Source: Rhodobacter sp. SGA-6-6
GTDB lineage: Bacteria > Pseudomonadota > Alphaproteobacteria > Rhodobacterales > Rhodobacteraceae
Length of the DNA stretch: 64,000 nucleotides
Direction of reading: 5' to 3'
Assembly: GCF_011043545.1 (NCBI RefSeq)
Contig: NZ_JAAKGP010000001.1
Span: forward strand, 558,001-622,000
The position numbers were made by a program, and so were the translations under genes. Shown piece after piece: positions 1-64,000 of the stretch (position 1 is the stretch's first letter; every line of letters starts with the position of its first letter). The notes under the pieces were generated by a model. That model ran no database searches, was not told where the DNA came from, and was given only the letters and a program-made list of their open reading frames with translations.

Positions 1-62
1 TTCAAGGCGAAGACCCGGCGAAAGGCGGCGAGCCATTTGCCTTCGATGCGCTCTTGCAGCAT
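1..62 (-). CDS. Unidentified protein, N-terminal fragment (runs off left edge)
   Basis: Only the first 20 codons are inside the window. An ATG at 62 is preceded on the minus strand by GGGAG with a 7-base spacing, which is a good ribosome binding site, and the frame stays open to the edge. The peptide starts MLQERIEGKWLAAFRRVFAL. I do not recognise the family from so short a piece. It follows the flavin reductase gene on the same strand after a 118-base gap that holds a perfect palindrome, so it may be a separate unit or the next gene of the same group. Confidence 0.5.
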   Translation of the reverse strand, partial: MLQERIEGKWLAAFRRVFAL

Positions 63-163
63 CGCAGCACTCCCTGTTGACGATTCGCGTTCGCGCGAAT
101 TTCTTTACTCTGGAGTTAAGCATTCACAGGGCAGGCGAAGCTGTCAACAGGATTTTCGAGAAT

Positions 164-184
164 CTGATTTTCGACGAAAATCAG
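164..184. repeat. Perfect palindrome, 10-bp arms, 1-base centre
   Basis: The arms are CTGATTTTCG and CGAAAATCAG around a single A at 174. The right arm overlaps the stop codon of the flavin reductase gene. The stem is AT-rich, and no T-run follows it on either strand, so it looks more like a protein-binding site than a terminator. The related motif GATTTTCGA occurs again just upstream (151-159) and at 871-879 beside the other palindrome of this gene. Confidence 0.5.
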
Positions 185-813
185 GAGCCTTCGCCGGTCA
201 GTTGCGCCCAGGTCGGCCGCGCCAGGCTGAAGGTGTCCCGCGTCCGCACATAGTCGCTGCCGAAGGACCGCGCGACAAGCTCCAGCGCGTTGGTGTCGAT
301 ATGGGCGCGGTCGGCGTCCAGCAGGAAGCGGTCCTCGATATGCACCGCCAGCACCCGGCCGATCACCACCACCTGGTTCGGCCCGGTGACCACCGAAGAC
401 AGCGCCCGGCATTCGTAGCTGACCGGGCTTTCCGCGATCCGCGGCGGGGCGACATGGGTGGAGGGCAGCGTCTCCAGCCCGGCGAAGGCCAGTTCGTCCA
501 CCCCGCGCGGCGCGTCGGCCGAGGTCAGGTTCATCTTCTGCACCAGCCGCTCCGGCACCAGGTTGACCACGAATTCCCCGGTGTCGAGGATGTTCTGCGC
601 GGTGTCCTTGAAACCGCGCTTCGGGTCGCCCATGATGCCCAGCGCCAGCGTCGGCGGGTTGGACCCCATGACGTTGAAGAAGGAATAGGGCGCGGCGTTC
701 AGCCCGCCGTCGCGGCCCTTGGTCACCACCCAGGCGATGGGCCGCGGGATCGTCGTCGCCGCCAGCAGCTTGTAGGCGATGGGTTCCGCCACCTGATCCA
801 GATCGTATCGCAT
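181..813 (-). CDS. Flavin reductase family protein (FMN-binding split barrel)
   Basis: 210 residues, the usual length for DIM6/NTAB-type flavin reductase-like proteins. These bind FMN in a split-barrel fold and either reduce free flavin with NAD(P)H for a partner oxygenase or act as small flavoproteins. The N-terminal half contains the typical run TTIPRPIAWV (about residues 20-29), then NAAPYSFFNVM (39-49) and a GFKDTAQNI segment (67-75), all common in this family. No signal peptide or membrane segment is visible, so it should be cytosolic. No partner oxygenase is adjacent. It lies 78 bases downstream of the iminopeptidase gene on the same strand, and each end carries an AT-rich palindrome that could be an operator. 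The family is clear; the substrate is not. Confidence 0.85.
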   Translation of the reverse strand: MRYDLDQVAEPIAYKLLAATTIPRPIAWVVTKGRDGGLNAAPYSFFNVMGSNPPTLALGIMGDPKRGFKDTAQNILDTGEFVVNLVPERLVQKMNLTSADAPRGVDELAFAGLETLPSTHVAPPRIAESPVSYECRALSSVVTGPNQVVVIGRVLAVHIEDRFLLDADRAHIDTNALELVARSFGSDYVRTRDTFSLARPTWAQLTGEGS

Positions 814-876
814 CGGCCTTCCCTTCGCTGCCTGCCGGCATTTGGCAAAGGGAGGCCGGGGGGTGCAAGGGATTTT

Positions 877-897
877 CGATAATTCGCAGAATTATCG
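877..897. repeat. Perfect palindrome, 9-bp arms, 3-base loop
   Basis: CGATAATTC, GCA, GAATTATCG. It lies between the iminopeptidase gene, whose TAA stop is inside the right arm, and the start of the flavin reductase gene. It is therefore placed either as an operator for the reductase gene or as a weak stem at the end of the upstream gene. The preceding GATTTTCGA matches the sequence beside the palindrome at 164-184. Confidence 0.5.
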
Positions 898-1863
898 TGC
901 CCGCAGCGCATCGGTCGCCTGCACCAGCGCCTCGCTGATCCCCGGCTCCGACAGCGCGTGCCCGGCCATGCCCACCATCCGCAGCTGGCACTTCGCCCAG
1001 CCCTGCGCCAGTTTCCAGGCCGAGACCGGCGGGCAGACCATGTCGTAGCGGCCCTGCACCACGGTGGCCCCGATATGCTCGATTCTATGGCGCTCGCGCA
1101 GGATCCAGCCGTCGCTTTCCAGGAAGCCGCCGTTCAGGAAATAGTGGTTCTCCAGCCGGGCGAAGGCGCGGGAATAATCCGACGGCCCTTCGCCGAAGCC
1201 GCCCTCGGACTGGATCGAGGCCAAGGCGTTCTCCCACTGCGCCCAGACCCTTGCGTGGCGGCCCTCCTCGGCCAGATTGCCGCTGAAGAGGCGCCGGTGA
1301 TAGGCGGCGATCAGGTCGCCGCGCTCCTCCGGCGGGATCGGCGACACGAAGCGCTGCCAGAGATCGGGGAAGAAGGCCCCCGCCCCGCCGCCGTAGAACC
1401 AGTCCAGTTCCGCCTTCGTCATCAGGAAGACACCGCGCAGCACCAGATGGCGCACCCTTTCCGGGTGGGTCAGCGCATAGACCAGCGCCAGCGTCGCGCC
1501 CCAGCTGCCGCCGAAGGCAACGAAGCTGTCGATTCCCAGCGCCTGCCGGATACGTTCGACATCCGCCACCAGATGCCAGGTGGTGTTGTCCTGGACCGAG
1601 GCATGGGGCCGCGACCGCCCGCATCCGCGCTGGTCGAACAGCACGATCCGGTAATGCGCCGGATCGAAGTAGCGCCGCATCGCCGGCGAGCAGCCGCCGC
1701 CCGGCCCGCCGTGGAAGACGAAGGCCGGCACGCCGTTGGGGTTGCCGCATTGCTCGACATGGATGCTGTGGCCGTCGCCCATGTCGATGACGCGCTGGTC
1801 GAAGGGGTCGACCGGCGGGTAAAGGTATTCGACTGCGCGCTTTTGGACTGATCTGTGATCCAT
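892..1863 (-). CDS. pip: Proline iminopeptidase
   Basis: Alpha/beta hydrolase of peptidase family S33 that removes N-terminal proline from peptides in the cytosol (EC 3.4.11.5). The oxyanion-loop motif HGGPGGG is at residues 51-57 and the nucleophile elbow GGSWG at 118-122, with Ser120. Asp274 (GRYDMVCP) and His302 (AGHALSEP) complete the triad. The 323-residue length fits the family. The frame is open for 44 more codons upstream, but I start at the ATG at 1863 because the protein homologous to Pip begins there ([17 protein letters not shown]) and the extension would run over the ubiG promoter. It is divergent from ubiG with 55 bases between the starts. Confidence 0.93.
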
Positions 1864-1918
1864 CGACACCCTATATAACCCGGGCGAAGCCCGAGTCGAA
1901 GCGCAAAGGGGAAGGCCC

Positions 1919-2653
1919 ATGGAAACCACCGTCGATGCCGCCGAGGTGGCGAAGTTCGAGGCGATGGCCGCCGAATGGTGGGACCCTGCGGGCAAGTTCC
2001 GTCCGCTGCACCAGATGAACCCCTGCCGGCTGGACTACATCACCCGCCAGATCGCCGCCGAGTTCGGCCGCGACCTGACCGGCCCGCTGCCCTTCAAGGG
2101 CCTGCGCCTTCTGGACATCGGCTGCGGCGGCGGGCTGCTGTCGGAACCCATGGCCCGGCTCGGGGCCGATGTGGTCGGCGCCGATGCGGCCGAGCGGAAC
2201 ATCCCCGTTGCCCGCATCCATGCCGAGCAGTCGGGCCTGGCCATCGACTACCGCCACACCACCGCCGAGGCGATGGCCGCAGCGGGCGAGCGCTTCGACG
2301 TGGTGCTGAACATGGAGGTGGTGGAGCATGTGGCCGATCCGCTGGCCTACCTGACCGCCTGCCGGGATTTGCTGAAGGCGGGCGGGCTGATGGTCTGCTC
2401 CACCCTCAACCGCAATGCGAAAAGCTTCGCGCTGGCCATCGTCGGCGCCGAATGGGTGATGCGCTGGCTGCCGAAGGGCACCCACGACTGGCAGAAGTTC
2501 ATGACCCCGGACGAGCTTTACGACCTGCTCCGCCGCGCCGGGCTGGACCCGGTGGACCGCAAGGGCATGGTGTTCAACCCGGTCAGCTGGCGCTGGAGCC
2601 TGTCGGACCGCGACCTTTCGGTGAACTACGTCACCGCCAGCATCCGCCGCTGA
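1919..2653 (+). CDS. ubiG: Ubiquinone biosynthesis O-methyltransferase UbiG
   Basis: SAM-dependent methyltransferase for both O-methylation steps of ubiquinone synthesis, peripheral to the inner membrane. The SAM-binding motif I, DIGCGGG, is at residues 66-72, followed by the acidic strand end VVGADA (85-90) and a motif near MEVVEHV. The N-terminal AAEWWDP...FRPLHQMNP block is typical of UbiG. It has 244 residues, close to the E. coli protein. The start has AAGGGGAAGG just upstream. The next gene follows after 58 bases on the same strand and may be cotranscribed. Confidence 0.95.
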
Positions 2654-2711
2654 CGGCGCGGGTGGCGGAAACCTCGTTGCGCCGTGCCGCCCCTCGGGCC
2701 ATTCTGGCCGG

Positions 2712-3569
2712 ATGTTGAGGTTCTGGCGGCATTTCTGGCGTTTTGTCTCGGCGGTCTGGCTGCGCGTGGGCGACGGGCATTTCGGCCTGATCGCCGCGGG
2801 CGTGGCCTTCTACGCCATGTTCGCGGTCTTCCCCGGCCTAGCCGCCGTGGTGGCGATCTGGAGCCTGATGTCCGACCCGCAGGTGATCTCCGGCTATCTG
2901 GGGATCGCCGAGCGCTTCCTGCCGCCCGATGCCGCCGACCTGATCCACGGCCAGGTGATGGAGCTGCTGACCGCCCCCGCGGCGACGCTGGGCTGGACCA
3001 CCTTCGTATCGCTAATGCTGGCGCTCTATTCCGCCCGCGCCGGCGTCTCGGCGCTGGTGCAGGGGCTGGACGTGGTGCACCGCGCCAAGCCGCGGCGCTG
3101 GCTGCGCGGCTGGCTGGTGGATTTCGTGCTGACCGCGGCGCTGATCGGGGCGCTACTTGCCGCGCTGGCGACGGTGGTGATCGTGCCGATCCTGCTGAAC
3201 TACGTCAGTTTCGGCACCTTCGAGGCGGTGCTGACCCGCCTGCTGCCCTGGGTCGCCATGTTCCTCTTGGTGCTGACCTGCCTGTCGATCCTGTATCGCT
3301 TCGGCCCCAACGTGCCGGGCGGGTTCCGCTCGGGCTGGATCACGGTCGGCGTGGTCTTCGCGGCGCTGGCCTGGGCGGGGGTGTCGATCGGCTTTTCCAC
3401 CTATCTGTCGAACTTCAACAGCTACAACCGCATCTACGGCTCCATCGGTGCGGTGATCATCCTGATGATGTGGCTTTACCTGTCGGTCTGGGCGATCCTG
3501 GTCGGCGGCGCGATCAACGCCGAACTCGACGCCCGCCACCGCCTCTACCGCGCCATGGGCCGCCGCTGA
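2712..3569 (+). CDS. YihY/virulence factor BrkB family inner-membrane protein
   Basis: 285 residues with about six hydrophobic segments. The first follows GDGHFGLIAAGVAFYAMFAV, the hallmark N-terminal block of the YihY/BrkB family (often misnamed RNase BN). A conserved YRFGPNVP motif lies near residues 195-202, and the last helix holds GAVIILMMWLYLS. These proteins sit in the inner membrane; no biochemical role is firmly established. It is convergent with xylA, with a long hairpin between the two stop codons. Confidence 0.88.
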   Translation: MLRFWRHFWRFVSAVWLRVGDGHFGLIAAGVAFYAMFAVFPGLAAVVAIWSLMSDPQVISGYLGIAERFLPPDAADLIHGQVMELLTAPAATLGWTTFVSLMLALYSARAGVSALVQGLDVVHRAKPRRWLRGWLVDFVLTAALIGALLAALATVVIVPILLNYVSFGTFEAVLTRLLPWVAMFLLVLTCLSILYRFGPNVPGGFRSGWITVGVVFAALAWAGVSIGFSTYLSNFNSYNRIYGSIGAVIILMMWLYLSVWAILVGGAINAELDARHRLYRAMGRR

Positions 3570-3579
3570 CGCTCATCGC

Positions 3580-3618
3580 GTGCCTTCGGCGCTCTTCGAG
3601 AAGAAGCCGAAGGCGCAC
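3580..3618. terminator. Bidirectional hairpin between yihY-type gene and xylA
   Basis: Left arm GTGCCTTCGGC (3580-3590) pairs with GCCGAAGGCGCAC (3606-3618), with a two-base bulge. The loop closes further through TCTTC and GAAGA. It lies exactly between two convergent stop codons (3569 and 3629). No long T-run is seen on either side, so Rho-independent action is likely but not proven. Confidence 0.6.
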
Positions 3619-3628
3619 GACGAGGCCC

Positions 3629-4930
3629 CTAGAGATACCGATTCCACAGGTTTTCCAGCCGCTCCTGCCGGCCCGACTTCGGCTGCGGCTCGATCCCCTC
3701 GGCCACGACCCGGGACGCCGCGGAAGCAAGGTCGCCCGCCAGCATCGCCTTGGCCGCCGGCGTTTGCCACCCGGCATAGCGCTCCTTCCGGGCCGCCTCC
3801 AGCTCGCCGCCTTCCAGCATCGCCGCGGCGCATTTCAGCGCCCGGGCGCAGGTGTCCATGCCGCCGACATGGGCCAGAACCAGGTCCTCGGGGTCCAGGC
3901 TCTGCCGCCGGATCTTGGCGTCGAAGTTGGTGCCGCCGGTGGCATAGCCGCCCGCCTTCAGGATCTCGTAGAAGGCCAGAGCCTTCTCGGCGTGATTGTT
4001 GGGGAACTGGTCGGTGTCCCAACCGGACTGGTAGTCGTTGCGGTTCATGTCGATCGACCCGAAGATGCCCAGGGCCGAGGCCAGCGCGATCTCGTGCTCG
4101 AAGCTGTGCCCCGCCAGGATGGCATGGCCCTGCTCGATGTTGACCTTGACCTCGGTCTCCAGCCCGAACTCTTTCAGGAAGCCGTAGACCGTCGCCACGT
4201 CGTAGTCATACTGGTGCTTCGAGGGCTCCTGAGGCTTCGGCTCGATCAGGATCGCGCCCTTGAAGCCGATCCGGTGCTTGTAGTCCACCACCTGCTGCAG
4301 GAACCGCCCGGCATGGGCGCGCTCGGCCTTCAGGTCGGTGTTGAGAAGCGTCTCATAGCCCTCGCGCCCGCCCCAGAGGACATAGTTCTGCCCGCCGAGT
4401 TTCAGCGTGGCGTCCATGTTGGCCTTCACCGTGGCGGCGGCATAGGCATAGACATCCGGGTCCGGGTTGGTCGCCGCGCCGGCCATCCAGCGGCGGTGGC
4501 TGAACATGTTGGCGGTGCCCCAGAGCAGTTTCGTCCCGTGGCTCTCCTGCTTCTGGCCGAGGTATTCGACGATCTCCTCCAGGTTCCGCAGGCTTTCCGC
4601 GAAAGTCGCGCCTTCGGGCCGGATGTCGGCATCGTGGAAGCAGTAGAACGGTGCGTTCAGGATGCCGAACAGCTCGAAAGCCGCGTCGGCCTTCAGCTTC
4701 GCAAGCTGCATGGTGTCGCCGAACCAGGGCCGCTCGAAGGTCTGGCCGCCGAAGGGGTCGCCGCCGGGCCAGGCGAAGGAATGCCAATATGCCACCGCAA
4801 AGCGCAGGTGGTCCTCCATCCGCTTGCCGAGGATCACCTCGTCCGGGTCGTAGTGGCGGAAGGCGAATTCGTTTGTGCTTTCCGGGCCTTCGTAGCGGAT
4901 GGCGGGAATGCCCTTGAAGAAGTCGGTCAT
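3629..4930 (-). CDS. xylA: Xylose isomerase
   Basis: Converts D-xylose to D-xylulose in the cytosol (EC 5.3.1.5), the first intracellular step of xylose use. 433 residues, matching the class II (E. coli-like, about 440) enzymes. The catalytic pair is in FYCFHDADI (His99 and Asp102). The metal-binding [15 protein letters not shown] stretch and the late GSIDMNRND and GGTNFDAK blocks are present. I use the ATG at 4930, one base after the xylB stop (TAG-C-ATG), rather than an in-frame ATG 18 codons upstream inside xylB. It is the last gene of the xylFHGBA operon. Confidence 0.97.
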
Positions 4931-4931
4931 G

Positions 4932-6365
4932 CTATAGGTCCTTGATCCTGTCTTGCGCGGCGCGGAAGCGGGCATGGCCGGCATCCATCGCCGCGGTCAG
5001 TCTGCGGTCGGGCTCCACCACCCGGGCGATCTTCGGCAGGGTTGCGATCTCGGCCCCGGCGCCGGTGGCGGCCATCAGCGCCAGCCGCGCCGCGCCGAAG
5101 GCGCCGCCGAAATCGCCGGCCACCGGCAGCTGGACCGGCACGTCCAGCGCGGTGGCGATCAGCCGCAGCCAGTAGTCCGACCGGGAGCCGCCGCCCACGG
5201 CCAGCAGGTGGTTCAGCCGCGTCCCGGTCGCCGCCAGCGCATCGCGGCTGTCGCGGATGGCGAAGGTCACGCCTTCCAGCACCGCCCGCGTGGCCGCGGC
5301 CCGGTCGGTGGCATGTTCCAGCCCGGTGAAGGCGCCGCGGACCGAGGCGCTGTTCAGCGGCGTCCGCTCGCCGCCCAGATAGGGCAGGAACACGGTCTTG
5401 CCTGGGGCCTGCAACGGGCCGAGGTCGCCGGTCAGCCCGGCCGCATCCGTTCCCACCATCCGCGCGAACCAGTTCAGCGCGTCGGTGGCGGCGAGGATCA
5501 CCCCCATCTGGTGCCAGGTCCCCGGCAGGGCGTGGCAGAAGGTATGCACCGCCGTCTCCGGGTCCGGCTGATAGCCGTCATTGGCCGCGAACAGGACGCC
5601 CGAGGTGCCGAGCGAGACGAAAGCCTCCCCCGCCCGCACCACGCCGACGCCGACGCCCGAGGCCGCGTTGTCGCCGCCGCCGCCGGCCACGACGACACCC
5701 TTCGGCAGGCCCCAGCGGGCGGCCAAACCGTCTCTAACATGGCCCGAAACCGCCGATCCTTCGACCAGCCGCGGCATGTGGCTGCGGGTCAGGCCGGTCG
5801 CCGCCAGCAGGTCGTCCGACCAGTCCCGCGCGCCAGTGTCGAACCAGCTGGTGCCGGCAGCGTCCGACATCTCGGCGACATGCTCTCCGGTCAGCCAGAG
5901 CCGCAGGTAGTCCTTCGGCAGCAGCACCTTCGCCACCTTGTCGCGGATCGCCGGCTCGTGCCGGGCGACCCAGAGCAGCTTCGGCGCCGTAAACCCCGGG
6001 AAGACGATGTTGCCCGACACCCGCCGGAACATCGGGTCGCCGTCCAGTTCGACCGCCTCCTCATGGGCGCGGGTGTCGTTCCACAGGATGCAGGGCCGCA
6101 GCACCTGGTCGCGCGCATCCAGCAGCGTCGCGCCGTGCATGTGGCCCGAAAGCCCGATACCCTTCACCGCACCAAGGCCATGCGCGGAAAGCCGGTCCAT
6201 CACCGTCTCGGCCGCGCCGATCCAGTCGGCAGGGGATTGCTCGCTCCACCCCTCCTGCGGCCGCTGCACGGTCAGCGGCGTGGTGGCCTCGGCCAGCACC
6301 GCCTGATCCTCGCCGATCAGCACCCCCTTCAGGCCCGAGGTGCCAAGGTCCAGCCCGATATACAT
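4932..6365 (-). CDS. xylB: Xylulokinase
   Basis: FGGY-family sugar kinase that phosphorylates D-xylulose (EC 2.7.1.17), feeding the pentose phosphate pathway. 477 residues. The N-terminal phosphate-binding loop [15 protein letters not shown] and the C-terminal FGGY signature region near [14 protein letters not shown] are visible, as is GLSGHMHG near residue 75. The ATG at 6365 overlaps the xylG stop as TGATG, and an alternative TTG lies one codon earlier. Tight coupling to the transporter genes upstream and xylA downstream fixes the assignment as xylulose rather than another ketose. Confidence 0.95.
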
Positions 6366-7123
6366 CAATAGGCCTGCGCGGGTTTCTTGCCCATGATGAT
6401 CATCCCCAGGATGTCGTCATCCGTCACCTCGCCCACGTTCACCGTGCCGACGCGCTGGCCGTTCTTCATCACCACCGCCCGGTCGCAGAGGTCCATCACA
6501 GCATGGATGTCGTGCTCGATCAGGAAGATGCCCAGGCCCTGGCGCTTCAGCTCCTGGATCAGCTCCGCCACCATCCGGGTCTCATGCGGGCCGAGCGCGG
6601 CGGTCGGCTCGTCCATGATCAGGATTCTGGCGTTGAAATAGACCGCCCGGGCAATGGCGACCGACTGCCGCTGCCCGCCGGAGAGCGCCGACACCGGGTC
6701 CTTGAACTTGCGGAAGTTGGGGTTCAGCCGCCCCATGATCTTGCGCGTCTCGGCCTCCATCGCCGAGTCGTCGACCATGCCGAAAGCCGTCACCAGCTCG
6801 CGCCCCAGGAACAGGTTCGAGGCCGCATCCAGATTGTCCGCCAAGGCCAGCGTCTGGTAGATCGTCTCGATGTTCAGGGCGCGGGCGTCGCGGGGGTTGC
6901 GGATGTCCACCCGCGCGCCGTTGACGTAGATTTCCCCGGCATCGGCCTGATAGGCCCCCGACAGGCACTTGATCAGCGTCGATTTCCCGGCGCCGTTGTG
7001 GCCCAGCAGACCCACCACCTCGCCGGGGTAGAGGTCGATCGACACATGGTCCACCGCCTTGATGCCGCCGAAGGCGATCGAGATGTCGCGCATCTCGACC
7101 AGAGGCGTTCCTTGCCGGTCCAT
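6365..7123 (-). CDS. xylG: Xylose ABC transporter ATPase, single-domain
   Basis: ATPase subunit of the xylose importer, at the cytoplasmic face of the membrane. Walker [10 protein letters not shown] is near residues 42-50, the signature motif LSGGQ near 146 and Walker B ILIMDEPT near 166, with the switch His in FLIEHD. It has 252 residues and only one nucleotide-binding domain, while E. coli XylG has two in about 510 residues. It presumably works as a homodimer, as in several alphaproteobacterial sugar transporters. It overlaps both xylH and xylB by one base. Confidence 0.93.
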
Positions 7124-8472
7124 CAGCGGATCCCCTTGCGCTTGCGATACTGGATGTCGATCCAGACCGCGATCACCAGCACCATGCCGACGACGATGTT
7201 CTGGAACGGGCTGTCCACGCCCACCATCGCCATGCCCGATTGCAGCGCCTGCATGATCAGGGCGCCCAGAAGCGCGCCGTGGATGGTGCCGATGCCGCCG
7301 GCCAGTGCGGTGCCGCCGATCACCGCCGCGGCGATCACCCGCAATTCGTCCAGCGTGCCGATATCGTTGGTGTGGTTCTGCAACCGCGCCTGCGCGATGA
7401 TCGCCGACAGCGCGCAGAGAAAGCCCATCAGCGCGAAGACCTTCACCGTCAGCAGGCGGGTGTTGATCCCCGAAAGCTCCGCCGCATCCGGGTTGCCGCC
7501 GGTGGCGAAGACGTAGCGGCCGAAGCGGGTGCGCTTCGCCACCACCGTCATCACGATGGCCACCACCGCCAGGATCAGCACCGAGACCGGCAGGCCGAAG
7601 CCCACGCTATAGCCCTCGGGCATCGCCTCGCCCTTGGCCTCGAACATGCGTTTCAGCTTGCCGGCGGGAATCTGGTAGGCGTTCAGCATGGCGATCAGGC
7701 CGAGGATGGCGCCGCAGGCCACCGCGGCCAGCACGGCCTCGGCCCAAATCGGCTTGACCGCGAAGCCGTGGCGCATCTTCCCCTTGCGGGCCTGCATCAG
7801 GCCGAACAGCACGAAGGCCGAGGCGACGATGCCGACGACCCAGCTCCACAGCGGGCCCAGCGTGCCCTCGGCGCCGCCGAACAGGATGAAGGTGGCGTCC
7901 AGCGGCCCCTGGGTCTGGCCGTCGGTCATATACCAGCCGACATTGCGCCAGATCAGCAGCCCGCCGAGGGTGACGATGAAGGAGGGAATGCGCTGGTAGC
8001 CGACCAGCCAGCCGGTGAAGCCGCCGATCAGGATGCCGAGCGCCAGCCCGGCCAGCATCGCCAAGGGCGCAATGGCCGGATGGCCGATGCCGAGCGCCAG
8101 CGTCTTCGGCAGGATCGTCACCTGCAGCACCCCCATCAGCGCCGAGCACAGCGCCAGGATCGCGCCCACCGACAGGTCGATGTGGCGGGTGACGATGACG
8201 AAGACCATGCCGGTGGCCATGATCGCCACGGAAACCACCTGGATGGTGATGTTGAACACGTTCTGCGGGATCAGGAACCGCCCGTTCGCCAGCCAGGCGA
8301 AGGGGTTCCAGCTGAACTCGGGCAGCGCGCGGATGCCGGTCCAGCCCTGGAAGGCGATGCAGATCACCAGGAAGGCGCCGATCATCCCCAGAAGCCGGGT
8401 GTCGATCTCCAGTGTTTCGAGAAGACTGCGCCGCGGCTGCGCGGGCGCGGCGTCGGGGGCCGCCTGGGTCAT
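7123..8472 (-). CDS. xylH: Xylose ABC transporter permease
   Basis: Membrane subunit of the xylose importer, 449 residues with about ten hydrophobic segments. Family features include [18 protein letters not shown] near residue 87, the cytoplasmic loop [19 protein letters not shown] and the following [22 protein letters not shown]. This is the branched RbsC/XylH permease family, and the extra central region is typical of XylH compared with RbsC. It lies between xylF (59-base gap with a GC-rich stem) and xylG (TGATG overlap). Confidence 0.94.
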
Positions 8473-8492
8473 GGATCACCTGCCGGACAGAA

Positions 8493-8514
8493 GGGAGAGG
8501 GGCCCCGGTCTCCC
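8493..8514 (-). other. GC-rich stem in the xylF-xylH gap
   Basis: GGGAGA (8493-8498) pairs with TCTCCC (8509-8514) around a core that itself contains the self-complementary GGGGCCCC. It lies in the 59 bases between the xylF stop and the xylH start. Stems in this position often protect the binding-protein mRNA and let xylF be made in excess over the membrane subunits. There is no T-run, so full termination is not implied. Confidence 0.4.
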
Positions 8515-8531
8515 GGAGCCCCCGCGTCGAC

Positions 8532-9557
8532 TCAGTTGCAGGGCGCGGGACCGGCGGTCACGCCCTGGCACAGTTCGTCCTTGGTGATCCAGCCGGCATC
8601 CACCACCACCGACAGGTTGTCCTTGGTGATGGCGACGGGGGCGAGGAAGACCGAGTTCATCTCGTTGCCGCCCGGGGTGGTGAACTTCACCACGTTCGGG
8701 ATGGCGTCGGGGGCGGTGCCGCCGGCCAGCGCCAGCGCGATCTCGGCCGCGTTCTTGCCCAGCTCGCGCGCGTCCTTCCAGACCGAGACGGTCTGGGTGC
8801 CCAGCGCGATGCGGTTCAGCGCCGCCTTGTCGCCGTCCTGGCCGGAGACCGGGATGCCCTGCAGCCCCACCGCCGTCAGCGCCGCCACCGCGCCGCCCGC
8901 GGTGCCGTCGTTCGAGGCGACCACCGCATCCACCGCATTGGCGTTCTCGGTCAGGATCTGCTCCATGTTCTTCTGGGCATTGGCCGGCAGCCAGCCTTCG
9001 GTATAGGCCTCGCCGACGATCTTGATGTCGCCCGCGTCGATGGCAGCCTGCAGCACCTCTTGCTGGCCGCCGCGCAGGAAGTCGGCGTTCGGGTCGGTGG
9101 GCGAGCCCTTGATCATCACGTAGTTGCCCTTCGGCGCGGCGGCGAAGACGGCGGCGGCCTGAAGCCGGCCGACTTCGACGTTGTCGAAGGTCAGGTAGAA
9201 GGCGCGCGGGTCCTCGATCAGCCGGTCATAGGCCACCACCGGGATGCCGGCATCCGCCGCCGCCTGGATCGCCGGCACCACCGCCGCGGTGTCCTGGCCC
9301 AGGATGATCAGCGCATCCACGCCCTGCGCCATCAGCGCCTCGATGTCCGAAAGCTGCTTGGCCGAGGACGATTGCGCATCGGCCGAGACATAGGTGGCGC
9401 CCGCCGCTTCCAGCGCGGCCTTGATCGCGGCCTCGTCGGTCTTCCAGCGCTCTTCCTGGAAATTCGACCAGCTGACACCCACAGTCAGGCCCTGGGCCAG
9501 TGCGGCCGACGAGAACCCGGCCGCCGCGATCACCGCGGCGAGAAAGGTCTTTTTCAT
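8532..9557 (-). CDS. xylF: D-xylose-binding periplasmic protein
   Basis: Periplasmic receptor of the xylose importer, 341 residues. The signal peptide [21 protein letters not shown] ends before QG. The mature protein has the type I periplasmic-binding fold: an N-terminal [17 protein letters not shown] segment, [18 protein letters not shown], then [15 protein letters not shown] and VSGQDGD, blocks shared with XylF and related pentose receptors. A strong GGGAGG ribosome binding site precedes the ATG. It is the first gene of xylFHGBA, divergent from the ROK regulator gene, and a perfect TTGACA -35-like hexamer lies on this strand at 9647-9642. Confidence 0.95.
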
Positions 9558-9619
9558 GTGTTCCTCCCGTTAGACGGCCAGCGCATGGCCGGTCCGGCGG
9601 TTTCGCCGGCACGGGAAGA

Positions 9620-9675
9620 AACTGACCCCATTTAATTCAGTTGTCAAAATAAAAATGATCGGCGATTCTGCCGAT
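9620..9675. promoter_or_regulatory. xylF / ROK-regulator divergent control region with two palindromes
   Basis: AACTGA (9620-9625) and TCAGTT (9637-9642) form an inverted repeat 11 bases apart. It sits just downstream of a perfect TTGACA on the minus strand (9647-9642), where a repressor would block the xylF promoter. A second inverted repeat, ATCGGC-6-GCCGAT, lies at 9658-9675. The region is locally AT-rich in a GC-rich genome. The divergent ROK protein is the natural candidate to bind here. Confidence 0.5.
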
Positions 9676-9767
9676 GCCCGCCAAAGCAGCGCGAAATCGC
9701 TGCGTTGCGGCGGAAGACATGCAATCCGACCGTTATCCTGGCGGTTTTTTGTTTGAAGGCCGAACAA

Positions 9768-11048
9768 ATGATGCCGCGACCGCCAAGGGAATACGACGAT
9801 GCGCCGCGCCGCGGCGTCGGCCCGCTGATCCCGCCCTTGTCCGAGGGCCAGCGCCCGTTGCGCCAGCAGGTCTTCGACCGGGTGCGCGCGGCGGGGCTGA
9901 TTCCCCGGGTGGCGCTGGCGAAGGAACTGTCGGTCTCGCCCGCCTCCGTCACCACCATCACGCAGGAGCTGATCGAGGCCGGGCTGATCGAGGAGGTCGC
10001 CGCGCCGCGCGACAACGAGGCCGGGCGGGGCCGCCCGGCGGTGGCGCTCGGCGTGCGGGCGCAGGCGCATTTCGTCGCCGGGATGAAGCTGTCGGACCGC
10101 GAGCATACCTGCGTCATCGTCGATTTCGCCGGCCACCTGCTGGCCGACGGGGTGATCCCGCGCCAGCCGGGACCGATGGCGCTGGAGGAGCTGCTGGACG
10201 CGGTGGAGCATCTGCTGGACCAGGTCTGCGCCAAGGCCGGGATGGCGCGCGGCGACCTTGCCGCCATCGGCATCGGCGTGCCGGGCTTCGTCGACGTGGC
10301 CGAGGGGATGGCGCTGTGGTCCTCGGTGCTGACCGCGCGGCAGGTGCCGCTGGCCGCCGCCGCCGCCGCGCGGCTGGGCCTGCCGGTGATCATCGACAAC
10401 GACGCCAATCTGGTGGCGCTGGCGGAACTGTGGTTCGGGGCCGGGCGGGGGCTGTCGGATTTTGCCGTGGTGACCATCGAGCACGGCGTCGGCATGGGCT
10501 TCGTGATGAACCACCGTATCTACCGTGGCGCCCAGCGGGTGGGGATGGAGCTGGGGCACACCAAGGTGCAGCTGGACGGCGCGCTCTGCCGCTGCGGCCA
10601 GCGCGGCTGCCTGGAGGCTTACGTCGCCGACTATGCGCTGGCGCGCGAGGCGGTCACGGCGCTGAACTGGGGCCACCGCGACGGCGCGCCGATCAATGTG
10701 CTGCTGGAAAGCCTGTATGACCATGCCAAGGCCGGCAACGCCACCGCCCGCAGCATCTTCCGCCGGGCGGGGCGCTATCTGGCGGTGGGGCTGGCGAATG
10801 TGGTCAATCTGTTCGACCCGGCGCTGATCATCCTGTCGGGCGAGCGGATGCGCTACGACTACCTCTACGCCGCCGAGACGCTGGACGAGATGGACGCGCT
10901 GGCGATCGAGACTGGCCGGCCGCGGGCGCCGATCGAGATCCACGCCTGGGGCGACCTGCTCTGGGCGCATGGGGCGGCGGCTTTGGCGCTGTCGGACGTG
11001 ACCGAGCGGCTGCTGTCGGGCCAGGCGCGCGAGATGGCGGCGCAGTAG
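9768..11048 (+). CDS. ROK family transcriptional repressor of the xylose operon (XylR type)
   Basis: 426 residues. The N-terminal winged helix-turn-helix comprises roughly residues 25-80, with LAKELSVSPASVTTITQELIEAGLIEE as its recognition part. The ROK sugar-kinase-like domain follows: FVAGMKLSDRE, IGIGVPGFVD, IDNDANLVALAE, then GHTKVQLDGALCRCGQRGCLEAYV, the ROK signature with its zinc-binding His and three Cys. I start at the ATG at 9768, eight bases after GAAGG, not at an in-frame ATG 21 codons earlier. The divergent position next to xylF indicates control of the xyl operon; this is inference from context. Confidence 0.9.
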   Translation: MMPRPPREYDDAPRRGVGPLIPPLSEGQRPLRQQVFDRVRAAGLIPRVALAKELSVSPASVTTITQELIEAGLIEEVAAPRDNEAGRGRPAVALGVRAQAHFVAGMKLSDREHTCVIVDFAGHLLADGVIPRQPGPMALEELLDAVEHLLDQVCAKAGMARGDLAAIGIGVPGFVDVAEGMALWSSVLTARQVPLAAAAAARLGLPVIIDNDANLVALAELWFGAGRGLSDFAVVTIEHGVGMGFVMNHRIYRGAQRVGMELGHTKVQLDGALCRCGQRGCLEAYVADYALAREAVTALNWGHRDGAPINVLLESLYDHAKAGNATARSIFRRAGRYLAVGLANVVNLFDPALIILSGERMRYDYLYAAETLDEMDALAIETGRPRAPIEIHAWGDLLWAHGAAALALSDVTERLLSGQAREMAAQ

Positions 11049-11063
11049 CGGGGCCAGCCCCCG

Positions 11064-11095
11064 CACCCCCGGAGTATTTGTGCCAAGATGAAGGG
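11064..11095. other. Short intergenic element with GGAGTATTTGTGCCAAGATG core
   Basis: It lies between the convergent ROK and SDR genes. A C-run is followed by GGAGTATTTGTGCCAAGATG and AAGGG. Similar C-rich plus GGAGTATTT...AAGATGAAG strings are, to my memory, common between genes in Rhodobacterales genomes; I could not check this. Only one copy was seen in this window. Confidence 0.3.
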
Positions 11096-11096
11096 G

Positions 11097-11942
11097 TTAC
11101 GAGCCGGGGGTGCTGTCGGCCAACAACGCCGCGAGGCCGCTGCGGTAGTCCGGGTAGCGCAGGGTGACGCCGAGGTCGCGCTTGATGCGGTCGTTCCTGA
11201 CCCGCTTCGATTCGCCGTAGAAGCTGCGGGCCATCGGGGTCAGGTCCGCCTGATCGAAGGGGACCGCCAGCGGGATGGGCAGGCCCAGCAGGCGGGAGGC
11301 CTCGGCGATCACGTCCTCGGGCGGGGCGGGGTCGTCGTCGGTCAGGTTGTAGACGGCGCCGGGATCGGGGCGGGCGATGGAGGCGCGCAGGGTGGCGGCG
11401 ATGTCCTCGACATGGATGCGGCCGAAGACCTGGCCGGGCTTGACGATGCGGCGGGCGGTGCCGTTGCGCACCTTCTCGAACGGGCCGCGGCCGGGGCCGT
11501 AGATGCCGGCCAGCCGGAAGACATGGACCGGCAGGCCGGTGGCGCGCCATTCCGCCTCGGCCCCGACCCGCCAGCGCCCGCGCTCGGAGGCCGGGTCGGG
11601 CGGGGTGTCCTCGTCGACCCAGCCGCCCTTATGGTCGCCATAGACGGCGGTGGTGGAGAGGTAGCCGACCCATTCCGCCTTCGCCGCGGCGATCTGCGGC
11701 GCGGCGCGCAGGAAGGGGTCGCCGCCGGCATCCGGCGCGGCGGAGGCGAGGATATGGGTGGCCTGCTCCAGCGCCTCGCTCAGGTCGCCGGGCCAGAGGA
11801 GCGGGGCGATGCCCCCGGCGCGCAGCGCCTCGGCCTTCGCGGCCGAGCGCGTGGTGCCGGCCACCGTCCAGCCTTCGGCCAGCAGCAGGCGGGCAAGCGC
11901 GGCGGCGGAATAGCCGTGGCCGAGGGACAGGAGCATGGGCAT
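11097..11942 (-). CDS. NAD(P)-dependent epimerase/SDR-like protein (YeeZ-type)
   Basis: 281 residues with an atypical extended SDR architecture. The N-terminal Rossmann segment is LSLGHGYSAAALARLLLAEGW, with the nucleotide-binding glycines (G8, G10). The active-site region is GYLSTTAVYGDHKGGWVDE (Tyr in TAVYG). The FRLAGIYGPGR and IHVEDIAATL blocks are those of the YeeZ-like NAD-dependent epimerase group. The substrate is unknown. It is convergent with the ROK gene and divergent from amn. Confidence 0.8.
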   Translation of the reverse strand: MPMLLSLGHGYSAAALARLLLAEGWTVAGTTRSAAKAEALRAGGIAPLLWPGDLSEALEQATHILASAAPDAGGDPFLRAAPQIAAAKAEWVGYLSTTAVYGDHKGGWVDEDTPPDPASERGRWRVGAEAEWRATGLPVHVFRLAGIYGPGRGPFEKVRNGTARRIVKPGQVFGRIHVEDIAATLRASIARPDPGAVYNLTDDDPAPPEDVIAEASRLLGLPIPLAVPFDQADLTPMARSFYGESKRVRNDRIKRDLGVTLRYPDYRSGLAALLADSTPGS

Positions 11943-12057
11943 GGCCGGACTATCCCCGCGCCGCGCCGCCGATGCAAGCCGCCTGTCGCCAAGGCTTCAC
12001 TTGCGCGGCCCCCGGGGATCGGGGTTATATCGCGGATCATTTCGACGGATACCCAAG

Positions 12058-13536
12058 ATGCAGGACGACGCCCCCGGCTTCCTTCTTCCCGACAGCCCCG
12101 GCCATACCGCCTATGACGATGCCGAGGCCGCGGTGAACCGGCTGGAAGAGCTTTACGGCAGGGCGACCGCGCATCTGTCGCATTACTTCAACATGGCGGT
12201 CAGCCGCGGCCGCCCGCCCGCCCGCGTCCGCGCCTTCTACCCGGAGATCCGGCTGACCGTCTCCACCTTCAGCCGGGCCGACACCCGGCTGTCCTTCGGC
12301 CATGTCGCGGCGCCCGGCACCTATGCCACCACCGTCACCCGGCCCGACCTGTTCCGGCAATACCTGATCCAGCAGATCGGCCTCCTGATCCGCCACCACG
12401 GCGTGCCGGTGGAGATCGGCCCCTCGGGCACGCCGATCCCGGTGCATTTCGCCGTGGCGGGCAACCCCGGCGTCTCGGTCCCGCAGGAGGGGGTGCTGGA
12501 CTTCTCGCTCCGCGATGTCTTCGACGTGCCGGACCTGGCGACGACCAACGACGACATCGTCAACGGCACGCTGACGCAATATCCCGACGGGTCGATGCCG
12601 CTGGCCCCGTTCACCGCGCAAAGGGTGGACTACAGCCTGGCCCGGCTGGCACATTACACCGCCACCGACCCGGCGCATTTCCAGAACCACGTCCTGTTCA
12701 CCAACTACCAGTTCTACGTCGACGAGTTCGAAGCCTATGCCCGAGCCGCGCTGGCCGATCCGGCCGGCGGCTATACCGCCTTCGTCGCCACCGGGAACCA
12801 GATGATCACCAGCCCGGACGGGCTGCTGCAACCCATCGCCAAGATGCCGCAGATGCCGACCTATCACCTGAAACGGGCGGACGGGCAGGGCATCACCCTG
12901 GTGAACATCGGCGTCGGACCGTCGAACGCCAAGACCGCCACCGACCACATCGCCGTGCTGCGGCCCCATGCCTGGCTGATGGTCGGCCATTGCGCCGGCC
13001 TCAGGAACAGCCAGCAGCTCGGCGATTTCGTTCTCGCCCACGCCTATCTGCGCGAGGACCATGTGCTGGACGACGACCTGCCGGTCTGGGTGCCGATCCC
13101 GGCGCTGGCGGAAATCCAGATCGCGCTGGAAGACGCAGTGGAGGAGGTGACCCAGCTGGAAGGCTACGAGCTGAAGCGGATCATGCGCACCGGCACCGTC
13201 GCCACCATCGACAACAGGAACTGGGAACTGCGCGACCAGTCCGGCCCGGTCCTGCGCCTCAGCCAGAGCCGGGCGGTGGCGCTGGACATGGAAAGCGCCA
13301 CCATCGCCGCCAACGGCTTCCGCTTCCGGGTGCCCTACGGCACGCTCTTGTGCGTGTCCGACAAGCCGCTGCATGGCGAGCTGAAGCTGCCCGGCATGGC
13401 GTCGGACTTCTACAAGACCCAGGTCAGCCGCCACCTGCAGATCGGCATCCGCGCCATGGAGCTTCTGCGCGAGATGCCGCTGGAGCGCATCCACAGCCGC
13501 AAGCTGCGCAGTTTCGAGGAAACCGCCTTCCTCTGA
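12058..13536 (+). CDS. amn: AMP nucleosidase
   Basis: Hydrolyses AMP to adenine and ribose 5-phosphate (EC 3.2.2.4), a cytosolic control of the adenylate pool. 492 residues, the full length of proteobacterial Amn. An N-terminal Amn-specific domain (residues 1 to about 180) is followed by a phosphorylase-like catalytic domain, with VNIGVGPSNAKTATDHIAVLRPHAWLMVGHC and the late ALDMESATIAANGFRFRVPYGTLLCVSDKPLHGE block (Met-Glu-Ser as in nucleoside phosphorylases). The frame extends 41 codons upstream, but the ATG at 12058 gives the conserved start. Confidence 0.94.
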   Translation: MQDDAPGFLLPDSPGHTAYDDAEAAVNRLEELYGRATAHLSHYFNMAVSRGRPPARVRAFYPEIRLTVSTFSRADTRLSFGHVAAPGTYATTVTRPDLFRQYLIQQIGLLIRHHGVPVEIGPSGTPIPVHFAVAGNPGVSVPQEGVLDFSLRDVFDVPDLATTNDDIVNGTLTQYPDGSMPLAPFTAQRVDYSLARLAHYTATDPAHFQNHVLFTNYQFYVDEFEAYARAALADPAGGYTAFVATGNQMITSPDGLLQPIAKMPQMPTYHLKRADGQGITLVNIGVGPSNAKTATDHIAVLRPHAWLMVGHCAGLRNSQQLGDFVLAHAYLREDHVLDDDLPVWVPIPALAEIQIALEDAVEEVTQLEGYELKRIMRTGTVATIDNRNWELRDQSGPVLRLSQSRAVALDMESATIAANGFRFRVPYGTLLCVSDKPLHGELKLPGMASDFYKTQVSRHLQIGIRAMELLREMPLERIHSRKLRSFEETAFL

Positions 13537-13567
13537 CGTGCGGGAATCCGGCCAAAATATGCCCCGC

Positions 13568-13590
13568 GCCCCGATCTGGGGCTTGATTTC
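13568..13590 (+). terminator. Weak terminator-like hairpin after amn
   Basis: GCCCC-GATCT-GGGGC (13568-13582) is followed by TTGATTTC. An alternative longer pairing, CGCCCC with GGGGCG (13567-13572 and 13591-13596), overlaps it. The stem is short and the T-run imperfect. Confidence 0.4.
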
Positions 13591-13688
13591 GGGGCGGAAA
13601 GCATGTGTCTGGACCGTGGCCCGCAAATCGGGGGCGGTCCGCGCAGACGGACCCTGCAAGCTGGAACAACCACACAAGGGATAGACAG

Positions 13689-13979
13689 ATGTCCACCAAG
13701 CCGATGACCAAGACCCAACTCGTTGCCGCCGTTGCCGAAGCGATGGGCAGCGACAAGAAGACCGCCTCCTCGGCGCTGGACGCCATCGCCGCGGTGGTCT
13801 CGAAGGAAGTCGCGGACGGCGGCAGCGTCACCCTGCCGGGCCTGGGCAAGGTCGCCTGCCGCGCCCGCCCCGAGCGTCAGGTCCGCAACCCCGCCACCGG
13901 CGAGACCATGACCAAGCCCGCCGACAAGACGGTGAAATTCGCCATCGCCAAGGCGCTGAAGGATCTGGTGAACGGCTGA
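13689..13979 (+). CDS. HU family DNA-binding protein
   Basis: Small histone-like protein of 96 residues that bends DNA in the nucleoid. The order is TKTQLVAAVAEAMGSDKKTASSALDAIAAVV (helices), SVTLPGLGKVACRARPERQVRNPATGE (the beta arm with the conserved R-x-x-RNP-TGE signature), then VKFAIAKALKDLV. The ATG at 13689 follows AAGGGATAGACAG. A clear terminator follows directly, so it is a single-gene unit. HU versus IHF: no IHF-specific block is seen, so HU is preferred. Confidence 0.93.
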   Translation: MSTKPMTKTQLVAAVAEAMGSDKKTASSALDAIAAVVSKEVADGGSVTLPGLGKVACRARPERQVRNPATGETMTKPADKTVKFAIAKALKDLVNG

Positions 13980-14002
13980 TCCGGCCTAGGGTCGTCCGTG
14001 TC

Positions 14003-14030
14003 GGGGCTGTCCGCCGGGCAGCCCCTTTTT
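14003..14030 (+). terminator. Rho-independent terminator of the HU gene
   Basis: GGGGCTG (14003-14009) pairs with CAGCCCC (14019-14025), followed directly by five T. The next gene starts 16 bases beyond it. Confidence 0.85.
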
Positions 14031-14045
14031 CTTTGGGGAAGCGGA

Positions 14046-14918
14046 ATGTCGGCGCGCAGTATCGTGATGGGGCTGGTCTTCGTGGCGCTGTGGTCCTCGG
14101 CCTTCGCCACCGGGCGGGTGATCGTCGCCCATGCCCCGCCGCTGACCGCGCTGGCCCTGCGCTTCGCGATCTCGGGCCTGCTGGCGGTGGCGCTGGCCCG
14201 TGCTCTGGGCCAAAGCCTGCGGCTGACCCGCGGGCAGGCGCTGTCGGTGCTGGTCTTCGGCCTGTGCCAGAACGCGCTTTACCTGGGGCTGAACTTCATC
14301 GCCCTGCAATGGGTGGAGGCCTCGCTGGCCGTGATCATCGCCGCCGCCATGCCGCTGCTGGTCGCCGCGCTCGGCTGGGCTTTCCGGGGCGAGCGGGTCT
14401 CGCCGCAGGCCGTGGCCGGGCTGGCCCTGGGCTTCCTGGGCGTGGCGCTGATCATGGGCACGCGGGTGTCGGGCGGGGCCGATCCCTTGGGCATCGCGCT
14501 TTGCGTCATCGGCGCGCTGGCGCTGGCGGTCGCCACGCTGACCATCGGCGGCGCCTCTTCGGGCGGCAACCTGCTGATGGTGGTGGGGTTGCAGATGCTG
14601 GTCGGCTCGGTCGCACTGGCGGGGATCGCCACCCTGACCGAGGACTGGCACTTCACCCCCGTCCCGGCCTTCTGGGCCGCCTTCGTCTGGCAGATCCTCG
14701 CCCCCGGCCTGGCCGCCACGCTGATCTGGTTCCGGCTGGTCAAGGAGATCGGCCCGGTCCGCGCCGCCGCCTTCCACTTCCTGAACCCGGCCTTCGGGAC
14801 CCTCGTCGCCGTGGCCCTGCTGGGAGAGCAGGTCCACGGCTGGGACATCCTGGGCATCGCGGTGACGATGATCGGCATCCTTCTGGTGCAGCGCGCCCGC
14901 ATCGCTGCGGTAGGGTGA
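14046..14918 (+). CDS. EamA/DMT family transporter
   Basis: 290 residues with about ten predicted membrane helices in two EamA repeats. The first holds LWSSAFATGRVIVAHAPPLTALALRF, a common family opening, and the second VRAAAFHFLNPAFGTLVAVALLGE, the conserved end of the second repeat. It is likely an inner-membrane exporter of metabolites or amino acids; the substrate cannot be told. I start at the ATG at 14046, which follows the terminator and a GGGGAAGCGG ribosome binding site. A structured intergenic repeat follows its stop. Confidence 0.88.
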   Translation: MSARSIVMGLVFVALWSSAFATGRVIVAHAPPLTALALRFAISGLLAVALARALGQSLRLTRGQALSVLVFGLCQNALYLGLNFIALQWVEASLAVIIAAAMPLLVAALGWAFRGERVSPQAVAGLALGFLGVALIMGTRVSGGADPLGIALCVIGALALAVATLTIGGASSGGNLLMVVGLQMLVGSVALAGIATLTEDWHFTPVPAFWAAFVWQILAPGLAATLIWFRLVKEIGPVRAAAFHFLNPAFGTLVAVALLGEQVHGWDILGIAVTMIGILLVQRARIAAVG

Positions 14919-14933
14919 CGATCACCGTTTGGC

Positions 14934-15148
14934 CGGGCGGGAGCAGGCGAGGCACTGCCTCGCCCCCGCCCGCGCGCAGCGGCTCAACCGGAAACGATGG
15001 CAGCACAAGACCCGGTGAGGCCAGCGCCCGACCGGGCGGGCGTGAAGCGCCCGCCAGGGGGCGGGCGGGCGCTGGCCGGGTGCTTTGGGCACCCGGCCGG
15101 ACAAGGGGATGCGTTGCGCGGTGGCGAAGGCGATGGCCTTCGCCAGAC
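14934..15148. repeat. Structured dispersed repeat, copy A (four hairpins)
   Basis: It lies in the 271 bases between the convergent EamA and GST genes. Hairpin 1: GGCGAGGCA-C-TGCCTCGCC (14946-14964), enclosed by CGGGCGGG and CCCGCCCG. Hairpin 2: GGCCAGCGCCCG (15020-15031) with CGGGCGCTGGCC (15067-15078), plus an inner GGCGGGCG/CGCCCGCC stem. Hairpin 3: GGCCGGGTGC-TTTGG-GCACCCGGCC (15075-15099). Hairpin 4: GGCGAAGGC-GATG-GCCTTCGCC (15123-15144). The same four occur in the same order and orientation at 20565-20754. Stems 2 and 3 share GGCC and may exclude each other. Confidence 0.8.
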
Positions 15149-15189
15149 GGAGGAAGCAAGATCGGACCGAACGCCGGTTCCTGCGAACC

Positions 15190-15801
15190 TCAAGCCGCTT
15201 TCAACTGCGCCAAATCGCGCTCCAGCACCCGCAGGCGGCTGGGGCGGGACTTGCAGCGGTCCACCCAGTCGCGGATCAGCGGGTCGTCGGGGGTCATGTC
15301 CTCGAACCAGGCATAGGGGCTGTGGACCAGCACATCCGCCGCCGAATAGCTGTCGCCCATCAGCCAGGGCCCCTTTTCCAGCGCCGCACGGATGCGGGCC
15401 GTGGCCTCGGCGGTGCCGCGGATCGCGGCGGTCAGCCAGGGGTGGCTGACCCCGGCGGCCTCGAGGATCAGCACCGGCTCCAGCACGCCCTGATACCAGG
15501 CCATCCAGCCCGCGAAGACGCCCCAGTCGGGGGTGCCGGGCAGCGGGGCCATCCCGGCCTCGGGGAACAGCGCGCAGAGATGCAGGATGATCGCGCCGCG
15601 CTCGGTGATCACCCTTCCGTCGTGCAGCAGCGCCGGCACCTTGCCCTCGGGGTGGGGGTTGGCCGGGTCGCGGCGGCCGCTGCCGTCGGCGCGGGGAATG
15701 GTCACCAGCCGCAGCTCCAGCCTGTCGGCAATGCCCATTTCCTCGACCAGCGCCACGATGGCGGAAGAGCGGCTGTGGGGCGAATGAAACAGCGTCAGCA
15801 T
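15190..15801 (-). CDS. Glutathione S-transferase family protein
   Basis: 203 residues. The N-terminal thioredoxin-like domain begins MLTLFHSPHSRSSAIVALVEEMG, with EGKVPALLHDGRVITERGAIILHL carrying the cis-Pro and glutathione-binding Glu-Arg. The C-terminal all-helical domain holds WLMGDSYSAADVLV, the usual N-capping and hydrophobic-staple motif. The ATG at 15801 follows AAAGGA, and an upstream in-frame extension of 47 codons is rejected. It is divergent from a WYL-domain regulator gene 76 bases away, which probably controls it. The substrate is unknown. Confidence 0.9.
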   Translation of the reverse strand: MLTLFHSPHSRSSAIVALVEEMGIADRLELRLVTIPRADGSGRRDPANPHPEGKVPALLHDGRVITERGAIILHLCALFPEAGMAPLPGTPDWGVFAGWMAWYQGVLEPVLILEAAGVSHPWLTAAIRGTAEATARIRAALEKGPWLMGDSYSAADVLVHSPYAWFEDMTPDDPLIRDWVDRCKSRPSRLRVLERDLAQLKAA

Positions 15802-15877
15802 CGGATCGTCCTTTCCTTTCGGGTTTCGCATGATCTGTGCTATGGCATGGTCCTCCTGCCAGAACCCGTCAGCATCC

Positions 15878-16573
15878 ATGGCCCGCGCCGACCGTCTGTT
15901 CCGCCTGCTTGCCGCCCTGCGCAGCCTGCCCGCGCCGGTCACCGCCGCCCGGCTGGCCGAGGAGACCGGCGTCTCCCCCCGCCAGCTTTACCGCGACATC
16001 GAGGCGCTGCGGGCCGGCGGCGCGCTGATCGACGGCGCGGCGGGCTATGGCTACACCCTGGCCGAGGACCCGGCCCTGCCGCCGCAGATGCTGACGCGGC
16101 TGGAGGTGGAGGCGCTGACCCTGGGCCTTGCCGAAATCCGGCTGGCGGGCGATCCGGCGCTGGCGAAGGCCGCCGATTCCGCGCTGGCCAAGATCGTGGC
16201 CACCCTGCCCGACCGGGTGCAGGCGCAGGCGCTGCACACCGCCCACCAGCTTTACCGTTTCGAGAAGCGGCCGCCGGCGCCCGCGCAGATGGCCGCGGTG
16301 CGCGAGGCGATCTGGGAGGAACGCGCGCTGCACATCGGCTACAGCGACAAGGCGGGCGCGGCGACGGAGCGGAAGATCTGGCCTTTGTCCGTGGTCTTCC
16401 TCGACCGCAGCCTGATCTGCCTGGCCTTCTGCCACCTGCGGCAGGATTTCCGCCGCTTCCACCTGGGCCAGATGACCGCCATCACCCCGCTGGAGGAACA
16501 TTTCCGACCGCGCCGGGTGCCGCTCTTGCGGCAGATGATCGCACAGATGCGCGGCGATTCCCGACGAAACTGA
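15878..16573 (+). CDS. HTH and WYL domain transcriptional regulator (YafY family)
   Basis: 231 residues. An N-terminal HTH_11 domain (ADRLFRLLAALRSL...VTAARLAEETGVSPRQLYRDIEALRAGGA, residues 4 to about 50) is followed by a WYL domain in which RRFHLGQMTAI is the characteristic end. WYL proteins sense small ligands or nucleic acids and bind DNA. Divergence from the GST gene suggests local control of it. I start at the ATG at 15878, where the HTH begins, rather than 16 codons upstream. Confidence 0.9.
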   Translation: MARADRLFRLLAALRSLPAPVTAARLAEETGVSPRQLYRDIEALRAGGALIDGAAGYGYTLAEDPALPPQMLTRLEVEALTLGLAEIRLAGDPALAKAADSALAKIVATLPDRVQAQALHTAHQLYRFEKRPPAPAQMAAVREAIWEERALHIGYSDKAGAATERKIWPLSVVFLDRSLICLAFCHLRQDFRRFHLGQMTAITPLEEHFRPRRVPLLRQMIAQMRGDSRRN

Positions 16574-16583
16574 TCCAGATCAG
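16570..16583. promoter_or_regulatory. Candidate FNR/CRP-type box upstream of the Rrf2 regulator gene
   Basis: The perfect palindrome CTGATC-CA-GATCAG matches the FNR-class pattern TTGAT-N4-ATCAA at eight of ten positions (outer T/A replaced by C/G). It overlaps the stop of the WYL regulator gene and lies 60 bases before the NsrR-like gene. The assignment rests only on pattern and position. Confidence 0.35.
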
Positions 16584-16643
16584 ATACGGCGGCGGAAAAT
16601 AGGGGTAGGCGATACAGGATTCACCTCTCGCCGGGGCCTTGCC

Positions 16644-17120
16644 ATGCGCCTGACCATCCGCACCAACCTTGCCGCCCGCGTCCTGATGCATTGCGCGGTG
16701 AACCAAGGCCGCATCGTCCGCTCTTCCGACATCGCCGAGGCCTGCAACGCCTCGGGCAACCACATGGCGCAGGTGATCCACCAGCTGCAGGTGAACGGCT
16801 TCGTCGCCACCCAGCGGGGGCGTTCGGGCGGGTTGCAGCTGGCGCTGCCGGCCGACCAGATCTCCATCGGCCGGGTGTTCCGCACCTTCGAATCCGGCGT
16901 GCCCTTCACCGAATGCTTCGATCCGGCGACCAACACCTGCCCCATCGTCGCCGACTGCCGCCTGCGCGGCTACATCGCCCGCGCAGTGGAATCCTTCTAC
17001 CGCGAGCTGGACGAGGTGACGCTGGAAGACCTGGTGCAGGGGAACTGCGGGCTGCAGGCGCTCTTGGAAATGTATCCCGCGCCGCCGCCGGCCGAGGCCT
17101 GCACCCGGGCGATGGCCTGA
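16644..17120 (+). CDS. Rrf2 family Fe-S regulator, NsrR-like
   Basis: 158 residues. It aligns with NsrR from the start: MRLTIRTNLAARVLMHCAVN, then the winged HTH SSDIAEACNASGNHMAQVIHQLQVNGFVATQRGRSGG (residues 27-63). Three Cys at 91, 99 and 105 are placed as cluster ligands. The spacing is C-X7-C-X5-C, longer than the C-X4-C-X5-C of E. coli NsrR. NsrR represses nitric-oxide defence genes through a NO-sensitive cluster. The neighbours downstream are copper-handling genes, so its actual target here is open. TGA abuts an ATG of the next frame. Confidence 0.85.
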   Translation: MRLTIRTNLAARVLMHCAVNQGRIVRSSDIAEACNASGNHMAQVIHQLQVNGFVATQRGRSGGLQLALPADQISIGRVFRTFESGVPFTECFDPATNTCPIVADCRLRGYIARAVESFYRELDEVTLEDLVQGNCGLQALLEMYPAPPPAEACTRAMA

Positions 17121-17165
17121 ATGCCGCCATTGATCCGCGCGCCGATCCGGGGCAAGGATGCTGTC

Positions 17166-17528
17166 ATGTCGATGCGGCTGACCCTTTGCAGGATCGCGGC
17201 GCTCTGCCTGCTGACCCTCGCCCTGGTGGCGACGGGTTTCGCGCATCGCGCGCCCTCGCCGCAGGAGCCGGCGCTGCAATCGGCCTGGCTGCTGTCGGGC
17301 GGCAACTGGTCCGGCCTCTGCGGCGAGCCCGGCAGCGACGGCCAGCGCAGCCATGTGAAATGCCCGGCCTGCCAGTTGGCCGGCGCCGCCGACCTGCCGC
17401 CCGCCCCTGCCGCGGCGCAGAGCGAGAGGCCGCGGCTGCTGGCCGTGCTGGCCCCGCCCGCGGCAGAGGTGCCGCTGCGCCCGGTGCTGGACCCGGCCCA
17501 CGGCTCCCGCGCGCCGCCGCGGGCCTGA
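17166..17528 (+). CDS. DUF2946-like small exported protein
   Basis: 120 residues. The N-terminal hydrophobic segment MSMRLTLCRIAALCLLTLALVATGFAH looks like a signal peptide or single anchor. A central CPACQLAGAA motif preceded by HVK resembles the Cys/His motif of DUF2946 proteins, which are often encoded next to copper genes. The C-terminus is Pro-rich. I take the ATG at 17166, seven bases after AAGGA; an ATG at 17121 directly after the nsrR-like stop is possible. The gene before PCuAC supports a role in copper handling, by inference. Confidence 0.55.
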   Translation: MSMRLTLCRIAALCLLTLALVATGFAHRAPSPQEPALQSAWLLSGGNWSGLCGEPGSDGQRSHVKCPACQLAGAADLPPAPAAAQSERPRLLAVLAPPAAEVPLRPVLDPAHGSRAPPRA

Positions 17529-17611
17529 CAGGTTTTCCCGATTCCGGCCCGGCTGGCGGCGCAAAAGCGCGGCTGGGGCCGTTCCCCAACCACATCCCGA
17601 AAGGACAAGCG

Positions 17612-18103
17612 ATGAAACACGCTTTCGGTCTGATTGCCGCCTTGATGATCTCCACCGCCGCCCATGCCCATGGGGTGACCAAAGGCGATATCGAGATCAT
17701 CCACCCCAACATCCCGCAACCCGCCGCCGGTGCCAAGGCCGCCGGAGGCTACATGGGCATCTCCAACGAAGGCACCGAGGCAGACCGCCTGATCGCGGTC
17801 GAGACCGAGGCCGCCGGGAAGGCCGAGCTTCACATCTCGGAAATCGGCGACGATGGTGTGGCGACGATGCGCCACCTGCCCGAAGGCATCGAAATCCCCG
17901 CCGGCGACACCGTGGTGCTGGAGCGGGGCGGGCTGCATGTCATGCTGATGGGCCTGACCGGCCCCCTGACCGAGGGCGACATGGTGAAGGCCACGCTGGT
18001 CTTCGAGCACGCCGGCAAGGTGGAGATGGAGTTCATGGTCGACCCGCCCGGCGGCGAGGACCATTCCAAGATGGACCATTCGGACCATTCCACCGCGGAG
18101 TAA
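17612..18103 (+). CDS. Periplasmic copper chaperone A (PCuAC)
   Basis: 163 residues with signal peptide MKHAFGLIAALMISTAAHA. The PCuAC copper site reads His74, Met86, His109-x-Met111, close to the family pattern of H, M about 11 later, then HxM about 22 later. The C-terminal tail EDHSKMDHSDHST adds His/Met residues found in some family members. These proteins deliver Cu(I) to cytochrome oxidase assembly in the periplasm. AAAGGA precedes the ATG. A hairpin follows the stop, ending the unit with the DUF2946 gene. Confidence 0.92.
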   Translation: MKHAFGLIAALMISTAAHAHGVTKGDIEIIHPNIPQPAAGAKAAGGYMGISNEGTEADRLIAVETEAAGKAELHISEIGDDGVATMRHLPEGIEIPAGDTVVLERGGLHVMLMGLTGPLTEGDMVKATLVFEHAGKVEMEFMVDPPGGEDHSKMDHSDHSTAE

Positions 18104-18114
18104 CGTGAGCAAAG

Positions 18115-18141
18115 GGCCGGGCGGCATGAAGCTGCCCGGCC
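18115..18141 (+). terminator. Hairpin after the PCuAC gene
   Basis: GGCCGGGC-GGC (18115-18125) pairs with GCT-GCCCGGCC (18131-18141), an 11-bp stem with one G-T pair and an ATGAA loop. It lies between convergent genes. No T-run follows. Confidence 0.55.
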
Positions 18142-18162
18142 GTCACCACGCTCATCTGTCAT

Positions 18163-18176
18163 CCCGCGAAGGCGGG
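18163..18176. repeat. REP-like short hairpin (CCCGC-GAAG-GCGGG)
   Basis: Embedded in GTCATCCCGCGAAGGCGGGG, a form that resembles the short GTCATCCC...GCGGGGA hairpins scattered between genes in many proteobacteria. Only one copy is present here. It lies between the PCuAC hairpin and the aroC stop. Confidence 0.4.
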
Positions 18177-18191
18177 GAGGCCCGACCGCCC

Positions 18192-19292
18192 CTACCCGAT
18201 CCGCCCACGCTGCCCGCCGGTCTGGCCGCGGTCCAGCAGAAGGTGGTCCAGCAGCACGCAGGCCATCATCGCCTCGCCCACCGGCACGGCGCGGATGCCG
18301 ACGCAGGGGTCGTGGCGGCCCTTGGTCACCACCTCCACCGCCTCTCCGGCCGTGTTGACCGACCGGCGGGGGGTCAGGATGGAAGACGTGGGCTTCACCG
18401 CGAAGCGGCAGACCACCGGCTGGCCGGTGGAGATGCCGCCGAGGATGCCGCCGGCGTGGTTCGAGCCGAAGCGCAGCCCCGCAGGCCCCATCTCCATCTC
18501 GTCGGCGTTCTCGACCCCGGTCAGCGAAGCCGCCGCCATGCCGGCGCCGATCTCGACCCCCTTCACCGCGTTGATCGACATCATCGCCGCCGCAAGGTCG
18601 GCATCCAGCTTGCCATACAAAGGCGCGCCGAGGCCCGGCGGAACCCCCTCCGCCACCACCTCGATCACCGCACCGACCGAGTTGTGGTCCAGCCGCAGCC
18701 GGTCCAGATATTCCGCCCAGTCCGCCGCAGCCACGGGATCGGGACACCAGAACGGGTTGCACCCGATCTCCCCGGCGTCGAAGCGGCTGCGGTCGATCGC
18801 CTTCGTGCCCATCTGCACCATATAGCCGGTGATCCGCAGCCCCGGCGCCAGCGCGGCCAGCGCCGCCCGCGCCACCCCGCCCGCCGCCACCCGCGAGGCC
18901 GTCTCGCGCGCCGAGGACCGGCCGCCGCCGCGATAGTCCCGCAGCCCGTATTTCAGATGATAGGTCACGTCGGCATGGCCCGGCCGAAACTGGCTGGCGA
19001 TGTCGCCGTAATCCTTCGACCGCTGGTCGGTGTTCTCGATCATCAGCTGGATCGGCGTGCCCGTCGTCACCCCCTCGAACATGCCGGAGAGGATGCGCAC
19101 CTCGTCCGGTTCCTTCCGCTGGGTGGTGAACTTCGAGGTGCCGGGCTTCCTGCGGTCCAGCCAGGGCTGGATATCGGCCTCGGTCAGCGCAATGCCCGGG
19201 GGGCAGCCGTCCACCGTGCAGCCGATGGCCGGGCCATGGCTCTCGCCCCAGGTCGTCACGCGGAACAGGTGGCCGAAGGTATTCAGGCTCAT
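18192..19292 (-). CDS. aroC: Chorismate synthase
   Basis: Last step of the shikimate pathway, EPSP to chorismate, FMN-dependent (EC 4.2.3.5). 366 residues. The start [20 protein letters not shown] carries signature 1 (GESHGPAIG). [12 protein letters not shown] and [17 protein letters not shown] are the central signatures, and RRSVNT...[17 protein letters not shown] closes the C-terminus. The ATG at 19292 gives the conserved N-terminus; an in-frame start 40 codons upstream is rejected. Confidence 0.97.
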
Positions 19293-19440
19293 GGCTTCAC
19301 TCCCGATCTGCCCCTGCGCATAGCCGCCGCAGCGCCCCGGCATCAAGCCCGGGCAGCGGAAATCGCGCGGAAATCGCCCTGTCCCCCTTGAAACGCCGCA
19401 TCCGGCCCCCAAGATTGCAGCCGCGGGCCGGGCCCCTCTG

Positions 19441-19489
19441 ACGGCGACCTGCCGTGATGTCGGACCGCATCGGGAAAACGCGCCCGATG
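19441..19489 (+). other. Structured leader candidate upstream of terC-type gene
   Basis: Two consecutive hairpins lie in the 275-base gap before the TerC gene: ACGGC-GACCT-GCCGT (19441-19455) and CATCGGG-AAAACGCG-CCCGATG (19468-19489). TerC genes are often under manganese riboswitches (yybP-ykoY), but the core GGGGAGUA of that class is not seen, so I do not call a riboswitch. The rest of the gap (19293-19440 and 19490-19567) shows nothing I can name. Confidence 0.35.
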
Positions 19490-19567
19490 GTCAGCCCGGC
19501 ATCCTGCCCCCAACGGCCCTTGCCCGTCTGCCCCTCCGGCGCCCAATGCAGGACCCAAAGGAGCAAC

Positions 19568-20554
19568 ATGGACCTTCTTCTCACCGACCTTCTCGGCACG
19601 CCGGCCTGGATGTGGCTGGTCTTCCTGACCACCGTGCTGGTGCTGCTGGTGCTGGACCTCGGCATCCTCAACCGCGGCAGTCACGAGATCGGCGTCGCCC
19701 GCAGCCTGAAGCTGTCGGCCTTCTACATCACCCTCGGCCTGGCCTTCGGCGGCTTCGTCTGGTGGCAGATGGGGGCCGAATCCGCCGGGCTCTACCTGAC
19801 CGCCTTCATCGTGGAGAAGACGCTGGCGATGGACAACGTCTTCGTCATCGCGATGATCTTCACCTATTTCGCCATCCCGCGCCAATACCAGCACCGGGTG
19901 CTGTTCTGGGGCATCCTGGGGGTGATCGTGCTGCGCGGGCTGATGATCGGCTTCGGCGCGGCGCTGGTGGCGGAATACCACTGGATCCTCTACCTCTTCG
20001 CCGCCTTCCTGATCTTCACCGGCGTGAAGATGCTGGTGACGGACGAAACCCAGGTGGACATCTCGAAGAACCCCATCCTCGGCCTGCTGCGCCGCCGGCT
20101 GAGGGTAACGGAGGGCTTGCACGGCAACGCCTTCTTCACCCGCCTGCCCGACCCGCAGACCGGCAGGCTGGCGACCTTCGCCACGCCGCTGTTCCTGGCG
20201 CTGGCGATGGTCGAGATCGCCGACCTGATCTTCGCGGTGGATTCCATCCCCGCCGTCTTCGCCATCACCACCGACACCTTCATCGTCTACACCTCGAACA
20301 TCTTCGCCATCCTCGGCCTTCGCGCGCTGTATTTCGCGCTGGCGGCGATCATCCACCGCTTCCACTATCTGAAATACGCCCTCGGCGTGCTGCTGGTCTT
20401 CATCGGCTCCAAGGTCTTCATCGCCGACCTGTTCGGGCTGGCAAAGTTCCCGGCCTCGGTCTCGCTGGGCGTGACCTTCGCCATTCTCGCGGCCGGCGTG
20501 GCCTGGTCGCTGTGGAAGACGCGGGACGGGGCGGAGGGGCACGGGATCACCTGA
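19568..20554 (+). CDS. TerC family inner-membrane protein
   Basis: 328 residues with about nine membrane helices. TerC signatures: VLLVLDLGILNRG (first conserved Asp), AFIVEKTLAMDNVFVIAMIF (Glu and Asp in membrane) and LAMVEIADLIFAVDSIPAVFAITTDTFIVYTSNIFAILGLR, the family's strongest block with acidic residues for metal binding. Members such as Alx export manganese, and others are tied to tellurite resistance or metalation of exported enzymes. AAAGGAGCAAC precedes the ATG, so a frame extension of 38 codons upstream is rejected. Structured repeat copy B follows it. Confidence 0.93.
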   Translation: MDLLLTDLLGTPAWMWLVFLTTVLVLLVLDLGILNRGSHEIGVARSLKLSAFYITLGLAFGGFVWWQMGAESAGLYLTAFIVEKTLAMDNVFVIAMIFTYFAIPRQYQHRVLFWGILGVIVLRGLMIGFGAALVAEYHWILYLFAAFLIFTGVKMLVTDETQVDISKNPILGLLRRRLRVTEGLHGNAFFTRLPDPQTGRLATFATPLFLALAMVEIADLIFAVDSIPAVFAITTDTFIVYTSNIFAILGLRALYFALAAIIHRFHYLKYALGVLLVFIGSKVFIADLFGLAKFPASVSLGVTFAILAAGVAWSLWKTRDGAEGHGIT

Positions 20555-20564
20555 CCCCGTAGTC

Positions 20565-20754
20565 CGGGCGGGAAAAGGCGAGGCACTGCCTCGCCCCGCC
20601 CGTGCGAATGGGTTCACCCGGAGACGGCAGTCACTCTAAACCCCGAGAGGCCAGCGCCCGCCGAGGGCGGGGCGGGCGCTGGCCGGGCCTTTGGGGCCCG
20701 GCCGGTCCTGGTTGAAATGGTGCGCCGTGGCGAAGGCGACGGCCTTCGCCAGAC
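20565..20754. repeat. Structured dispersed repeat, copy B (four hairpins)
   Basis: Same order and orientation as 14934-15148. Hairpin 1, GGCGAGGCA-C-TGCCTCGCC (20577-20595), is identical. Hairpin 2, GGCCAGCGCCCG (20649-20660) with CGGGCGCTGGCC (20673-20684), has identical arms but a shorter loop. Hairpin 3 is GGCCGGGCC-TTTGG-GGCCCGGCC (20681-20703): arms changed on both sides, loop unchanged. Hairpin 4 is GGCGAAGGC-GACG-GCCTTCGCC (20729-20750), with one loop base changed. It lies between the terC stop and the thi promoter; the remaining bases to 20788 hold one more stem (CCGCA-AGTCC-TGCGG). Confidence 0.8.
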
Positions 20755-20788
20755 CAGCGGGTGCCGCAAGTCCTGCGGACGCAACCCC

Positions 20789-20816
20789 TTGCACCCGGGC
20801 CGCTTTCGCCTATGCT
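20789..20816 (+). promoter_or_regulatory. Predicted sigma-70 promoter of thiBPQ
   Basis: TTGCAC (20789-20794), a 16-base spacer, and TATGCT (20811-20816). Transcription would begin at about 20823, the first base of the riboswitch P1 stem. This fit supports the call. Confidence 0.6.
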
Positions 20817-20822
20817 CCGCCT

Positions 20823-20907
20823 CACCTCGGGGTGCCCGTCTGACGGGCTGAGATGCGAAAGCGGACCCGTTGAACCTGAACCGGCTCATACCGGCGGAGG
20901 GAAGGTG
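20823..20907 (+). promoter_or_regulatory. TPP riboswitch (THI element)
   Basis: Both sensing arms are present: GGGGTGCCC...GGGCTGAGAT (pyrimidine side) and ACCCGTTGAACCTGAACCGG then CATACCGGCGGAGGGA (pyrophosphate side). P1 forms from CACCT at the 5' end and AGGTG at 20903-20907. It lies 51 bases before thiB, so thiamine pyrophosphate should lower expression of the transporter. The expression platform lies between 20908 and 20958 and its mechanism is not evident. Confidence 0.96.
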
Positions 20908-20958
20908 CATCGGAAACCTCCTGTGCCCGGCCATCCGTCGCAACAGAAAGGTGCCAAG

Positions 20959-21933
20959 ATGCGGCTTTTCCTTGCGGCGCTCACCTCCTGCCTCGCCCTT
21001 CCGGCGGCGGCGGAGGTGCCCGTGCTTACCGTGCTGACCTATGACAGCTTCATCTCCGAATGGGGTCCCGGCCCGGCGGTGGAGAAGGCTTTTGAAGAAA
21101 CCTGCGGCTGCGACCTGCGCTTCGTCTCGGGCGGCGACGGCGCGGCGCTGCTGGCCCGGCTGCAGCTGGAGGGCGCGGCTTCCGAGGCCGATGTGGTGCT
21201 CGGCCTCGACACCGGCCTGACCGCCGCGGCGGCGGCCACCGGGCTGTTCGCGCCGCACGGCCAGCCTGCGGCGACGGCGCTGCCGGTGGCCTATGACGAC
21301 CCGCTGTTCCTGCCCTACGACTGGGGCTGGTTCGCCTTCGTCTTCGACAAGTCGAAGCTGCCCGCCCCGCCGAAATCCTTCGCGGAACTGGCGGCGTCGG
21401 ATCTGAAGATCGTGATCCAGGATCCGCGCTCCTCCACCCCGGGCCTCGGCCTGCTGCTCTGGGTCAAGGCCGCGCATGGCGATGCGGCGGCGGAGGTCTG
21501 GAAGGGCCTTGCCGACAACATCGTCACCGTCACCCCCGGCTGGTCCGAGGCCTATGGCCTGTTCCTTGAAGGCGAGGCCGACATGGTGCTGTCCTACACC
21601 ACCTCGCCCGCCTATCACCGCATCGCGGAACAGGACGACAGCAAGGACTGGGCGCCCTTCGACGAGGGCCATTACCTGCAGGTGGAGCTGACCGGCATTC
21701 TCGCCGCCTCGGACCAGCCCGATCTGGCGAAGGCCTTCCTTGCCTTCACCCAGGCGCCGGAGTTCCAGTCGGCTCTGCCCGCCACCAACTGGATGTATCC
21801 CGCCACCGACATCCCGCTGCCGGAGGGGTTCGAGACCGCCCGGCCGGAGAAATCCCTGCTGCTTTCGGCGGAAGAGGCCCGGGCGGCGCGCGATCCGGCG
21901 CTGGCGGAATGGCAAGCGGCGCTCGCGCAGTAG
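20959..21933 (+). CDS. thiB: Thiamine-binding periplasmic protein
   Basis: 324 residues with signal peptide MRLFLAALTSCLALPAAA. The mature start EVPVLTVLTYDSF, then PYDWGWFAFVFDKSKL and PRSSTPGLGLLLWVKA, and YTTSPAYH are blocks of ThiB, the receptor for thiamine, TMP and TPP. The TPP riboswitch directly upstream confirms the role. I start at the ATG at 20959 after GAAAGG; a longer open frame upstream runs through the riboswitch. thiP begins inside its last codons. Confidence 0.96.
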   Translation: MRLFLAALTSCLALPAAAEVPVLTVLTYDSFISEWGPGPAVEKAFEETCGCDLRFVSGGDGAALLARLQLEGAASEADVVLGLDTGLTAAAAATGLFAPHGQPAATALPVAYDDPLFLPYDWGWFAFVFDKSKLPAPPKSFAELAASDLKIVIQDPRSSTPGLGLLLWVKAAHGDAAAEVWKGLADNIVTVTPGWSEAYGLFLEGEADMVLSYTTSPAYHRIAEQDDSKDWAPFDEGHYLQVELTGILAASDQPDLAKAFLAFTQAPEFQSALPATNWMYPATDIPLPEGFETARPEKSLLLSAEEARAARDPALAEWQAALAQ

Positions 21934-23432
21934 GGGCCGCCGCGGTCCTGCTGGTCGCCGTGCCGCTTGGCGCGGTGGCCTTCCGGGCGGGGGGGCTGTC
22001 GCTTTCCCCCGCCGACTGGGCCGCGCTGCGCTTCACCCTCTGGCAGGCGGTGCTGTCCTCGGCGCTGTCGGTCGGGCTGGCGATCCCGGTGGCGCGGGCG
22101 CTGGCGCGGCGACGGTTTCCCGGGCGGGGGGCGTTGATCACGCTGATGGGCGCGCCCTTCCTGTTGCCGGTGATCGTGGCCGTCATGGGCCTTCTGGCGC
22201 TGTTCGGCCGCGGCGGGGCGATCAATGCCGCGCTGGCAGCGCTCGGTCTGCCCGGAATCTCGATCTACGGATTGCAGGGGGTGCTGATCGCCCATGTCTT
22301 CCTGAACCTGCCGCTGGCGACGCGGATGATCCTGCAGGGCTGGCAGGCGATCCCGGCCGAGCGGTTCCGGCTGGCCGAGAGCCTGTCCTTCACCCCCGGC
22401 CAGACCTTTCGCCACCTCGAACGGCCGATGCTGGCCGAGGTGCTGCCGGGCGCGGCGGCCACCGTCTTCGCGCTGTGCCTGACCTCCTTCGCCGTCGCCC
22501 TGATCCTGGGCGGAGGCCCGCGGGCGACGACGCTGGAGCTGGCGATCTACCAGGCGGTGCGGTTCGAGTTCGACCTGTCGCACGCCGCCGGGCTGGCGCT
22601 GGTGCAGGTGCTGGTCGGCGGCGCGGCGGCGCTGGCGGCCTGGGCCGCGGCACGGCGGGCGGGCTTCGGCGCCGGGCTGGACCGCGCCATCGCGCTGACG
22701 CCCCCGGGGGGTTGGCGGCGGCTGGCGGACGGGGCGGCGCTGGTGCTGGCGGCCGGCTTCCTGCTGGCGCCGATGGCGGCGGTGGTGCTGCGCGGCCTGC
22801 CCGGCCTGCCCGACCTGCCGGCGCAGGTCTGGCCGGCGCTGGCGCGGTCGGTGGCGGTGGCGCTGGCCTCGGTGGTGCTGACGATGACGGCGGCGCTGGT
22901 GCTGGCGCTCGGCTCCGCCCGCCGGGGGCAGCGCTGGCTTGACCTTGCCGCCGCGCTGCCGCTGGCGACCTCGGGCCTGGTGCTGGGGACCGGGCTGTTC
23001 CTGCTGGTGCAGCCGTTCCTGCCGCCGGCAAGGCTGGCGCTGCCGGTGACGGTGCTGGTGAACGCGCTGCTCGCCCTGCCCTTCGCCTATCGTCTGCTGG
23101 CGCCCGAGGCCCGCGCCTTGCAGGCCGACTACGCCAGGCTGGCCGAGAGCCTGGGGCTGCGCGGAATGGCGCGGCTGCGGCTGCTGGTGCTGCCGCGGCT
23201 GGCCCGTCCCCTGGGCTTCGGCGCCGGGCTGACGGCGGCGCTGTCGATGGGGGACCTGGGGGTGATCGCGCTTTTCGCGGGCGAAAGCCAGGCGACGCTG
23301 CCGCTGGTGATCCAGCGGCTGTCCGGGGCCTACCGAATGGACGAGGCGGCGGCGGCCTCGCTGCTGCTGGTGGCGGTCAGCCTGGGACTGTTCTGGATAC
23401 TGGATCGGAGGGGGCGCCATGCTGCGGCTTGA
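21909..23432 (+). CDS. thiP: Thiamine ABC transporter permease
   Basis: 507 residues, about twelve membrane helices, two fused BPD_transp_1 domains as in E. coli ThiP. EAA-type loops are at RLAESLSFTPGQTFRHLERP (first half) and RLAESLGLRGMARLRLLVLPRLARP (second half). It overlaps thiB by 25 bases, so translation is coupled. The ATG at 21909 is the first in frame after a stop; a start a few codons later would barely alter the protein. Confidence 0.95.
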   Translation: MASGARAVGAAAVLLVAVPLGAVAFRAGGLSLSPADWAALRFTLWQAVLSSALSVGLAIPVARALARRRFPGRGALITLMGAPFLLPVIVAVMGLLALFGRGGAINAALAALGLPGISIYGLQGVLIAHVFLNLPLATRMILQGWQAIPAERFRLAESLSFTPGQTFRHLERPMLAEVLPGAAATVFALCLTSFAVALILGGGPRATTLELAIYQAVRFEFDLSHAAGLALVQVLVGGAAALAAWAAARRAGFGAGLDRAIALTPPGGWRRLADGAALVLAAGFLLAPMAAVVLRGLPGLPDLPAQVWPALARSVAVALASVVLTMTAALVLALGSARRGQRWLDLAAALPLATSGLVLGTGLFLLVQPFLPPARLALPVTVLVNALLALPFAYRLLAPEARALQADYARLAESLGLRGMARLRLLVLPRLARPLGFGAGLTAALSMGDLGVIALFAGESQATLPLVIQRLSGAYRMDEAAAASLLLVAVSLGLFWILDRRGRHAAA

Positions 23433-24114
23433 ACGGGTGGAACTGGCGCAGGACGGCTTTCACCTGACCGCCGACTGGCAGGTGGAGAAGGGCGCGCGGG
23501 TGGCGCTGATCGGGCCGTCGGGGGCGGGGAAATCCTCGCTGCTGTCGGCCATCGCCGGGTTCTTCCCGCCGGCCGGCGGGCGCATCCTCTGGCAGGGGCA
23601 GGATCTCGGCCCGCTGTCGCCGGGCGCGCGGCCGCTGACGATCCTGTTCCAGGACCAGAACCTGTTCCCGCACCTGACGCTGGCGCAGAACCTAGGCCTC
23701 GGCCTGCGGCCGGACCTGCGGCTGTCGCCGGAAGAGCGGAAGCGGGTGGAAACGGCGCTGGACCGGGTGGGGCTGGCCGGGATGGGCGCGCGCAAGCCCG
23801 GGCAATTGTCCGGCGGTCAGATCGGCCGGGCGGCGCTGGCGCGGGCGCTGTTGCGGGCGCGGCCGCTGCTCTTGCTGGACGAGCCCTTCGCCGCGCTCGG
23901 CCCGGCGCTGAAGGCCGACATGCTGGACCTGGTGGCCGAGGTGGCGGGCGAGACCGGGGCAACGCTGCTGATGGTGACGCACGACCCGGCGGATGCCCGG
24001 CGGATCACCGAGGCCACCGTGCTGGTGGCCGATGGAGTCGCCCATCCGCCTGCGCCGACCGCGGCGCTGTTCGCCGACCCGCCGCCGGCGCTGCGCGCCT
24101 ATCTGGGGCAATGA
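23419..24114 (+). CDS. thiQ: Thiamine ABC transporter ATPase
   Basis: 231 residues, single ABC domain. Walker A GPSGAGKSS, Q-loop in ILFQDQNLFPHLT, signature LSGGQIGRAALARALL, Walker B LLLLDEPFAALG, switch TLLMVTHDPADA. It overlaps thiP by 14 bases. The protein drives import of thiamine by ThiBP. A strong hairpin follows its stop. Confidence 0.95.
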   Translation: MLRLERVELAQDGFHLTADWQVEKGARVALIGPSGAGKSSLLSAIAGFFPPAGGRILWQGQDLGPLSPGARPLTILFQDQNLFPHLTLAQNLGLGLRPDLRLSPEERKRVETALDRVGLAGMGARKPGQLSGGQIGRAALARALLRARPLLLLDEPFAALGPALKADMLDLVAEVAGETGATLLMVTHDPADARRITEATVLVADGVAHPPAPTAALFADPPPALRAYLGQ

Positions 24115-24116
24115 AA

Positions 24117-24140
24117 AACCCCGCCCTTTCGGGCGGGGTT
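24117..24140. terminator. Bidirectional Rho-independent terminator (thiQ / petC)
   Basis: AACCCCGCCC (24117-24126), TTTC loop, GGGCGGGGTT (24131-24140). A run of five A precedes it (24114-24118), giving U-rich RNA for leftward transcription; a weaker T-rich stretch follows on the right. It lies between convergent genes. Confidence 0.85.
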
Positions 24141-24163
24141 CAGGTCTTTCCCAAAAGCCCGGA

Positions 24164-24958
24164 TCAGGCGCCGAAGGACTTGCCCTTCACCCGCGACCAC
24201 AGCTTCTTGTTGGTCAGGTAAAGCAGCACCGACAGCACGATCAGGAAGCCGACGGCCAGGAAGCCGGACTGCTTGCGCGCCATCAGATGCGGCTCGGCCG
24301 CCCACATCAGGAAGGCCGCGACATCTTCGGCCATGTGCTTCACGTCGTTGGGCGAGCCATCGGCGAATTCGACCTGGCCGTCCGACAGCGGCGGCGGCAT
24401 GGCGATCTTGCCGCCGGCAAAGGTGTGGTTCTCGTAGAAGACGGTGCCCGCCTCCTCGATCTCCTCGCCGGTGTAGCCGGTCAGGAGCGAGACGATGTAT
24501 TCCGGCCCGCCGATGCCGCGGAACAGCTGGTTGATGCCGGTGCCGTAGGGCCCGTGGAACCCGGCGCGGGCCTTCGCCATCAGCGACAGGTCCGGCCCCA
24601 TCCCCTCACCCGAGCGGGTGGGGAACTTGTCGGTCCATTCGCGCGGACGCTCGTTGCCGTCCGGCAGCAGCACCGCGTCCAGGCTGGCCGCATAGGCGCG
24701 GACCTGGTCGGCCGGCAGCTCCGGCCCGCCGGGATCGGCGAGCGTGCGGATCGGCACGTAGTGCAGCCCGTGGCAGCCGGCGCAGACCTCGGTATAGACC
24801 TGAAGGCCGCGTTGCAGCTGGAACTGGTCGAAGGTCCCGAAGGGGCCCTCGAAGCTGAAGGCCACGTCCTCGACATGGCCCCCGTCGCCTGCGGCCCGGG
24901 CCATGCCCACCGAAAGCGTCAGCGCGGCGACGGCAGTGATTGCGATCTTGCGGAACAT
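24164..24958 (-). CDS. petC: Cytochrome c1 of the bc1 complex
   Basis: 264 residues. A signal peptide ([22 protein letters not shown]) precedes the periplasmic haem c domain. The haem site CAGCH has Cys59, Cys62 and His63, and KIAMPPPL carries the likely Met ligand. The C-terminal anchor is [24 protein letters not shown]. It takes electrons from the Rieske centre and passes them to soluble or membrane cytochrome c. The ATG at 24958 follows AAAGGA. Last gene of petABC, 19 bases after petB. Confidence 0.97.
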
Positions 24959-24977
24959 GTTGGCTTGATCCTTTCCG

Positions 24978-26291
24978 TCACTCGGCCGCATGGGGGTAGT
25001 GGGCCCTGAAGTCTTCCTCGATGGTCGCCGGCTGCGGCAGGGGCTTCTCGATGATGCCCAGCAGCGGCAGGATGACCAGGAAGTAGGCGAACCAGTAGGC
25101 CGCCGCGATCAGCGAGATCGTGGCATAGGGTTCCTCGGCCGGCATGGCGCCGCACCACATCAGCACCACGAAGTCGACGCAGAGCAGCGCGAACCACCAC
25201 TTGAACATCGGGCGGTAGCGGCCCGAGCGCACCGAGGAGGTGTCCAGCCAGGGCACGATCACCATCACCGCGATGGCGCCGAACATCGCCAGCACGCCGA
25301 AGAACTTGGCGTCGATGATGCCGAAGCTGATCCAGTTGGCCAGCTGCACCACCCAGACATCGGCGGTAAAAGCGCGCAGGATGGCGTAGAACGGCAGGAA
25401 ATACCATTCCGGCACGATATGCGCGGGCGTCGCCAGCGGGTTGGCCTCGATGTAGTTGTCGGGGTGGCCCAGGAAGTTGGGCATGAAGCCGACCACCGCG
25501 AAGAACACCACCAGCACCACGGCCAGGGCGAAGAGGTCCTTGATCACGAAATAGGGCCAGAAGGGCAGGGTGTCCTTCTCGGCTTCCGTTTTCGAGCCGC
25601 GGCGCACTTCAACACCCGTGGGGTTGTTGTTGCCGGTGGTGTGGAAGGCCCAGATGTGGACGGCGACCAGCGCTGCGATCACGAAGGGCAGCAGGTAGTG
25701 CAGGCTGAAGAAGCGGTTCAGCGTGGCATTGTCCACCGCCGGCCCGCCCAGCAGCCATTCCTGGATGGTCGGCCCGATGCCGGGGATGGCGCCGAAGAGG
25801 CCGGTGATCACCGTGGCGCCCCAGAACGACATCTGGCCCCAGGGCAGCACATAGCCCATGAAGGCCGTCGCCATCATGGCGAGGTAGATGATCATGCCGA
25901 TGATCCAGGTCACCTCGCGCGGGGCCTTGTAGCTGCCGTAGTAGAGGCCGCGGAAGATGTGCAGGTAGACGGCGAAGAAGAACAGCGAGGCGCCGTTGGC
26001 GTGCAGGTAGCGCAGCATGTGGCCGCCGTTCACGTCGCGCATGATATGCTCGACCGAGGCGAAGGCCATGTCGACATGCGGGGTGTAATGCATGACCAGG
26101 ACGATGCCGGTGACGATCTGCAGCACCAGGCAGAAGGCCAGCACGATGCCCCAGATCCACATCCAGTTCAGGTTGCGGGGGGTGGGGATCATCAGCGTGT
26201 CATAGACCAGGCTGACGATGGGCAGCCGCTTGTGCAGCCACTTCTCGATGCCCGTTCCGGGCTCGTAATGGTCGTGGGGGATACCAGCCAT
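24978..26291 (-). CDS. petB: Cytochrome b of the bc1 complex
   Basis: 437 residues with eight membrane helices, fused b6 and subunit-IV parts as in alphaproteobacteria and mitochondria. Haem-ligand histidines are in the [14 protein letters not shown] region and [19 protein letters not shown]. The quinol-site motif PEWY is in [15 protein letters not shown], and the [17 protein letters not shown] block is the conserved helix C/cd1 region. It oxidises ubiquinol at the outer site and reduces quinone at the inner site. It lies 11 bases after petA. Confidence 0.98.
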
Positions 26292-26302
26292 GGATCTCTA
26301 CC

Positions 26303-26869
26303 TCAGCCCAGAAGAATCGTGGTTTCGTCGGTGAACTGCGCCACCGGCACGTCGAGGTTGCGCGGCGCCGGCCCTTTGCGGATGCGGCCCGCGGTGTCGT
26401 AGTGCGACCCGTGGCAGGGGCAGAACCAGCCGCCGAACTCGCCCGCGCCGTTGCCCAGCGGCACGCAGCCCAGGTGGGTGCAGACGCCCAGCATCACCAG
26501 CCATTCCCCCGCCTCGTCCAGCGCGCGGTTGGCGTCGCTGGCGTCGGTGCCGGGCTTGTTCGCGTTCTCGGAGTGCTTGTCGATCAGGGTGGGGTCGTCC
26601 AGCGACACGGCGCGGGCGGCCTCGATCTCCTCGGGCGTGCGGCGGCGGATGAACACCGGCTTGCCGCGCCATTTCACGGTCAGTTGAGTGCCCACTTGAA
26701 CGTCCGAGACATCGACATAGATCGAGGCCAGGGCCCGCGTGTCGGCCGAGGGGTTCATCTGGTTGACCAGCGGCCAGACCGCGGCGCCGGTCGCCACGAC
26801 GCCCGCTCCGGCCGTGGCGTAATACAGGAAATCACGGCGAGTGCCTGCGTCAGCTTCTGCGTGGGACAC
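26303..26869 (-). CDS. petA: Rieske iron-sulfur subunit of the bc1 complex
   Basis: 188 residues. An N-terminal Tat-like [23 protein letters not shown] segment acts as an uncleaved anchor. Cluster ligands are Cys130 and His132 in CTHLGC and Cys150 and His153 in CPCHGSH; Cys135 and Cys152 form the structural disulfide. It is the first gene of the bc1 operon. The 229 bases upstream contain a GC stem (GGGCCGC/GCGGCCC, 26888-26907) near the start, but I cannot name a promoter. Confidence 0.97.
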
Positions 26870-27098
26870 GAGTTCCTCTCCCTATCGGGGCCGCGGTGCG
26901 GCGGCCCATGGAAAACGGGGGTCCCGCTTGCGCGGAACCCTGCCGGTCGCGCTTTTAGACAAGGCGCGGCGGATCGTCCAGCGGACAAAGCCGCGCAGCA
27001 GGCGATTTGCCCTGCCTTTTTCCGCTGAATTTCCGGCCCTGTGGCAGAAGGGGCGCGGCGCACCGGCCCGGGCGGAGGGATGGGCGGCCATGGCGGGT

Positions 27099-27704
27099 TC
27101 AGCCCTGCGGGACGGTGGCCTGCAGCGCGGGGCGCGCCGCCATCGCCGCCTCCCAGGCCGCCAGCGCCGGGCGGCCCTGCCGCCAGCCGCGGCCGTCATG
27201 GCGGAAATCGAGGTATCCCAGCGCCACCGCCAGCGCGATCTGCCCCATGTCCAGCGGCCCGGCCAGATGCGGCTGCCAGCGCGTCTCGGCCGCGTCCAGC
27301 GCGCGGTTCACCTTCAGCCATTGCGCCTCGACCCAGGGCTGGTGCCGGCGTTCCTCGGGGCGGATGCGCGATTCGTAGACCATCAGGACCGCGGCCTCCA
27401 TCATGCCGTCGGCCATCGCCTCCAGCGCCAGCGTGTCCCACAGCCTTTCGCCGCCGGGATAGAGGCCGGCGCCCGCGCGGTGGTCCAGGTAGCGGGTGAT
27501 CACCCGGCTGTCATACAGCGCCCGGCCATCGTCCAACACCAGCGCCGGGATCTTGCCCAGCGGGTTGTGGTCCACCGGCAGGCTGCCCGGCGCGACCGGG
27601 TTGCCCGCCACCTCCTCGGTGTCGATGCCTTCGATCCCGGCCTCGCGGATCATGACCACGACCTTGCGCACGAAGGGCGAGGTCGGCGAGACGAAAAGCC
27701 TCAT
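27099..27704 (-). CDS. Glutathione S-transferase family protein (YibF-like)
   Basis: 201 residues. The N-terminal domain begins MRLFVSPTSPFVRKVVVMIREAG, with the active-site Ser/Thr region and LGKIPALVLDDGRALYDSRVITRYLD, the glutathione-binding block. The helical C-terminal domain contains DMGQIALAVALGYLDFRH, as in YibF. It starts within the stop of the upstream hypothetical gene (ATGA overlap), so both are cotranscribed. The substrate is unknown. Confidence 0.88.
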   Translation of the reverse strand: MRLFVSPTSPFVRKVVVMIREAGIEGIDTEEVAGNPVAPGSLPVDHNPLGKIPALVLDDGRALYDSRVITRYLDHRAGAGLYPGGERLWDTLALEAMADGMMEAAVLMVYESRIRPEERRHQPWVEAQWLKVNRALDAAETRWQPHLAGPLDMGQIALAVALGYLDFRHDGRGWRQGRPALAAWEAAMAARPALQATVPQG

Positions 27705-28006
27705 TCCTGCCTCTCGCGCAGCCGCAGCCGGGCCACCAGACCGGCGTCCAGCTCGTATTCCCGGCCGCGGAAGCGGATCACCCGGCGGACCCGCGCGCTG
27801 GCATTGGTTTGCCGGTCCCCGGCGCGGTCGGCGGGGCGGTGCAGGCTGATCCCCTCGCCCAGGTCGTCCAGCGCATCCTCGGCCCGCTGGTCGGTGCGGC
27901 CGGGGAAGCTGCGCCGGCGCAGCCAGCTGCGGGCGGCAATTCCGGTCGCCGCCACGGCACCGAGGCGCAGGGCGATCGGCAGGATCGGAGCAAGCGGAAG
28001 CGGCAT
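27701..28006 (-). CDS. Hypothetical protein, 101 residues
   Basis: No family recognised. The first 25 residues are hydrophobic with a following SWLRRRSFPGR, suggesting a membrane anchor with cytoplasmic basic residues. The rest is highly charged, ending RFRGREYELDAGLVARLRLRERQE. It is tightly coupled (ATGA) to the GST gene downstream, which supports that it is a real gene. Confidence 0.6.
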   Translation of the reverse strand: MPLPLAPILPIALRLGAVAATGIAARSWLRRRSFPGRTDQRAEDALDDLGEGISLHRPADRAGDRQTNASARVRRVIRFRGREYELDAGLVARLRLRERQE

Positions 28007-28076
28007 GGCGACCTCCTTCGTCGGGGCAATCCCTTCGTGGGAAGACCAGCTTACGAAGCGCTCCGGCGACTGTAAA

Positions 28077-28703
28077 CTACCCCTCGGGCAAGGCCCGCAT
28101 CAGCGCCGCAATCGCCCGCGCCCCGGCATCGCCCTGCGCCAGCGCCGCGGCGGCGCGGGCGCGGATGGCGGCCTCCTTGTTCTGGTTCAGCTTCCAGGTG
28201 CCATCCACCGACGCGACCCGGAACCGGAACGGCAGGATCATCCGCATCATCCGCTCCATCGCGCCGGGGGTCATCTTGGCGCTGGTCCAGGGCCGCTTGC
28301 CGGCGATCCGTCCCTCGTGCTCGGCCGAAAGCGCATCGACATGGGCGCGGAGGGTCTCCGGCGGCAGCGGCTCCAGCACGCCGCGCAGATGGACGGCGAT
28401 GTAGTTCCAGGTCGGCACCTGGTCCGGCACCTGATCGTGCGGGCCATAGAAATCGGGCGAGACATAGGCATCCGGCCCGGAGACGGCGATCACCGCCGGC
28501 AGCGGCAGGCCGGCACGGGCGATGGGATTGGACCGCGCCAGATGGATCTCGGCGAAATCGGCCTCCGGCGACAGCAGAAAGGGCACATGCGCCATCAGCG
28601 GACCTTCGGGACCGTTGACCGACAGGATGCCGAAGCCGCGGCTCCGCGCAAAGGCAAGGTTCCGGTCGGCCGGCGTCTGGCGGAAGGCGGGATTCGGGTG
28701 CAT
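28077..28703 (-). CDS. FMN-binding negative transcriptional regulator-like protein (PaiB family)
   Basis: 208 residues from the ATG at 28703; a GTG 13 codons upstream is possible. The start MHPNPAFRQTPADRNLAFA matches the opening of PaiB-like proteins. GPLMAHVPFLLSPE, SPDFYGPHDQVPTWNY-type residues (YGPHDQVPDQVPTWNYIAVHLRG) and the C-terminal PFRFRVASVDGTWKLNQNK are family blocks of the FMN-binding split barrel. In Bacillus PaiB affects sporulation and protease genes, but most members have no proven DNA binding. Confidence 0.85.
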   Translation of the reverse strand: MHPNPAFRQTPADRNLAFARSRGFGILSVNGPEGPLMAHVPFLLSPEADFAEIHLARSNPIARAGLPLPAVIAVSGPDAYVSPDFYGPHDQVPDQVPTWNYIAVHLRGVLEPLPPETLRAHVDALSAEHEGRIAGKRPWTSAKMTPGAMERMMRMILPFRFRVASVDGTWKLNQNKEAAIRARAAAALAQGDAGARAIAALMRALPEG

Positions 28704-28801
28704 GGCGATGTTCCGGCTGGCGTCCGGCCGATCCTCCACCACCCGCCCGGCAGCCGTTAGGATCAGTTCCGCAGCGGCGATAGGTCCAGGGAAAAGAAGC
28801 G

Positions 28802-28877
28802 TGGTGCCGGTGAAGGGACTCGAACCCCCGACCCCATCATTACGAATGACGTGCTCTACCAGCTGAGCTACACCGGC
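28802..28877 (-). tRNA. tRNA-Thr (anticodon CGU), CCA encoded
   Basis: The cloverleaf reads on the minus strand. Acceptor GCCGGTG pairs with CACCGGC, D arm GCTC...GAGC, anticodon stem CGTCA/TGATG with loop TTCGTAA (anticodon CGT in DNA), and T arm GGGGGTTCGAGTCCC-type. Discriminator A and CCA are encoded (28805-28802). The 5' flank GAAGCG and 3' flank CGCTTC can pair, extending the acceptor stem in the precursor. Confidence 0.95.
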
Positions 28878-28951
28878 ACGCTTCCTGCCGCGGGCCGAAG
28901 GGGCCGCGCGGACGGCGTGGCTTTAGCACCGCTCCCTCCGGCTGTGTAGCC

Positions 28952-30505
28952 CTAATTTGCGCGGCGCAGGATTTCGTCCGGGGTCAGGCCGGGCGGGGGT
29001 TCCACCACCTCTTCCACCGGCTCCGGCGGGGGCTGCGGCGCGGGATCGGGCTCCGGTTCCGGGGGCCGGGCGGGGGCCGGCGCGGGCACGGGCTCGATCT
29101 CCTCCGCCTCGATCAGCACCGGCTTCTCCTGCCCGAACAGGAAGGGCGCCAGCCGGGCCAGCACGCCGGCGGGCTTGCGGCCCTCGTGCAGCGGCTCGCG
29201 CCAGGACAGCGTGTCGAAACCGCCGCAATCGGGGCAGATCGGCGCCCAGTCCTCCTGCACCGCCTGGCACTTGTCGCAGCACCATTGCGGCCCGCGCGAG
29301 GCCGTCACCGCCCGCGCCAGGATGCGGCGCACCACCGCGTCCTCGGCCCCCGATCCCCGCTCCACCGCCGCCAGGATCGCCAGCGTGCGCTGCGTCGGAT
29401 GGTCCTCGGCCAGCGTCCCCAGCGCCTCGCGCGCGCCGGGGAAATCGCCGTCGGCCAGCAGCAGTTCCGCCCGGGTCAGCCGGGTCTCCTCGTCCTGCGG
29501 GCGGGATTGCAGCAGCGGCTTGAAGCGCTTCAGCCGCTCGGCCGGGGTCTCCTCCGGCTCGATGGCCGCGAAGGCGGCGGCGAGGTCGGGGTGCGGCAAC
29601 ACCTCCCAGGCCTTCTTCAGCACCCTTGTCGCGCCCCTGCGGTCGCCCTTCTCCACCAGCGCATGGGCGGCGATGACGGCGGCGGGGATCAGGTCGGGCG
29701 ACAGCCTGTTGGCCTCGATCGCCGCCTCGCGCGCCTCGATGCTGCTGCCTTCGTCGGTGATCGCCTTGGCCTCCTGCAAGGCCAGCAGCGCATCGCGGCG
29801 GCGGTAGACGCTGCGCGGTAGTTCACCCGAGCGCAGCTTCTCGCCCAGCGTCGTGCGGGCACCCTTCCAGTCGTGGCTGTCGGCCTGCAGCTTCAGCAGG
29901 ATGTCCTGCGTCTCGGCATGGCGCGGCTTCAGCGCGAAGGCCTTCTCGGCCAGCTTCAGCGCGGTGTCGGTATCGCCCTCCGCCAGCTTGTGGCGCAACA
30001 GCCCGCGCATGGCGGCGAAGCGGGTCTGTTCGTTCGACAACAGCGATTTGTAAGCATCCACCGCCGCCCGGCGGTCGCCCGAGGCCTCGGCCGCCTGCGC
30101 CACCAGCAGCCTGGTCAGTTCCGGCTTCCTCAGCAGCCGCTCCGCCGCCTTGGCCCGGTTCATCGCCGCCGCGCTTTCGCCCGAGGCCAGCGCCACCAGC
30201 GCCTCGGACATCGCGGCATAACCCTTGCGTTCGCGGTTGCGGTCGAAATAGCGGCTGATCGCGGTCTCGTCGCCGTTCAGGAAATGGAGAGTGGCGCTGA
30301 GCAGGCCGAGGATCTTCAGCGCCGCCCAGACCAGCGCGAACAAGAGCAGCACCGCGATCACCGCCTGCAACGGGCCGAGGGTGAATTCCAGCCCGGCGGC
30401 GCTGATCCGCACTGCCTCGCCGGTGTCGGAGAGCATACTGCCCAGCACCGCCAGGCAGGCGATGGCCAGCAGGAACAGGACGACCTTCGTCAGCGACCAC
30501 AGCAC
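28952..30505 (-). CDS. hemY: HemY-type membrane protein with TPR and zinc-ribbon-like tail
   Basis: 517 residues from a GTG at 30505, three bases after the mic60 stop and behind a G-rich ribosome binding site. Two N-terminal membrane helices (residues 5-25 and 45-68) belong to the HemY_N domain. A long TPR-like helical region (about 100-380) follows, then WCCDKCQAVQEDWAPICPDCGG, a four-Cys zinc-ribbon-like motif, and a Pro/Glu-rich C-terminus. This family is encoded with haem genes in proteobacteria; a direct enzymatic role is not shown. It forms an operon with hemD and mic60. Confidence 0.85.
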   Translation of the reverse strand: MLWSLTKVVLFLLAIACLAVLGSMLSDTGEAVRISAAGLEFTLGPLQAVIAVLLLFALVWAALKILGLLSATLHFLNGDETAISRYFDRNRERKGYAAMSEALVALASGESAAAMNRAKAAERLLRKPELTRLLVAQAAEASGDRRAAVDAYKSLLSNEQTRFAAMRGLLRHKLAEGDTDTALKLAEKAFALKPRHAETQDILLKLQADSHDWKGARTTLGEKLRSGELPRSVYRRRDALLALQEAKAITDEGSSIEAREAAIEANRLSPDLIPAAVIAAHALVEKGDRRGATRVLKKAWEVLPHPDLAAAFAAIEPEETPAERLKRFKPLLQSRPQDEETRLTRAELLLADGDFPGAREALGTLAEDHPTQRTLAILAAVERGSGAEDAVVRRILARAVTASRGPQWCCDKCQAVQEDWAPICPDCGGFDTLSWREPLHEGRKPAGVLARLAPFLFGQEKPVLIEAEEIEPVPAPAPARPPEPEPDPAPQPPPEPVEEVVEPPPGLTPDEILRRAN

Positions 30506-30508
30506 CCG

Positions 30509-31579
30509 TCATCCCCCCTGCACGGCGGCCGCGGCCGCCAGATCGTCCAGCGCCTTCTCGGCAGCCAGCCATTGCTTCGCCTGCGCGGTCCAGCCCGCCA
30601 TCTCCGCCTGCCCTTCCGGCGGCAGTCCGGCCAGTTCCTCCAGCGTCTTGGCGATGTCCCCGGCCTCCGCCGCCGCCTCGGCCCGCGACAGCACGGCATC
30701 CGGGTCGCTGCCCTCGCGCGGCTCCAGGGACCGGGCGCCGGTCTGGATGCGCAGGAAGGTGTAGAGCCGGTCGCCGATGCCCTCGCCGGCGGTGGCCCGC
30801 AAGGAGGCGTCAAGTGCCTTGCGGGCGGCCTCGGGGAAGCCCTCCACCAGCGCCTTCTGCGTCACCAGGCCGGCGGAAGCCGCCTCCTGCAGCACCGGGT
30901 CCAGCGGCAAGCCGTCCAAGGCCGGGATCAGGTCGGCATAGGGCGCGCCGGCCCGCGCCGCCGTCAGCAGCCGCGCCACGGCATCGGCGCGGGCGGCCTT
31001 CCTCTCGGCCGCCACGGCAAGGGCCTTGGCCTCCGCCTCCTGCTCCGCCGCGCGGGCCTCCATCGCGGCATCCACCGCCGCCCGGATGTCCTCGGACGAG
31101 CCGGGGGTGGTGGACAGACCCGCGACCTGCCGCTTCAGGTCCTCCACCGCCTGCGCCAGCGCGGCGACCTGGACGGAGGAGACCTCGTCCCCCGCCCCCG
31201 GCGCCTGTTGCAGCGCCGCAAGCGCCGCCTGGTTGTCCTTCACCGCCTGTTCCAGCGCCGCCAGAGCCTCGGGCGAGACCGGGGCGGGGGCGGATTCCAG
31301 CTGCGCCAGCCGCCCTTCCAGTGCCTTGGTAGCAGTTTCCGCGGCATCCAGCCGCGCGGTCAGCGCTGCGACCTCGGTCTGGACCGTGTTCTCCCCGCGC
31401 CAGTGCAGCGGGTCATACCAGGCGAAGGCCACCGCCGCGCCGCCCAGCAGCAGCAGCGCCAGCAGGGCCATGCCGCCGCGCCGCCGCGGGCGGACCGGCT
31501 CCGGCGCGGGTTCGGGCAGGGGGTCGGGGTCCGGCACCGGCGGCGGGGCCGTCTCCGGCGGCTGATCGTCGTCCGGCAT
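30509..31579 (-). CDS. Mitofilin/Mic60-like inner-membrane protein (COG4223)
   Basis: 356 residues. A Pro/Asp-rich N-terminus precedes RPRRRGGMALLALLLLGGAAVAFAW, one membrane helix (about 33-53), then a long coiled coil (TEVAALTARLDAAETATKALEGRLAQLES and onward to about 190). The C-terminal part, about 220-356, has the mitofilin-like block ending IAKTLEELAGLPPEGQAEMAGWTAQAKQWLAAEKAL. Alphaproteobacterial Mic60 shapes cytoplasmic-membrane invaginations and is known to be encoded beside hem genes, as here. The ATG at 31579 follows AAGGGA. Confidence 0.85.
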   Translation of the reverse strand: MPDDDQPPETAPPPVPDPDPLPEPAPEPVRPRRRGGMALLALLLLGGAAVAFAWYDPLHWRGENTVQTEVAALTARLDAAETATKALEGRLAQLESAPAPVSPEALAALEQAVKDNQAALAALQQAPGAGDEVSSVQVAALAQAVEDLKRQVAGLSTTPGSSEDIRAAVDAAMEARAAEQEAEAKALAVAAERKAARADAVARLLTAARAGAPYADLIPALDGLPLDPVLQEAASAGLVTQKALVEGFPEAARKALDASLRATAGEGIGDRLYTFLRIQTGARSLEPREGSDPDAVLSRAEAAAEAGDIAKTLEELAGLPPEGQAEMAGWTAQAKQWLAAEKALDDLAAAAAVQGG

Positions 31580-31637
31580 GGGATTCCCTTCGGTCAGCGT
31601 GGCGTCCTCCTCACCTAAACACCCCACCCCCGCCGCT

Positions 31638-32321
31638 TCAAGGCGCGAGGGACCGAATGACGCGGAGGATTGCCGCCTGCATCGCCGGCCCGTCCGGGCG
31701 TTCCGCCACCACGGCCTTCGCCCGCAATGCCTCCGGCAGCGCCTCCAGCACCGGCGGCGCGATCACCACCGGCCGCAGGTCGGCCGCCGCGTCCGGCGGA
31801 CAGGCGGCCAGGAACAGCCGGGCGGAGCGGGCGGAATAGAGCGGAATCGTCACTATTCCGGCGCTTTTCAACAAGTTCTGCGCCTCGCCGGACAGCGGGG
31901 CGGGCTCCTGCGCATAGACCACCGCGCTGGCGGCCTCCTTCCCCCGCGCCCGCAAGGCGGCGGCGACATCGACCGAGGCCTCGCGGCCGCGCAGGTAGAG
32001 GAACGGCCCCGGCTCCGCCGCCAGCGCCGGCAGCATCTCCGCCGCCGTCGATCCCAGCGACCGGGCATCGAAGCCGCCGGCGCGGGCGACCTCGGCCGTG
32101 CGCTCGCCGACGCAAAGCGCGCGGCGGGGCAGGCCCGGCAGCCGCGCCGCCGCCATGGCCCCGGCTTCCGAGGTCAGGATCACCGTGGCGAAATCGCCCT
32201 CCGGCAGGGTCACGGTCAGGAATACCGGCCGCATCAGCGGCGAGACCACGACCCGCGCGCCCTCCGCCCGCAAGGCGGCGGCCAGCCGGCCGGCCTGCGG
32301 CTCGGGCCTGGTGATCAGCAC
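31638..32321 (-). CDS. hemD: Uroporphyrinogen-III synthase
   Basis: Closes hydroxymethylbilane to uroporphyrinogen III (EC 4.2.1.75). 227 residues from a GTG at 32321; the conserved N-terminus [21 protein letters not shown] starts right there. [10 protein letters not shown] (the ...TS..A.. block), [10 protein letters not shown] and [16 protein letters not shown] are HemD-like, with weak conservation typical of this enzyme. The frame is open far upstream across the tsaD start, so the exact start is uncertain. First gene of hemD-mic60-hemY. Confidence 0.85.
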
Positions 32322-32412
32322 GATGGGGTGGTCCAGGGTCTTGCTCCGTAAGCATTGTGCGGGGGCCGGGCGGATGCTACCTGCCAGGGGCACCCCGCCA
32401 CAAGCCGCAACC

Positions 32413-33492
32413 ATGACGCATCCGCTGACCTTCCTTGGCATCGAGTCCAGCTGCGACGACACCGCCGCCGCCGTGGTCCGCGCGACCGGCGGGGCAGGAG
32501 AGATCCTGTCCTCGGTGGTGCGGGGGCAGACCGCGCTCCATGCCGATTTCGGCGGCGTCGTGCCTGAAATCGCCGCCCGGGCGCATGTCGAGCGGCTGGA
32601 TCTTTGCATCGCGCAGGCGCTGGCGCAGGCCGGGGCAAGGCTGACCGATCTGGACGGCATCGCCGTCACCGCCGGGCCGGGGCTGATCGGCGGCGTCCTC
32701 TCCGGCCTGATGACGGCCAAGGCGCTGGCCGCCGCCGCCGGCCTGCCGATGGTGGGGGTGAACCACTTGGCCGGCCATGCCCTGACCCCGCGGCTGATCG
32801 ACGGGCTGGAGTTTCCCTACCTGATGCTGCTGGTCTCCGGCGGGCATTGCCAGTTCCTTGCGGTGGAGGGGCCGGAGACGTTCCGCCGCCTCGGCAGCAC
32901 CATCGACGACGCGCCGGGCGAGGCCTTCGACAAGATCGCCAAGCTGCTGGCCCTGCCCCAGCCCGGCGGCCCGCATGTGGAGCGGGAGGCCGCCGGCGGC
33001 GATCCCCGCCGCTTCGCCTTCCCCCGGCCGCTGCTGGACCGGCCGGGCTGCGACCTGTCGTTCTCCGGCCTGAAGACCGCCGTGCTGCGCGCCCGCGACG
33101 AACGGGTGGCTGCGCAGAGGGGCCTCACGGCACAGGACCGCCGCGACCTCTGCGCCGGGTTCCAGGCGGCGGTGGCCGATGTGCTGGCGGAAAAGACCCG
33201 GCGGGCGCTGGCCGCTTTCCCGGTCTCCACCATCGCCGTGGCGGGGGGCGTGGCCGCGAACAGGGCCATTCGGGCAAGGTTAGAGACTGTTTGTGACGAA
33301 ACCAACACCCGGTTCGTCGCCCCGCCGCTGGCGCTCTGCACCGACAATGCGGCGATGATCGCCTGGGCGGGGATCGAGCGGTTCCGGCTGGGTCATTGCG
33401 ATGGCCCCAATCTCACCGCAAGGTCGCGCTGGCCGCTGGACGAAGGCGCGGCGCCGGTGATCGGGTCGGGCAAGAGGGGGGCGAAGGCATGA
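32413..33492 (+). CDS. tsaD: tRNA N6-adenosine threonylcarbamoyltransferase
   Basis: Transfers the threonylcarbamoyl group to A37 of tRNAs (EC 2.3.1.234). 359 residues. [14 protein letters not shown] is the N-terminal nucleotide-binding block, HLAGH (residues 118-122) binds the metal with His118 and His122, then [10 protein letters not shown], and [13 protein letters not shown] and [12 protein letters not shown] at the C-terminus. The ATG at 32413 is chosen over 105 upstream in-frame codons that overlap hemD. It overlaps gpsA by ATGA. Confidence 0.97.
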
Positions 33493-34430
33493 TCGGCATC
33501 GCAGGCGCAGGCGCCTTCGGAACCGCGCTGGCCGTGGCGCTGGCCTCGGGCGGACGGCAGGTCGCGCTCTGGGGCCGCGACGAGGCGCTGCGGGCCACGC
33601 GGCAAAGCCCGCGCCTGCCGGGGGTGCTGCTGCCGGAGGGCGTGACTCTGGCCGAAAACGTCTCTGACATTGCGGAATCCGAAGTCGTGCTGCTGGCGCT
33701 GCCGATGCAGCAGCTGCGCGGTTTTCTCTCCGGTCCGGGCGCCGCGCTGCTGGAGTCAGACCTGATCGCCTGCTGCAAGGGCATCGACCTGGCCACGCTG
33801 AAAGGCCCGGCCGAGGTGATGGCCGAAGCCGGCGCAACGGGACAGCGGGGCATCCTGACCGGCCCCAGCTTCGCCGCCGACATCGCCCGCGGCCTGCCGA
33901 CCGCGCTGACGCTGGCCTCTGCCGGCGACCGGGCCGAGGCGATGCAGGCGCTGCTCTCCACCCCGACCCTGCGGCTTTACCGCACCGACGACGTGGTGGG
34001 AGCAGAACTCGGCGGCGCCTTGAAGAACGTGATCGCCATCGCCGCGGGGGTGGTGGCCGGGGCGGGCCTGGGCGACAGCGCCCGTGCGGCGCTGGTGACG
34101 CGGGGCTATGCCGAGATGCTGCGGCTGGCGCTGGCGCTTGGCGCGAAGGCGGAAACGCTTGCGGGCCTGTCCGGTCTGGGCGACCTTATCCTGACCTGCA
34201 CCTCGGCGCAGTCGCGCAACTTCGCCCATGGCGTCGCGCTCGGCGCCGGCCGGCCGGTGGCGCAGGCCACGGTAGAGGGCGTGGCGACGGCGCAGGCGGC
34301 GGTGCGGCTGGCCGAAGGGATGGAGATCGAGATGCCGGTCGCCGCCATGGTGGCGCGGCTGGTGGCGGAGGAGATCGGGGTGGCCGAGGCCGTGCGGCAA
34401 TTGATGTCGCGCCCCCTGAAACAGGAGTGA
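33489..34430 (+). CDS. gpsA: Glycerol-3-phosphate dehydrogenase [NAD(P)+]
   Basis: Makes sn-glycerol 3-phosphate from dihydroxyacetone phosphate for phospholipids (EC 1.1.1.94). 313 residues. The Rossmann motif [10 protein letters not shown] is at 5-14, then [11 protein letters not shown] and [19 protein letters not shown]. The catalytic Lys lies in [15 protein letters not shown], and [11 protein letters not shown] is the C-terminal-domain signature. The ATG is inside the tsaD stop (ATGA), so the two are cotranscribed. Confidence 0.97.
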
Positions 34431-34433
34431 GCG

Positions 34434-34706
34434 ATGCGCGTGGCGCTGATCTGTATCGACAAGCCCGGGGCCCTTGAGATCCGCAAGGCCAACCGCGAGG
34501 CGCATCTGGCGCATATCCGCGATTCCGGCGTGGTGGAGATGGCGGGGCCGTTCCTGTCCGACTCGGGCGAGATGTGCGGGTCCCTGGTGGTGCTGGAGGT
34601 GCCCGACCTGCAGGCGGCGAAGGACTGGGCGGCGGCGGACCCCTATGCGAAGGCCGGGCTGTTCCAGAGCGTCGACATCCGCGAATGGAAGAAGGTGATC
34701 GGATGA
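34434..34706 (+). CDS. YciI-like protein
   Basis: 90 residues, the standard length of the YCII domain (ferredoxin-like dimeric barrel). The opening MRVALICIDKPGALEIRKANREAHLAHI and AGPFLSDSGEMCGSLVVLEV, with the late DPYAKAGLFQSVDIREWK, match the family. Biochemical roles vary. It sits three bases after gpsA and overlaps the EVE gene (ATGA). The same tsaD-gpsA-yciI-EVE series occurs in related Rhodobacterales to my knowledge. Confidence 0.9.
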   Translation: MRVALICIDKPGALEIRKANREAHLAHIRDSGVVEMAGPFLSDSGEMCGSLVVLEVPDLQAAKDWAAADPYAKAGLFQSVDIREWKKVIG

Positions 34707-35122
34707 ACCACTGGCTGTTCAAGTCGGAGCCCGACAGCTGGAGCTGGGACCAGCAGGTCGCCAAGGGCGCCGGGGGCGAGGAATGGAGCGGCGTCCGCAA
34801 CTATCAGGCCCGCAACAACATGCGGGCGATGAAGATCGGCGACCGCGGCTTCTACTACCATTCCAACGTCGGGAAAGAGATCGTCGGCGTGGTCGAGGTC
34901 TGCCGCGAGAGCACGCCGGACAGCACCACCGACGACCCCCGCTGGGATTGCGTCTGGATCCGCGCGGTGAAGCCGTTCAAGCGCCCGGTGACGCTTGAGG
35001 AATGCAAGACCACGCCGGGGCTGGAGCAGATGGCGCTGATCAACAACATGCGCCTGTCGGTCCAGCCGGTCAGCGCAGAGGAATGGGCCATCGTCTGCCG
35101 GCTGGGCGGGGTGGAGCCCTAG
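34703..35122 (+). CDS. EVE domain-containing protein
   Basis: 139 residues. MNHWLFKSEPDSWSWDQQVAKG is the diagnostic opening; EWSGVRNYQARNNMRAMKIGDRGFYYHSN and VGVVEVCRES...PRWDCVWIRAVKPF cover the rest of the PUA-like fold. EVE proteins bind modified bases in DNA or RNA. It is the last gene of tsaD-gpsA-yciI-EVE, and its TAG overlaps the stop of the convergent tmpB by three bases. Confidence 0.93.
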   Translation: MNHWLFKSEPDSWSWDQQVAKGAGGEEWSGVRNYQARNNMRAMKIGDRGFYYHSNVGKEIVGVVEVCRESTPDSTTDDPRWDCVWIRAVKPFKRPVTLEECKTTPGLEQMALINNMRLSVQPVSAEEWAIVCRLGGVEP

Positions 35123-35708
35123 GTCCCCAGGTGGGAATCGACCACCCTTTGCACCATCGGCGCATAATGGGCGAAGTCCGGGGTCTGAATCCCGGCGATC
35201 TTGCCGGCGTCGTCCAGCCGCCGCACCTTCACGATCTCGGCGAAGTTGGGGTTGGCCTCGAAGGCCGCCACCTCGGCCGCATCCATCGGCCCGCCCTGCA
35301 GTTTCAGCGAATGGATCGAGGCCTCGGAGAGTTCGCCGAAATAGGACGGGTCGGTGGCGCAGATGTAGCGTTTCGCCGCCACATGCTGACGCACGCAATC
35401 GACCACCAGCTTGGGGAAGAACCGCTCCAGCACCCGGGCGCCGGCCTCCTCGTGGTGGCGGTCGTGGGTGTCCTCCATCGAGAAGGTGCCGAATTCGCTG
35501 GTGAAATGGCCGATGTCGTGCAGAAGGGCGGCGACCACGATCACCTCGCTTTCGCCCTGCTGCTCCGCCAGGCAGGCGCCTTGCAGCATGTGTTCGGCCA
35601 TGGTCACCGGCTCGCCCAGGTATTCCTCGCCGCCCCGCCGCTCGAAGATGCCGGCGAGGAAGGGGACGATGGTGTCGCGGGTCAGGCCGTCGATGGGTTG
35701 CACGGTCA

Positions 35709-35709
<1 letters not shown>
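35119..35709 (-). CDS. tmpB: HD-domain mixed-valence diiron oxygenase, TmpB/PhnZ-like
   Basis: 196 residues. An HD fold with His40, His64-Asp65, His86 and His109 placed as diiron ligands (LLHDIGH, HDRHHEEAG, VRQH). Upstream of these is Tyr30-x-x-Glu33 in EEYLGEPVTMAEHM, the substrate-gating Tyr/Glu motif of PhnZ-type oxygenases, absent in ordinary HD phosphohydrolases. These enzymes cleave the C-P bond of 1-hydroxyphosphonates with O2. Translation is coupled to tmpA (TGATG), which points to TmpB: hydroxylated trimethylaminoethylphosphonate to glycine betaine and phosphate. The exact substrate is inferred. Confidence 0.82.
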
Positions 35710-37819
<2,110 letters not shown>

Positions 37820-37831
37820 CCGCCCTCCGCC

Positions 37832-38725
37832 TTACTGCACAACCTCGTATCCCGCCGCGGCCATCACCCGCAGCAGTTCCCTGTGGCCCTTCTTCGCCAT
37901 TTCCAGCGGCGGCGAGACCTTCGGGTCCTGTTCGGCCTCGACCACGAACCAGCCTTGGTAGCCCTTGGCCGCCAGCGCCTTCGTGATCGCCTCGAAATCC
38001 AGCGACCCGTCGCCCGGCACGGTGAAGGCGCCCTTCACCACGGCGTCGAGGAAGCTTTCCTTCGTGCGGTCCAGCCCGTCGATCACCGACTGGCGGATAT
38101 CCTTGGTGTGCACATGGGTGATGCGGGCATGGTGATTGTCGATCACCCGCAGGTTGTCGCCGCCGGCAAAGGCCATGTGGCCGGCGTCGAACAGCAGCGG
38201 CACGGTGGAGTGCTTCATCAGCAGGTCCAGTTCCGGCTCGGTCTCGATCGCCGCGGCCATGTGGTGATGGTAGCTGATCGGCATCCCCTGCGCTGCGCAC
38301 CAGTCGGCGAAGTCGCTGATCTTGCGGCCGTAGGCGGCGATCTCGGCCTCGGTCAGCTTCGGCTTGGTCGCCAGCGGCGCGGATTTCACCCCCTGGATCG
38401 ACCCCGCGGTCTCGCCATAGACGATGCAGGGCGCGCCCGCGGCCTTGAAGAAGGCCAGCTGCTGCGCGATGCGGTCCTTCTCGACCTCGATGTCGCCATC
38501 CAGCAGCAGGCCCGAGAACCAGCCGCCGCAGACCGAGATGCCGTATTTGGCCAGAATCGGCCCCAGCTCGGCCATGTCCATCGGAAAGCGGCGGCCGGTC
38601 TCCATGCCGGTGAAGCCCGCCACCGAGGCCTGCCGCAGACATTCTTCAAGGCTCACGTCGTCGGACAGTTCCGCCAGATCGTCGTTCCACCACGCGATCG
38701 GCGCGATCCCCAGTCTTGCCTTCAT
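37832..38725 (-). CDS. Inosose dehydratase-like protein (IolE family, TIM barrel)
   Basis: 297 residues, close to IolE. MKARLGIAPIAWWNDDLAELSDD is the typical IolE opening, followed by GFTGMETGRRFP, YHHHMAAAIETEPELDLLM, PLLFDAGHMAFAGGD and HVHTKDIR, with metal-binding Glu/Asp/His of the AP-endonuclease-2-like barrel. IolE dehydrates 2-keto-myo-inositol. No other iol genes are nearby, so another keto-polyol may be the substrate. The ATG at 38725 is chosen over an upstream in-frame codon. It stands alone between convergent and same-strand neighbours. Confidence 0.8.
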   Translation of the reverse strand: MKARLGIAPIAWWNDDLAELSDDVSLEECLRQASVAGFTGMETGRRFPMDMAELGPILAKYGISVCGGWFSGLLLDGDIEVEKDRIAQQLAFFKAAGAPCIVYGETAGSIQGVKSAPLATKPKLTEAEIAAYGRKISDFADWCAAQGMPISYHHHMAAAIETEPELDLLMKHSTVPLLFDAGHMAFAGGDNLRVIDNHHARITHVHTKDIRQSVIDGLDRTKESFLDAVVKGAFTVPGDGSLDFEAITKALAAKGYQGWFVVEAEQDPKVSPPLEMAKKGHRELLRVMAAAGYEVVQ

Positions 38726-38840
38726 CCTGCACTCTCCCACGCGAATTGCATCCCTGTCCCGCCGCATCCGGCAGGATGGAAATCACCGCTGGCCCGCCGT
38801 TTTGCAATGCCCATTTCTCACGGCCCCGGTGCCGGCAGCA

Positions 38841-38866
38841 AAGAAACGGCGGCGCCTCATGCGCCG
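38841..38866 (-). terminator. Hairpin at the end of the pxp operon
   Basis: CGGCGC-CTCAT-GCGCCG (38850-38866) contains the pxpC stop codon. On the minus strand the stem is followed by GCCGTTTCTTT, a moderate U-rich tail. It would end the operon running from the aminotransferase to pxpC. Confidence 0.5.
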
Positions 38867-39804
38867 GCCCGGGCCATGGTCGCCAGCCAGGCCGCCTTCT
38901 GCCGCGCCCGGTGGCGGGCGATGCCCACGGCTTCCTCCGGCGAAACCAGCCGGAAGCGGGCGAAGTCGTGCGGGCGAAGCTGGACGAAACCGTCGATGTC
39001 CTCGCCGATCAGCGTGGCGATCTTCGGATAGCCGCCGGTGGTCTGGTGGTCGGCCAGCAGCACCGTCGCCACCCCGTCGCCCGAGACCTGGACCGAGCCG
39101 CGCAGGATCGGCTCCGACGGAAGGCTCAGCGCCGTGGTCTCCAGCTGCGGGCCGTGCAGGCGGACGCCCATCCGGTCATAGGCATCGGTCAGCCGGAACG
39201 GAGCGGAGGTCAGCAGCTCCACCGCCCCCGGCGCGAAGCATCGCTCCTGCGGGCCGAGCACGGCGCGGACAGCGGCGCGCGGACGGGCCCAGATCGGGCA
39301 GGGGATGCGGCGCTCGCCCCTCTCGCGCACCTCGGCCCCGGCGATGGTCAGCTCCTGCCCCGCCAGCAGCCTGCCGCCGCCGAGGCCCGAGGTGACATGG
39401 GTGGCGCGGCTGCCCAGCCAGCACGGCGCCTGCAGCTGTCCGGCGAAGGCGAGGCAGGTCCAGTTGCCCCATGGTCCCGGGCGGATGGTCAGCCGCTCGC
39501 CCGCCCGGACGGTCAGCACCTGCCAGGACCCCAGCGTCCTTTCGCCTGCGCCGACGATGAAGCCGCCCCCCACGACCGCCAGCGTGACCGCGCCGCTGCG
39601 GCAGTCCAGCACCAGCCCGCCCAGCGAGACCTCGATCCCCGCCTGTCCCGGCGGGTTGCCCAAGGCGGCATTGGCGATGCGGAGGGACATCCGGTCCATC
39701 GGGCCCGAGGCGGGCACGCCGTAGCGCATCAGGCCGGGCCGCCCGCCGTCCTGCACGGTCACATGCGGCCCGGCATGGACGACGCTGAACACCGCCTCAG
39801 CCAT
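38857..39804 (-). CDS. pxpC: 5-oxoprolinase subunit PxpC
   Basis: 315 residues, biotin-dependent carboxyltransferase-like (KipA/AHS2) fold. HVTVQDGGRPGLMRYGVPASGPMD (about 15-38) is the hallmark block, followed by ANAALGNPPGQAGIEV and the late QVSGDGVATVLLADHQTTGGYPKIA. With PxpA and PxpB it opens 5-oxoproline to glutamate using ATP (EC 3.5.2.9). The ATG at 39804 overlaps pxpB by eight bases; a start 17 codons earlier is rejected. Confidence 0.93.
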   Translation of the reverse strand: MAEAVFSVVHAGPHVTVQDGGRPGLMRYGVPASGPMDRMSLRIANAALGNPPGQAGIEVSLGGLVLDCRSGAVTLAVVGGGFIVGAGERTLGSWQVLTVRAGERLTIRPGPWGNWTCLAFAGQLQAPCWLGSRATHVTSGLGGGRLLAGQELTIAGAEVRERGERRIPCPIWARPRAAVRAVLGPQERCFAPGAVELLTSAPFRLTDAYDRMGVRLHGPQLETTALSLPSEPILRGSVQVSGDGVATVLLADHQTTGGYPKIATLIGEDIDGFVQLRPHDFARFRLVSPEEAVGIARHRARQKAAWLATMARAGA

Positions 39805-40489
39805 GCTGCGCACCCTCGAACTCCGCCCGGCCGATGCGGCGGAAGCGGACGGCATCGCCGACGTCGAACAGGAAGGGGCGGCTTTCGTCCCCGGTCAGGA
39901 TGCGGGTGGGCGAGCGGCCGATGATCCACCAGCCGGTCGGCATGGTCAGAGTGGTGACCAGGCATTGCGGCCCGGCGACGATCACGCTGCCGGCGGGAAC
40001 GCCGCGGCGGGGGGCGGGCTTGCGGTCCAGCCGGATCGCCTCGGTCACGCCGGCGAGATAGGCGTAGCCGGGGGCGAAGCCATAGAGGAACACCCGGTAG
40101 TCGCCCGCCAGATGCGCCTCGATCACCGCCTCCTCCGACAGCCCGGTCCGCGCGGCGACCTCGGGCAGGTCGGGGGCGAGATCGGGGTCGTAGCAGACCA
40201 GCACCTCGCGCAGGGCGGCGGGGCGATTGTCCTGCCTCGGCCGGCGCACGGCGGCCAGAACCGCGGCGCCGACGGCGGTATGGTCGGTCACCAGTGGGTC
40301 GAAATCGACCAGCAGGCTGACATAGGCGGGGACCAGCTCCGTCACCCCCGGCGGCAGGGCGGCGGAGAGCGCCCGGTCCAGATGCAGCACGGCGGCATGG
40401 GCCGCGTCGCCGATGGCCTCGGCGAATTCGACCAGCAGGGCGTGGTCGGCGACGGGGGTCAGGCGGGGAGTGTCGGGCGTGGGGGTCAT
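39797..40489 (-). CDS. pxpB: 5-oxoprolinase subunit PxpB
   Basis: 230 residues, AHS1/KipI family. VADHALLVEFAEAIG near the start, VCYDPDLAPDLPEVAARTGLSEEAVIEAHLAGDYRVFLYGFAPGYAYLAG in the middle (the conserved His and GFAPGFAYL-like motif), then RLDRKPAPRRGVPAGSVIVAGPQCLV and PTGWWIIGRSP. It overlaps pxpA (ATGA) and pxpC, so subunit stoichiometry is coupled. Confidence 0.95.
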   Translation of the reverse strand: MTPTPDTPRLTPVADHALLVEFAEAIGDAAHAAVLHLDRALSAALPPGVTELVPAYVSLLVDFDPLVTDHTAVGAAVLAAVRRPRQDNRPAALREVLVCYDPDLAPDLPEVAARTGLSEEAVIEAHLAGDYRVFLYGFAPGYAYLAGVTEAIRLDRKPAPRRGVPAGSVIVAGPQCLVTTLTMPTGWWIIGRSPTRILTGDESRPFLFDVGDAVRFRRIGRAEFEGAQHG

Positions 40490-41232
40490 GGCGACAGGAA
40501 GGGCCGGATGGCGCAGCCCGCCGCCTCCAGCCGGTCGCGGATCAGCCGGGCCATCGCCGCGGCCCCGGGCGTGTCGCCATGGACGCAGACGGAGTCCGCC
40601 GCCAAGGGGATCGGGTCGCCGCCGAGCACCGGCATCAGGCCGGTCTCCAGGAAGCGCAGCAGCCGGTCGGCGGCTTCCCCGGCATCATGCAGCACCGCGC
40701 CCTCGCGGGTGCGGGGGACGAGACGGCCGTCGGGCAGATAGGCCCGGTCGGCGAAGATCTCCGAGAACACCGGCAGCCCGGCGGTCCGGGCCGACGCCTC
40801 CAGCTCGGTGCCGGAGATCGCCAGCACGGCAAGACCCCCGGGCAGCGCCGCCACCGCGCCGGCGATGGCGTCGGCCACCGCCCTGTCGTCGGCGGCAAGG
40901 TTGGCCAGCGCGCCGTGCGGCTTGACGTAGCGCAGCGTCCCCCCCGCCAGCGCCGCCACCCCGGCCAGCGCGCCGACCTGCGCCGCGACCATGCGGGCGA
41001 TTTCCGCCGGTTCCATCGGGATCACCCGCCGGCCGAAGCCCTCGCGGTCGGCAAAGCCGGGATGGGCGCCCACAGCCACGCCGCGCTCCGCCGCCAGCCG
41101 CAGGGTGGCGAACATCGTCTCCGGGTCGCCGGCATGGCCGCCGCAGGCGATATTGGCGCTGCTGACCAGCGACAGCATCGCCGCATCGTCGCCCATGCCC
41201 TCGCCGAGATCGGAATTCAGGTCGATCCGCAT
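40486..41232 (-). CDS. pxpA: 5-oxoprolinase subunit PxpA (LamB/YcsF family)
   Basis: 248 residues from the ATG at 41232; a GTG one codon before is possible. IDLNSDLGEGMG (about 3-14) and SSANIACGGHAGDPETM are the two N-terminal signatures, then AHPGFADREGFGRR, YVKPHGALANLA, and FADRAYLPDGRLVPR with CVHGDTPGA near the end. It is the catalytic barrel of the PxpABC complex. It lies 63 bases after ridA on the same strand. Confidence 0.96.
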   Translation of the reverse strand: MRIDLNSDLGEGMGDDAAMLSLVSSANIACGGHAGDPETMFATLRLAAERGVAVGAHPGFADREGFGRRVIPMEPAEIARMVAAQVGALAGVAALAGGTLRYVKPHGALANLAADDRAVADAIAGAVAALPGGLAVLAISGTELEASARTAGLPVFSEIFADRAYLPDGRLVPRTREGAVLHDAGEAADRLLRFLETGLMPVLGGDPIPLAADSVCVHGDTPGAAAMARLIRDRLEAAGCAIRPFLSP

Positions 41233-41295
41233 CACCCCTCGCCCCCTGCCCGCGGCATCCTAGCAGGCGAACCGCGCCGGGGGCGAGAGCGCATC

Positions 41296-41718
41296 TCAGA
41301 CCGCAGCGACCAGCTGGATTTCCACCGGGGCATTGCCGGGCAGGGTGGCGACCCCCACCGCCGCCCTTGCGCCGATGCCCTGGGCGCCGAACTCGGCCCG
41401 CAGGAAAGCCGAGGCGTGGTCGGCCAGCTTCGCATGGGCCTCGAACCCCGGCTCGGCGGCGATGTAGACCGTCAGGCTGAGGATGGCGGAGATGCCTTCG
41501 CCCTCGGCCAGCACCCCGCGGGCGGCGGCCAGCGCGTTGGCGCAGGCCAGAAGGACGGCTTCGCGGTAGTGCTCCACCGGCACGTCCTTGCGGACCGGGC
41601 CGGCGAATTGCAGCACCCCGTTCCGCCGCGGCGTCATGCCGGAGGTGAAGATCAGACCGCCGTGCCGCCGGGCGGGCACGTAGTCGCCCTGCGGCACCGG
41701 CTGGGGGATGCCGCTCAT
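41296..41718 (-). CDS. RidA family protein (enamine/imine deaminase-like)
   Basis: 140 residues, YjgF/RidA fold. GGLIFTSGMTPRRNGVLQFAGPV and LAEGEGISAILSLTVYIA are typical, but the conserved Arg of RidA (usually in the C-terminal third) falls in GARAAVGVATLPGNAPVEIQLVAAV, the form of RidA subgroups other than the archetype. RidA removes reactive 2-aminoacrylate-type intermediates made by PLP enzymes, which suits its overlap (ATGA) with the aminotransferase gene. Confidence 0.9.
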   Translation of the reverse strand: MSGIPQPVPQGDYVPARRHGGLIFTSGMTPRRNGVLQFAGPVRKDVPVEHYREAVLLACANALAAARGVLAEGEGISAILSLTVYIAAEPGFEAHAKLADHASAFLRAEFGAQGIGARAAVGVATLPGNAPVEIQLVAAV

Positions 41719-42932
41719 GCCCGATACCTGTCGACCAGGGCCACGATCCGCTCCGCCGCCGCCACCGCCGCGGCATGGTCCTGGCTGAAGTTCAGCCGCA
41801 CGCTGTCGGCCGTATGCGGGCTGAACTCGGTGCCGGGGGTCACCACCACCCCGGCCTGCAGCCGCAGCACCTTGACGAAATCGGCCGGGTCCACCGCCAG
41901 CCGCGGCAGCCGCAGGAACAGGTAGCTGCCCGCCTGCGGGGTGCGGGCGAAGACGCCCTCGCAGCCCCGCAGCACCGACAGCAGATCGTCGCGGATCGCT
42001 TGATGCTGCGCAATGCGGTCTTCCATCCAGCCCGCCGGTTCATCGAACCAGCCGCGCAGCACCGCCTGGCTGTAGCCGGGGGCGCGCAGGCTGACGATGG
42101 CCTGCAGCTTCTCCATCCGCGCGATCACGGATTTCGAGCCGAAGGCGACGCCCAGCCGGTAGCCCGACAGCGACTCGGTCTTCGACGGGCCCATGATCGT
42201 CACCACGTTCTCGGCGTCGATGGCCTGCGCCCGCAGGTGGGTATAGGCCGCGCCGGGATAGAGCAGGCGGGAATAGAGCTGGTCGACGATCACCGTCGCC
42301 CCGTATTTGCCCGCCAGAGCGGCGATCTGCGCGATCTCCTCGGCCGAATAGACCACGCCGGCCGGGTTGTTGGGGTTGGAGAACAGGAACACCTTCGCCC
42401 CGGCCTTGAACGCCTCCTCCAGCCCGGCCAGGTCCAGCCCGGCGCGGGTGTCACCGGCGGTCTGGTAGTCCAGCCGCACGGGAAGCATCTCGCCCTCGAA
42501 GAACTCCACCAGCTTGCGGTTGGCGAAATAGTCGGGCTGGACGATGGCCACCTTGTCGCCCCGCGCGACGGTGGAGGCCACCGCCAGGAACAGTGCGCCC
42601 TGGGTGCCGGGGGTCAGGATCAGCCCGTCCCGCGCATCGACCGGCGCGCCGGTGAAAGCGGCCAGCCGCGGCGCCAGCAGCTCGCGGATGCCGATGTCGC
42701 CGCGGTATTCGGTATAGGCCTGCGCCCCGCCCGCGGCGACCCCGGCCGCGAACAGATCGAACGCCCCCGGCGTCGGCTCATGCGCATCGACATCGCCGTG
42801 CGAGAAGTCGACCGGCCGCCCCTCCAGCACCCCGCCGCGCAACAGGCCCTCCACCCCGCCGGCCTGCTGCCGCACCTCCTGCCCGGGGGCGTTGTCGGTG
42901 CCCAGTTTCCTGAATTTCGCTTCGATCGACAC
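41715..42932 (-). CDS. PLP-dependent class I/II aminotransferase
   Basis: 405 residues from a GTG at 42932 after GGGGAAG; longer frames upstream would cross the divergent control region. Fold type I: LILTPGTQGALFLAV (cofactor phosphate region), FSNPNNPAGVVYSAEEIAQIA, then VIVDQLYSRLLYPG with Asp-x-x-Tyr, and IMGPSKTESLSGYRLG with the Schiff-base Lys. The C-terminal Arg for the substrate carboxylate is in DSVRLNFS. The substrate is unknown. First gene of the aminotransferase-RidA-pxpABC operon, suggesting amino acids that yield or derive from 5-oxoproline-like rings. Confidence 0.9.
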   Translation of the reverse strand: MSIEAKFRKLGTDNAPGQEVRQQAGGVEGLLRGGVLEGRPVDFSHGDVDAHEPTPGAFDLFAAGVAAGGAQAYTEYRGDIGIRELLAPRLAAFTGAPVDARDGLILTPGTQGALFLAVASTVARGDKVAIVQPDYFANRKLVEFFEGEMLPVRLDYQTAGDTRAGLDLAGLEEAFKAGAKVFLFSNPNNPAGVVYSAEEIAQIAALAGKYGATVIVDQLYSRLLYPGAAYTHLRAQAIDAENVVTIMGPSKTESLSGYRLGVAFGSKSVIARMEKLQAIVSLRAPGYSQAVLRGWFDEPAGWMEDRIAQHQAIRDDLLSVLRGCEGVFARTPQAGSYLFLRLPRLAVDPADFVKVLRLQAGVVVTPGTEFSPHTADSVRLNFSQDHAAAVAAAERIVALVDRYRA

Positions 42933-43069
42933 GATGGGCTTCCCCCGGGTTGGACGTTGGATCAGGTGCGGTCGCGGCCGACTATAGGCATCGCGCCGCG
43001 CCGGAGACGAGCGGAAATCGCAGGCTTTCCGCCGCTTCGTCGCCTGCCGGAGAGGCGGCGCAAGAAAAA

Positions 43070-43085
43070 GTAACGACACCGTTAC
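43070..43085. promoter_or_regulatory. Operator 1: GTAACG-ACAC-CGTTAC
   Basis: Perfect 6-bp arms, 4-base spacer. It lies upstream of the -35 hexamer of the hyu promoter. The arms are identical to those of operator 2, 56 bases away centre to centre. It lies between the divergent aminotransferase and hyuA genes, so it could affect both. Confidence 0.75.
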
Positions 43086-43093
43086 GAATCATC

Positions 43094-43122
43094 TTTACAG
43101 CTCCGGTTTTTCCGCCTCTATT
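43094..43122 (+). promoter_or_regulatory. Predicted sigma-70 promoter of the hyu-TRAP operon
   Basis: TTTACA (43094-43099), a 17-base spacer, TCTATT (43117-43122). The predicted start of transcription, about 43129, falls inside operator 2, as expected for a repressed promoter. Confidence 0.6.
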
Positions 43123-43125
43123 TCT

Positions 43126-43141
43126 GTAACGAAAGCGTTAC
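43126..43141. promoter_or_regulatory. Operator 2: GTAACG-AAAG-CGTTAC
   Basis: Same arms as operator 1. It ends 19 bases before the chosen hyuA start and four bases before an alternative ATG at 43146. A dimeric repressor bound here would cover the transcription start. The regulator family (LacI, GntR or TetR type) cannot be told from the site. Confidence 0.75.
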
Positions 43142-43160
43142 TGTCATGGAAGAGGCAAGC

Positions 43161-45254
43161 ATGAACCCGCGGATTCGCGTCGCATCCGATGTCGGAGGAA
43201 CCTTCACCGACAGCATCGCCTATGACGAGGATTCCCGGGTGATCACCGTCTCGAAGGTCTCGACCACGCCCGACAACCGGGCCCGCGGCACGGTCGAGGG
43301 GCTGCGCAAGGCGGTGGGGCTGCAGGGCGGCGACGGGCAGAACGTGGTCTATGTCGGCCATGGCATGACCACCGCGACCAATGCGGTGATCCAGCGCAAG
43401 GGCGCCCGCACCGCCTTTCTCACCAACACCGGCTTCCGCGACCTCTTGCTGATCGGCCGCCAGAACCGCCCGACCTTGTTCGACCTTCAGGTGGTGCGGC
43501 CCGAGCAACTGGTGCCGCAGGAACTGTGCTTCACCGCCGCCGGCCGCATCGGCGCCGACGGGGCCGAGATCGCGCCGCTGTCCGAAGAGGACGTGCGCGC
43601 CGCCGGGCGGGCGATGGCCGCGGCGGGGGTGGAAGCGGTGGCGATCCTGTTCCTGCATTCCTACGCCAACCCCGCGCACGAACGCCGGGCGCGCGACATC
43701 CTGGAGGAGATGCTGCCCGAGGCCGCCGTCTGCGCCTCGACCGACATCAATGCCGAGTTCCGCGAATACGAACGCGCCAGCACCACGGTGCTGAACGCCT
43801 ATCTGCGGCCGGTGATGAACACCTACCTGCGGTCGCTGTCGGGCTTCCTGCAGGATGCCGAGAAGGGGCTCGGCCTCGGCGGCGACAAGCCGGTGATGGT
43901 GATGGACGCCGCGGGCGGGCTGATGAGCCTGGAAAGCGCCCGGGCCAAGCCGGTGCATACCGTGCTGTCCGGCCCCGCCGGCGGCGTGGTGGCCAGCGCC
44001 CATGTCGCCGCGCTGGCCGGGGTGCCCGACATCATCACCATGGACATCGGCGGCACCTCCACCGACATCAGCCTGATCCGGGGCGGCCGCCCCGAAGTCA
44101 CCCGCAGCGCCAAGCTGGAAACGGTGCCGATCCGGCTGCCGGTGATCGACATCAACGCCATCGGCGCCGGCGGCGGCTCCATCGCCTGGATCGACGACGG
44201 CGGCGCCCTGCGCGTCGGCCCGATGAGCGCCGAGGCGGTGCCCGGCCCGGTCTGCTACGGCCGCGGCGGCACCGAGCCGACCGTCACCGACGCCAACCTG
44301 GTGCTCGGCCGCTTCGACGGCAATTCCCGGCTGGGGGGAGAGCTGCGGATGGACGTGGCCTCGGCCCGCGCCGCGATCCAGGAGAAGATCGCCGATCCGC
44401 TGGGGCTGAGCCTGGACGAGGCGGCGGCGGGCATCCTGCGGGTGGCGCACGCCAACATCGTGCGCGGCATCCGCGTCGTCTCGGTCGAACGCGGCTACGA
44501 CCCGCGCGACTTCGCCCTTGTCCCCTTCGGCGGGGCGGGGCCGATGCACGGCAGCCCGGTGGCGCGCGAGCTGCGGATGACCCGGGTGCTGGTGCCCCCC
44601 ACCCCCGGCATCCTCTGCGCGCTCGGCCAGCTGATCTCGGACCTGCGGCACGATTTCGTCGAAACCCATATCCTGCCCTATGCCGACCTGAGCGCCGAGG
44701 GCGCGGCCGGCCTGATCGGGGCGATGGTGGCGCGGGCGGACGAGCATCTGGCGCATGACGGCGTGCCTGTGGAGAAACGCTCGGTCGAGGTGCGGATCGA
44801 CATGCGCTACATCGGCCAGAGCTACGAGCTGGCGATCCCGGTGGACCTGGCGGACCCCGACTACTGGGCCAAGCTGCCCGAGGCCTTCCACCGGATGCAC
44901 CAGGCCCGCTTCGGCCATGCCGACCGCAAGGCCCCGATCGAGGTGGTCGGCATCGGCGCCACCGGCATCGGCCGCATCGACACGCCGCATCTGCCGCAAC
45001 TGCCCGCGGGCGACGGCACCCCCGCCCCCGAGGCGCGGGTGGGCGAGCGGGAAATCTATTTCGAGCCGCTGGACCCGTCCGAACAGGGCCGCCACCACAA
45101 GACCGCGGTCTACCGGCGCGAGGCGCTGCGGGCGGGCGACGTGATCCAGGGCCCGGCGGTGATCGAGGAAGTCTCTTCCACCACCATCCTTTACCCCGGC
45201 GACCGGCTGACGGCCCATGCCTCGGGCAATCTCATCGTGGAGGTCGCGCAATGA
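43161..45254 (+). CDS. hyuA: Hydantoinase/oxoprolinase subunit A (first copy)
   Basis: 697 residues, usual for HyuA. DVGGTFTDS (residues 10-18) opens the ASKHA-type N-terminal domain; AGGLMSLESARAKPVHTVLSGPAGGVVAS and TMDIGGTSTDISLI form the second phosphate-binding region, then GAGGGSIAWID, GPVCYGRGGTEPTVTDANLVLG, and FGGAGPMHG. With HyuB it uses ATP to hydrolyse cyclic amides such as hydantoins or oxoproline, or to carboxylate ketones; which one is not visible. I take the ATG at 43161 after AGAGG; 43146 is an alternative. First gene of a ten-gene operon. Confidence 0.92.
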   Translation: MNPRIRVASDVGGTFTDSIAYDEDSRVITVSKVSTTPDNRARGTVEGLRKAVGLQGGDGQNVVYVGHGMTTATNAVIQRKGARTAFLTNTGFRDLLLIGRQNRPTLFDLQVVRPEQLVPQELCFTAAGRIGADGAEIAPLSEEDVRAAGRAMAAAGVEAVAILFLHSYANPAHERRARDILEEMLPEAAVCASTDINAEFREYERASTTVLNAYLRPVMNTYLRSLSGFLQDAEKGLGLGGDKPVMVMDAAGGLMSLESARAKPVHTVLSGPAGGVVASAHVAALAGVPDIITMDIGGTSTDISLIRGGRPEVTRSAKLETVPIRLPVIDINAIGAGGGSIAWIDDGGALRVGPMSAEAVPGPVCYGRGGTEPTVTDANLVLGRFDGNSRLGGELRMDVASARAAIQEKIADPLGLSLDEAAAGILRVAHANIVRGIRVVSVERGYDPRDFALVPFGGAGPMHGSPVARELRMTRVLVPPTPGILCALGQLISDLRHDFVETHILPYADLSAEGAAGLIGAMVARADEHLAHDGVPVEKRSVEVRIDMRYIGQSYELAIPVDLADPDYWAKLPEAFHRMHQARFGHADRKAPIEVVGIGATGIGRIDTPHLPQLPAGDGTPAPEARVGEREIYFEPLDPSEQGRHHKTAVYRREALRAGDVIQGPAVIEEVSSTTILYPGDRLTAHASGNLIVEVAQ

Positions 45255-46840
45255 GCGCCGCTAGGAATTTCGACCCGATCCGCCTGGAAGTCCTGCGCAA
45301 CGCGCTGGAGGCGACGGCGCAGGAGATGGGCGTGGTGCTGCAGTTCACCTCGTTCTCGCCCAACATCAAGGAACGGATGGACGCCTCCTGCGCGATCTTC
45401 GACGCCCAGGGGCAACTGGTGGCGCAGGCCGAGCATGTGCCGGTGCACCTGGGGTCGATGCTGCGGGCGGTCCGGCCGGTGCTGGACCGGATGACGCAGC
45501 TGGAAGAGGGCGATGTCGCCATCGTCAACGATCCCTTCGTCGCCGGCGCCCACCTGCCAGACATCCTGCTGATCGCCCCGGTCTACATCGGCGGGCGCTG
45601 CATCGCCTATGTCGCCAACCGCGCCCACCATTCCGACGTGGGCGGGATGGAGCCGGGGTCGATGCCCGGCCGCTCGACCGAGATCTTCCAGGAAGGCATC
45701 ATCATCCCGCCGCTGCGGCTTTACCGGCAGGGTGTGGAACAGGAGGACATCCTGGCGCTGATCCTGGCCAATGTCCGCACCCCGGACGAACGCCGCGGCG
45801 ACATCAACGCCCAGCTGGCCTCGCTGCGGATCGGCATCCGGCGGCTGGAGGAGCTGGCGGAACGGTTCGGCGCCGAGGTGCTGGAGGACGGGCTGGCCGA
45901 GGTGCTGGACTATACCGAGCGGCGGATGCGCAAGCGGCTGGCCGAACTGCCCGTGGGCAGCTGGACCACCGAGGATTGCCTGGACGACGACGGCAGCAGC
46001 GAAGAGCCGGTGGTGATCAAGCTGCGGGTCGATGTCTCGCCCGAGGAGCTGGTCTTCGACTTCGAGGGATCGTCGCCGCAGCGCAAGGGCAACGTCAACG
46101 CCGTCGCGCCGATGACCTATTCGTCGATCTTCTACGCCATCAAGATCCTGACCGACGCCACCATGCCGCCGAACGCCGGCGTGCTGCGGCCGGTGCGGGT
46201 GAAGATCCCCAAGGGATCGTTCCTGGACGCGCAGCACCCCGCCGCGGTCTGCTCGGGCAATACCGAGACCACGCAGCGGGTGGCCGACACCGTGCTGCGG
46301 GCCTTCGCCCAGATCGCGCCGCACCGCATCGCCGCGGCCAGCCAGGGCACGATGAACCTGATCGGGGTGGGCGGCCGCGACCCGCGCTCGGGCAAGCCCT
46401 ATACCTATATCGAGACCATCGGCGGCGGCCAGGGCGGCCGGCCCTACGGCCCGGGGATGAGCGCGGTCCACGCCAACATGTCGAACACCCTGAACACCCC
46501 GATCGAGGCGCTGGAGATCACCTACCCGCTGCGCGTCGAACGCTACGAACTGCGCGACGGATCGTCCGGCGCCGGCAAGAACCCAGGGGGCGAGGGCGTG
46601 GTCCGCGCCATCCGCGTGGTCGGCCACGACGCCCGGGTCTCGCTGCAATCCGACCGCCGCCGGTTCGCGCCCTATGGGTTGCATGGCGGCGAAAGCGGGG
46701 CCAAGGGTCTGAACTGGATGCTGGATGCCGAAGGCACGCGGCGCGAGCTGCCCTCGAAAGGGTCGATCACGCTGAAGCATGACGAGGTCGTCGTGGTGGA
46801 AACGCCGGGCGGCGGGGGATGGGGGAAGGCGCAGGCCTGA
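45251..46840 (+). CDS. hyuB: Hydantoinase/oxoprolinase subunit B (first copy)
   Basis: 529 residues. The N-terminus FDPIRLEVLRNALEATAQEMGVVL and FSPNIKERMDASCAIFDAQGQLVAQAEHVPVHLGSM are family blocks, followed by GDVAIVNDPFVAGAHLPDILLIAPV, NRAHHSDVGGMEPGSMPG (metal-binding His region) and ALEITYPLRVERYELRDGSSGAGKNPGGEGVVR. It overlaps hyuA by ATGA. It is about 50 residues shorter than the second copy and shares only family-level similarity by eye, so the two pairs likely have different substrates. Confidence 0.92.
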   Translation: MSAARNFDPIRLEVLRNALEATAQEMGVVLQFTSFSPNIKERMDASCAIFDAQGQLVAQAEHVPVHLGSMLRAVRPVLDRMTQLEEGDVAIVNDPFVAGAHLPDILLIAPVYIGGRCIAYVANRAHHSDVGGMEPGSMPGRSTEIFQEGIIIPPLRLYRQGVEQEDILALILANVRTPDERRGDINAQLASLRIGIRRLEELAERFGAEVLEDGLAEVLDYTERRMRKRLAELPVGSWTTEDCLDDDGSSEEPVVIKLRVDVSPEELVFDFEGSSPQRKGNVNAVAPMTYSSIFYAIKILTDATMPPNAGVLRPVRVKIPKGSFLDAQHPAAVCSGNTETTQRVADTVLRAFAQIAPHRIAAASQGTMNLIGVGGRDPRSGKPYTYIETIGGGQGGRPYGPGMSAVHANMSNTLNTPIEALEITYPLRVERYELRDGSSGAGKNPGGEGVVRAIRVVGHDARVSLQSDRRRFAPYGLHGGESGAKGLNWMLDAEGTRRELPSKGSITLKHDEVVVVETPGGGGWGKAQA

Positions 46841-46907
46841 CCCGCGGATGAACGGAGAGAAGCCGAAAGCGGCCTTCCAGAAGGACCAATCTCAACAGGA
46901 GGTAAGA

Positions 46908-47909
46908 ATGAAAGACTTTTCGGGAAGCATCCGCGCGGCCATCGCCGCCCTGGCGCTCGGCGCCCTGGCGGCGCCGGTCTCGGCCGAGACCTGGCGCTTC
47001 GCCACCAAGATGCCCGCCGACAGCCCCGAGGGGCTGGTGTTCCAGTATTTCGCCGACCGGGTGGAAGAGCTTTCGGAAGGCGGCTTCGTCGTCCAGGTCT
47101 TCCCCTCCGAACAGCTGGGCACCGAGGCGGCGATCCTGGAGCAGCTGGAACTGGGCACGGTGAACCTTTACGCCGAGGACGCCTTCTTCCTGCAGAAATG
47201 GGTGCCGGACATCCGCTGGATCTCGATGCCCTTCATGTTCCCCGACCGCGAGAAGTGGCAGAGCTTCATGCACAGCGACCTGGTGAAGGGCTGGTTCGCC
47301 GAGGTCGAGGCCACCGCCGGCATCCGCCCGCTGGGCGACCCGACCGCGGTGATCCGCGGGCCCTATCGCGTGCTGGTCTCCTCCACCCCCGTCGCCGGGC
47401 TCGAGGACATCGGCAAGATGCGGCTGCGGATGTATCCCGACCAGCTGGCCATCGACGTCTGGACCTATCTCGGCGCCGACCTGCGGATGCTGGCCTGGAC
47501 CGAGACCTACGAGGGCCTCAAGAGCGGCATCGCCACCGCCACCACCAGCCCCGCCGCGCTGGTGGAAAGCATGAGGCACTACGAGGTCGCCCCCTATATC
47601 TCGCGCACCAACGAATACTGGCAGGGCATCGTCTTCGCCATGAACGCCGAGGCCTTCGACGGGCTGTCCGAGGAATACCAGCAGATCCTGCTGCAGGCCC
47701 ATGCCGATGCCGGCGCCTACAGCGCGCAGATCATGACCGAGGTGACCGACAAGATGCAGGCCAACCTCGAAGGCCAGGGCGTGACCTTCGTCGACTTCGA
47801 CATCCAGGGCGTCGTCGACCACATGGCCGGCTGGTATGACCAGCAGGAAGCCGCCGGCGCCCTGCCGAAGGGCCTGCTGGAGGCCGCCCGCGCCGCCTCG
47901 GCCGAATAA
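46908..47909 (+). CDS. TRAP transporter substrate-binding protein (DctP family)
   Basis: 333 residues with signal peptide MKDFSGSIRAAIAALALGALAAPVSA. The DctP core shows KMPADSPEGLVFQYFADRVEELSEG, VFPSEQLGTEAAILEQLELGTVN, and DIGKMRLRMYPDQLAIDVWTYLGA with the Arg that binds the ligand carboxylate. A strong AGGAGG ribosome binding site, the best in the operon, suits a receptor made in excess. TRAP receptors mostly bind carboxylates, so the imported compound probably carries an acid group. Confidence 0.93.
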   Translation: MKDFSGSIRAAIAALALGALAAPVSAETWRFATKMPADSPEGLVFQYFADRVEELSEGGFVVQVFPSEQLGTEAAILEQLELGTVNLYAEDAFFLQKWVPDIRWISMPFMFPDREKWQSFMHSDLVKGWFAEVEATAGIRPLGDPTAVIRGPYRVLVSSTPVAGLEDIGKMRLRMYPDQLAIDVWTYLGADLRMLAWTETYEGLKSGIATATTSPAALVESMRHYEVAPYISRTNEYWQGIVFAMNAEAFDGLSEEYQQILLQAHADAGAYSAQIMTEVTDKMQANLEGQGVTFVDFDIQGVVDHMAGWYDQQEAAGALPKGLLEAARAASAE

Positions 47910-47935
47910 GCGCACAAACAGCCAGGAAAAGCCCG

Positions 47936-48505
47936 ATGGACAGAACCAACGATGTGCAGGGGAGGGGATCGCCCCCTCCCAAGCCCTACATCCTGCGCCT
48001 GCTGGACCGTGTGCTGGATGCCGCGGCCACGATCTTCCAGACCTGCGCCGAGGTTCTGGTCGGCATCATGCTGCTGATCAACATCCTCAATGTCGGCAGC
48101 CGCAACCTGGGGGGACCGTCGCTCCTCTGGGTCTGGCCCTGGACCGCCACGCTGATGGTCTGGGCCGTCTTCCTGGCGTTCTACGTGATGTATCGCCGCA
48201 ACGTCGACATCAGCATGAGCTTCGTCGTCGAGCGGCTGGCGCCGGTCTGGCAGAAGGCGGCGACGATCCTGGCCCATCTCTGCGGGCTGGTCGTCGTCGG
48301 CCTGATCACGCTGGAAGCCCCGCAGATCCTGGCCCGTCAGGTCGGCGTGATGGAACTGGTCGGCCTGCAACGCTATGCGCTGTCAGTGCCGCTGCTGGTG
48401 TCCTCGGCGCTCTTGGTGCTGCATTTCCTGTCCGAGATCGCCAGCATCCTTCTGGGCCACGCCTCCATCGCGCCCCCCGGAGATGACGAGGCCCTGCTAT
48501 GGTAG
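47936..48505 (+). CDS. TRAP transporter small permease (DctQ family)
   Basis: 189 residues, four membrane helices (about 35-60, 68-90, 110-135, 150-175). EVLVGIMLLINILNVGSRNLGG and PWTATLMVWAVFLAFYVMYRRNVDISMSFVVERL are the typical DctQ segments. It lies 26 bases after dctP and overlaps dctM by seven bases. Confidence 0.9.
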   Translation: MDRTNDVQGRGSPPPKPYILRLLDRVLDAAATIFQTCAEVLVGIMLLINILNVGSRNLGGPSLLWVWPWTATLMVWAVFLAFYVMYRRNVDISMSFVVERLAPVWQKAATILAHLCGLVVVGLITLEAPQILARQVGVMELVGLQRYALSVPLLVSSALLVLHFLSEIASILLGHASIAPPGDDEALLW

Positions 48506-49803
48506 CCTTCACCATCTTCGGCATCTTCATCCTGCTGATGCTGCTCCGGGTGCCGGTGGTCGTCGCCATGGCGGTCGGCACGCTGGCGGGCATGGTGCAG
48601 CTGGGCTTCGCCACCAGCCTGTCCAAGCTTTACGTCTTCCCGCTGCAGATGCTGGAAGGCATCAACAGCCCGGCGCTGCTGGCGGTGCCGTTCTTCATCC
48701 TCGCCGGCCATTTCATGACCGCGATCGGGCTGACCGAGCGGATCTTCGCGCTGGCCAATGCCTTCGTCGGCCACATGCGGGCCGGTCTGGCGCAGGTGAA
48801 CGTGGTCTGCTCGCTGTTCTTCGGCGGCATCACCGGCTCGGCCGTGGCCGATGTCGCCGGGATCGGCAACCTGGTCATCGCCCAGATGAAGAAGCGGGGC
48901 TATCCCGCCTCCTTCGCCTCGGCGCTGACGGTGGCAAGCTCGGTGATCGGGCCGACCATGTGGCCCTCGGTGCCGCTGCTGATCTACGCCTTCTCAGCCT
49001 CGGTCTCGGTCGAGCGGATGTTCCTGGCGGGGATCGGTCCGGGCGTGCTGATCATCCTGTCGCTGATGGTCTACAACCGCTTCGTCGCCGTGCGCTACAA
49101 CGTGCCGCAGACCCCGCGCCCCCCTGCGCGCGAGATCGGCGGCATGGTGATGCGCTCCGGCTGGGCGCTGCTGGCGCCGCTGATCATCATCGGCTCGATC
49201 ATCACCGGCCTTGCCACGCCGATGGAGGCCGGGGTCATCGCCTGCCTCTACACGCTGGTCCTGGGCGTGGCCTACCGCAGCCTGTCCTTCGCCCGCATCC
49301 GCCATGCGGTCGGCGATACCGTCATCCTGTTCGGCTCGGTCCTGATGATCATCGGCGTCTCGACGGCGATGAGCTGGGTGCTGACCTACGACCGGGTGCC
49401 GCAGACCCTTGCCGCGGCGGTGCTGGACCTGACCGACAACAAATACCTGTTCATGCTGATCGCGGTGGTGTTCTTCCTGGTGATCGGCACGGTGCTGGAG
49501 AACATCCCGGCGCAGGTGGTGCTGACGCCGATCATGCTGCCGCTGGTCGACCATTTCGGCATCGACCGGGTGCATTTCGGCATGGTGCTGGTCTACGGCC
49601 TGCTGATCGGCATCGTCTCCCCACCTGTCGGGGTGGCGCTGTTCATCGTGACCAAGATCGCGCGCATCTCCTTCGAGGAGGTCTGCAAGTCGGTCATTCC
49701 CTTCATGATCCCCCTGATCGGGGTGCTGTTCGCCATCGCCTTCTTCCCGCAGGTGGTGCTGTGGCTCCCTGATCTCATCCTTGGCGCGGAGGCCGGACCA
49801 TGA
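48499..49803 (+). CDS. TRAP transporter large permease (DctM family)
   Basis: 434 residues, about twelve helices. LRVPVVVAMAVGTLAGM, the NSPALLAVPFFILAGHFM block, FFGGITGSAVADVAGIGNL and ASSVIGPTMWPSVPLLIYA are DctM signatures, as is PVGVALFIVTKIARISFEEV near the end. It couples substrate import to the sodium gradient with DctP and DctQ. Its stop overlaps the start of the second hyuA (ATGA), which ties transport to the enzymes. Confidence 0.94.
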   Translation: MVAFTIFGIFILLMLLRVPVVVAMAVGTLAGMVQLGFATSLSKLYVFPLQMLEGINSPALLAVPFFILAGHFMTAIGLTERIFALANAFVGHMRAGLAQVNVVCSLFFGGITGSAVADVAGIGNLVIAQMKKRGYPASFASALTVASSVIGPTMWPSVPLLIYAFSASVSVERMFLAGIGPGVLIILSLMVYNRFVAVRYNVPQTPRPPAREIGGMVMRSGWALLAPLIIIGSIITGLATPMEAGVIACLYTLVLGVAYRSLSFARIRHAVGDTVILFGSVLMIIGVSTAMSWVLTYDRVPQTLAAAVLDLTDNKYLFMLIAVVFFLVIGTVLENIPAQVVLTPIMLPLVDHFGIDRVHFGMVLVYGLLIGIVSPPVGVALFIVTKIARISFEEVCKSVIPFMIPLIGVLFAIAFFPQVVLWLPDLILGAEAGP

Positions 49804-51908
49804 CCGCAAGCACCCTGCGGATCGCTGCCGATGTCGGCGGAACCTTCACCGATGTCGCGATGATCCGCGGCGACAAGAGCATTGCAACGCGCAAGGTCTC
49901 GTCCACCCCCGACGACTACAGCCGGGGCGTGGTCCGGGGCATCGTCGAACTGCTGGAGGTGGAGGGGCTGTCGGCCGAAGAGGTGGGCGAGGTGCTGCAC
50001 GCCTCGACCGTGGCGACCAACACCATCCTGGAGGGGAAGGGCGCCAGGACCGCGCTGCTGACCACCGCCGGCTTCCGCGACATCCTGGAGATGCGGCGCG
50101 TGCGGGTGCCACGGCTCTACGACCCGCTCTACCGCAAGCCGCCGGCGCTGGTGCCCCGGCGCTGGCGCTTCGAGGTCGAGGAGCGGATGGACCACCGCGG
50201 CAACGTCCTGACCGCGCTGGACGAGACCACCGTCCACCGCGCGCTGGACGCCGTGGCCGCCGAGGGGATCGAGGCCATCGCCGTCTGCCTGCTGCATTCC
50301 TACGCCAACCCGGCGCATGAGCGGCGGATCGGCGAGATCATCCGGGAGCGGTTTCCGGCCATGTTCGTCTCGCTTTCGGTCGACATTCTGCCGGAGATCC
50401 GCGAATACGAACGCAGCTCCACCACCGCGATCAACTCCTACATCGGCCCGCCGGTGCGCGGCTATCTGAACGCACTGGCGGAACGGCTGCACGCCGCCGG
50501 GCTGCCGCGGCAGTTCTTCATGATGCATTCGGCGGGCGGCATCCTCGATGCCCGCACGGTGATGGAACGGCCGGCGCAGATCGTCGAATGCGGCCCGGCG
50601 GCGGGCGCCCTCGGCGCCAGCAAGGTGATGGGGCGGGCGGGCGAGGGCGACGCGATCTCCTTCGACATGGGCGGCACCACCGCCAAGGCGGCGCTGATCG
50701 AGAACGGCCGGCTGGTCACCACCGACGATTACGAGGTCGGCGGCGGCATCTCCTTGTCGTCGCGGCTGGCCAAGGGCGGCGGCTATGCGCTGAAGCTGCC
50801 GGTGATCGACATTTCCGAGGTCGGCGCCGGCGGCGGCTCCATCGTCTGGATCGACCGGGCGGGCGGGCTGAAGGTCGGCCCGCAAAGCGCCGGCTCGGTG
50901 CCCGGCCCGGCCTGCTATGGCCAGGGCGGCGACCGGCCCACGGTCACCGATGCCAACGTGGTCCTGGGCTATCTGAACCCGCAGGCGCTGGCCGGGGGGT
51001 CGGTTCCCATCGACGCCGGGCTCAGCCGGGCGGTGCTGGCGCGGGACGTGGCGGAGCCTCTGGGCCTCGACCTCGACGCCGCGGCCTTCGGGGTGCACGA
51101 GCTGATCACCAACGTGATGACCCGCGGGGTGAAGTCCGTCACCACCTACCGCGGCCGCGACCCGCGCGAGTTCACCATGATCGCCTTCGGCGGCAACGGC
51201 GGGGTGCATTCCGTCTCGCTGGCCCGCGCGCTTGGCGTGCGACGCGTGGTGGTGCCGCCGGGGTCGGGCGTGTTCTCCGCCCTCGGCCTGCTTTACGCCG
51301 ATGTGGAGACCAGCGCCTCGGCCGCCTTCCTTTGCCCGCTGGAGAAGCTGACCACCGACCTGCTGGCCCCCCGCTTCGCCGAACTGGTCGCGCGGGCCAG
51401 CCACGAGATCGGCCGCAGCACCGAAGAGTTGCAGATCGAGCGCCGCGCCGATTTCCGCTATGCCGGGCAGGCCTTCGAACTGACCCTGCCCTTCGAGGAA
51501 AGCGCTGCCCTGTCGGCCGGCGACCTGACCGCCGTCCGCGACCGCTTCGAGGACGAACACGAACGGCTTTACGGCTACCGGCTGGCGCGCAACGCGGTGG
51601 AGCTGGTCACCCTGCGCGTCACTGCCCGGCTGGCCGGGGCGGGGCAGGTGGTGTCGGACTACCGCCCGGCACAGGGCGGCGAGGCCCGGCCCGACCGCAT
51701 GGTCCATTTCGGCCCGGCCTTCGGCGGCCGCGTCGCCACCCGCGTGGTGGACCGCGCCGCGCTGGCGGGCGGGCCGAAGCAGGGGCCGCTGATCGTCGAG
51801 GAATACGACGGCACCACCGTGGTGCCGCCGGATTGCCGCGCCGCGCTGGACCCCCTGGGCAACATCGTCATCGACCTTCCCGACCCCGCGCAGGAGACCA
51901 GGCCATGA
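49800..51908 (+). CDS. hyuA: Hydantoinase/oxoprolinase subunit A (second copy)
   Basis: 702 residues. ADVGGTFTDVAMI (about 10-22), AGGILDARTVMERPAQIVECGPAAGALGAS and SFDMGGTTAKAALI, then GAGGGSIVWID and GPACYGQGGDRPTVTDANVVLGYLNP. The second phosphate motif reads GGTTAK where the first copy has GGTSTD, the main visible difference, and GGNGGVHS replaces GGAGPMHG. So the copies are diverged paralogues, not a recent duplication. It overlaps dctM and hyuB2. Confidence 0.92.
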   Translation: MTASTLRIAADVGGTFTDVAMIRGDKSIATRKVSSTPDDYSRGVVRGIVELLEVEGLSAEEVGEVLHASTVATNTILEGKGARTALLTTAGFRDILEMRRVRVPRLYDPLYRKPPALVPRRWRFEVEERMDHRGNVLTALDETTVHRALDAVAAEGIEAIAVCLLHSYANPAHERRIGEIIRERFPAMFVSLSVDILPEIREYERSSTTAINSYIGPPVRGYLNALAERLHAAGLPRQFFMMHSAGGILDARTVMERPAQIVECGPAAGALGASKVMGRAGEGDAISFDMGGTTAKAALIENGRLVTTDDYEVGGGISLSSRLAKGGGYALKLPVIDISEVGAGGGSIVWIDRAGGLKVGPQSAGSVPGPACYGQGGDRPTVTDANVVLGYLNPQALAGGSVPIDAGLSRAVLARDVAEPLGLDLDAAAFGVHELITNVMTRGVKSVTTYRGRDPREFTMIAFGGNGGVHSVSLARALGVRRVVVPPGSGVFSALGLLYADVETSASAAFLCPLEKLTTDLLAPRFAELVARASHEIGRSTEELQIERRADFRYAGQAFELTLPFEESAALSAGDLTAVRDRFEDEHERLYGYRLARNAVELVTLRVTARLAGAGQVVSDYRPAQGGEARPDRMVHFGPAFGGRVATRVVDRAALAGGPKQGPLIVEEYDGTTVVPPDCRAALDPLGNIVIDLPDPAQETRP

Positions 51909-53641
51909 AAAGGATCGACCCGGTTCGACTGGAAGTCCTGAAGAACGCCTTCGACGCCATCGCCGACGAGATGGCGCTGATGCTGATGCGGGCGGCCTAT
52001 TCGCCCATCGTGCGGGATTCGATGGATTATTCCACCGCGCTTTGCGACGCCAGGGGCCAGACGCTGGCGCAGGGCGTCACCACGCCGATGCACCTGGGCA
52101 GCTTCTACGACGCGATGCTGCACCTGATGGAGAAGTTCGCGGACGACATCCACGAAGGCGACATCTTCATCGGCAACGACCCCTATGCCGCCGCCGGCCA
52201 GCACCTGCCCGACATCTACATCATCGAGCCGCTGTTCCACTCCGGCCGGCTGGTGGCCTGGGCGACGACCATCGCCCACCATGCCGATGTCGGCGGCATC
52301 GTCCCGGGCAGCAACGCCCTCGGCGCGACCGAGATCTATCAGGAGGGGTTGCGGCTGCCGTTCCTGAAGCTGCAGTCGAAAGGGGTGCCGAACCAGACCA
52401 TCTGGGACATCATCGCCCTGAACGTGCGGGTTCCCGATCTGGTCACCGGCGACCTGCGCGCGCAGATGGCGGCCTGCCAGTCCTGCCGCCGGTCGTTCAA
52501 CGACCTGGTGGCCCGCTACGGCATCGACGAGGTGCTGGCCTATGCCGAGGAACTGCACGAATACGCCGAGCGGCTGACCCGGGCCGAGATCGCCGAACTG
52601 CCGGACGGCGACTACAGCTTCACCGACCACATCGACGGGCTGGGAGAAAACCCCGAGCCGATCGTCTTCCAGGTCAAGGTCTCGGTCCGCGGCGACCGCA
52701 TCCTGATCGACTTCGCCGGATCGTCGAAACAGGTGCAGGGCGGGGTCAACACGCCGCTCCCGTTCACCAAGGCCAGCGTCTACACCGCGCTGCGCTCGGT
52801 CATGCAGTCGGATATCCCGAACTGCCACGGCTTCCAGCGCGCCATCGATGTGACGGCGCCGCCGGGCACCGTGGTCAACTCGGTCCACCCCGCCCCCTGC
52901 GGCGCGCGGGGGATCACCGGCTATCGCGTCATCGACGCGGTCTTCGGCGCGCTGGCCGGCCCGCTGCCCGAGCGCGTCACCGCCGACGGCATGGGCGGAT
53001 CGACCGTGCCCACCTTCGGCGGCTGGCACGAGGGCAAGCCCTTCGTCTTCACCGAAACCGTCATGGGCACCTGGGGCGCCGGGGCGCATCACGACGGCCA
53101 GGTCGGCGTGCCGCACATGGGCGCCAACCAGGCCAACGTGCCCATCGAGATGATCGAGACCAACTACCCGCTGCGCATCCGCCGTTACGGCACCATTCCC
53201 GACAGCGGCGGGCCGGGGCGGCACCGCGGCGGGGCCTCCTTCGTGCGGGAATACGAATTCCTCGCCGACGAAGGCGTGCTGTCGCTGAGGTCCGACAAGG
53301 CGGCCTTCCCGCCGCACGGGCTGGCGGGCGGCCATTGCGGCCGCGGCCCGCTCAGCCGCCTGACCACCGCGGAAGGCAGCCGCACCCTGCCGGTGCTGCT
53401 GACCACCCCGGTCACCGTCCGCCGCGGCGACGTGTTCTGCCACCTCTCGCCCTCGGGCGGCGGCTACGGCGACCCGCTCGACCGGCCGGTGGCCGAGATC
53501 GTCGAGGATCTGGCGGACGGCATCATCACCCCAGCCCATGCCGAAGAGGTCTATGGCGTGGTGATGGCAGGCGGCGCCCCGGACCCCGCGGCCACCGAAC
53601 GGCGGCGGGCGGAGATCCGGGCGCGGGGGGCGGGGGCATGA
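51905..53641 (+). CDS. hyuB: Hydantoinase/oxoprolinase subunit B (second copy)
   Basis: 578 residues, the full length usual for HyuB. DPVRLEVLKNAFDAIADEMALMLMRAAYSPIVRDSMDYSTALCDARGQTLAQ, EGDIFIGNDPYAAAGQHLPDIYI, TTIAHHADVGGIVPGS, then PIEMIETNYPLRIRRYGTIPDSGGPGRHRGGASFVREYEF and the C-terminal HLSPSGGGYGDPLDRP. The YSPIVRDSMDYSTAL block matches the N-methylhydantoinase and acetone/acetophenone carboxylase-like branch as well as hydantoinases. It overlaps the genes on both sides by ATGA. Confidence 0.92.
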   Translation: MKRIDPVRLEVLKNAFDAIADEMALMLMRAAYSPIVRDSMDYSTALCDARGQTLAQGVTTPMHLGSFYDAMLHLMEKFADDIHEGDIFIGNDPYAAAGQHLPDIYIIEPLFHSGRLVAWATTIAHHADVGGIVPGSNALGATEIYQEGLRLPFLKLQSKGVPNQTIWDIIALNVRVPDLVTGDLRAQMAACQSCRRSFNDLVARYGIDEVLAYAEELHEYAERLTRAEIAELPDGDYSFTDHIDGLGENPEPIVFQVKVSVRGDRILIDFAGSSKQVQGGVNTPLPFTKASVYTALRSVMQSDIPNCHGFQRAIDVTAPPGTVVNSVHPAPCGARGITGYRVIDAVFGALAGPLPERVTADGMGGSTVPTFGGWHEGKPFVFTETVMGTWGAGAHHDGQVGVPHMGANQANVPIEMIETNYPLRIRRYGTIPDSGGPGRHRGGASFVREYEFLADEGVLSLRSDKAAFPPHGLAGGHCGRGPLSRLTTAEGSRTLPVLLTTPVTVRRGDVFCHLSPSGGGYGDPLDRPVAEIVEDLADGIITPAHAEEVYGVVMAGGAPDPAATERRRAEIRARGAGA

Positions 53642-55344
53642 CCGGCAGTCCCAAGGGCCGCGGCATCGCCGGGCGGCCCACCAACTACGGCGACCCGGAG
53701 TTCGCCGCCTACCTCCGCCGCTCCTTCGCCAAGTCGCAGGGCTATTCCGACGATGCGCTCGGCCGGCCCATCGTCGGCATCGCCTACACGCCCTCGGGCT
53801 TCAACAACTGCCACCGGCATTTCCCCGAACTGCTGGAGGCGGTGAAGCGCGGCGTCCTGCTGGCCGGGGCGCTGCCGGTGGAGTTTCCCACCATCTCGCT
53901 GGGCGAGGTCTTCACCAGCCCGACCAGCCTGAAGTTCCGCAACCTGATGGCGCTGGACACCGAAGAGATGATCCGCGCCCAGCCGATGGATGCCGTCGTG
54001 CTGATGGGCGGCTGCGACAAGACCGTGCCGGCGCAGCTGATGGGCGCGGTCTCGGCCGACATCCCGGCGATCCAGCTGGTCGCCGGGCCGATGTCGACCG
54101 GGCGCCACCGCGGCGAAAGGCTGGGCGCCTGCACCGATTGCCGCCGCTTCTGGGCGAAGTATCGCGCCGGCGAGATCGACGCCGAGGAGATCGGCGCGGT
54201 CGAGGGGCGGCTGGCCACCACCGCGGGCACCTGCGCGGTGATGGGCACCGCCTCCACCATGGCCTGCCTGGCGGAAACGCTGGGGATGAGCCTGCCGGGC
54301 TGCGCCGCCATTCCCGCCGTCCACGCCGACCGCCTGCGCATGGCCGAAGCCACCGGCAAGCGGGCGGTGGAGCTGATCGGCACCGGCCTGACGCCCTCGA
54401 AGATCGTCACCCCGGCGGCGGTGCGCAACGCGCTGCGGATGCTGCTGGCGCTGAGCGGGTCGACCAATGCGCTCTTGCACCTGACCGCCATCGCCCGACG
54501 CGCGGGCATCCGCATCGACCTGCAGGAGTTCAACCGCCTGTCCGAGGAAACCCCGGTGCTGGTGGACCTGAAGCCGGTCGGCCCGCACTACATGGAGGAC
54601 CTGTTCCACGCCGGCGGCATCCCTGCCGTGCTGAAGGAACTTGCGCCCCTGCTGGAGCGCGAGGCCCTGACCGTCTCGGGCCGGACCATGGGCGAGTTGC
54701 TGGACCGGCCGCTGGCCGATCCGGTTGGCCGCGACGTGATCCGCTCGCGGACGGAGCCGGTGTCGCCGGTCGGCGGGCTGGTGACGGTGTTCGGCAGCCT
54801 CGCCCCCGGCGGGGCGGTGGTGAAGCGGGCGGCCGCCGACCCGCGGCTGATGGAGCACGAGGGGCGGGCGGTGGTCTTCTCCTCGCTGGCCGATCTGGCG
54901 GCGAGGATCGACGATCCGGCGCTGGAGGTGACGGCGGACGACGTGCTGGTGCTGCAGAACGCCGGGCCGCGCAGCGATTCCGGGATGCCCGAGGCGGGCT
55001 ATCTGCCGATCCCGAAGAAGCTGGCGCAGGCCGGGGTGAAGGACATGCTGCGCATCTCCGACGCCCGCATGTCCGGCACCGCCTATGGCGCCATCGTCCT
55101 GCATGTCACGCCCGAGGCCGCGGTCGGCGGCCCGCTATCGCTGGTGCGGAACGGCGACCGCATCCGCATCAGCGTCGCCGCCCGCAGCCTGGACCTGCTG
55201 GTGCCGCCGGAGGAACTGGCCCGCCGCGCCGCGCAGGCGGAGGCGGCGGCGGACCGCAGACGGCGGGGCTACGACTGGCTCTACAACAGCCATGTGCTGC
55301 AGGCCGACGAGGGTGCCGACTTCGATTTCTGCGGAAAGGAGTAA
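53638..55344 (+). CDS. IlvD/Edd family dehydratase, sugar-acid type
   Basis: 568 residues. Three Cys placed as cluster ligands: Cys58 in FNNCHRH, Cys126 in GGCDKT and Cys199 in TAGTCAVMGTAST; Lys128 follows the second. Spacing and length match the pentonate/hexonate dehydratases with a 2Fe-2S cluster rather than 6-phosphogluconate dehydratase. GPRSDSGMPEAGYLPIPKKL and DARMSGTAYGAIVLHVTPEA are the C-terminal signatures. It removes water from a 2,3-dihydroxy acid to give a 2-keto-3-deoxy acid. It overlaps hyuB2 (ATGA), so the pathway intermediate is probably a polyhydroxy acid. Confidence 0.9.
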   Translation: MTGSPKGRGIAGRPTNYGDPEFAAYLRRSFAKSQGYSDDALGRPIVGIAYTPSGFNNCHRHFPELLEAVKRGVLLAGALPVEFPTISLGEVFTSPTSLKFRNLMALDTEEMIRAQPMDAVVLMGGCDKTVPAQLMGAVSADIPAIQLVAGPMSTGRHRGERLGACTDCRRFWAKYRAGEIDAEEIGAVEGRLATTAGTCAVMGTASTMACLAETLGMSLPGCAAIPAVHADRLRMAEATGKRAVELIGTGLTPSKIVTPAAVRNALRMLLALSGSTNALLHLTAIARRAGIRIDLQEFNRLSEETPVLVDLKPVGPHYMEDLFHAGGIPAVLKELAPLLEREALTVSGRTMGELLDRPLADPVGRDVIRSRTEPVSPVGGLVTVFGSLAPGGAVVKRAAADPRLMEHEGRAVVFSSLADLAARIDDPALEVTADDVLVLQNAGPRSDSGMPEAGYLPIPKKLAQAGVKDMLRISDARMSGTAYGAIVLHVTPEAAVGGPLSLVRNGDRIRISVAARSLDLLVPPEELARRAAQAEAAADRRRRGYDWLYNSHVLQADEGADFDFCGKE

Positions 55345-55347
55345 GGC

Positions 55348-56292
55348 ATGGCCAAGGTCCTCTGCCTCGGCGAGGTGCCCGGCTGGCTGCTGGCCGACCT
55401 GACGGCCGCGGGGCATCTGGCCGTGACCGAACCGCAGCCGGATGTCTCCGCCGTGATCCGCCGCGCCGGCAAGGTGGACAGGGCGCTGATGGACCGGCTG
55501 CCGCGGCTGGAGATGATCTCCAACTTCGGCGTCGGCTACGATCTGGTGGATGCGGAGGAGGCGCTGCGGCGGGGCATCGCCGTGGGCTACACGCCGGACG
55601 TCCTGAACGACGAGGTGGCCGACCTGACTTTGGGCCTGCTGCTGGCGACGCTGCGGCAGATCCCGCAGGGCAACCGGCACCTGCTGCATGGGCTCTGGCC
55701 CGCGGGGCATTACCCGCTGACGCCAACCCTGCGCGGCCGGACCATCGGCCTGATCGGCATGGGCCGGATCGGCAGCCGGATCGCCCGGCGGCTGGCGGGC
55801 TTCGACGTGCCGGTGGTCTACCACAGCCGCAGCCCCCGGCCCGAGACCGGGCTGCGCCATTACCCCGACCTGCTGGAGATGGCCCGCGACGTGGACACGC
55901 TGATCGCCATCCTGCCCGGCGGCCCCGGGACCCGGCACATCATCGACCGCCGGGTGCTGGCCGCGCTCGGCCCCGCGGGGGTGGTGATCAACGTCGCCCG
56001 CGGCTCGGTGCTGGACGAGGAGGCGCTGATCGAGGCGCTGGAGGGCGGCACGATCCTCGCCGCCGGCCTCGACGTGTTCGAGAACGAGCCGAACCCGGAC
56101 CCGCGGCTGCTGAACCTGCCGAACTCGCTGGCCACGCCGCACCTGGGATCGGGCACCCATCATACCCGGCGGCTGATGTGGGAGCTGGTGCGGGACAACC
56201 TTCTGGCCTGGTTCTCCGGCACGGAAATGCCGGCGGCCATTCCCGGCTCGCCCCGGCAGGCCCGCCCCCCGCCCGGAAAGGCAAGCGCATGA
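55348..56292 (+). CDS. D-isomer-specific 2-hydroxyacid dehydrogenase
   Basis: 314 residues. The catalytic N-terminal part ends ISNFGVGYDLVDAEEALRRGI; the Rossmann motif is GLIGMGRIGSRIARRL (about 131-146), with the Arg in NVARGSVLDEEAL, Glu in DVFENEPNPD and the His in ATPHLGSGTHHT. It most resembles glyoxylate/hydroxypyruvate reductases. It could reduce the glyoxylate- or keto-acid-like product of the aldolase encoded next. Start three bases after the dehydratase stop; overlaps the next gene by ATGA. Confidence 0.9.
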   Translation: MAKVLCLGEVPGWLLADLTAAGHLAVTEPQPDVSAVIRRAGKVDRALMDRLPRLEMISNFGVGYDLVDAEEALRRGIAVGYTPDVLNDEVADLTLGLLLATLRQIPQGNRHLLHGLWPAGHYPLTPTLRGRTIGLIGMGRIGSRIARRLAGFDVPVVYHSRSPRPETGLRHYPDLLEMARDVDTLIAILPGGPGTRHIIDRRVLAALGPAGVVINVARGSVLDEEALIEALEGGTILAAGLDVFENEPNPDPRLLNLPNSLATPHLGSGTHHTRRLMWELVRDNLLAWFSGTEMPAAIPGSPRQARPPPGKASA

Positions 56293-57188
56293 CCCGGACC
56301 TCCCTGCGCGGCGTGATCGCCGCCATCGTCACCCCGGCAACCCCCGGGCTGGACCCCGACGCGCCGCGCTTCCTGCGCCATGCCCGGCAGCTGCTGGCCG
56401 AGGGCGCCGACGGGCTGAACGTCCTCGGCACCACCGGCGAGGCGACCTCGTTCTCGCTGGACCAGCGGCGCGGGCTGATGGAGGCCGCCGCCGCCGGGCT
56501 GCCGCGCGACAGGCTGATGGTGGGGACCGGCGCCGCCGCCACCCGCGATGCGGTGGAGCTGACGCGCCATGCCGGCGACTGCGGCTTTGCCGGGGCGCTG
56601 GTGCTGCCGCCGTTCTACTACAAGGGCGTCGGCACCGAGGGCATCCTGCGTTACTTCGACGCCATCGCCGAGGGCAGCGCGGCAAGCGGCATCCCGCTTT
56701 ACCTCTACAACTTCCCGGCCCTGTCCGGCGTGCCCTATACCGAGGACCTGGTCTCGGCGCTGGTGGCCCGGTTCGGCGGGCGGATCGCCGGGCTGAAGGA
56801 TTCCTCGGGCGACATCGGCTATGCCCGCCGGATCGCAGCGCTGCCCGGGGGGCTGGACGTCTTCCCCTCTTCCGAGGCGGTGCTGGACCAGGCCCGCGCC
56901 GGCGGCCCCTTCGCGGGCTGCATCTCGGCCACCGTCAATGTCAGCGCCCGCCACGCCGCGGCCGCTCTGCATGGAGGGGACGACGCGGCCCTGCAGCGCG
57001 CCACCGCCATCCGGGCGCTGTTCGACGGCAAGCCGCTGGTGCCCTGGCTGAAGCAGGCGGTCGCGGCGCGGATGGGCGATCCCGGCTACGGGCCGGTGCT
57101 GCCGCCCTTCGTGCCGCCCGATCCCGCGGCGGTGGCGACGCTGGTCACAGAGCTGGAGAAGATCGACAAGGCGCCCGCCCGGCCATGA
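56289..57188 (+). CDS. DHDPS/N-acetylneuraminate lyase superfamily aldolase or dehydratase
   Basis: 299 residues, TIM barrel. LGTTGEATSF carries the GTTGE motif (47-51), YLYNFPALSG the catalytic Tyr140, and GLKDSSGD the Schiff-base Lys170. Class members of this kind next to an IlvD/Edd dehydratase usually split or dehydrate 2-keto-3-deoxy sugar acids. True dihydrodipicolinate synthase is less likely in this catabolic setting. The Arg that binds the second carboxylate in DapA is not evident. Last gene of the operon. Confidence 0.88.
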   Translation: MTRTSLRGVIAAIVTPATPGLDPDAPRFLRHARQLLAEGADGLNVLGTTGEATSFSLDQRRGLMEAAAAGLPRDRLMVGTGAAATRDAVELTRHAGDCGFAGALVLPPFYYKGVGTEGILRYFDAIAEGSAASGIPLYLYNFPALSGVPYTEDLVSALVARFGGRIAGLKDSSGDIGYARRIAALPGGLDVFPSSEAVLDQARAGGPFAGCISATVNVSARHAAAALHGGDDAALQRATAIRALFDGKPLVPWLKQAVAARMGDPGYGPVLPPFVPPDPAAVATLVTELEKIDKAPARP

Positions 57189-57230
57189 CCCGCATCGTGG
57201 ATCACGCCCCTGCGGCACCGGGAGCGGGTC

Positions 57231-58043
57231 ATGCAGGCCGCCGCTGACATCCTGATGCAGCCGCAGGCGGTGGCGCGGGGCGTTTCCATCGCGCTGCTGG
57301 TGGTGCTTGCCACCCAGGCGATCCGCTGGTTCGGCCCCTCGATCGGCGGGCTGATCGCCTCGATGCCGATGATCACCGGCCCGGCCTATTTCATCCTGCT
57401 GGCGCAGGGCGACATCGGCTTCACCGCCGAGGCGGCGGCCTATTCGCTGATCTACATCGGCGCGGCGCAGGTCTTCCTGCTGGTCTTCATCGCCACGCTG
57501 CGCCGCATCCACCCGGCGGCGGCCTTCCTGCTGGCGGGGCTGGCCTGGTTCGCCGCGATCCTCGCGCTCGGCCTGCTGCCGCCCTGGCCTTGGCTGGGGT
57601 TGGCGGGCTTCGTGCTGATCACCGTCCTGACCCGCCGGCTGGCCCGCCGCTTCGTGCGGATCACCGGCGTCACCGTCACCGCCGACCGGGCCTGGATCAC
57701 CGCGATCAAGGGTGCCAGCGCGGGGGTATTGGTCGCCTTCTCCACCTCGGTCGCCGCCAGCATCGGCACCAGTTGGAGCGGGGTGCTGCTGGTCTTTCCC
57801 ATCGCCTTCGTGGTTCTTTGCGCCACCGCGCTGAAAATCTACGGAAAGGATGTGCTGATCGCCACGCTCTATTCCGCTATGCGCGGCAGCAGCAGCCTTG
57901 CCGCATTCTGTTTCGTCTTGGCGGCCGGACTTCATGCAATGACTCCCTGGCCCGCATTCGCCGCCGCCGTCTGCGCCGCAATCGCGACGACGCTGGCGCT
58001 CGGCTGGCTGGTGTCGCGGCCTTCGGCCGGGTCCGGCAGCTGA
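57231..58043 (+). CDS. Uncharacterised polytopic membrane protein
   Basis: 270 residues with about eight hydrophobic segments, GGLIASMPMITGPAYFILLAQG near residue 38 and SWSGVLLVFPIAFVVLCATALKIYGKDVLIATLYSAMRGSSSLAAF toward the end, which look like two related halves of a small transporter. I do not recognise the family. The start has GGGAGCGGGTC directly before the ATG. It follows the aldolase gene by 42 bases on the same strand and could export or import a pathway compound. Confidence 0.7.
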   Translation: MQAAADILMQPQAVARGVSIALLVVLATQAIRWFGPSIGGLIASMPMITGPAYFILLAQGDIGFTAEAAAYSLIYIGAAQVFLLVFIATLRRIHPAAAFLLAGLAWFAAILALGLLPPWPWLGLAGFVLITVLTRRLARRFVRITGVTVTADRAWITAIKGASAGVLVAFSTSVAASIGTSWSGVLLVFPIAFVVLCATALKIYGKDVLIATLYSAMRGSSSLAAFCFVLAAGLHAMTPWPAFAAAVCAAIATTLALGWLVSRPSAGSGS

Positions 58044-58138
58044 AAACGGTTTATTCTCCCATTCCGCCTGCGCAGAGACGAAAAGCGGGATGTTTCGTGT
58101 TGAAGCGAGAAGGATCTTCGCGCTATGCCCGATGTGCA

Positions 58139-58801
58139 ATGGTAGCCATGAATTCCAGTCCCGCCCCGGCCCCGGCCGCCGAAAACCTGAACGGGCTGCG
58201 CACCAGGCGGACGCGCGACAAGATTCTGGCCGCCGCCCGGCTGGAATTCGTCGCGCGCGGGCTGGAAGGCACGACGATGGAATCGATCGCCCGCATCGCC
58301 AAGGTCAACAAGGCGCTGGTCTACCGGCATTTCACCAGCAAGGACCTGCTGTTCCAGGAGGTGCTGGCCCACAGCTACCGCGAAATGCGCGCGCGCGAGG
58401 CCGAGCTTGGCTTTTCCGAAGATCCGGTGATCGCGCTGGATCAATTATGCGCCTTCACGCTGGAATATTACGTTTCCAATCCGGATTTCCTGATCCTCGT
58501 CGGGATCGAAAACCTGCACAAGGGCGAACATATCCGGCGCATTCCGCTGGAGGACCTTGGCGTCGGCAGCCTGTTGCGGATCATGAATACCGTCTACGAC
58601 CGCGGCGTCGTGGAGGGCAAGTTCCGCCCCGGCGTCGATCCGGTGGAATTGTGGCTGCTGTTGTCGTCGCTGTGCTGGTTCACGGTGGCGACCTCTTATA
58701 CCGTCGACGTGACTTTCGGCCGGAACATGCTGTCGCCTGAAGAACTGGCGACCCGCCGCGGCAATATCCAGGAAATGGTCCGGCGCTTCCTGCAGAAATA
58801 G
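58139..58801 (+). CDS. TetR/AcrR family regulator
   Basis: 220 residues from the ATG at 58139; an ATG at 58148 in frame is equally possible, as neither has a strong ribosome binding site. The N-terminal HTH is RDKILAAARLEFVARGLEGTTMESIARIAKVNKALVYRHFTSKDLLFQEVLA (about 27-78). The C-terminal ligand domain begins SYREMRAREAELGFSEDP and is rich in aromatic and hydrophobic residues. It lies between the hyu operon and the convergent amidohydrolase; it could control either. No GTAACG-N4-CGTTAC site lies near its own start. Confidence 0.88.
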   Translation: MVAMNSSPAPAPAAENLNGLRTRRTRDKILAAARLEFVARGLEGTTMESIARIAKVNKALVYRHFTSKDLLFQEVLAHSYREMRAREAELGFSEDPVIALDQLCAFTLEYYVSNPDFLILVGIENLHKGEHIRRIPLEDLGVGSLLRIMNTVYDRGVVEGKFRPGVDPVELWLLLSSLCWFTVATSYTVDVTFGRNMLSPEELATRRGNIQEMVRRFLQK

Positions 58802-58804
58802 CGG

Positions 58805-60439
58805 CTATCCGTCGAAGCCCGGATCGCGCCAAACCTCGGCCCCCTCGACCATGGTCAGCATCACCTTCGTTTCCCCGAAAGCCACCGGATCGCAGGTCAG
58901 CAGGTCGCGGTCCAGCACGATCAGGTCGGCCCGGGCGCCGGGGGAAAGCTGCCCGGTCTCCTGCCCGCGCCAGGCCGCACGGGCGGCGTTCAGCGTATAG
59001 CCCAGCAGGCATTCGCGCCGGGTCAGCGCCTGTTCCGGCAGGAAGGGCTCGGCGCCGCCGCCGGTCGGCTGGCGGGTCATCGCGGTCTCCATGATCGGAA
59101 ACGGATTCAGCGTGGTGACGCCCCAGTCGCTGGACAGCGCGAAATCCGCCCCCGCGTCCAGCAGGCTGCGGAAGGCATAGACCAGCCGTCCCCGCTCCGG
59201 CCCCAGCTTGGGCAGCGTCACCTCGGTCACCGAGGGGGCGCGGCGGGCCCAGAACGGCTGGATGTTCGCCATGACGCCAAGCGCGGCGAAGCGCGGAAGG
59301 TCGGCCGGATCGACGCATTGCACATGGGCCAGCTGGTGCAGCGCCGGCCAGGCGCCGTTGGCCTGCCGCGCAGCCTCCACCCCGTCCAGCGCCGCCCGCA
59401 CCGCGCCGTCGCCGATGACATGGGCATGGATCTGGAAGCGCGCGGCGTCGAAGGCGGTGAAGAGGGCCGGCACCTGCTCCGGCGCGAACAGCAGGGGGGC
59501 GTTGCCGCCGATGGCGTCGGAATAGGGTTCCAGCATGGTGGCGGTGCGGTTCTCGAACACGCCATCCAGGAAGAACTTCGCCGAATGGATGCGGAACCGC
59601 TCCGGCCCCTCGGCCGCCTCGCGGCGCAGGGTGGAGACCCGCTCCACCGCCTGCACCACCGTCTCGGAGGGATCGACCCGGGCGGTGGCGGCGACGCGCA
59701 GGGTCAGCGCGCCGGCCTCCGCCATCCGGCGGTAGACCCGGGCGTGGCGGTCCTCGACCAAGGCGTCGATGACGCCGGTGATGCCGTGCCGGTTCGCCAG
59801 CGCCTGGCCGAAGCGCACGCCCGCCTCGTAATCGGCATCGGTCGGCGCCGGCATCCGCGCACGCGCCCAGCCGAGGGCGGATTCGTGCAGCATCCCCGTC
59901 GGCTCACCGGCCGCATCGCGGACGAAATGGCCGCCGGGCGGGTCCGGCGTATCGCCGTCCAGCCCCAGCGCGGCGCAGGCGGCGCTGTTCACGCAGGCAT
60001 TGTGGCCATCCGAGCCGAGGATGAAGCAGGGCCGGTCCGGCACCGCGCGGTCCAGCACCTGCCGCGTCAGGTTGCCGTCGTGGAAGACGCCGGTATACCA
60101 GCCGACCCCGGTCACCCAGGCCGCATTGCTGCCCTTGGCGAAATCGCCAAGGCGGCGGACCAGATCCTCCGCCGTCCGCGCCGCGTCCAGCGCGGCCGAG
60201 CCGCCGTAGTCGAAGCCGCTGTCCTGCAGGTGGATGTGGGTGTCCTGCAAGCCGGGCAGCACCATCCGCCCGCCGCAGTCGACCACCCGCGCCCCCGGCC
60301 CCGCCAGCGCCCGCATCTCCTGGCTGTCGCCAAGCGCAAGCACCCTGCCGCCCGCCGCCGCCAGGGCGGCGACGCGGGGCCGCAGCGGGTCCATGGTCAG
60401 GATGTCGGCATTGATCAGGACCAGGTCTGCGGCAGGCAT
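58805..60439 (-). CDS. Amidohydrolase family protein (YtcJ-type)
   Basis: 544 residues from the ATG at 60439, six bases after GGGAG; an ATG two codons earlier has no room for a ribosome binding site. Metal motif DTHIHLQD with His68 and His70, SAKFFLDGVFENRTA with the central Lys, IHAHVIGDGAVRAAL with the next His, and FALSSDWGVTTLNP with the Asp. YtcJ-like enzymes hydrolyse amide or related bonds of varied compounds. It is cotranscribed with an ABC transporter, so the substrate is probably imported by it. Confidence 0.9.
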   Translation of the reverse strand: MPAADLVLINADILTMDPLRPRVAALAAAGGRVLALGDSQEMRALAGPGARVVDCGGRMVLPGLQDTHIHLQDSGFDYGGSAALDAARTAEDLVRRLGDFAKGSNAAWVTGVGWYTGVFHDGNLTRQVLDRAVPDRPCFILGSDGHNACVNSAACAALGLDGDTPDPPGGHFVRDAAGEPTGMLHESALGWARARMPAPTDADYEAGVRFGQALANRHGITGVIDALVEDRHARVYRRMAEAGALTLRVAATARVDPSETVVQAVERVSTLRREAAEGPERFRIHSAKFFLDGVFENRTATMLEPYSDAIGGNAPLLFAPEQVPALFTAFDAARFQIHAHVIGDGAVRAALDGVEAARQANGAWPALHQLAHVQCVDPADLPRFAALGVMANIQPFWARRAPSVTEVTLPKLGPERGRLVYAFRSLLDAGADFALSSDWGVTTLNPFPIMETAMTRQPTGGGAEPFLPEQALTRRECLLGYTLNAARAAWRGQETGQLSPGARADLIVLDRDLLTCDPVAFGETKVMLTMVEGAEVWRDPGFDG

Positions 60440-60456
60440 CGGCATCTCCCGGCGGA

Positions 60457-60488
60457 AGGAAAACGGGCCGGGGATGCGCCCCGGCCCG
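60457..60488 (-). terminator. Rho-independent terminator or attenuator after the binding-protein gene
   Basis: CGGGCCGGGG (60464-60473) pairs with CCCCGGCCCG (60479-60488). On the minus strand the stem is followed by TTTTCCTT. It lies between the transporter receptor gene and the amidohydrolase gene, so it should lower expression of the latter relative to the receptor. Confidence 0.75.
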
Positions 60489-60494
60489 CCCGGT

Positions 60495-61541
60495 TCACTC
60501 CATCATCAGCTGCTGCCAGCTGCCAAGCGTGGCCTCGGTATAGCCCCAGCCTTCCTTCTCGTTCAGCAGCAGCATGTGCTCCAGGTTCTGCGGCGCCATC
60601 ACCAGGATTTCCGAGTCCTCCGGCGACAGCCCCTCGGTCGCGGCGCTGACCACCGGGCCGTAGGTCTTCAGCGGCAGCAGCTTCTTCTGGTTCTCGACAT
60701 CCAGCGCGAAGTTGATCGCCTCATGCGCCAGGTCGACATAGGGCGACCCCTTGGGAATCACCCACCAGTTGCCCCAGGCCACGCCGTCGCGGAAGGTGAA
60801 GCCGACCGGCGCGCCCTCGGCCTTGGCGGCCAGCATCCGCCCGCTCCAGGCGGAAGAGGCGGCCAGTTCCCCGGTGGACAAGAGCTGCGGCGGCTGCGCG
60901 CCCGATCCCCACCAGACGGTGACATGCGGCTTGATCTCGCGGATCTTGCCGAAGGCCATCTCGATCTTCTCGGGCGTCACCGGATAGATCTCCTCGGCCT
61001 TCAGCCCCGCCGCCAGCAGCGCCGCCTCGTAGTTGTAGGTGAACTCGGTATAAAGCCCGCGCGGGCCGGGGAAGCGGGCGACGTCCCAGAACTCGGCCCA
61101 GCTTTGCGGCCCGCCGTCGGGGAAGGCGCTCTCCGACCAGGCGATGATCGTCGCCCCGGTCGAGGTGACCAGCCCGCAGGGCGCCTTCATCGCGTCGGGC
61201 AGGGCGGCGGCGTTGGGAATCTTCGACAGGTCCAGCACCTCCAGGAAGCCCATCTGCTCGCCCTGGAAGGCCACGGTGCCGCCTTCGCAGACCAGGTCCC
61301 ATTCCACCTTCTTCGCCTCGACCATGGCGATGGTCTTGGCGGTCTCGGTGGGCGAGGTGTTGATCGCCTCGATCCCCTTCATCGCGGCGAAGGGGTCGAT
61401 GAAGGCGTTGCGCTCGGCATCCGACAGCGCGCCGCCCCAGGAGGTGAAGGTGAAGGGCCGCCCCTGCGCATGGGCCGGGCGGATCAGCCCCGAGGCGGCG
61501 GCAAGCGCCGTGGCACCGATCATGAACGAACGTCTCTGCAT
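60495..61541 (-). CDS. Extracellular solute-binding protein, PotD-like
   Basis: 348 residues. A Tat-type signal MQRRSFMIGATALAAASGLIRPAHA is visible. The mature protein begins QGRPFTFTSWGGALSDAER, as in receptors of spermidine/putrescine-type ABC systems, with LVCEGGTVAFQGEQMG and DGVAWGNWWVIPKGSPYVDLAHEAINFAL typical of the group. GGAGGAAG precedes the ATG. Ligands of such receptors include polyamines and many other organic compounds. Here the amidohydrolase downstream suggests an amide. It lies 75 bases after the ATPase gene. Confidence 0.9.
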   Translation of the reverse strand: MQRRSFMIGATALAAASGLIRPAHAQGRPFTFTSWGGALSDAERNAFIDPFAAMKGIEAINTSPTETAKTIAMVEAKKVEWDLVCEGGTVAFQGEQMGFLEVLDLSKIPNAAALPDAMKAPCGLVTSTGATIIAWSESAFPDGGPQSWAEFWDVARFPGPRGLYTEFTYNYEAALLAAGLKAEEIYPVTPEKIEMAFGKIREIKPHVTVWWGSGAQPPQLLSTGELAASSAWSGRMLAAKAEGAPVGFTFRDGVAWGNWWVIPKGSPYVDLAHEAINFALDVENQKKLLPLKTYGPVVSAATEGLSPEDSEILVMAPQNLEHMLLLNEKEGWGYTEATLGSWQQLMME

Positions 61542-61616
61542 GGTCGTCTTCCTCCGTGTTGGTTGTTGCCTTCCGTCTTCGCTTCCGGCCTTCGTCCGGG
61601 CCGTGTTTCCTTCGGC

Positions 61617-62699
61617 TCAGGGCCCGGTGTCGGGCACCAGCAGCACCTCCTCGGGCGACCAGCCCAGCCGGACGATGTCGCCCTGCCGGAGCCCCCGCCC
61701 CTCCATCCCGCGCGCCACCAGGAAGGCGCCGCCGGCGGTTTCCAGCCCGAACTGTGTCAGCTCTCCCAGGTAGATCACCTCGGCGATACGGGCCTCGATC
61801 CCCTCGCCAGCATCGGGAAGGATGCGCAGATGCTCGGGCCGCAGCATCAGCCGCGCCGGCGCGCCGGGGGCGACGCCGGGCATCACCGGCGCCCGGACGG
61901 TCAGGCCGAGCGCGGGGACCTCGGCCGAAGCCATGCCGCCGGTCACCTCGGTCACCTTCGCCTCGGGCAGGTTCGACTCGCCGATGAAACCGGCGATGAA
62001 GCTGTTGGCGGGGCGGGCATAAAGCTCCGCCGCGGTCCCCAGCTGCTGGATGCGGCCCTTGCCCATCACCGCGATGCGGTCGGACAGCACCAGCGCCTCT
62101 TCCTGGTCGTGCGTCACGTAGATCGTGGTGCGGCCGTGCTTCAGGTGCAGCCGCCGCAATTCGACCTGCACCTGCCGGCGCAGCTGCCGGTCCAGCGCGC
62201 CGAGGGGTTCGTCCATCAGCAGCACGTCCGGCTCGATCACCAGCGCGCGGGCCACCGCGACCCGCTGCTGCTGGCCGCCGGACATCTGCTGCACGCCGCG
62301 GGTGCCGTAGCCCTCCAGCTGCACCAGCGCCAGCGCCGCCTCCACCCGCCGGGCGATCTCGGGCTTCGGCACCCGGCGCGCCTCCAGCCCGTAGGCCAGG
62401 TTCTGCGCCACGGTCATGTGCGGGAACAACGCATAGGACTGGAACACCATGCCGATGTTGCGGTGCCGCGCCGGGGTGCGGGTGACATCGCGGTCGCCGA
62501 TGCGGATGGTGCCGCCGGAAGGGTCGGTATAGCCCGCGATCAGGTTCAGGAGCGTGGTCTTCCCCGACCCCGAGGGACCGAGCAGCGTCAGGAACTCGCC
62601 CGCGCCGATGTCCAGGTCGGTCGGCTCCAGCGCCGTCACCGCTCCGTAGCGCTTGGTCAATCCGCGCAGGCCAAGGGCAAGGCCGGTGGTCTCGATCAT
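61617..62699 (-). CDS. ABC transporter ATPase, PotA-like
   Basis: 360 residues. The ABC domain has Walker A GPSGSGKTT near residue 40, signature MSGGQQQRVAVARAL, Walker B VLLMDEPLGALD and switch TIYVTHDQEEAL. A C-terminal TOBE domain begins around 270 (RLMLRPEHLRILPD). It overlaps the permease gene upstream by ATGA. Confidence 0.94.
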   Translation of the reverse strand: MIETTGLALGLRGLTKRYGAVTALEPTDLDIGAGEFLTLLGPSGSGKTTLLNLIAGYTDPSGGTIRIGDRDVTRTPARHRNIGMVFQSYALFPHMTVAQNLAYGLEARRVPKPEIARRVEAALALVQLEGYGTRGVQQMSGGQQQRVAVARALVIEPDVLLMDEPLGALDRQLRRQVQVELRRLHLKHGRTTIYVTHDQEEALVLSDRIAVMGKGRIQQLGTAAELYARPANSFIAGFIGESNLPEAKVTEVTGGMASAEVPALGLTVRAPVMPGVAPGAPARLMLRPEHLRILPDAGEGIEARIAEVIYLGELTQFGLETAGGAFLVARGMEGRGLRQGDIVRLGWSPEEVLLVPDTGP

Positions 62700-63493
62700 G
62701 CTTTCTCTCCGTTCCGTCGGGCCAGCGCCTGCGCCAGCACGAACAGCGCGACCGACAGCCCGATCATCACCACCGCCGCCACCGCCAGCACCGGCGTGAA
62801 TTCAAGCCGCACCGTCTCCCACAGCTTCACCGGCAGGGTCTTGGTCGAATGGTCGGCCAGGAAGATCGTCAGCACCGCCTCGTCGAACGAGGTCATGAAG
62901 GAGAACACCGCACCCCCCGCGATGCCGGGCAGGATCACCGGCAGGGTGATGGTGCGGAAGATCCGCCACGGCCCGGCCCCCAGACCGGCGGCGGCCAGCG
63001 GCCAGGCCGGGTTCACCGCGCGCAGCGAGATGCCGACGTTGATCACCACGAAGGGCAGCGCCAGCACGGCATGGGACAGGGTCAGCGCCAGCAGCGTGCC
63101 GTTCATGCTGACATCCAGCGCCGAGCGGTAGATGGCGACCGAGACCACCACGATGGGCACCACCATCGGCGCCAGGAACAGCGCGCTGGAGGCCAGCGCC
63201 AGCCCCCGCCCCGCCCGCGACAGGCCGATGGCGGCCAGCGTGCCCAGGGGCACCGCGACCAGCGTCGCCAGGGTGGCCAGCTTCAGGCTGTTCATCAGCG
63301 CCCGCAGCCATTCGGCATCGTCGAAGAACCGGCCATACCAGAGCGCGGACCATTCCTTCGGCGGCAGGTAGATGAAGCTGGCCTTGTTGAACGAGGCCGG
63401 GATCACCGCAAGGATCGGCGCGACCAGAAAGGCCAGCACCGCCGCGGTGGCCATGTTGGCGGCGATGCGCCAGGGAAGCGGCAGCCGGTTCAT
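62696..63493 (-). CDS. ABC transporter permease, PotC-like
   Basis: 265 residues, six membrane helices. The EAA loop is AGLGAGPWRIFRTITLPVILPGIAGG (about 170-195). The N-terminal SFNKASFIYLPPKEWSALWYGRFFDDAEWLRALMNSLKLAT segment is typical of PotC-like subunits. It overlaps its neighbours by four bases on each side. Confidence 0.93.
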   Translation of the reverse strand: MNRLPLPWRIAANMATAAVLAFLVAPILAVIPASFNKASFIYLPPKEWSALWYGRFFDDAEWLRALMNSLKLATLATLVAVPLGTLAAIGLSRAGRGLALASSALFLAPMVVPIVVVSVAIYRSALDVSMNGTLLALTLSHAVLALPFVVINVGISLRAVNPAWPLAAAGLGAGPWRIFRTITLPVILPGIAGGAVFSFMTSFDEAVLTIFLADHSTKTLPVKLWETVRLEFTPVLAVAAVVMIGLSVALFVLAQALARRNGEKA

Positions 63494-64000
63494 CGCGCGA
63501 ACATCCCCCGGTCCAGCTTCAGGAAGCGGGTGGCCGCCAGCATCAGCACCGCCACCGCCGCCAGAAGCGCGATCGAGGCCGCGGCCGCCATCGGCCAGTT
63601 GAAATGCTCGGTGATAAAGGCGACGATCAGCGTCGGCAGCATGATCGAGGTCCTGCCGCCCAGCAGCGCGGGGGTGATGTAGAAGCCCAGCGACAGCAGG
63701 AAGACGAAGGTCGCGCCCCCGGCCAGTCCCGGCAGGGTCAGCGGCAGCCAGATGCGGCGGAAGCTTTGCCAGAGGCCCGCCCCCAGCCCGTCGCTGGCCT
63801 GCATCAGCCGCGGGTCGATGGCCCGCATCGCACCGTAGAGCGGCAGAACCATGTAGGGCAGCAGCACATGGACCATGCCGACCAGCACCCCGGTGTGGTT
63901 GAACAGCAAGGGCAGCGGCGTGTCCGAAATCCCCATGGCCTGGATCGCCCGGTTCACCGGCCCGTGCCGCTCCAGCAGCAGCATCCAGGAATAGGTGCGG
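63490..64000 (-). CDS. ABC transporter permease, PotB-like (N-terminus beyond right edge)
   Basis: The C-terminal 169 codons or so are present. The frame stays open to the window edge, and residues before the first internal ATG read RTYSW, which fits the usual RTYAWM-like segment in PotB-like permeases, so the real start lies outside. The EAA loop ASDGLGAGLWQSFRRIWLPLTLPGLAGG is visible, followed by two helices. First known gene of the transporter operon. Confidence 0.9.
   Translation of the reverse strand, partial: RTYSWMLLLERHGPVNRAIQAMGISDTPLPLLFNHTGVLVGMVHVLLPYMVLPLYGAMRAIDPRLMQASDGLGAGLWQSFRRIWLPLTLPGLAGGATFVFLLSLGFYITPALLGGRTSIMLPTLIVAFITEHFNWPMAAAASIALLAAVAVLMLAATRFLKLDRGMFAR

Follow-up and report, generated by a model that had tools for sequence, protein, structure and literature searches.

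Operon layout at the locus

The window, meaning the whole stretch of 64,000 nucleotides from Rhodobacter sp. SGA-6-6 that was analysed, contains a ten-gene operon preceded by two palindromes and followed by a gene for a TetR-family regulator. The features are listed below by position.

38857..42932, minus strand: divergent run encoding an aminotransferase, RidA, PxpA, PxpB and PxpC (NCBIfam matches; PxpB, PxpC and RidA below the cut-offs)
43070..43085, no strand: palindrome 1, putative operator with the sequence GTAACGACACCGTTAC, in the intergenic region of hyuA1 and the divergent aminotransferase gene
43126..43141, no strand: palindrome 2, putative operator with the sequence GTAACGAAAGCGTTAC, some 20 bases ahead of the likely hyuA1 start
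43161..45254, plus strand: hyuA1, ATP-binding subunit of Hyu pair 1 (Pfam Hydant_A_N, Hydantoinase_A and Hydant_A_C; DVGGT and DIGGT motifs; orthologues 71-75%)
45251..46840, plus strand: hyuB1, metal-binding subunit of Hyu pair 1, 529 aa (Pfam Hydantoinase_B; D44, H101, D104 and H126 align with the caprolactamase metal ligands)
46908..47909, plus strand: dctP, TRAP periplasmic receptor (Pfam DctP; 68% to the Ectorhizobium orthologue)
47936..48505, plus strand: dctQ, TRAP small permease (Pfam DctQ)
48499..49803, plus strand: dctM, TRAP large permease (Pfam DctM; NCBIfam dctM above cut-off)
49800..51908, plus strand: hyuA2, ATP-binding subunit of Hyu pair 2 (Pfam Hydantoinase_A; orthologues 64-71% in three other loci)
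51905..53641, plus strand: hyuB2, metal-binding subunit of Hyu pair 2, 578 aa (Pfam Hydantoinase_B; clade separate from HyuB1)
53638..55344, plus strand: ilvD, IlvD/Edd family hydroxy-acid dehydratase (NCBIfam PRK06131 above cut-off; L-arabinonate dehydratase model below cut-off)
55348..56292, plus strand: D-2-hydroxyacid dehydrogenase (Pfam 2-Hacid_dh_C; best solved relatives NADPH glyoxylate/hydroxypyruvate reductases)
56289..57188, plus strand: DapA-family (class I pyruvate-aldolase-like) enzyme (Pfam DHDPS; below the dapA equivalog cut-off; LKDSSG and YNFPALSG stretches)
57231..58043, plus strand: hydrophobic protein after a 42-base gap behind the operon, with no Pfam or NCBIfam match and no tblastn match in the related stretches
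58148..58801, plus strand: TetR-family regulator, proposed palindrome binder (Pfam TetR_N, PF00440, above cut-off, and TetR_C_29)

The ten genes from hyuA1 to the DapA-family gene are a real operon. All ten had been named in the initial annotation, and all were found as open frames on the plus strand where it had placed them, with products matching the expected Pfam families above the cut-offs (Hydantoinase_A and Hydantoinase_B twice each, DctP, DctQ, DctM, ILVD_EDD, 2-Hacid_dh and DHDPS); the two Hydantoinase_B scores were 678 and 571 bits versus a cut-off of 26.8. The tight spacing noted there was likewise observed, the intergenic distances being, in order, -4, 67, 26, -7, -4, -4, -4, 3 and -4 bases. 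The operon lies at the annotated place, but base 43070 opens a palindromic site and not a gene. The longest hyuA1 frame begins at 43146, and a start at 43161 is likelier because the start codons of the orthologues in L016, G758 and G794 correspond to residue 6 of the longer version. The annotated span, 43070-57188, ends before the TetR gene, and the paired palindromes had gone unremarked.

The TRAP set is complete, with DctP, DctQ and DctM all above the Pfam cut-offs. The best solved relative of DctP is the TRAP receptor 4pc9, which we take to be an aldonate binder, and R150 and R174 of DctP match arginines in 4pc9 that presumably act as the receptor arginine for the ligand carboxylate. The structure prediction of DctP had a mean pLDDT of 35.7 with a two-row alignment (window and Ectorhizobium), too low for the model to be of use.

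Enzyme type of the two Hyu pairs

Judged by sequence, the two Hyu pairs resemble ATP-dependent hydrolases of cyclic amides and not carboxylases, which agrees with the ring opening initially proposed for them. The nearest solved relatives of the Hyu proteins are N-methylhydantoinase (best match 7hk5) and caprolactamase, and all four metal ligands of the latter are kept. Each HyuA carries two D-x-GGT phosphate motifs (at 15 and 300 in HyuA1, at 11 and 289 in HyuA2). The GxxPGP adenosine motif is present at 365 in HyuA2, and HyuA1 misses the strict pattern but, by eye, keeps VPGP. The Asp-His-Asp-His metal site was identical in all 42 HyuB proteins of the alignment, which includes both copies from the window, after two further proteins had been dropped for internal stops.

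The pairs resemble N-methylhydantoinase/HyuAB in their HyuA-HyuB make-up, ATP motifs and metal ligands, whereas the operon differs in having two pairs instead of one, with the TRAP genes between them. No carbamoylase or hydantoin racemase match was found by Pfam among the ten operon proteins. The caprolactamase CapAB of Pseudomonas jessenii (6yra) is alike in family, D-x-GGT ATP motifs and Asp-His-Asp-His site (PMC8453981). The NCBIfam caprolactamase cut-off of 1000 bits was not reached by the HyuA proteins (582 and 476) or the HyuB proteins (288 and 313).

The superfamily also includes ATP-dependent carboxylases of ketones or aldehydes such as acetone and acetophenone carboxylase, and acetophenone carboxylase models were matched at lower score. 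However, the HyuB1 scores fall from 272 bits for N-methylhydantoinase and 235 for caprolactamase to 93 for acetophenone carboxylase and 42 for acetone carboxylase, and no match to a gamma or epsilon subunit was detected among the ten proteins (Pfam, E 0.001), making a carboxylase function highly improbable. The cyclic-amide reading is favoured because the Hyu proteins are nearest to N-methylhydantoinase and caprolactamase and match the carboxylases more weakly.

The differences between the pairs pointed out initially (DIGGTSTD in HyuA1 and DMGGTTAK in HyuA2; HyuB of 529 versus 578 residues) were confirmed, and the suggestion of two distinct steps gained support, as each pair falls in its own supported orthologue clade. 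The pairs form distinct lineages, so they probably carry out two steps or act on two substrates. Hyu-type genes are common, with five HyuB genes present in this genome, and according to PMC8453981 few of them have a known substrate. HyuB1 relatives also occur in Thermomicrobium (51%) and Haloferax (48%), where the gene context was unhelpful in the two records examined.

Proposed TetR switch and the conserved Hyu core

The two palindromes ahead of hyuA1 are a new element beyond the initial annotation. The pattern GTAACG-N4-CGTTAC has exactly two copies in the 4.29-Mb genome, both at the hyuA1 promoter, and the reversed-pattern control gave 0. With one mismatch, it also stands directly ahead of hyuA1 in each of the five orthologous loci identified. 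When two mismatches were allowed, a single palindrome such as that in L016 or L017 arose in 27 and 10 of 100 shuffles, respectively; because such a single site is not rare by chance, the evidential weight of the palindrome lies in its position.

A TetR gene is present in each of the six neighbourhoods, here 1 kb beyond the operon. The homologues in the Hyu neighbourhoods of the five other loci are 41-59% identical to it, those of two loci only 41-43%, and in G687 and G906 ABC genes stand between the TetR gene and hyuA1. The position and recurrence of the palindromes suggest that the TetR protein binds them.

Among the six orthologous loci, this one included, Hyu pair 1 was found in all six, pair 2 in four, and the TRAP genes, an ABC importer and IlvD in two each. 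The same Hyu core stands beside an ABC importer in place of TRAP at two of the loci. Within the stretch, pair 1 is the sole Hyu pair of G758 and G794; some 4 kb upstream in G758 there is an MFS gene of the lactate/oxalate type (below cut-off). The constant unit across species is the palindrome, hyuA1 and hyuB1 with tetR nearby, and the importer, pair 2 and the end enzymes are exchangeable. The orthologous loci come from samples of public genomes. A clean palindrome together with the TetR protein would amount to a ready-made ligand sensor, and the loci with only pair 1 make it possible to distinguish the two pairs.

End enzymes, candidate substrates and flanking genes

The ring-opening part recurs in distant bacteria, and the full set of end enzymes was found joined to the Hyu core only here: a gene-set search elsewhere recovered the Hyu core, whereas the complete set was seen in this genome alone. 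IlvD belongs to a hydroxy-acid dehydratase subfamily (PRK06131, 823 versus a cut-off of 539 bits) and scored 692 bits against the L-arabinonate dehydratase equivalog cut-off of 882; its best solved relatives are one dihydroxyacid dehydratase and one L-arabinonate dehydratase. The DapA-family enzyme reached 111 bits versus the NCBIfam dapA equivalog cut-off of 206. An IlvD-subfamily and a DapA-family enzyme in one operon recall the non-phosphorylative sugar-acid routes, from which the locus differs in that these two cut-offs are not reached. Pfam detected no aldehyde dehydrogenase among the ten operon genes.

The initial annotation had proposed a single pathway: import of an acidic, polyhydroxylated lactam or hydantoin of a sugar acid, ring opening by one or both Hyu pairs, dehydration by IlvD and cleavage by the DapA-type enzyme, while the dehydrogenase reduces a keto acid. 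The tight joining of all ten genes argues for it, and so do the IlvD subfamily, the kinship of DctP with a presumed aldonate receptor, and the appearance of parts of the set elsewhere: IlvD closely following the Hyu genes in a second species, weak DapA-family genes (27-29%) near Hyu genes on two plasmids (L047 and L049), and a 2-hydroxyacid dehydrogenase after the Hyu-TRAP set in L022. However, the dehydrogenase and DapA genes are missing from all five other Hyu loci and IlvD from four of them within the stretch examined, and the one other IlvD, 61% identical, follows a GntR gene of its own, with flanking palindromes. Hyu genes were near none of the 20 closest IlvD relatives examined (68-74%), and neither IlvD nor DapA was found in any of 20 loci of more distant HyuB2 relatives. 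The initial annotation had itself named separate occurrence in close relatives as a refutation of its proposal, and in relatives the Hyu pairs and the end enzymes were mostly found apart. As a single conserved pathway the proposal is not upheld, and its full chain of steps appears unlikely; that the substrate would be polyhydroxylated is suggested by this one genome.

The same distribution could mean that one promoter serves two unrelated routes, Hyu-TRAP-Hyu for a cyclic amide and the end enzymes for a plain sugar acid entering by this or another importer. IlvD relatives occur with different partners, such as TctA/TctC, a TPP enzyme and an aldehyde dehydrogenase in L137, and the end module is absent from related Hyu loci except for one IlvD. 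Against this, hyuB2-ilvD and dehydrogenase-dapA overlap by four bases, ilvD and the dehydrogenase gene are 3 bases apart, and no second palindrome copy was found between the Hyu part and the end enzymes. A sigma-70-type promoter scan of 41000-60000 returned no site, and since even the region upstream of hyuA1 gave none, it is uninformative about an internal promoter. The coupling of the end enzymes to hyuB2 argues for a shared role in this genome, and we regard two unrelated routes as rather unlikely.

The reading that we prefer, and to which we give an even chance, is that TetR controls, and probably represses, an operon for the catabolism of an acidic cyclic amide (lactam or hydantoin type) to which a hydroxy-acid end was added locally. 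The TRAP system would import a carboxylate-bearing lactam or hydantoin; HyuA1 would activate the amide with ATP and the metal site of HyuB1 would complete the hydrolysis, and the target of pair 2 may be a further ring, another isomer or a derived product. TetR would be freed from both palindromes by the ligand or a product. As a local addition, the dehydratase, dehydrogenase and DapA-type enzyme would probably degrade the hydroxylated chain, once opened, to pyruvate plus a short keto acid or aldehyde. A more specific variant, which seems distinctly unlikely, is that two enzymes open, in two ATP-driven steps, one acidic compound with two cyclic amide bonds (e.g., a lactam linked or fused to another lactam or to a hydantoin), and that enzymes of the same operon then dehydrate and cleave the hydroxylated chain; such a pathway, of which we found no described example, would be built on an exchangeable TetR-HyuAB core.

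Among known natural substrates, our guess is that a pyroglutamate-type lactam (e.g., of the opine-lactam kind) fits the operon best. In two sources, the Hyu pairs of Ti plasmids (pTiEU6; pTiS4 and pTiAB2/73) are proposed to act on lactam opines, that of pTiEU6 lying near putrescine-type ABC genes (PMC6733357, PMC8554961). By our own comparison, that ABC set resembles the SBP_bac_8 ABC sets in two of the orthologous loci. The Ti plasmids have LysR (pTiEU6) and opine genes, whereas the operon here has TetR, TRAP and hydroxy-acid enzymes. Solving the operon would assign two Hyu clades at once.

The 5-oxoprolinase genes pxpABC lie divergently next door, an arrangement we counted in favour of the cyclic-amide reading; on the other side, the pxpA adjacency is not conserved. 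The divergent aminotransferase-pxpABC run is possibly co-controlled through the palindromes. In another genus, too, aminotransferase-RidA and a Hyu-TRAP operon are divergent, there separated by two genes. The aminotransferase was present in 9 of 248 family genomes at the limit used, its own included; in the eight others, Hyu genes were in the stretch for two (L022 and L079) and absent from it in the two closest (87%; G087 and G127), two stretches being shortened by contig ends (L074, 11.5 kb; L078, 5.1 kb). A general link of aminotransferase-RidA with Hyu genes was rejected, as it is present in some genomes only. On plasmids, five of the six records examined (of 27) had Hyu genes, four of the six having been preselected as Hyu matches. 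The window's own ABC transporter downstream, at 60495-63984, was rejected as part of the system, its receptor not matching those ahead of hyuA1 in G687 and G906; weak matches to this receptor (27%) occur in L047, L049 and another gene set of G906.

The Hyu operon and its recurring core

The ten genes ascribed to the operon by the initial annotation were borne out: hyuA1-hyuB1 (Hyu pair 1), dctPQM, hyuA2-hyuB2 (Hyu pair 2), ilvD, a D-2-hydroxyacid dehydrogenase gene and a DapA-type gene lie tightly packed on one strand, and all the named families scored above the Pfam cut-off. The Hyu, IlvD, dehydrogenase and DapA proteins did not reach any NCBIfam equivalog cut-off, which allows placement in broad groups only. 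The start at 43070 did not hold: a palindrome begins at that base, and the probable start of hyuA1 is 43161.

When HyuB1 was compared with caprolactamase, its residues D44, H101, D104 and H126 aligned with the metal ligands reported in PMC8453981, and their equivalents were retained in 42/42 aligned HyuB proteins. The D-x-GGT motifs are intact in HyuA1 and HyuA2, and GxxPGP is relaxed in HyuA1. Among solved relatives of the Hyu proteins, hydrolases ranked above carboxylases (searched without HyuA1), and two DctP arginines aligned with arginines of a solved TRAP receptor. Ti-plasmid studies propose that Hyu pairs act on lactam opines (PMC6733357, PMC8554961). Literature searches joining hydantoinase with a TRAP transporter, with both a TRAP transporter and dihydroxy-acid dehydratase in an operon, or with sarcosine oxidase and a TRAP transporter, revealed no such system in the texts covered; most subscription papers were outside their coverage, and absence is unproven.

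Scanning genome contigs with short HyuB2 peptide patterns, which reach close relatives only, uncovered two orthologous loci: L016, from Ectorhizobium quercum, and L017, from genome G687 of Azorhizobium oxalatiphilum. Under the limits applied, the 248 family genomes sampled yielded HyuB1 once, in the source itself; of 297 sampled from Ectorhizobium's order, four had it, adding G758, G794 and G906. HyuB2 relatives at ≤62% identity occurred in 7/295 and 12/385 genomes, the source being counted in both.

Gene order at the orthologous loci
L016: divergent tetR, palindrome, hyuA1-hyuB1-dctPQM-hyuA2-hyuB2, SDR gene, GntR gene on the opposite strand, ilvD
G687 and G906: tetR, palindrome, ABC importer with SBP_bac_8 receptor, palindrome, hyuA1-hyuB1-hyuA2-hyuB2
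G758 and G794: palindrome, hyuA1-hyuB1, tetR

Upstream in G758, whose flank was the one annotated of the last two, lie a lactate/oxalate-type MFS gene and a two-component pair. In a tree of 42 HyuB proteins, the six HyuB1 orthologues formed one clade (support 100/100) and the four HyuB2 orthologues a separate one (100/98); two proteins with internal stops were left out, and four long-branched rows are unsurely placed. The clustering of the window Hyu genes with those of Ectorhizobium's order suggests horizontal transfer. Of 20 loci around less closely related HyuB2 proteins, several of them short contigs, eight included DctM, indicating that Hyu genes are commonly close to TRAP genes. Judged from sequence, the operon appears to be of a genuine cyclic-amide type, with a recurring, exchangeable core.

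The dehydratase, dehydrogenase and DapA-type genes

It had been proposed that the operon encodes one pathway, importing a sugar-acid lactam or hydantoin for opening by the Hyu enzymes, dehydration and aldol cleavage. This gained no backing from conservation: the dehydrogenase and DapA genes were found in 0/5 other orthologous Hyu loci and IlvD in one (L016, 61% identity), and Hyu genes lay near close IlvD relatives in 0/20 stretches. These stretches surround 20 of the best relatives (68-74%), the top ten per list with G784 of the second skipped, and two are shorter than 13 kb. Conservation across loci thus does not show an integrated pathway, which is possible in the source genome.

In L016 a GntR gene flanked by matching AT-rich inverted repeats (12679-12703 and 13580-13605, one before ilvD), perhaps GntR operators, precedes ilvD; by this arrangement ilvD is probably a unit apart from the Hyu genes. 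The window IlvD has closer relatives than that of L016, with 20/228 family genomes (source included) and 39/219 of Ectorhizobium's order passing the limits used. Near the close relatives, a DapA-type gene (33% identity) and a dehydrogenase of the window kind (31%) each occurred in 1/20 stretches, at least 6 kb away. Among more distant HyuB2 relatives, neither IlvD nor DapA was found in 20 loci, several being short contigs; ten plasmid stretches held no IlvD, and two (L047, L049) gave weak DapA-family matches. The window DapA-type protein carries LKDSSG and YNFPALSG stretches, typical of class I lyases, e.g., N-acetylneuraminate lyase.

In stretch L137 the IlvD relative adjoins aldehyde dehydrogenase, TPP enzyme and TctA/TctC importer genes, likely a hydroxy-acid pathway; by gene size alone, L139, L141 and L134 resemble this set.

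Palindromes upstream of hyuA1

GTAACG-N4-CGTTAC occurs at 43070-43085 and 43126-43141, between the divergent aminotransferase gene and hyuA1. No further exact copy exists in the 4.29 Mb genome, and the reversed-pattern control gave no match there. With ≤2 mismatches, the window held 2 matches vs 0.29 expected (as many in 3/100 shuffles), L016 held 1 vs 0.28 (at least one in 27/100) and L017 1 vs 0.11 (at least one in 10/100). Thus, a single relaxed match alone is uninformative, and the informative feature is the position directly 5' of hyuA1 in every locus. A nine-site matrix scored the palindromes at 20-28 bits and the next site per locus at ≤9.5, shifted overlaps aside; being built from the same sites, it serves as a consistency check. 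TetR proteins of related loci are 41-59% identical to that of the window, and a TetR acting at the palindromes is the likely, putative switch.

Flanking genes

Features flanking the operon
35709-36857, minus strand: TauD-family dioxygenase gene, close to the operon
38857-42932, minus strand: aminotransferase (PRK06207), RidA-like, PxpA, PxpB and PxpC genes, divergent from the palindromes
57231-58043, operon strand: hydrophobic 270-residue protein, 42 bases past dapA
58805-63984, minus strand: Amidohydro_3 enzyme and ABC transporter set with SBP_bac_8 receptor, oriented towards the TetR gene

The hydrophobic protein matched nothing in Pfam or NCBIfam, and the SBP_bac_8 receptor did not match the ABC receptors 5' of hyuA1 in G687 and G906. 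PxpABC is a third ATP-dependent lactamase-type system, adjoining the two Hyu pairs; PxpA next to the aminotransferase was not found in the relatives checked. In G173 (L022) an aminotransferase-RidA pair is divergent from a Hyu-TRAP operon, two genes intervening, and a 2-hydroxyacid dehydrogenase gene follows DctM. The same pair lies close to PurU and Hyu genes on Paracoccus, Agrobacterium, Neorhizobium and Pseudosulfitobacter plasmids (L046, L047, L049, L051), in the first three also close to FolD and sarcosine-oxidase-like genes; these neighbourhoods perhaps represent an N-methyl compound pathway.
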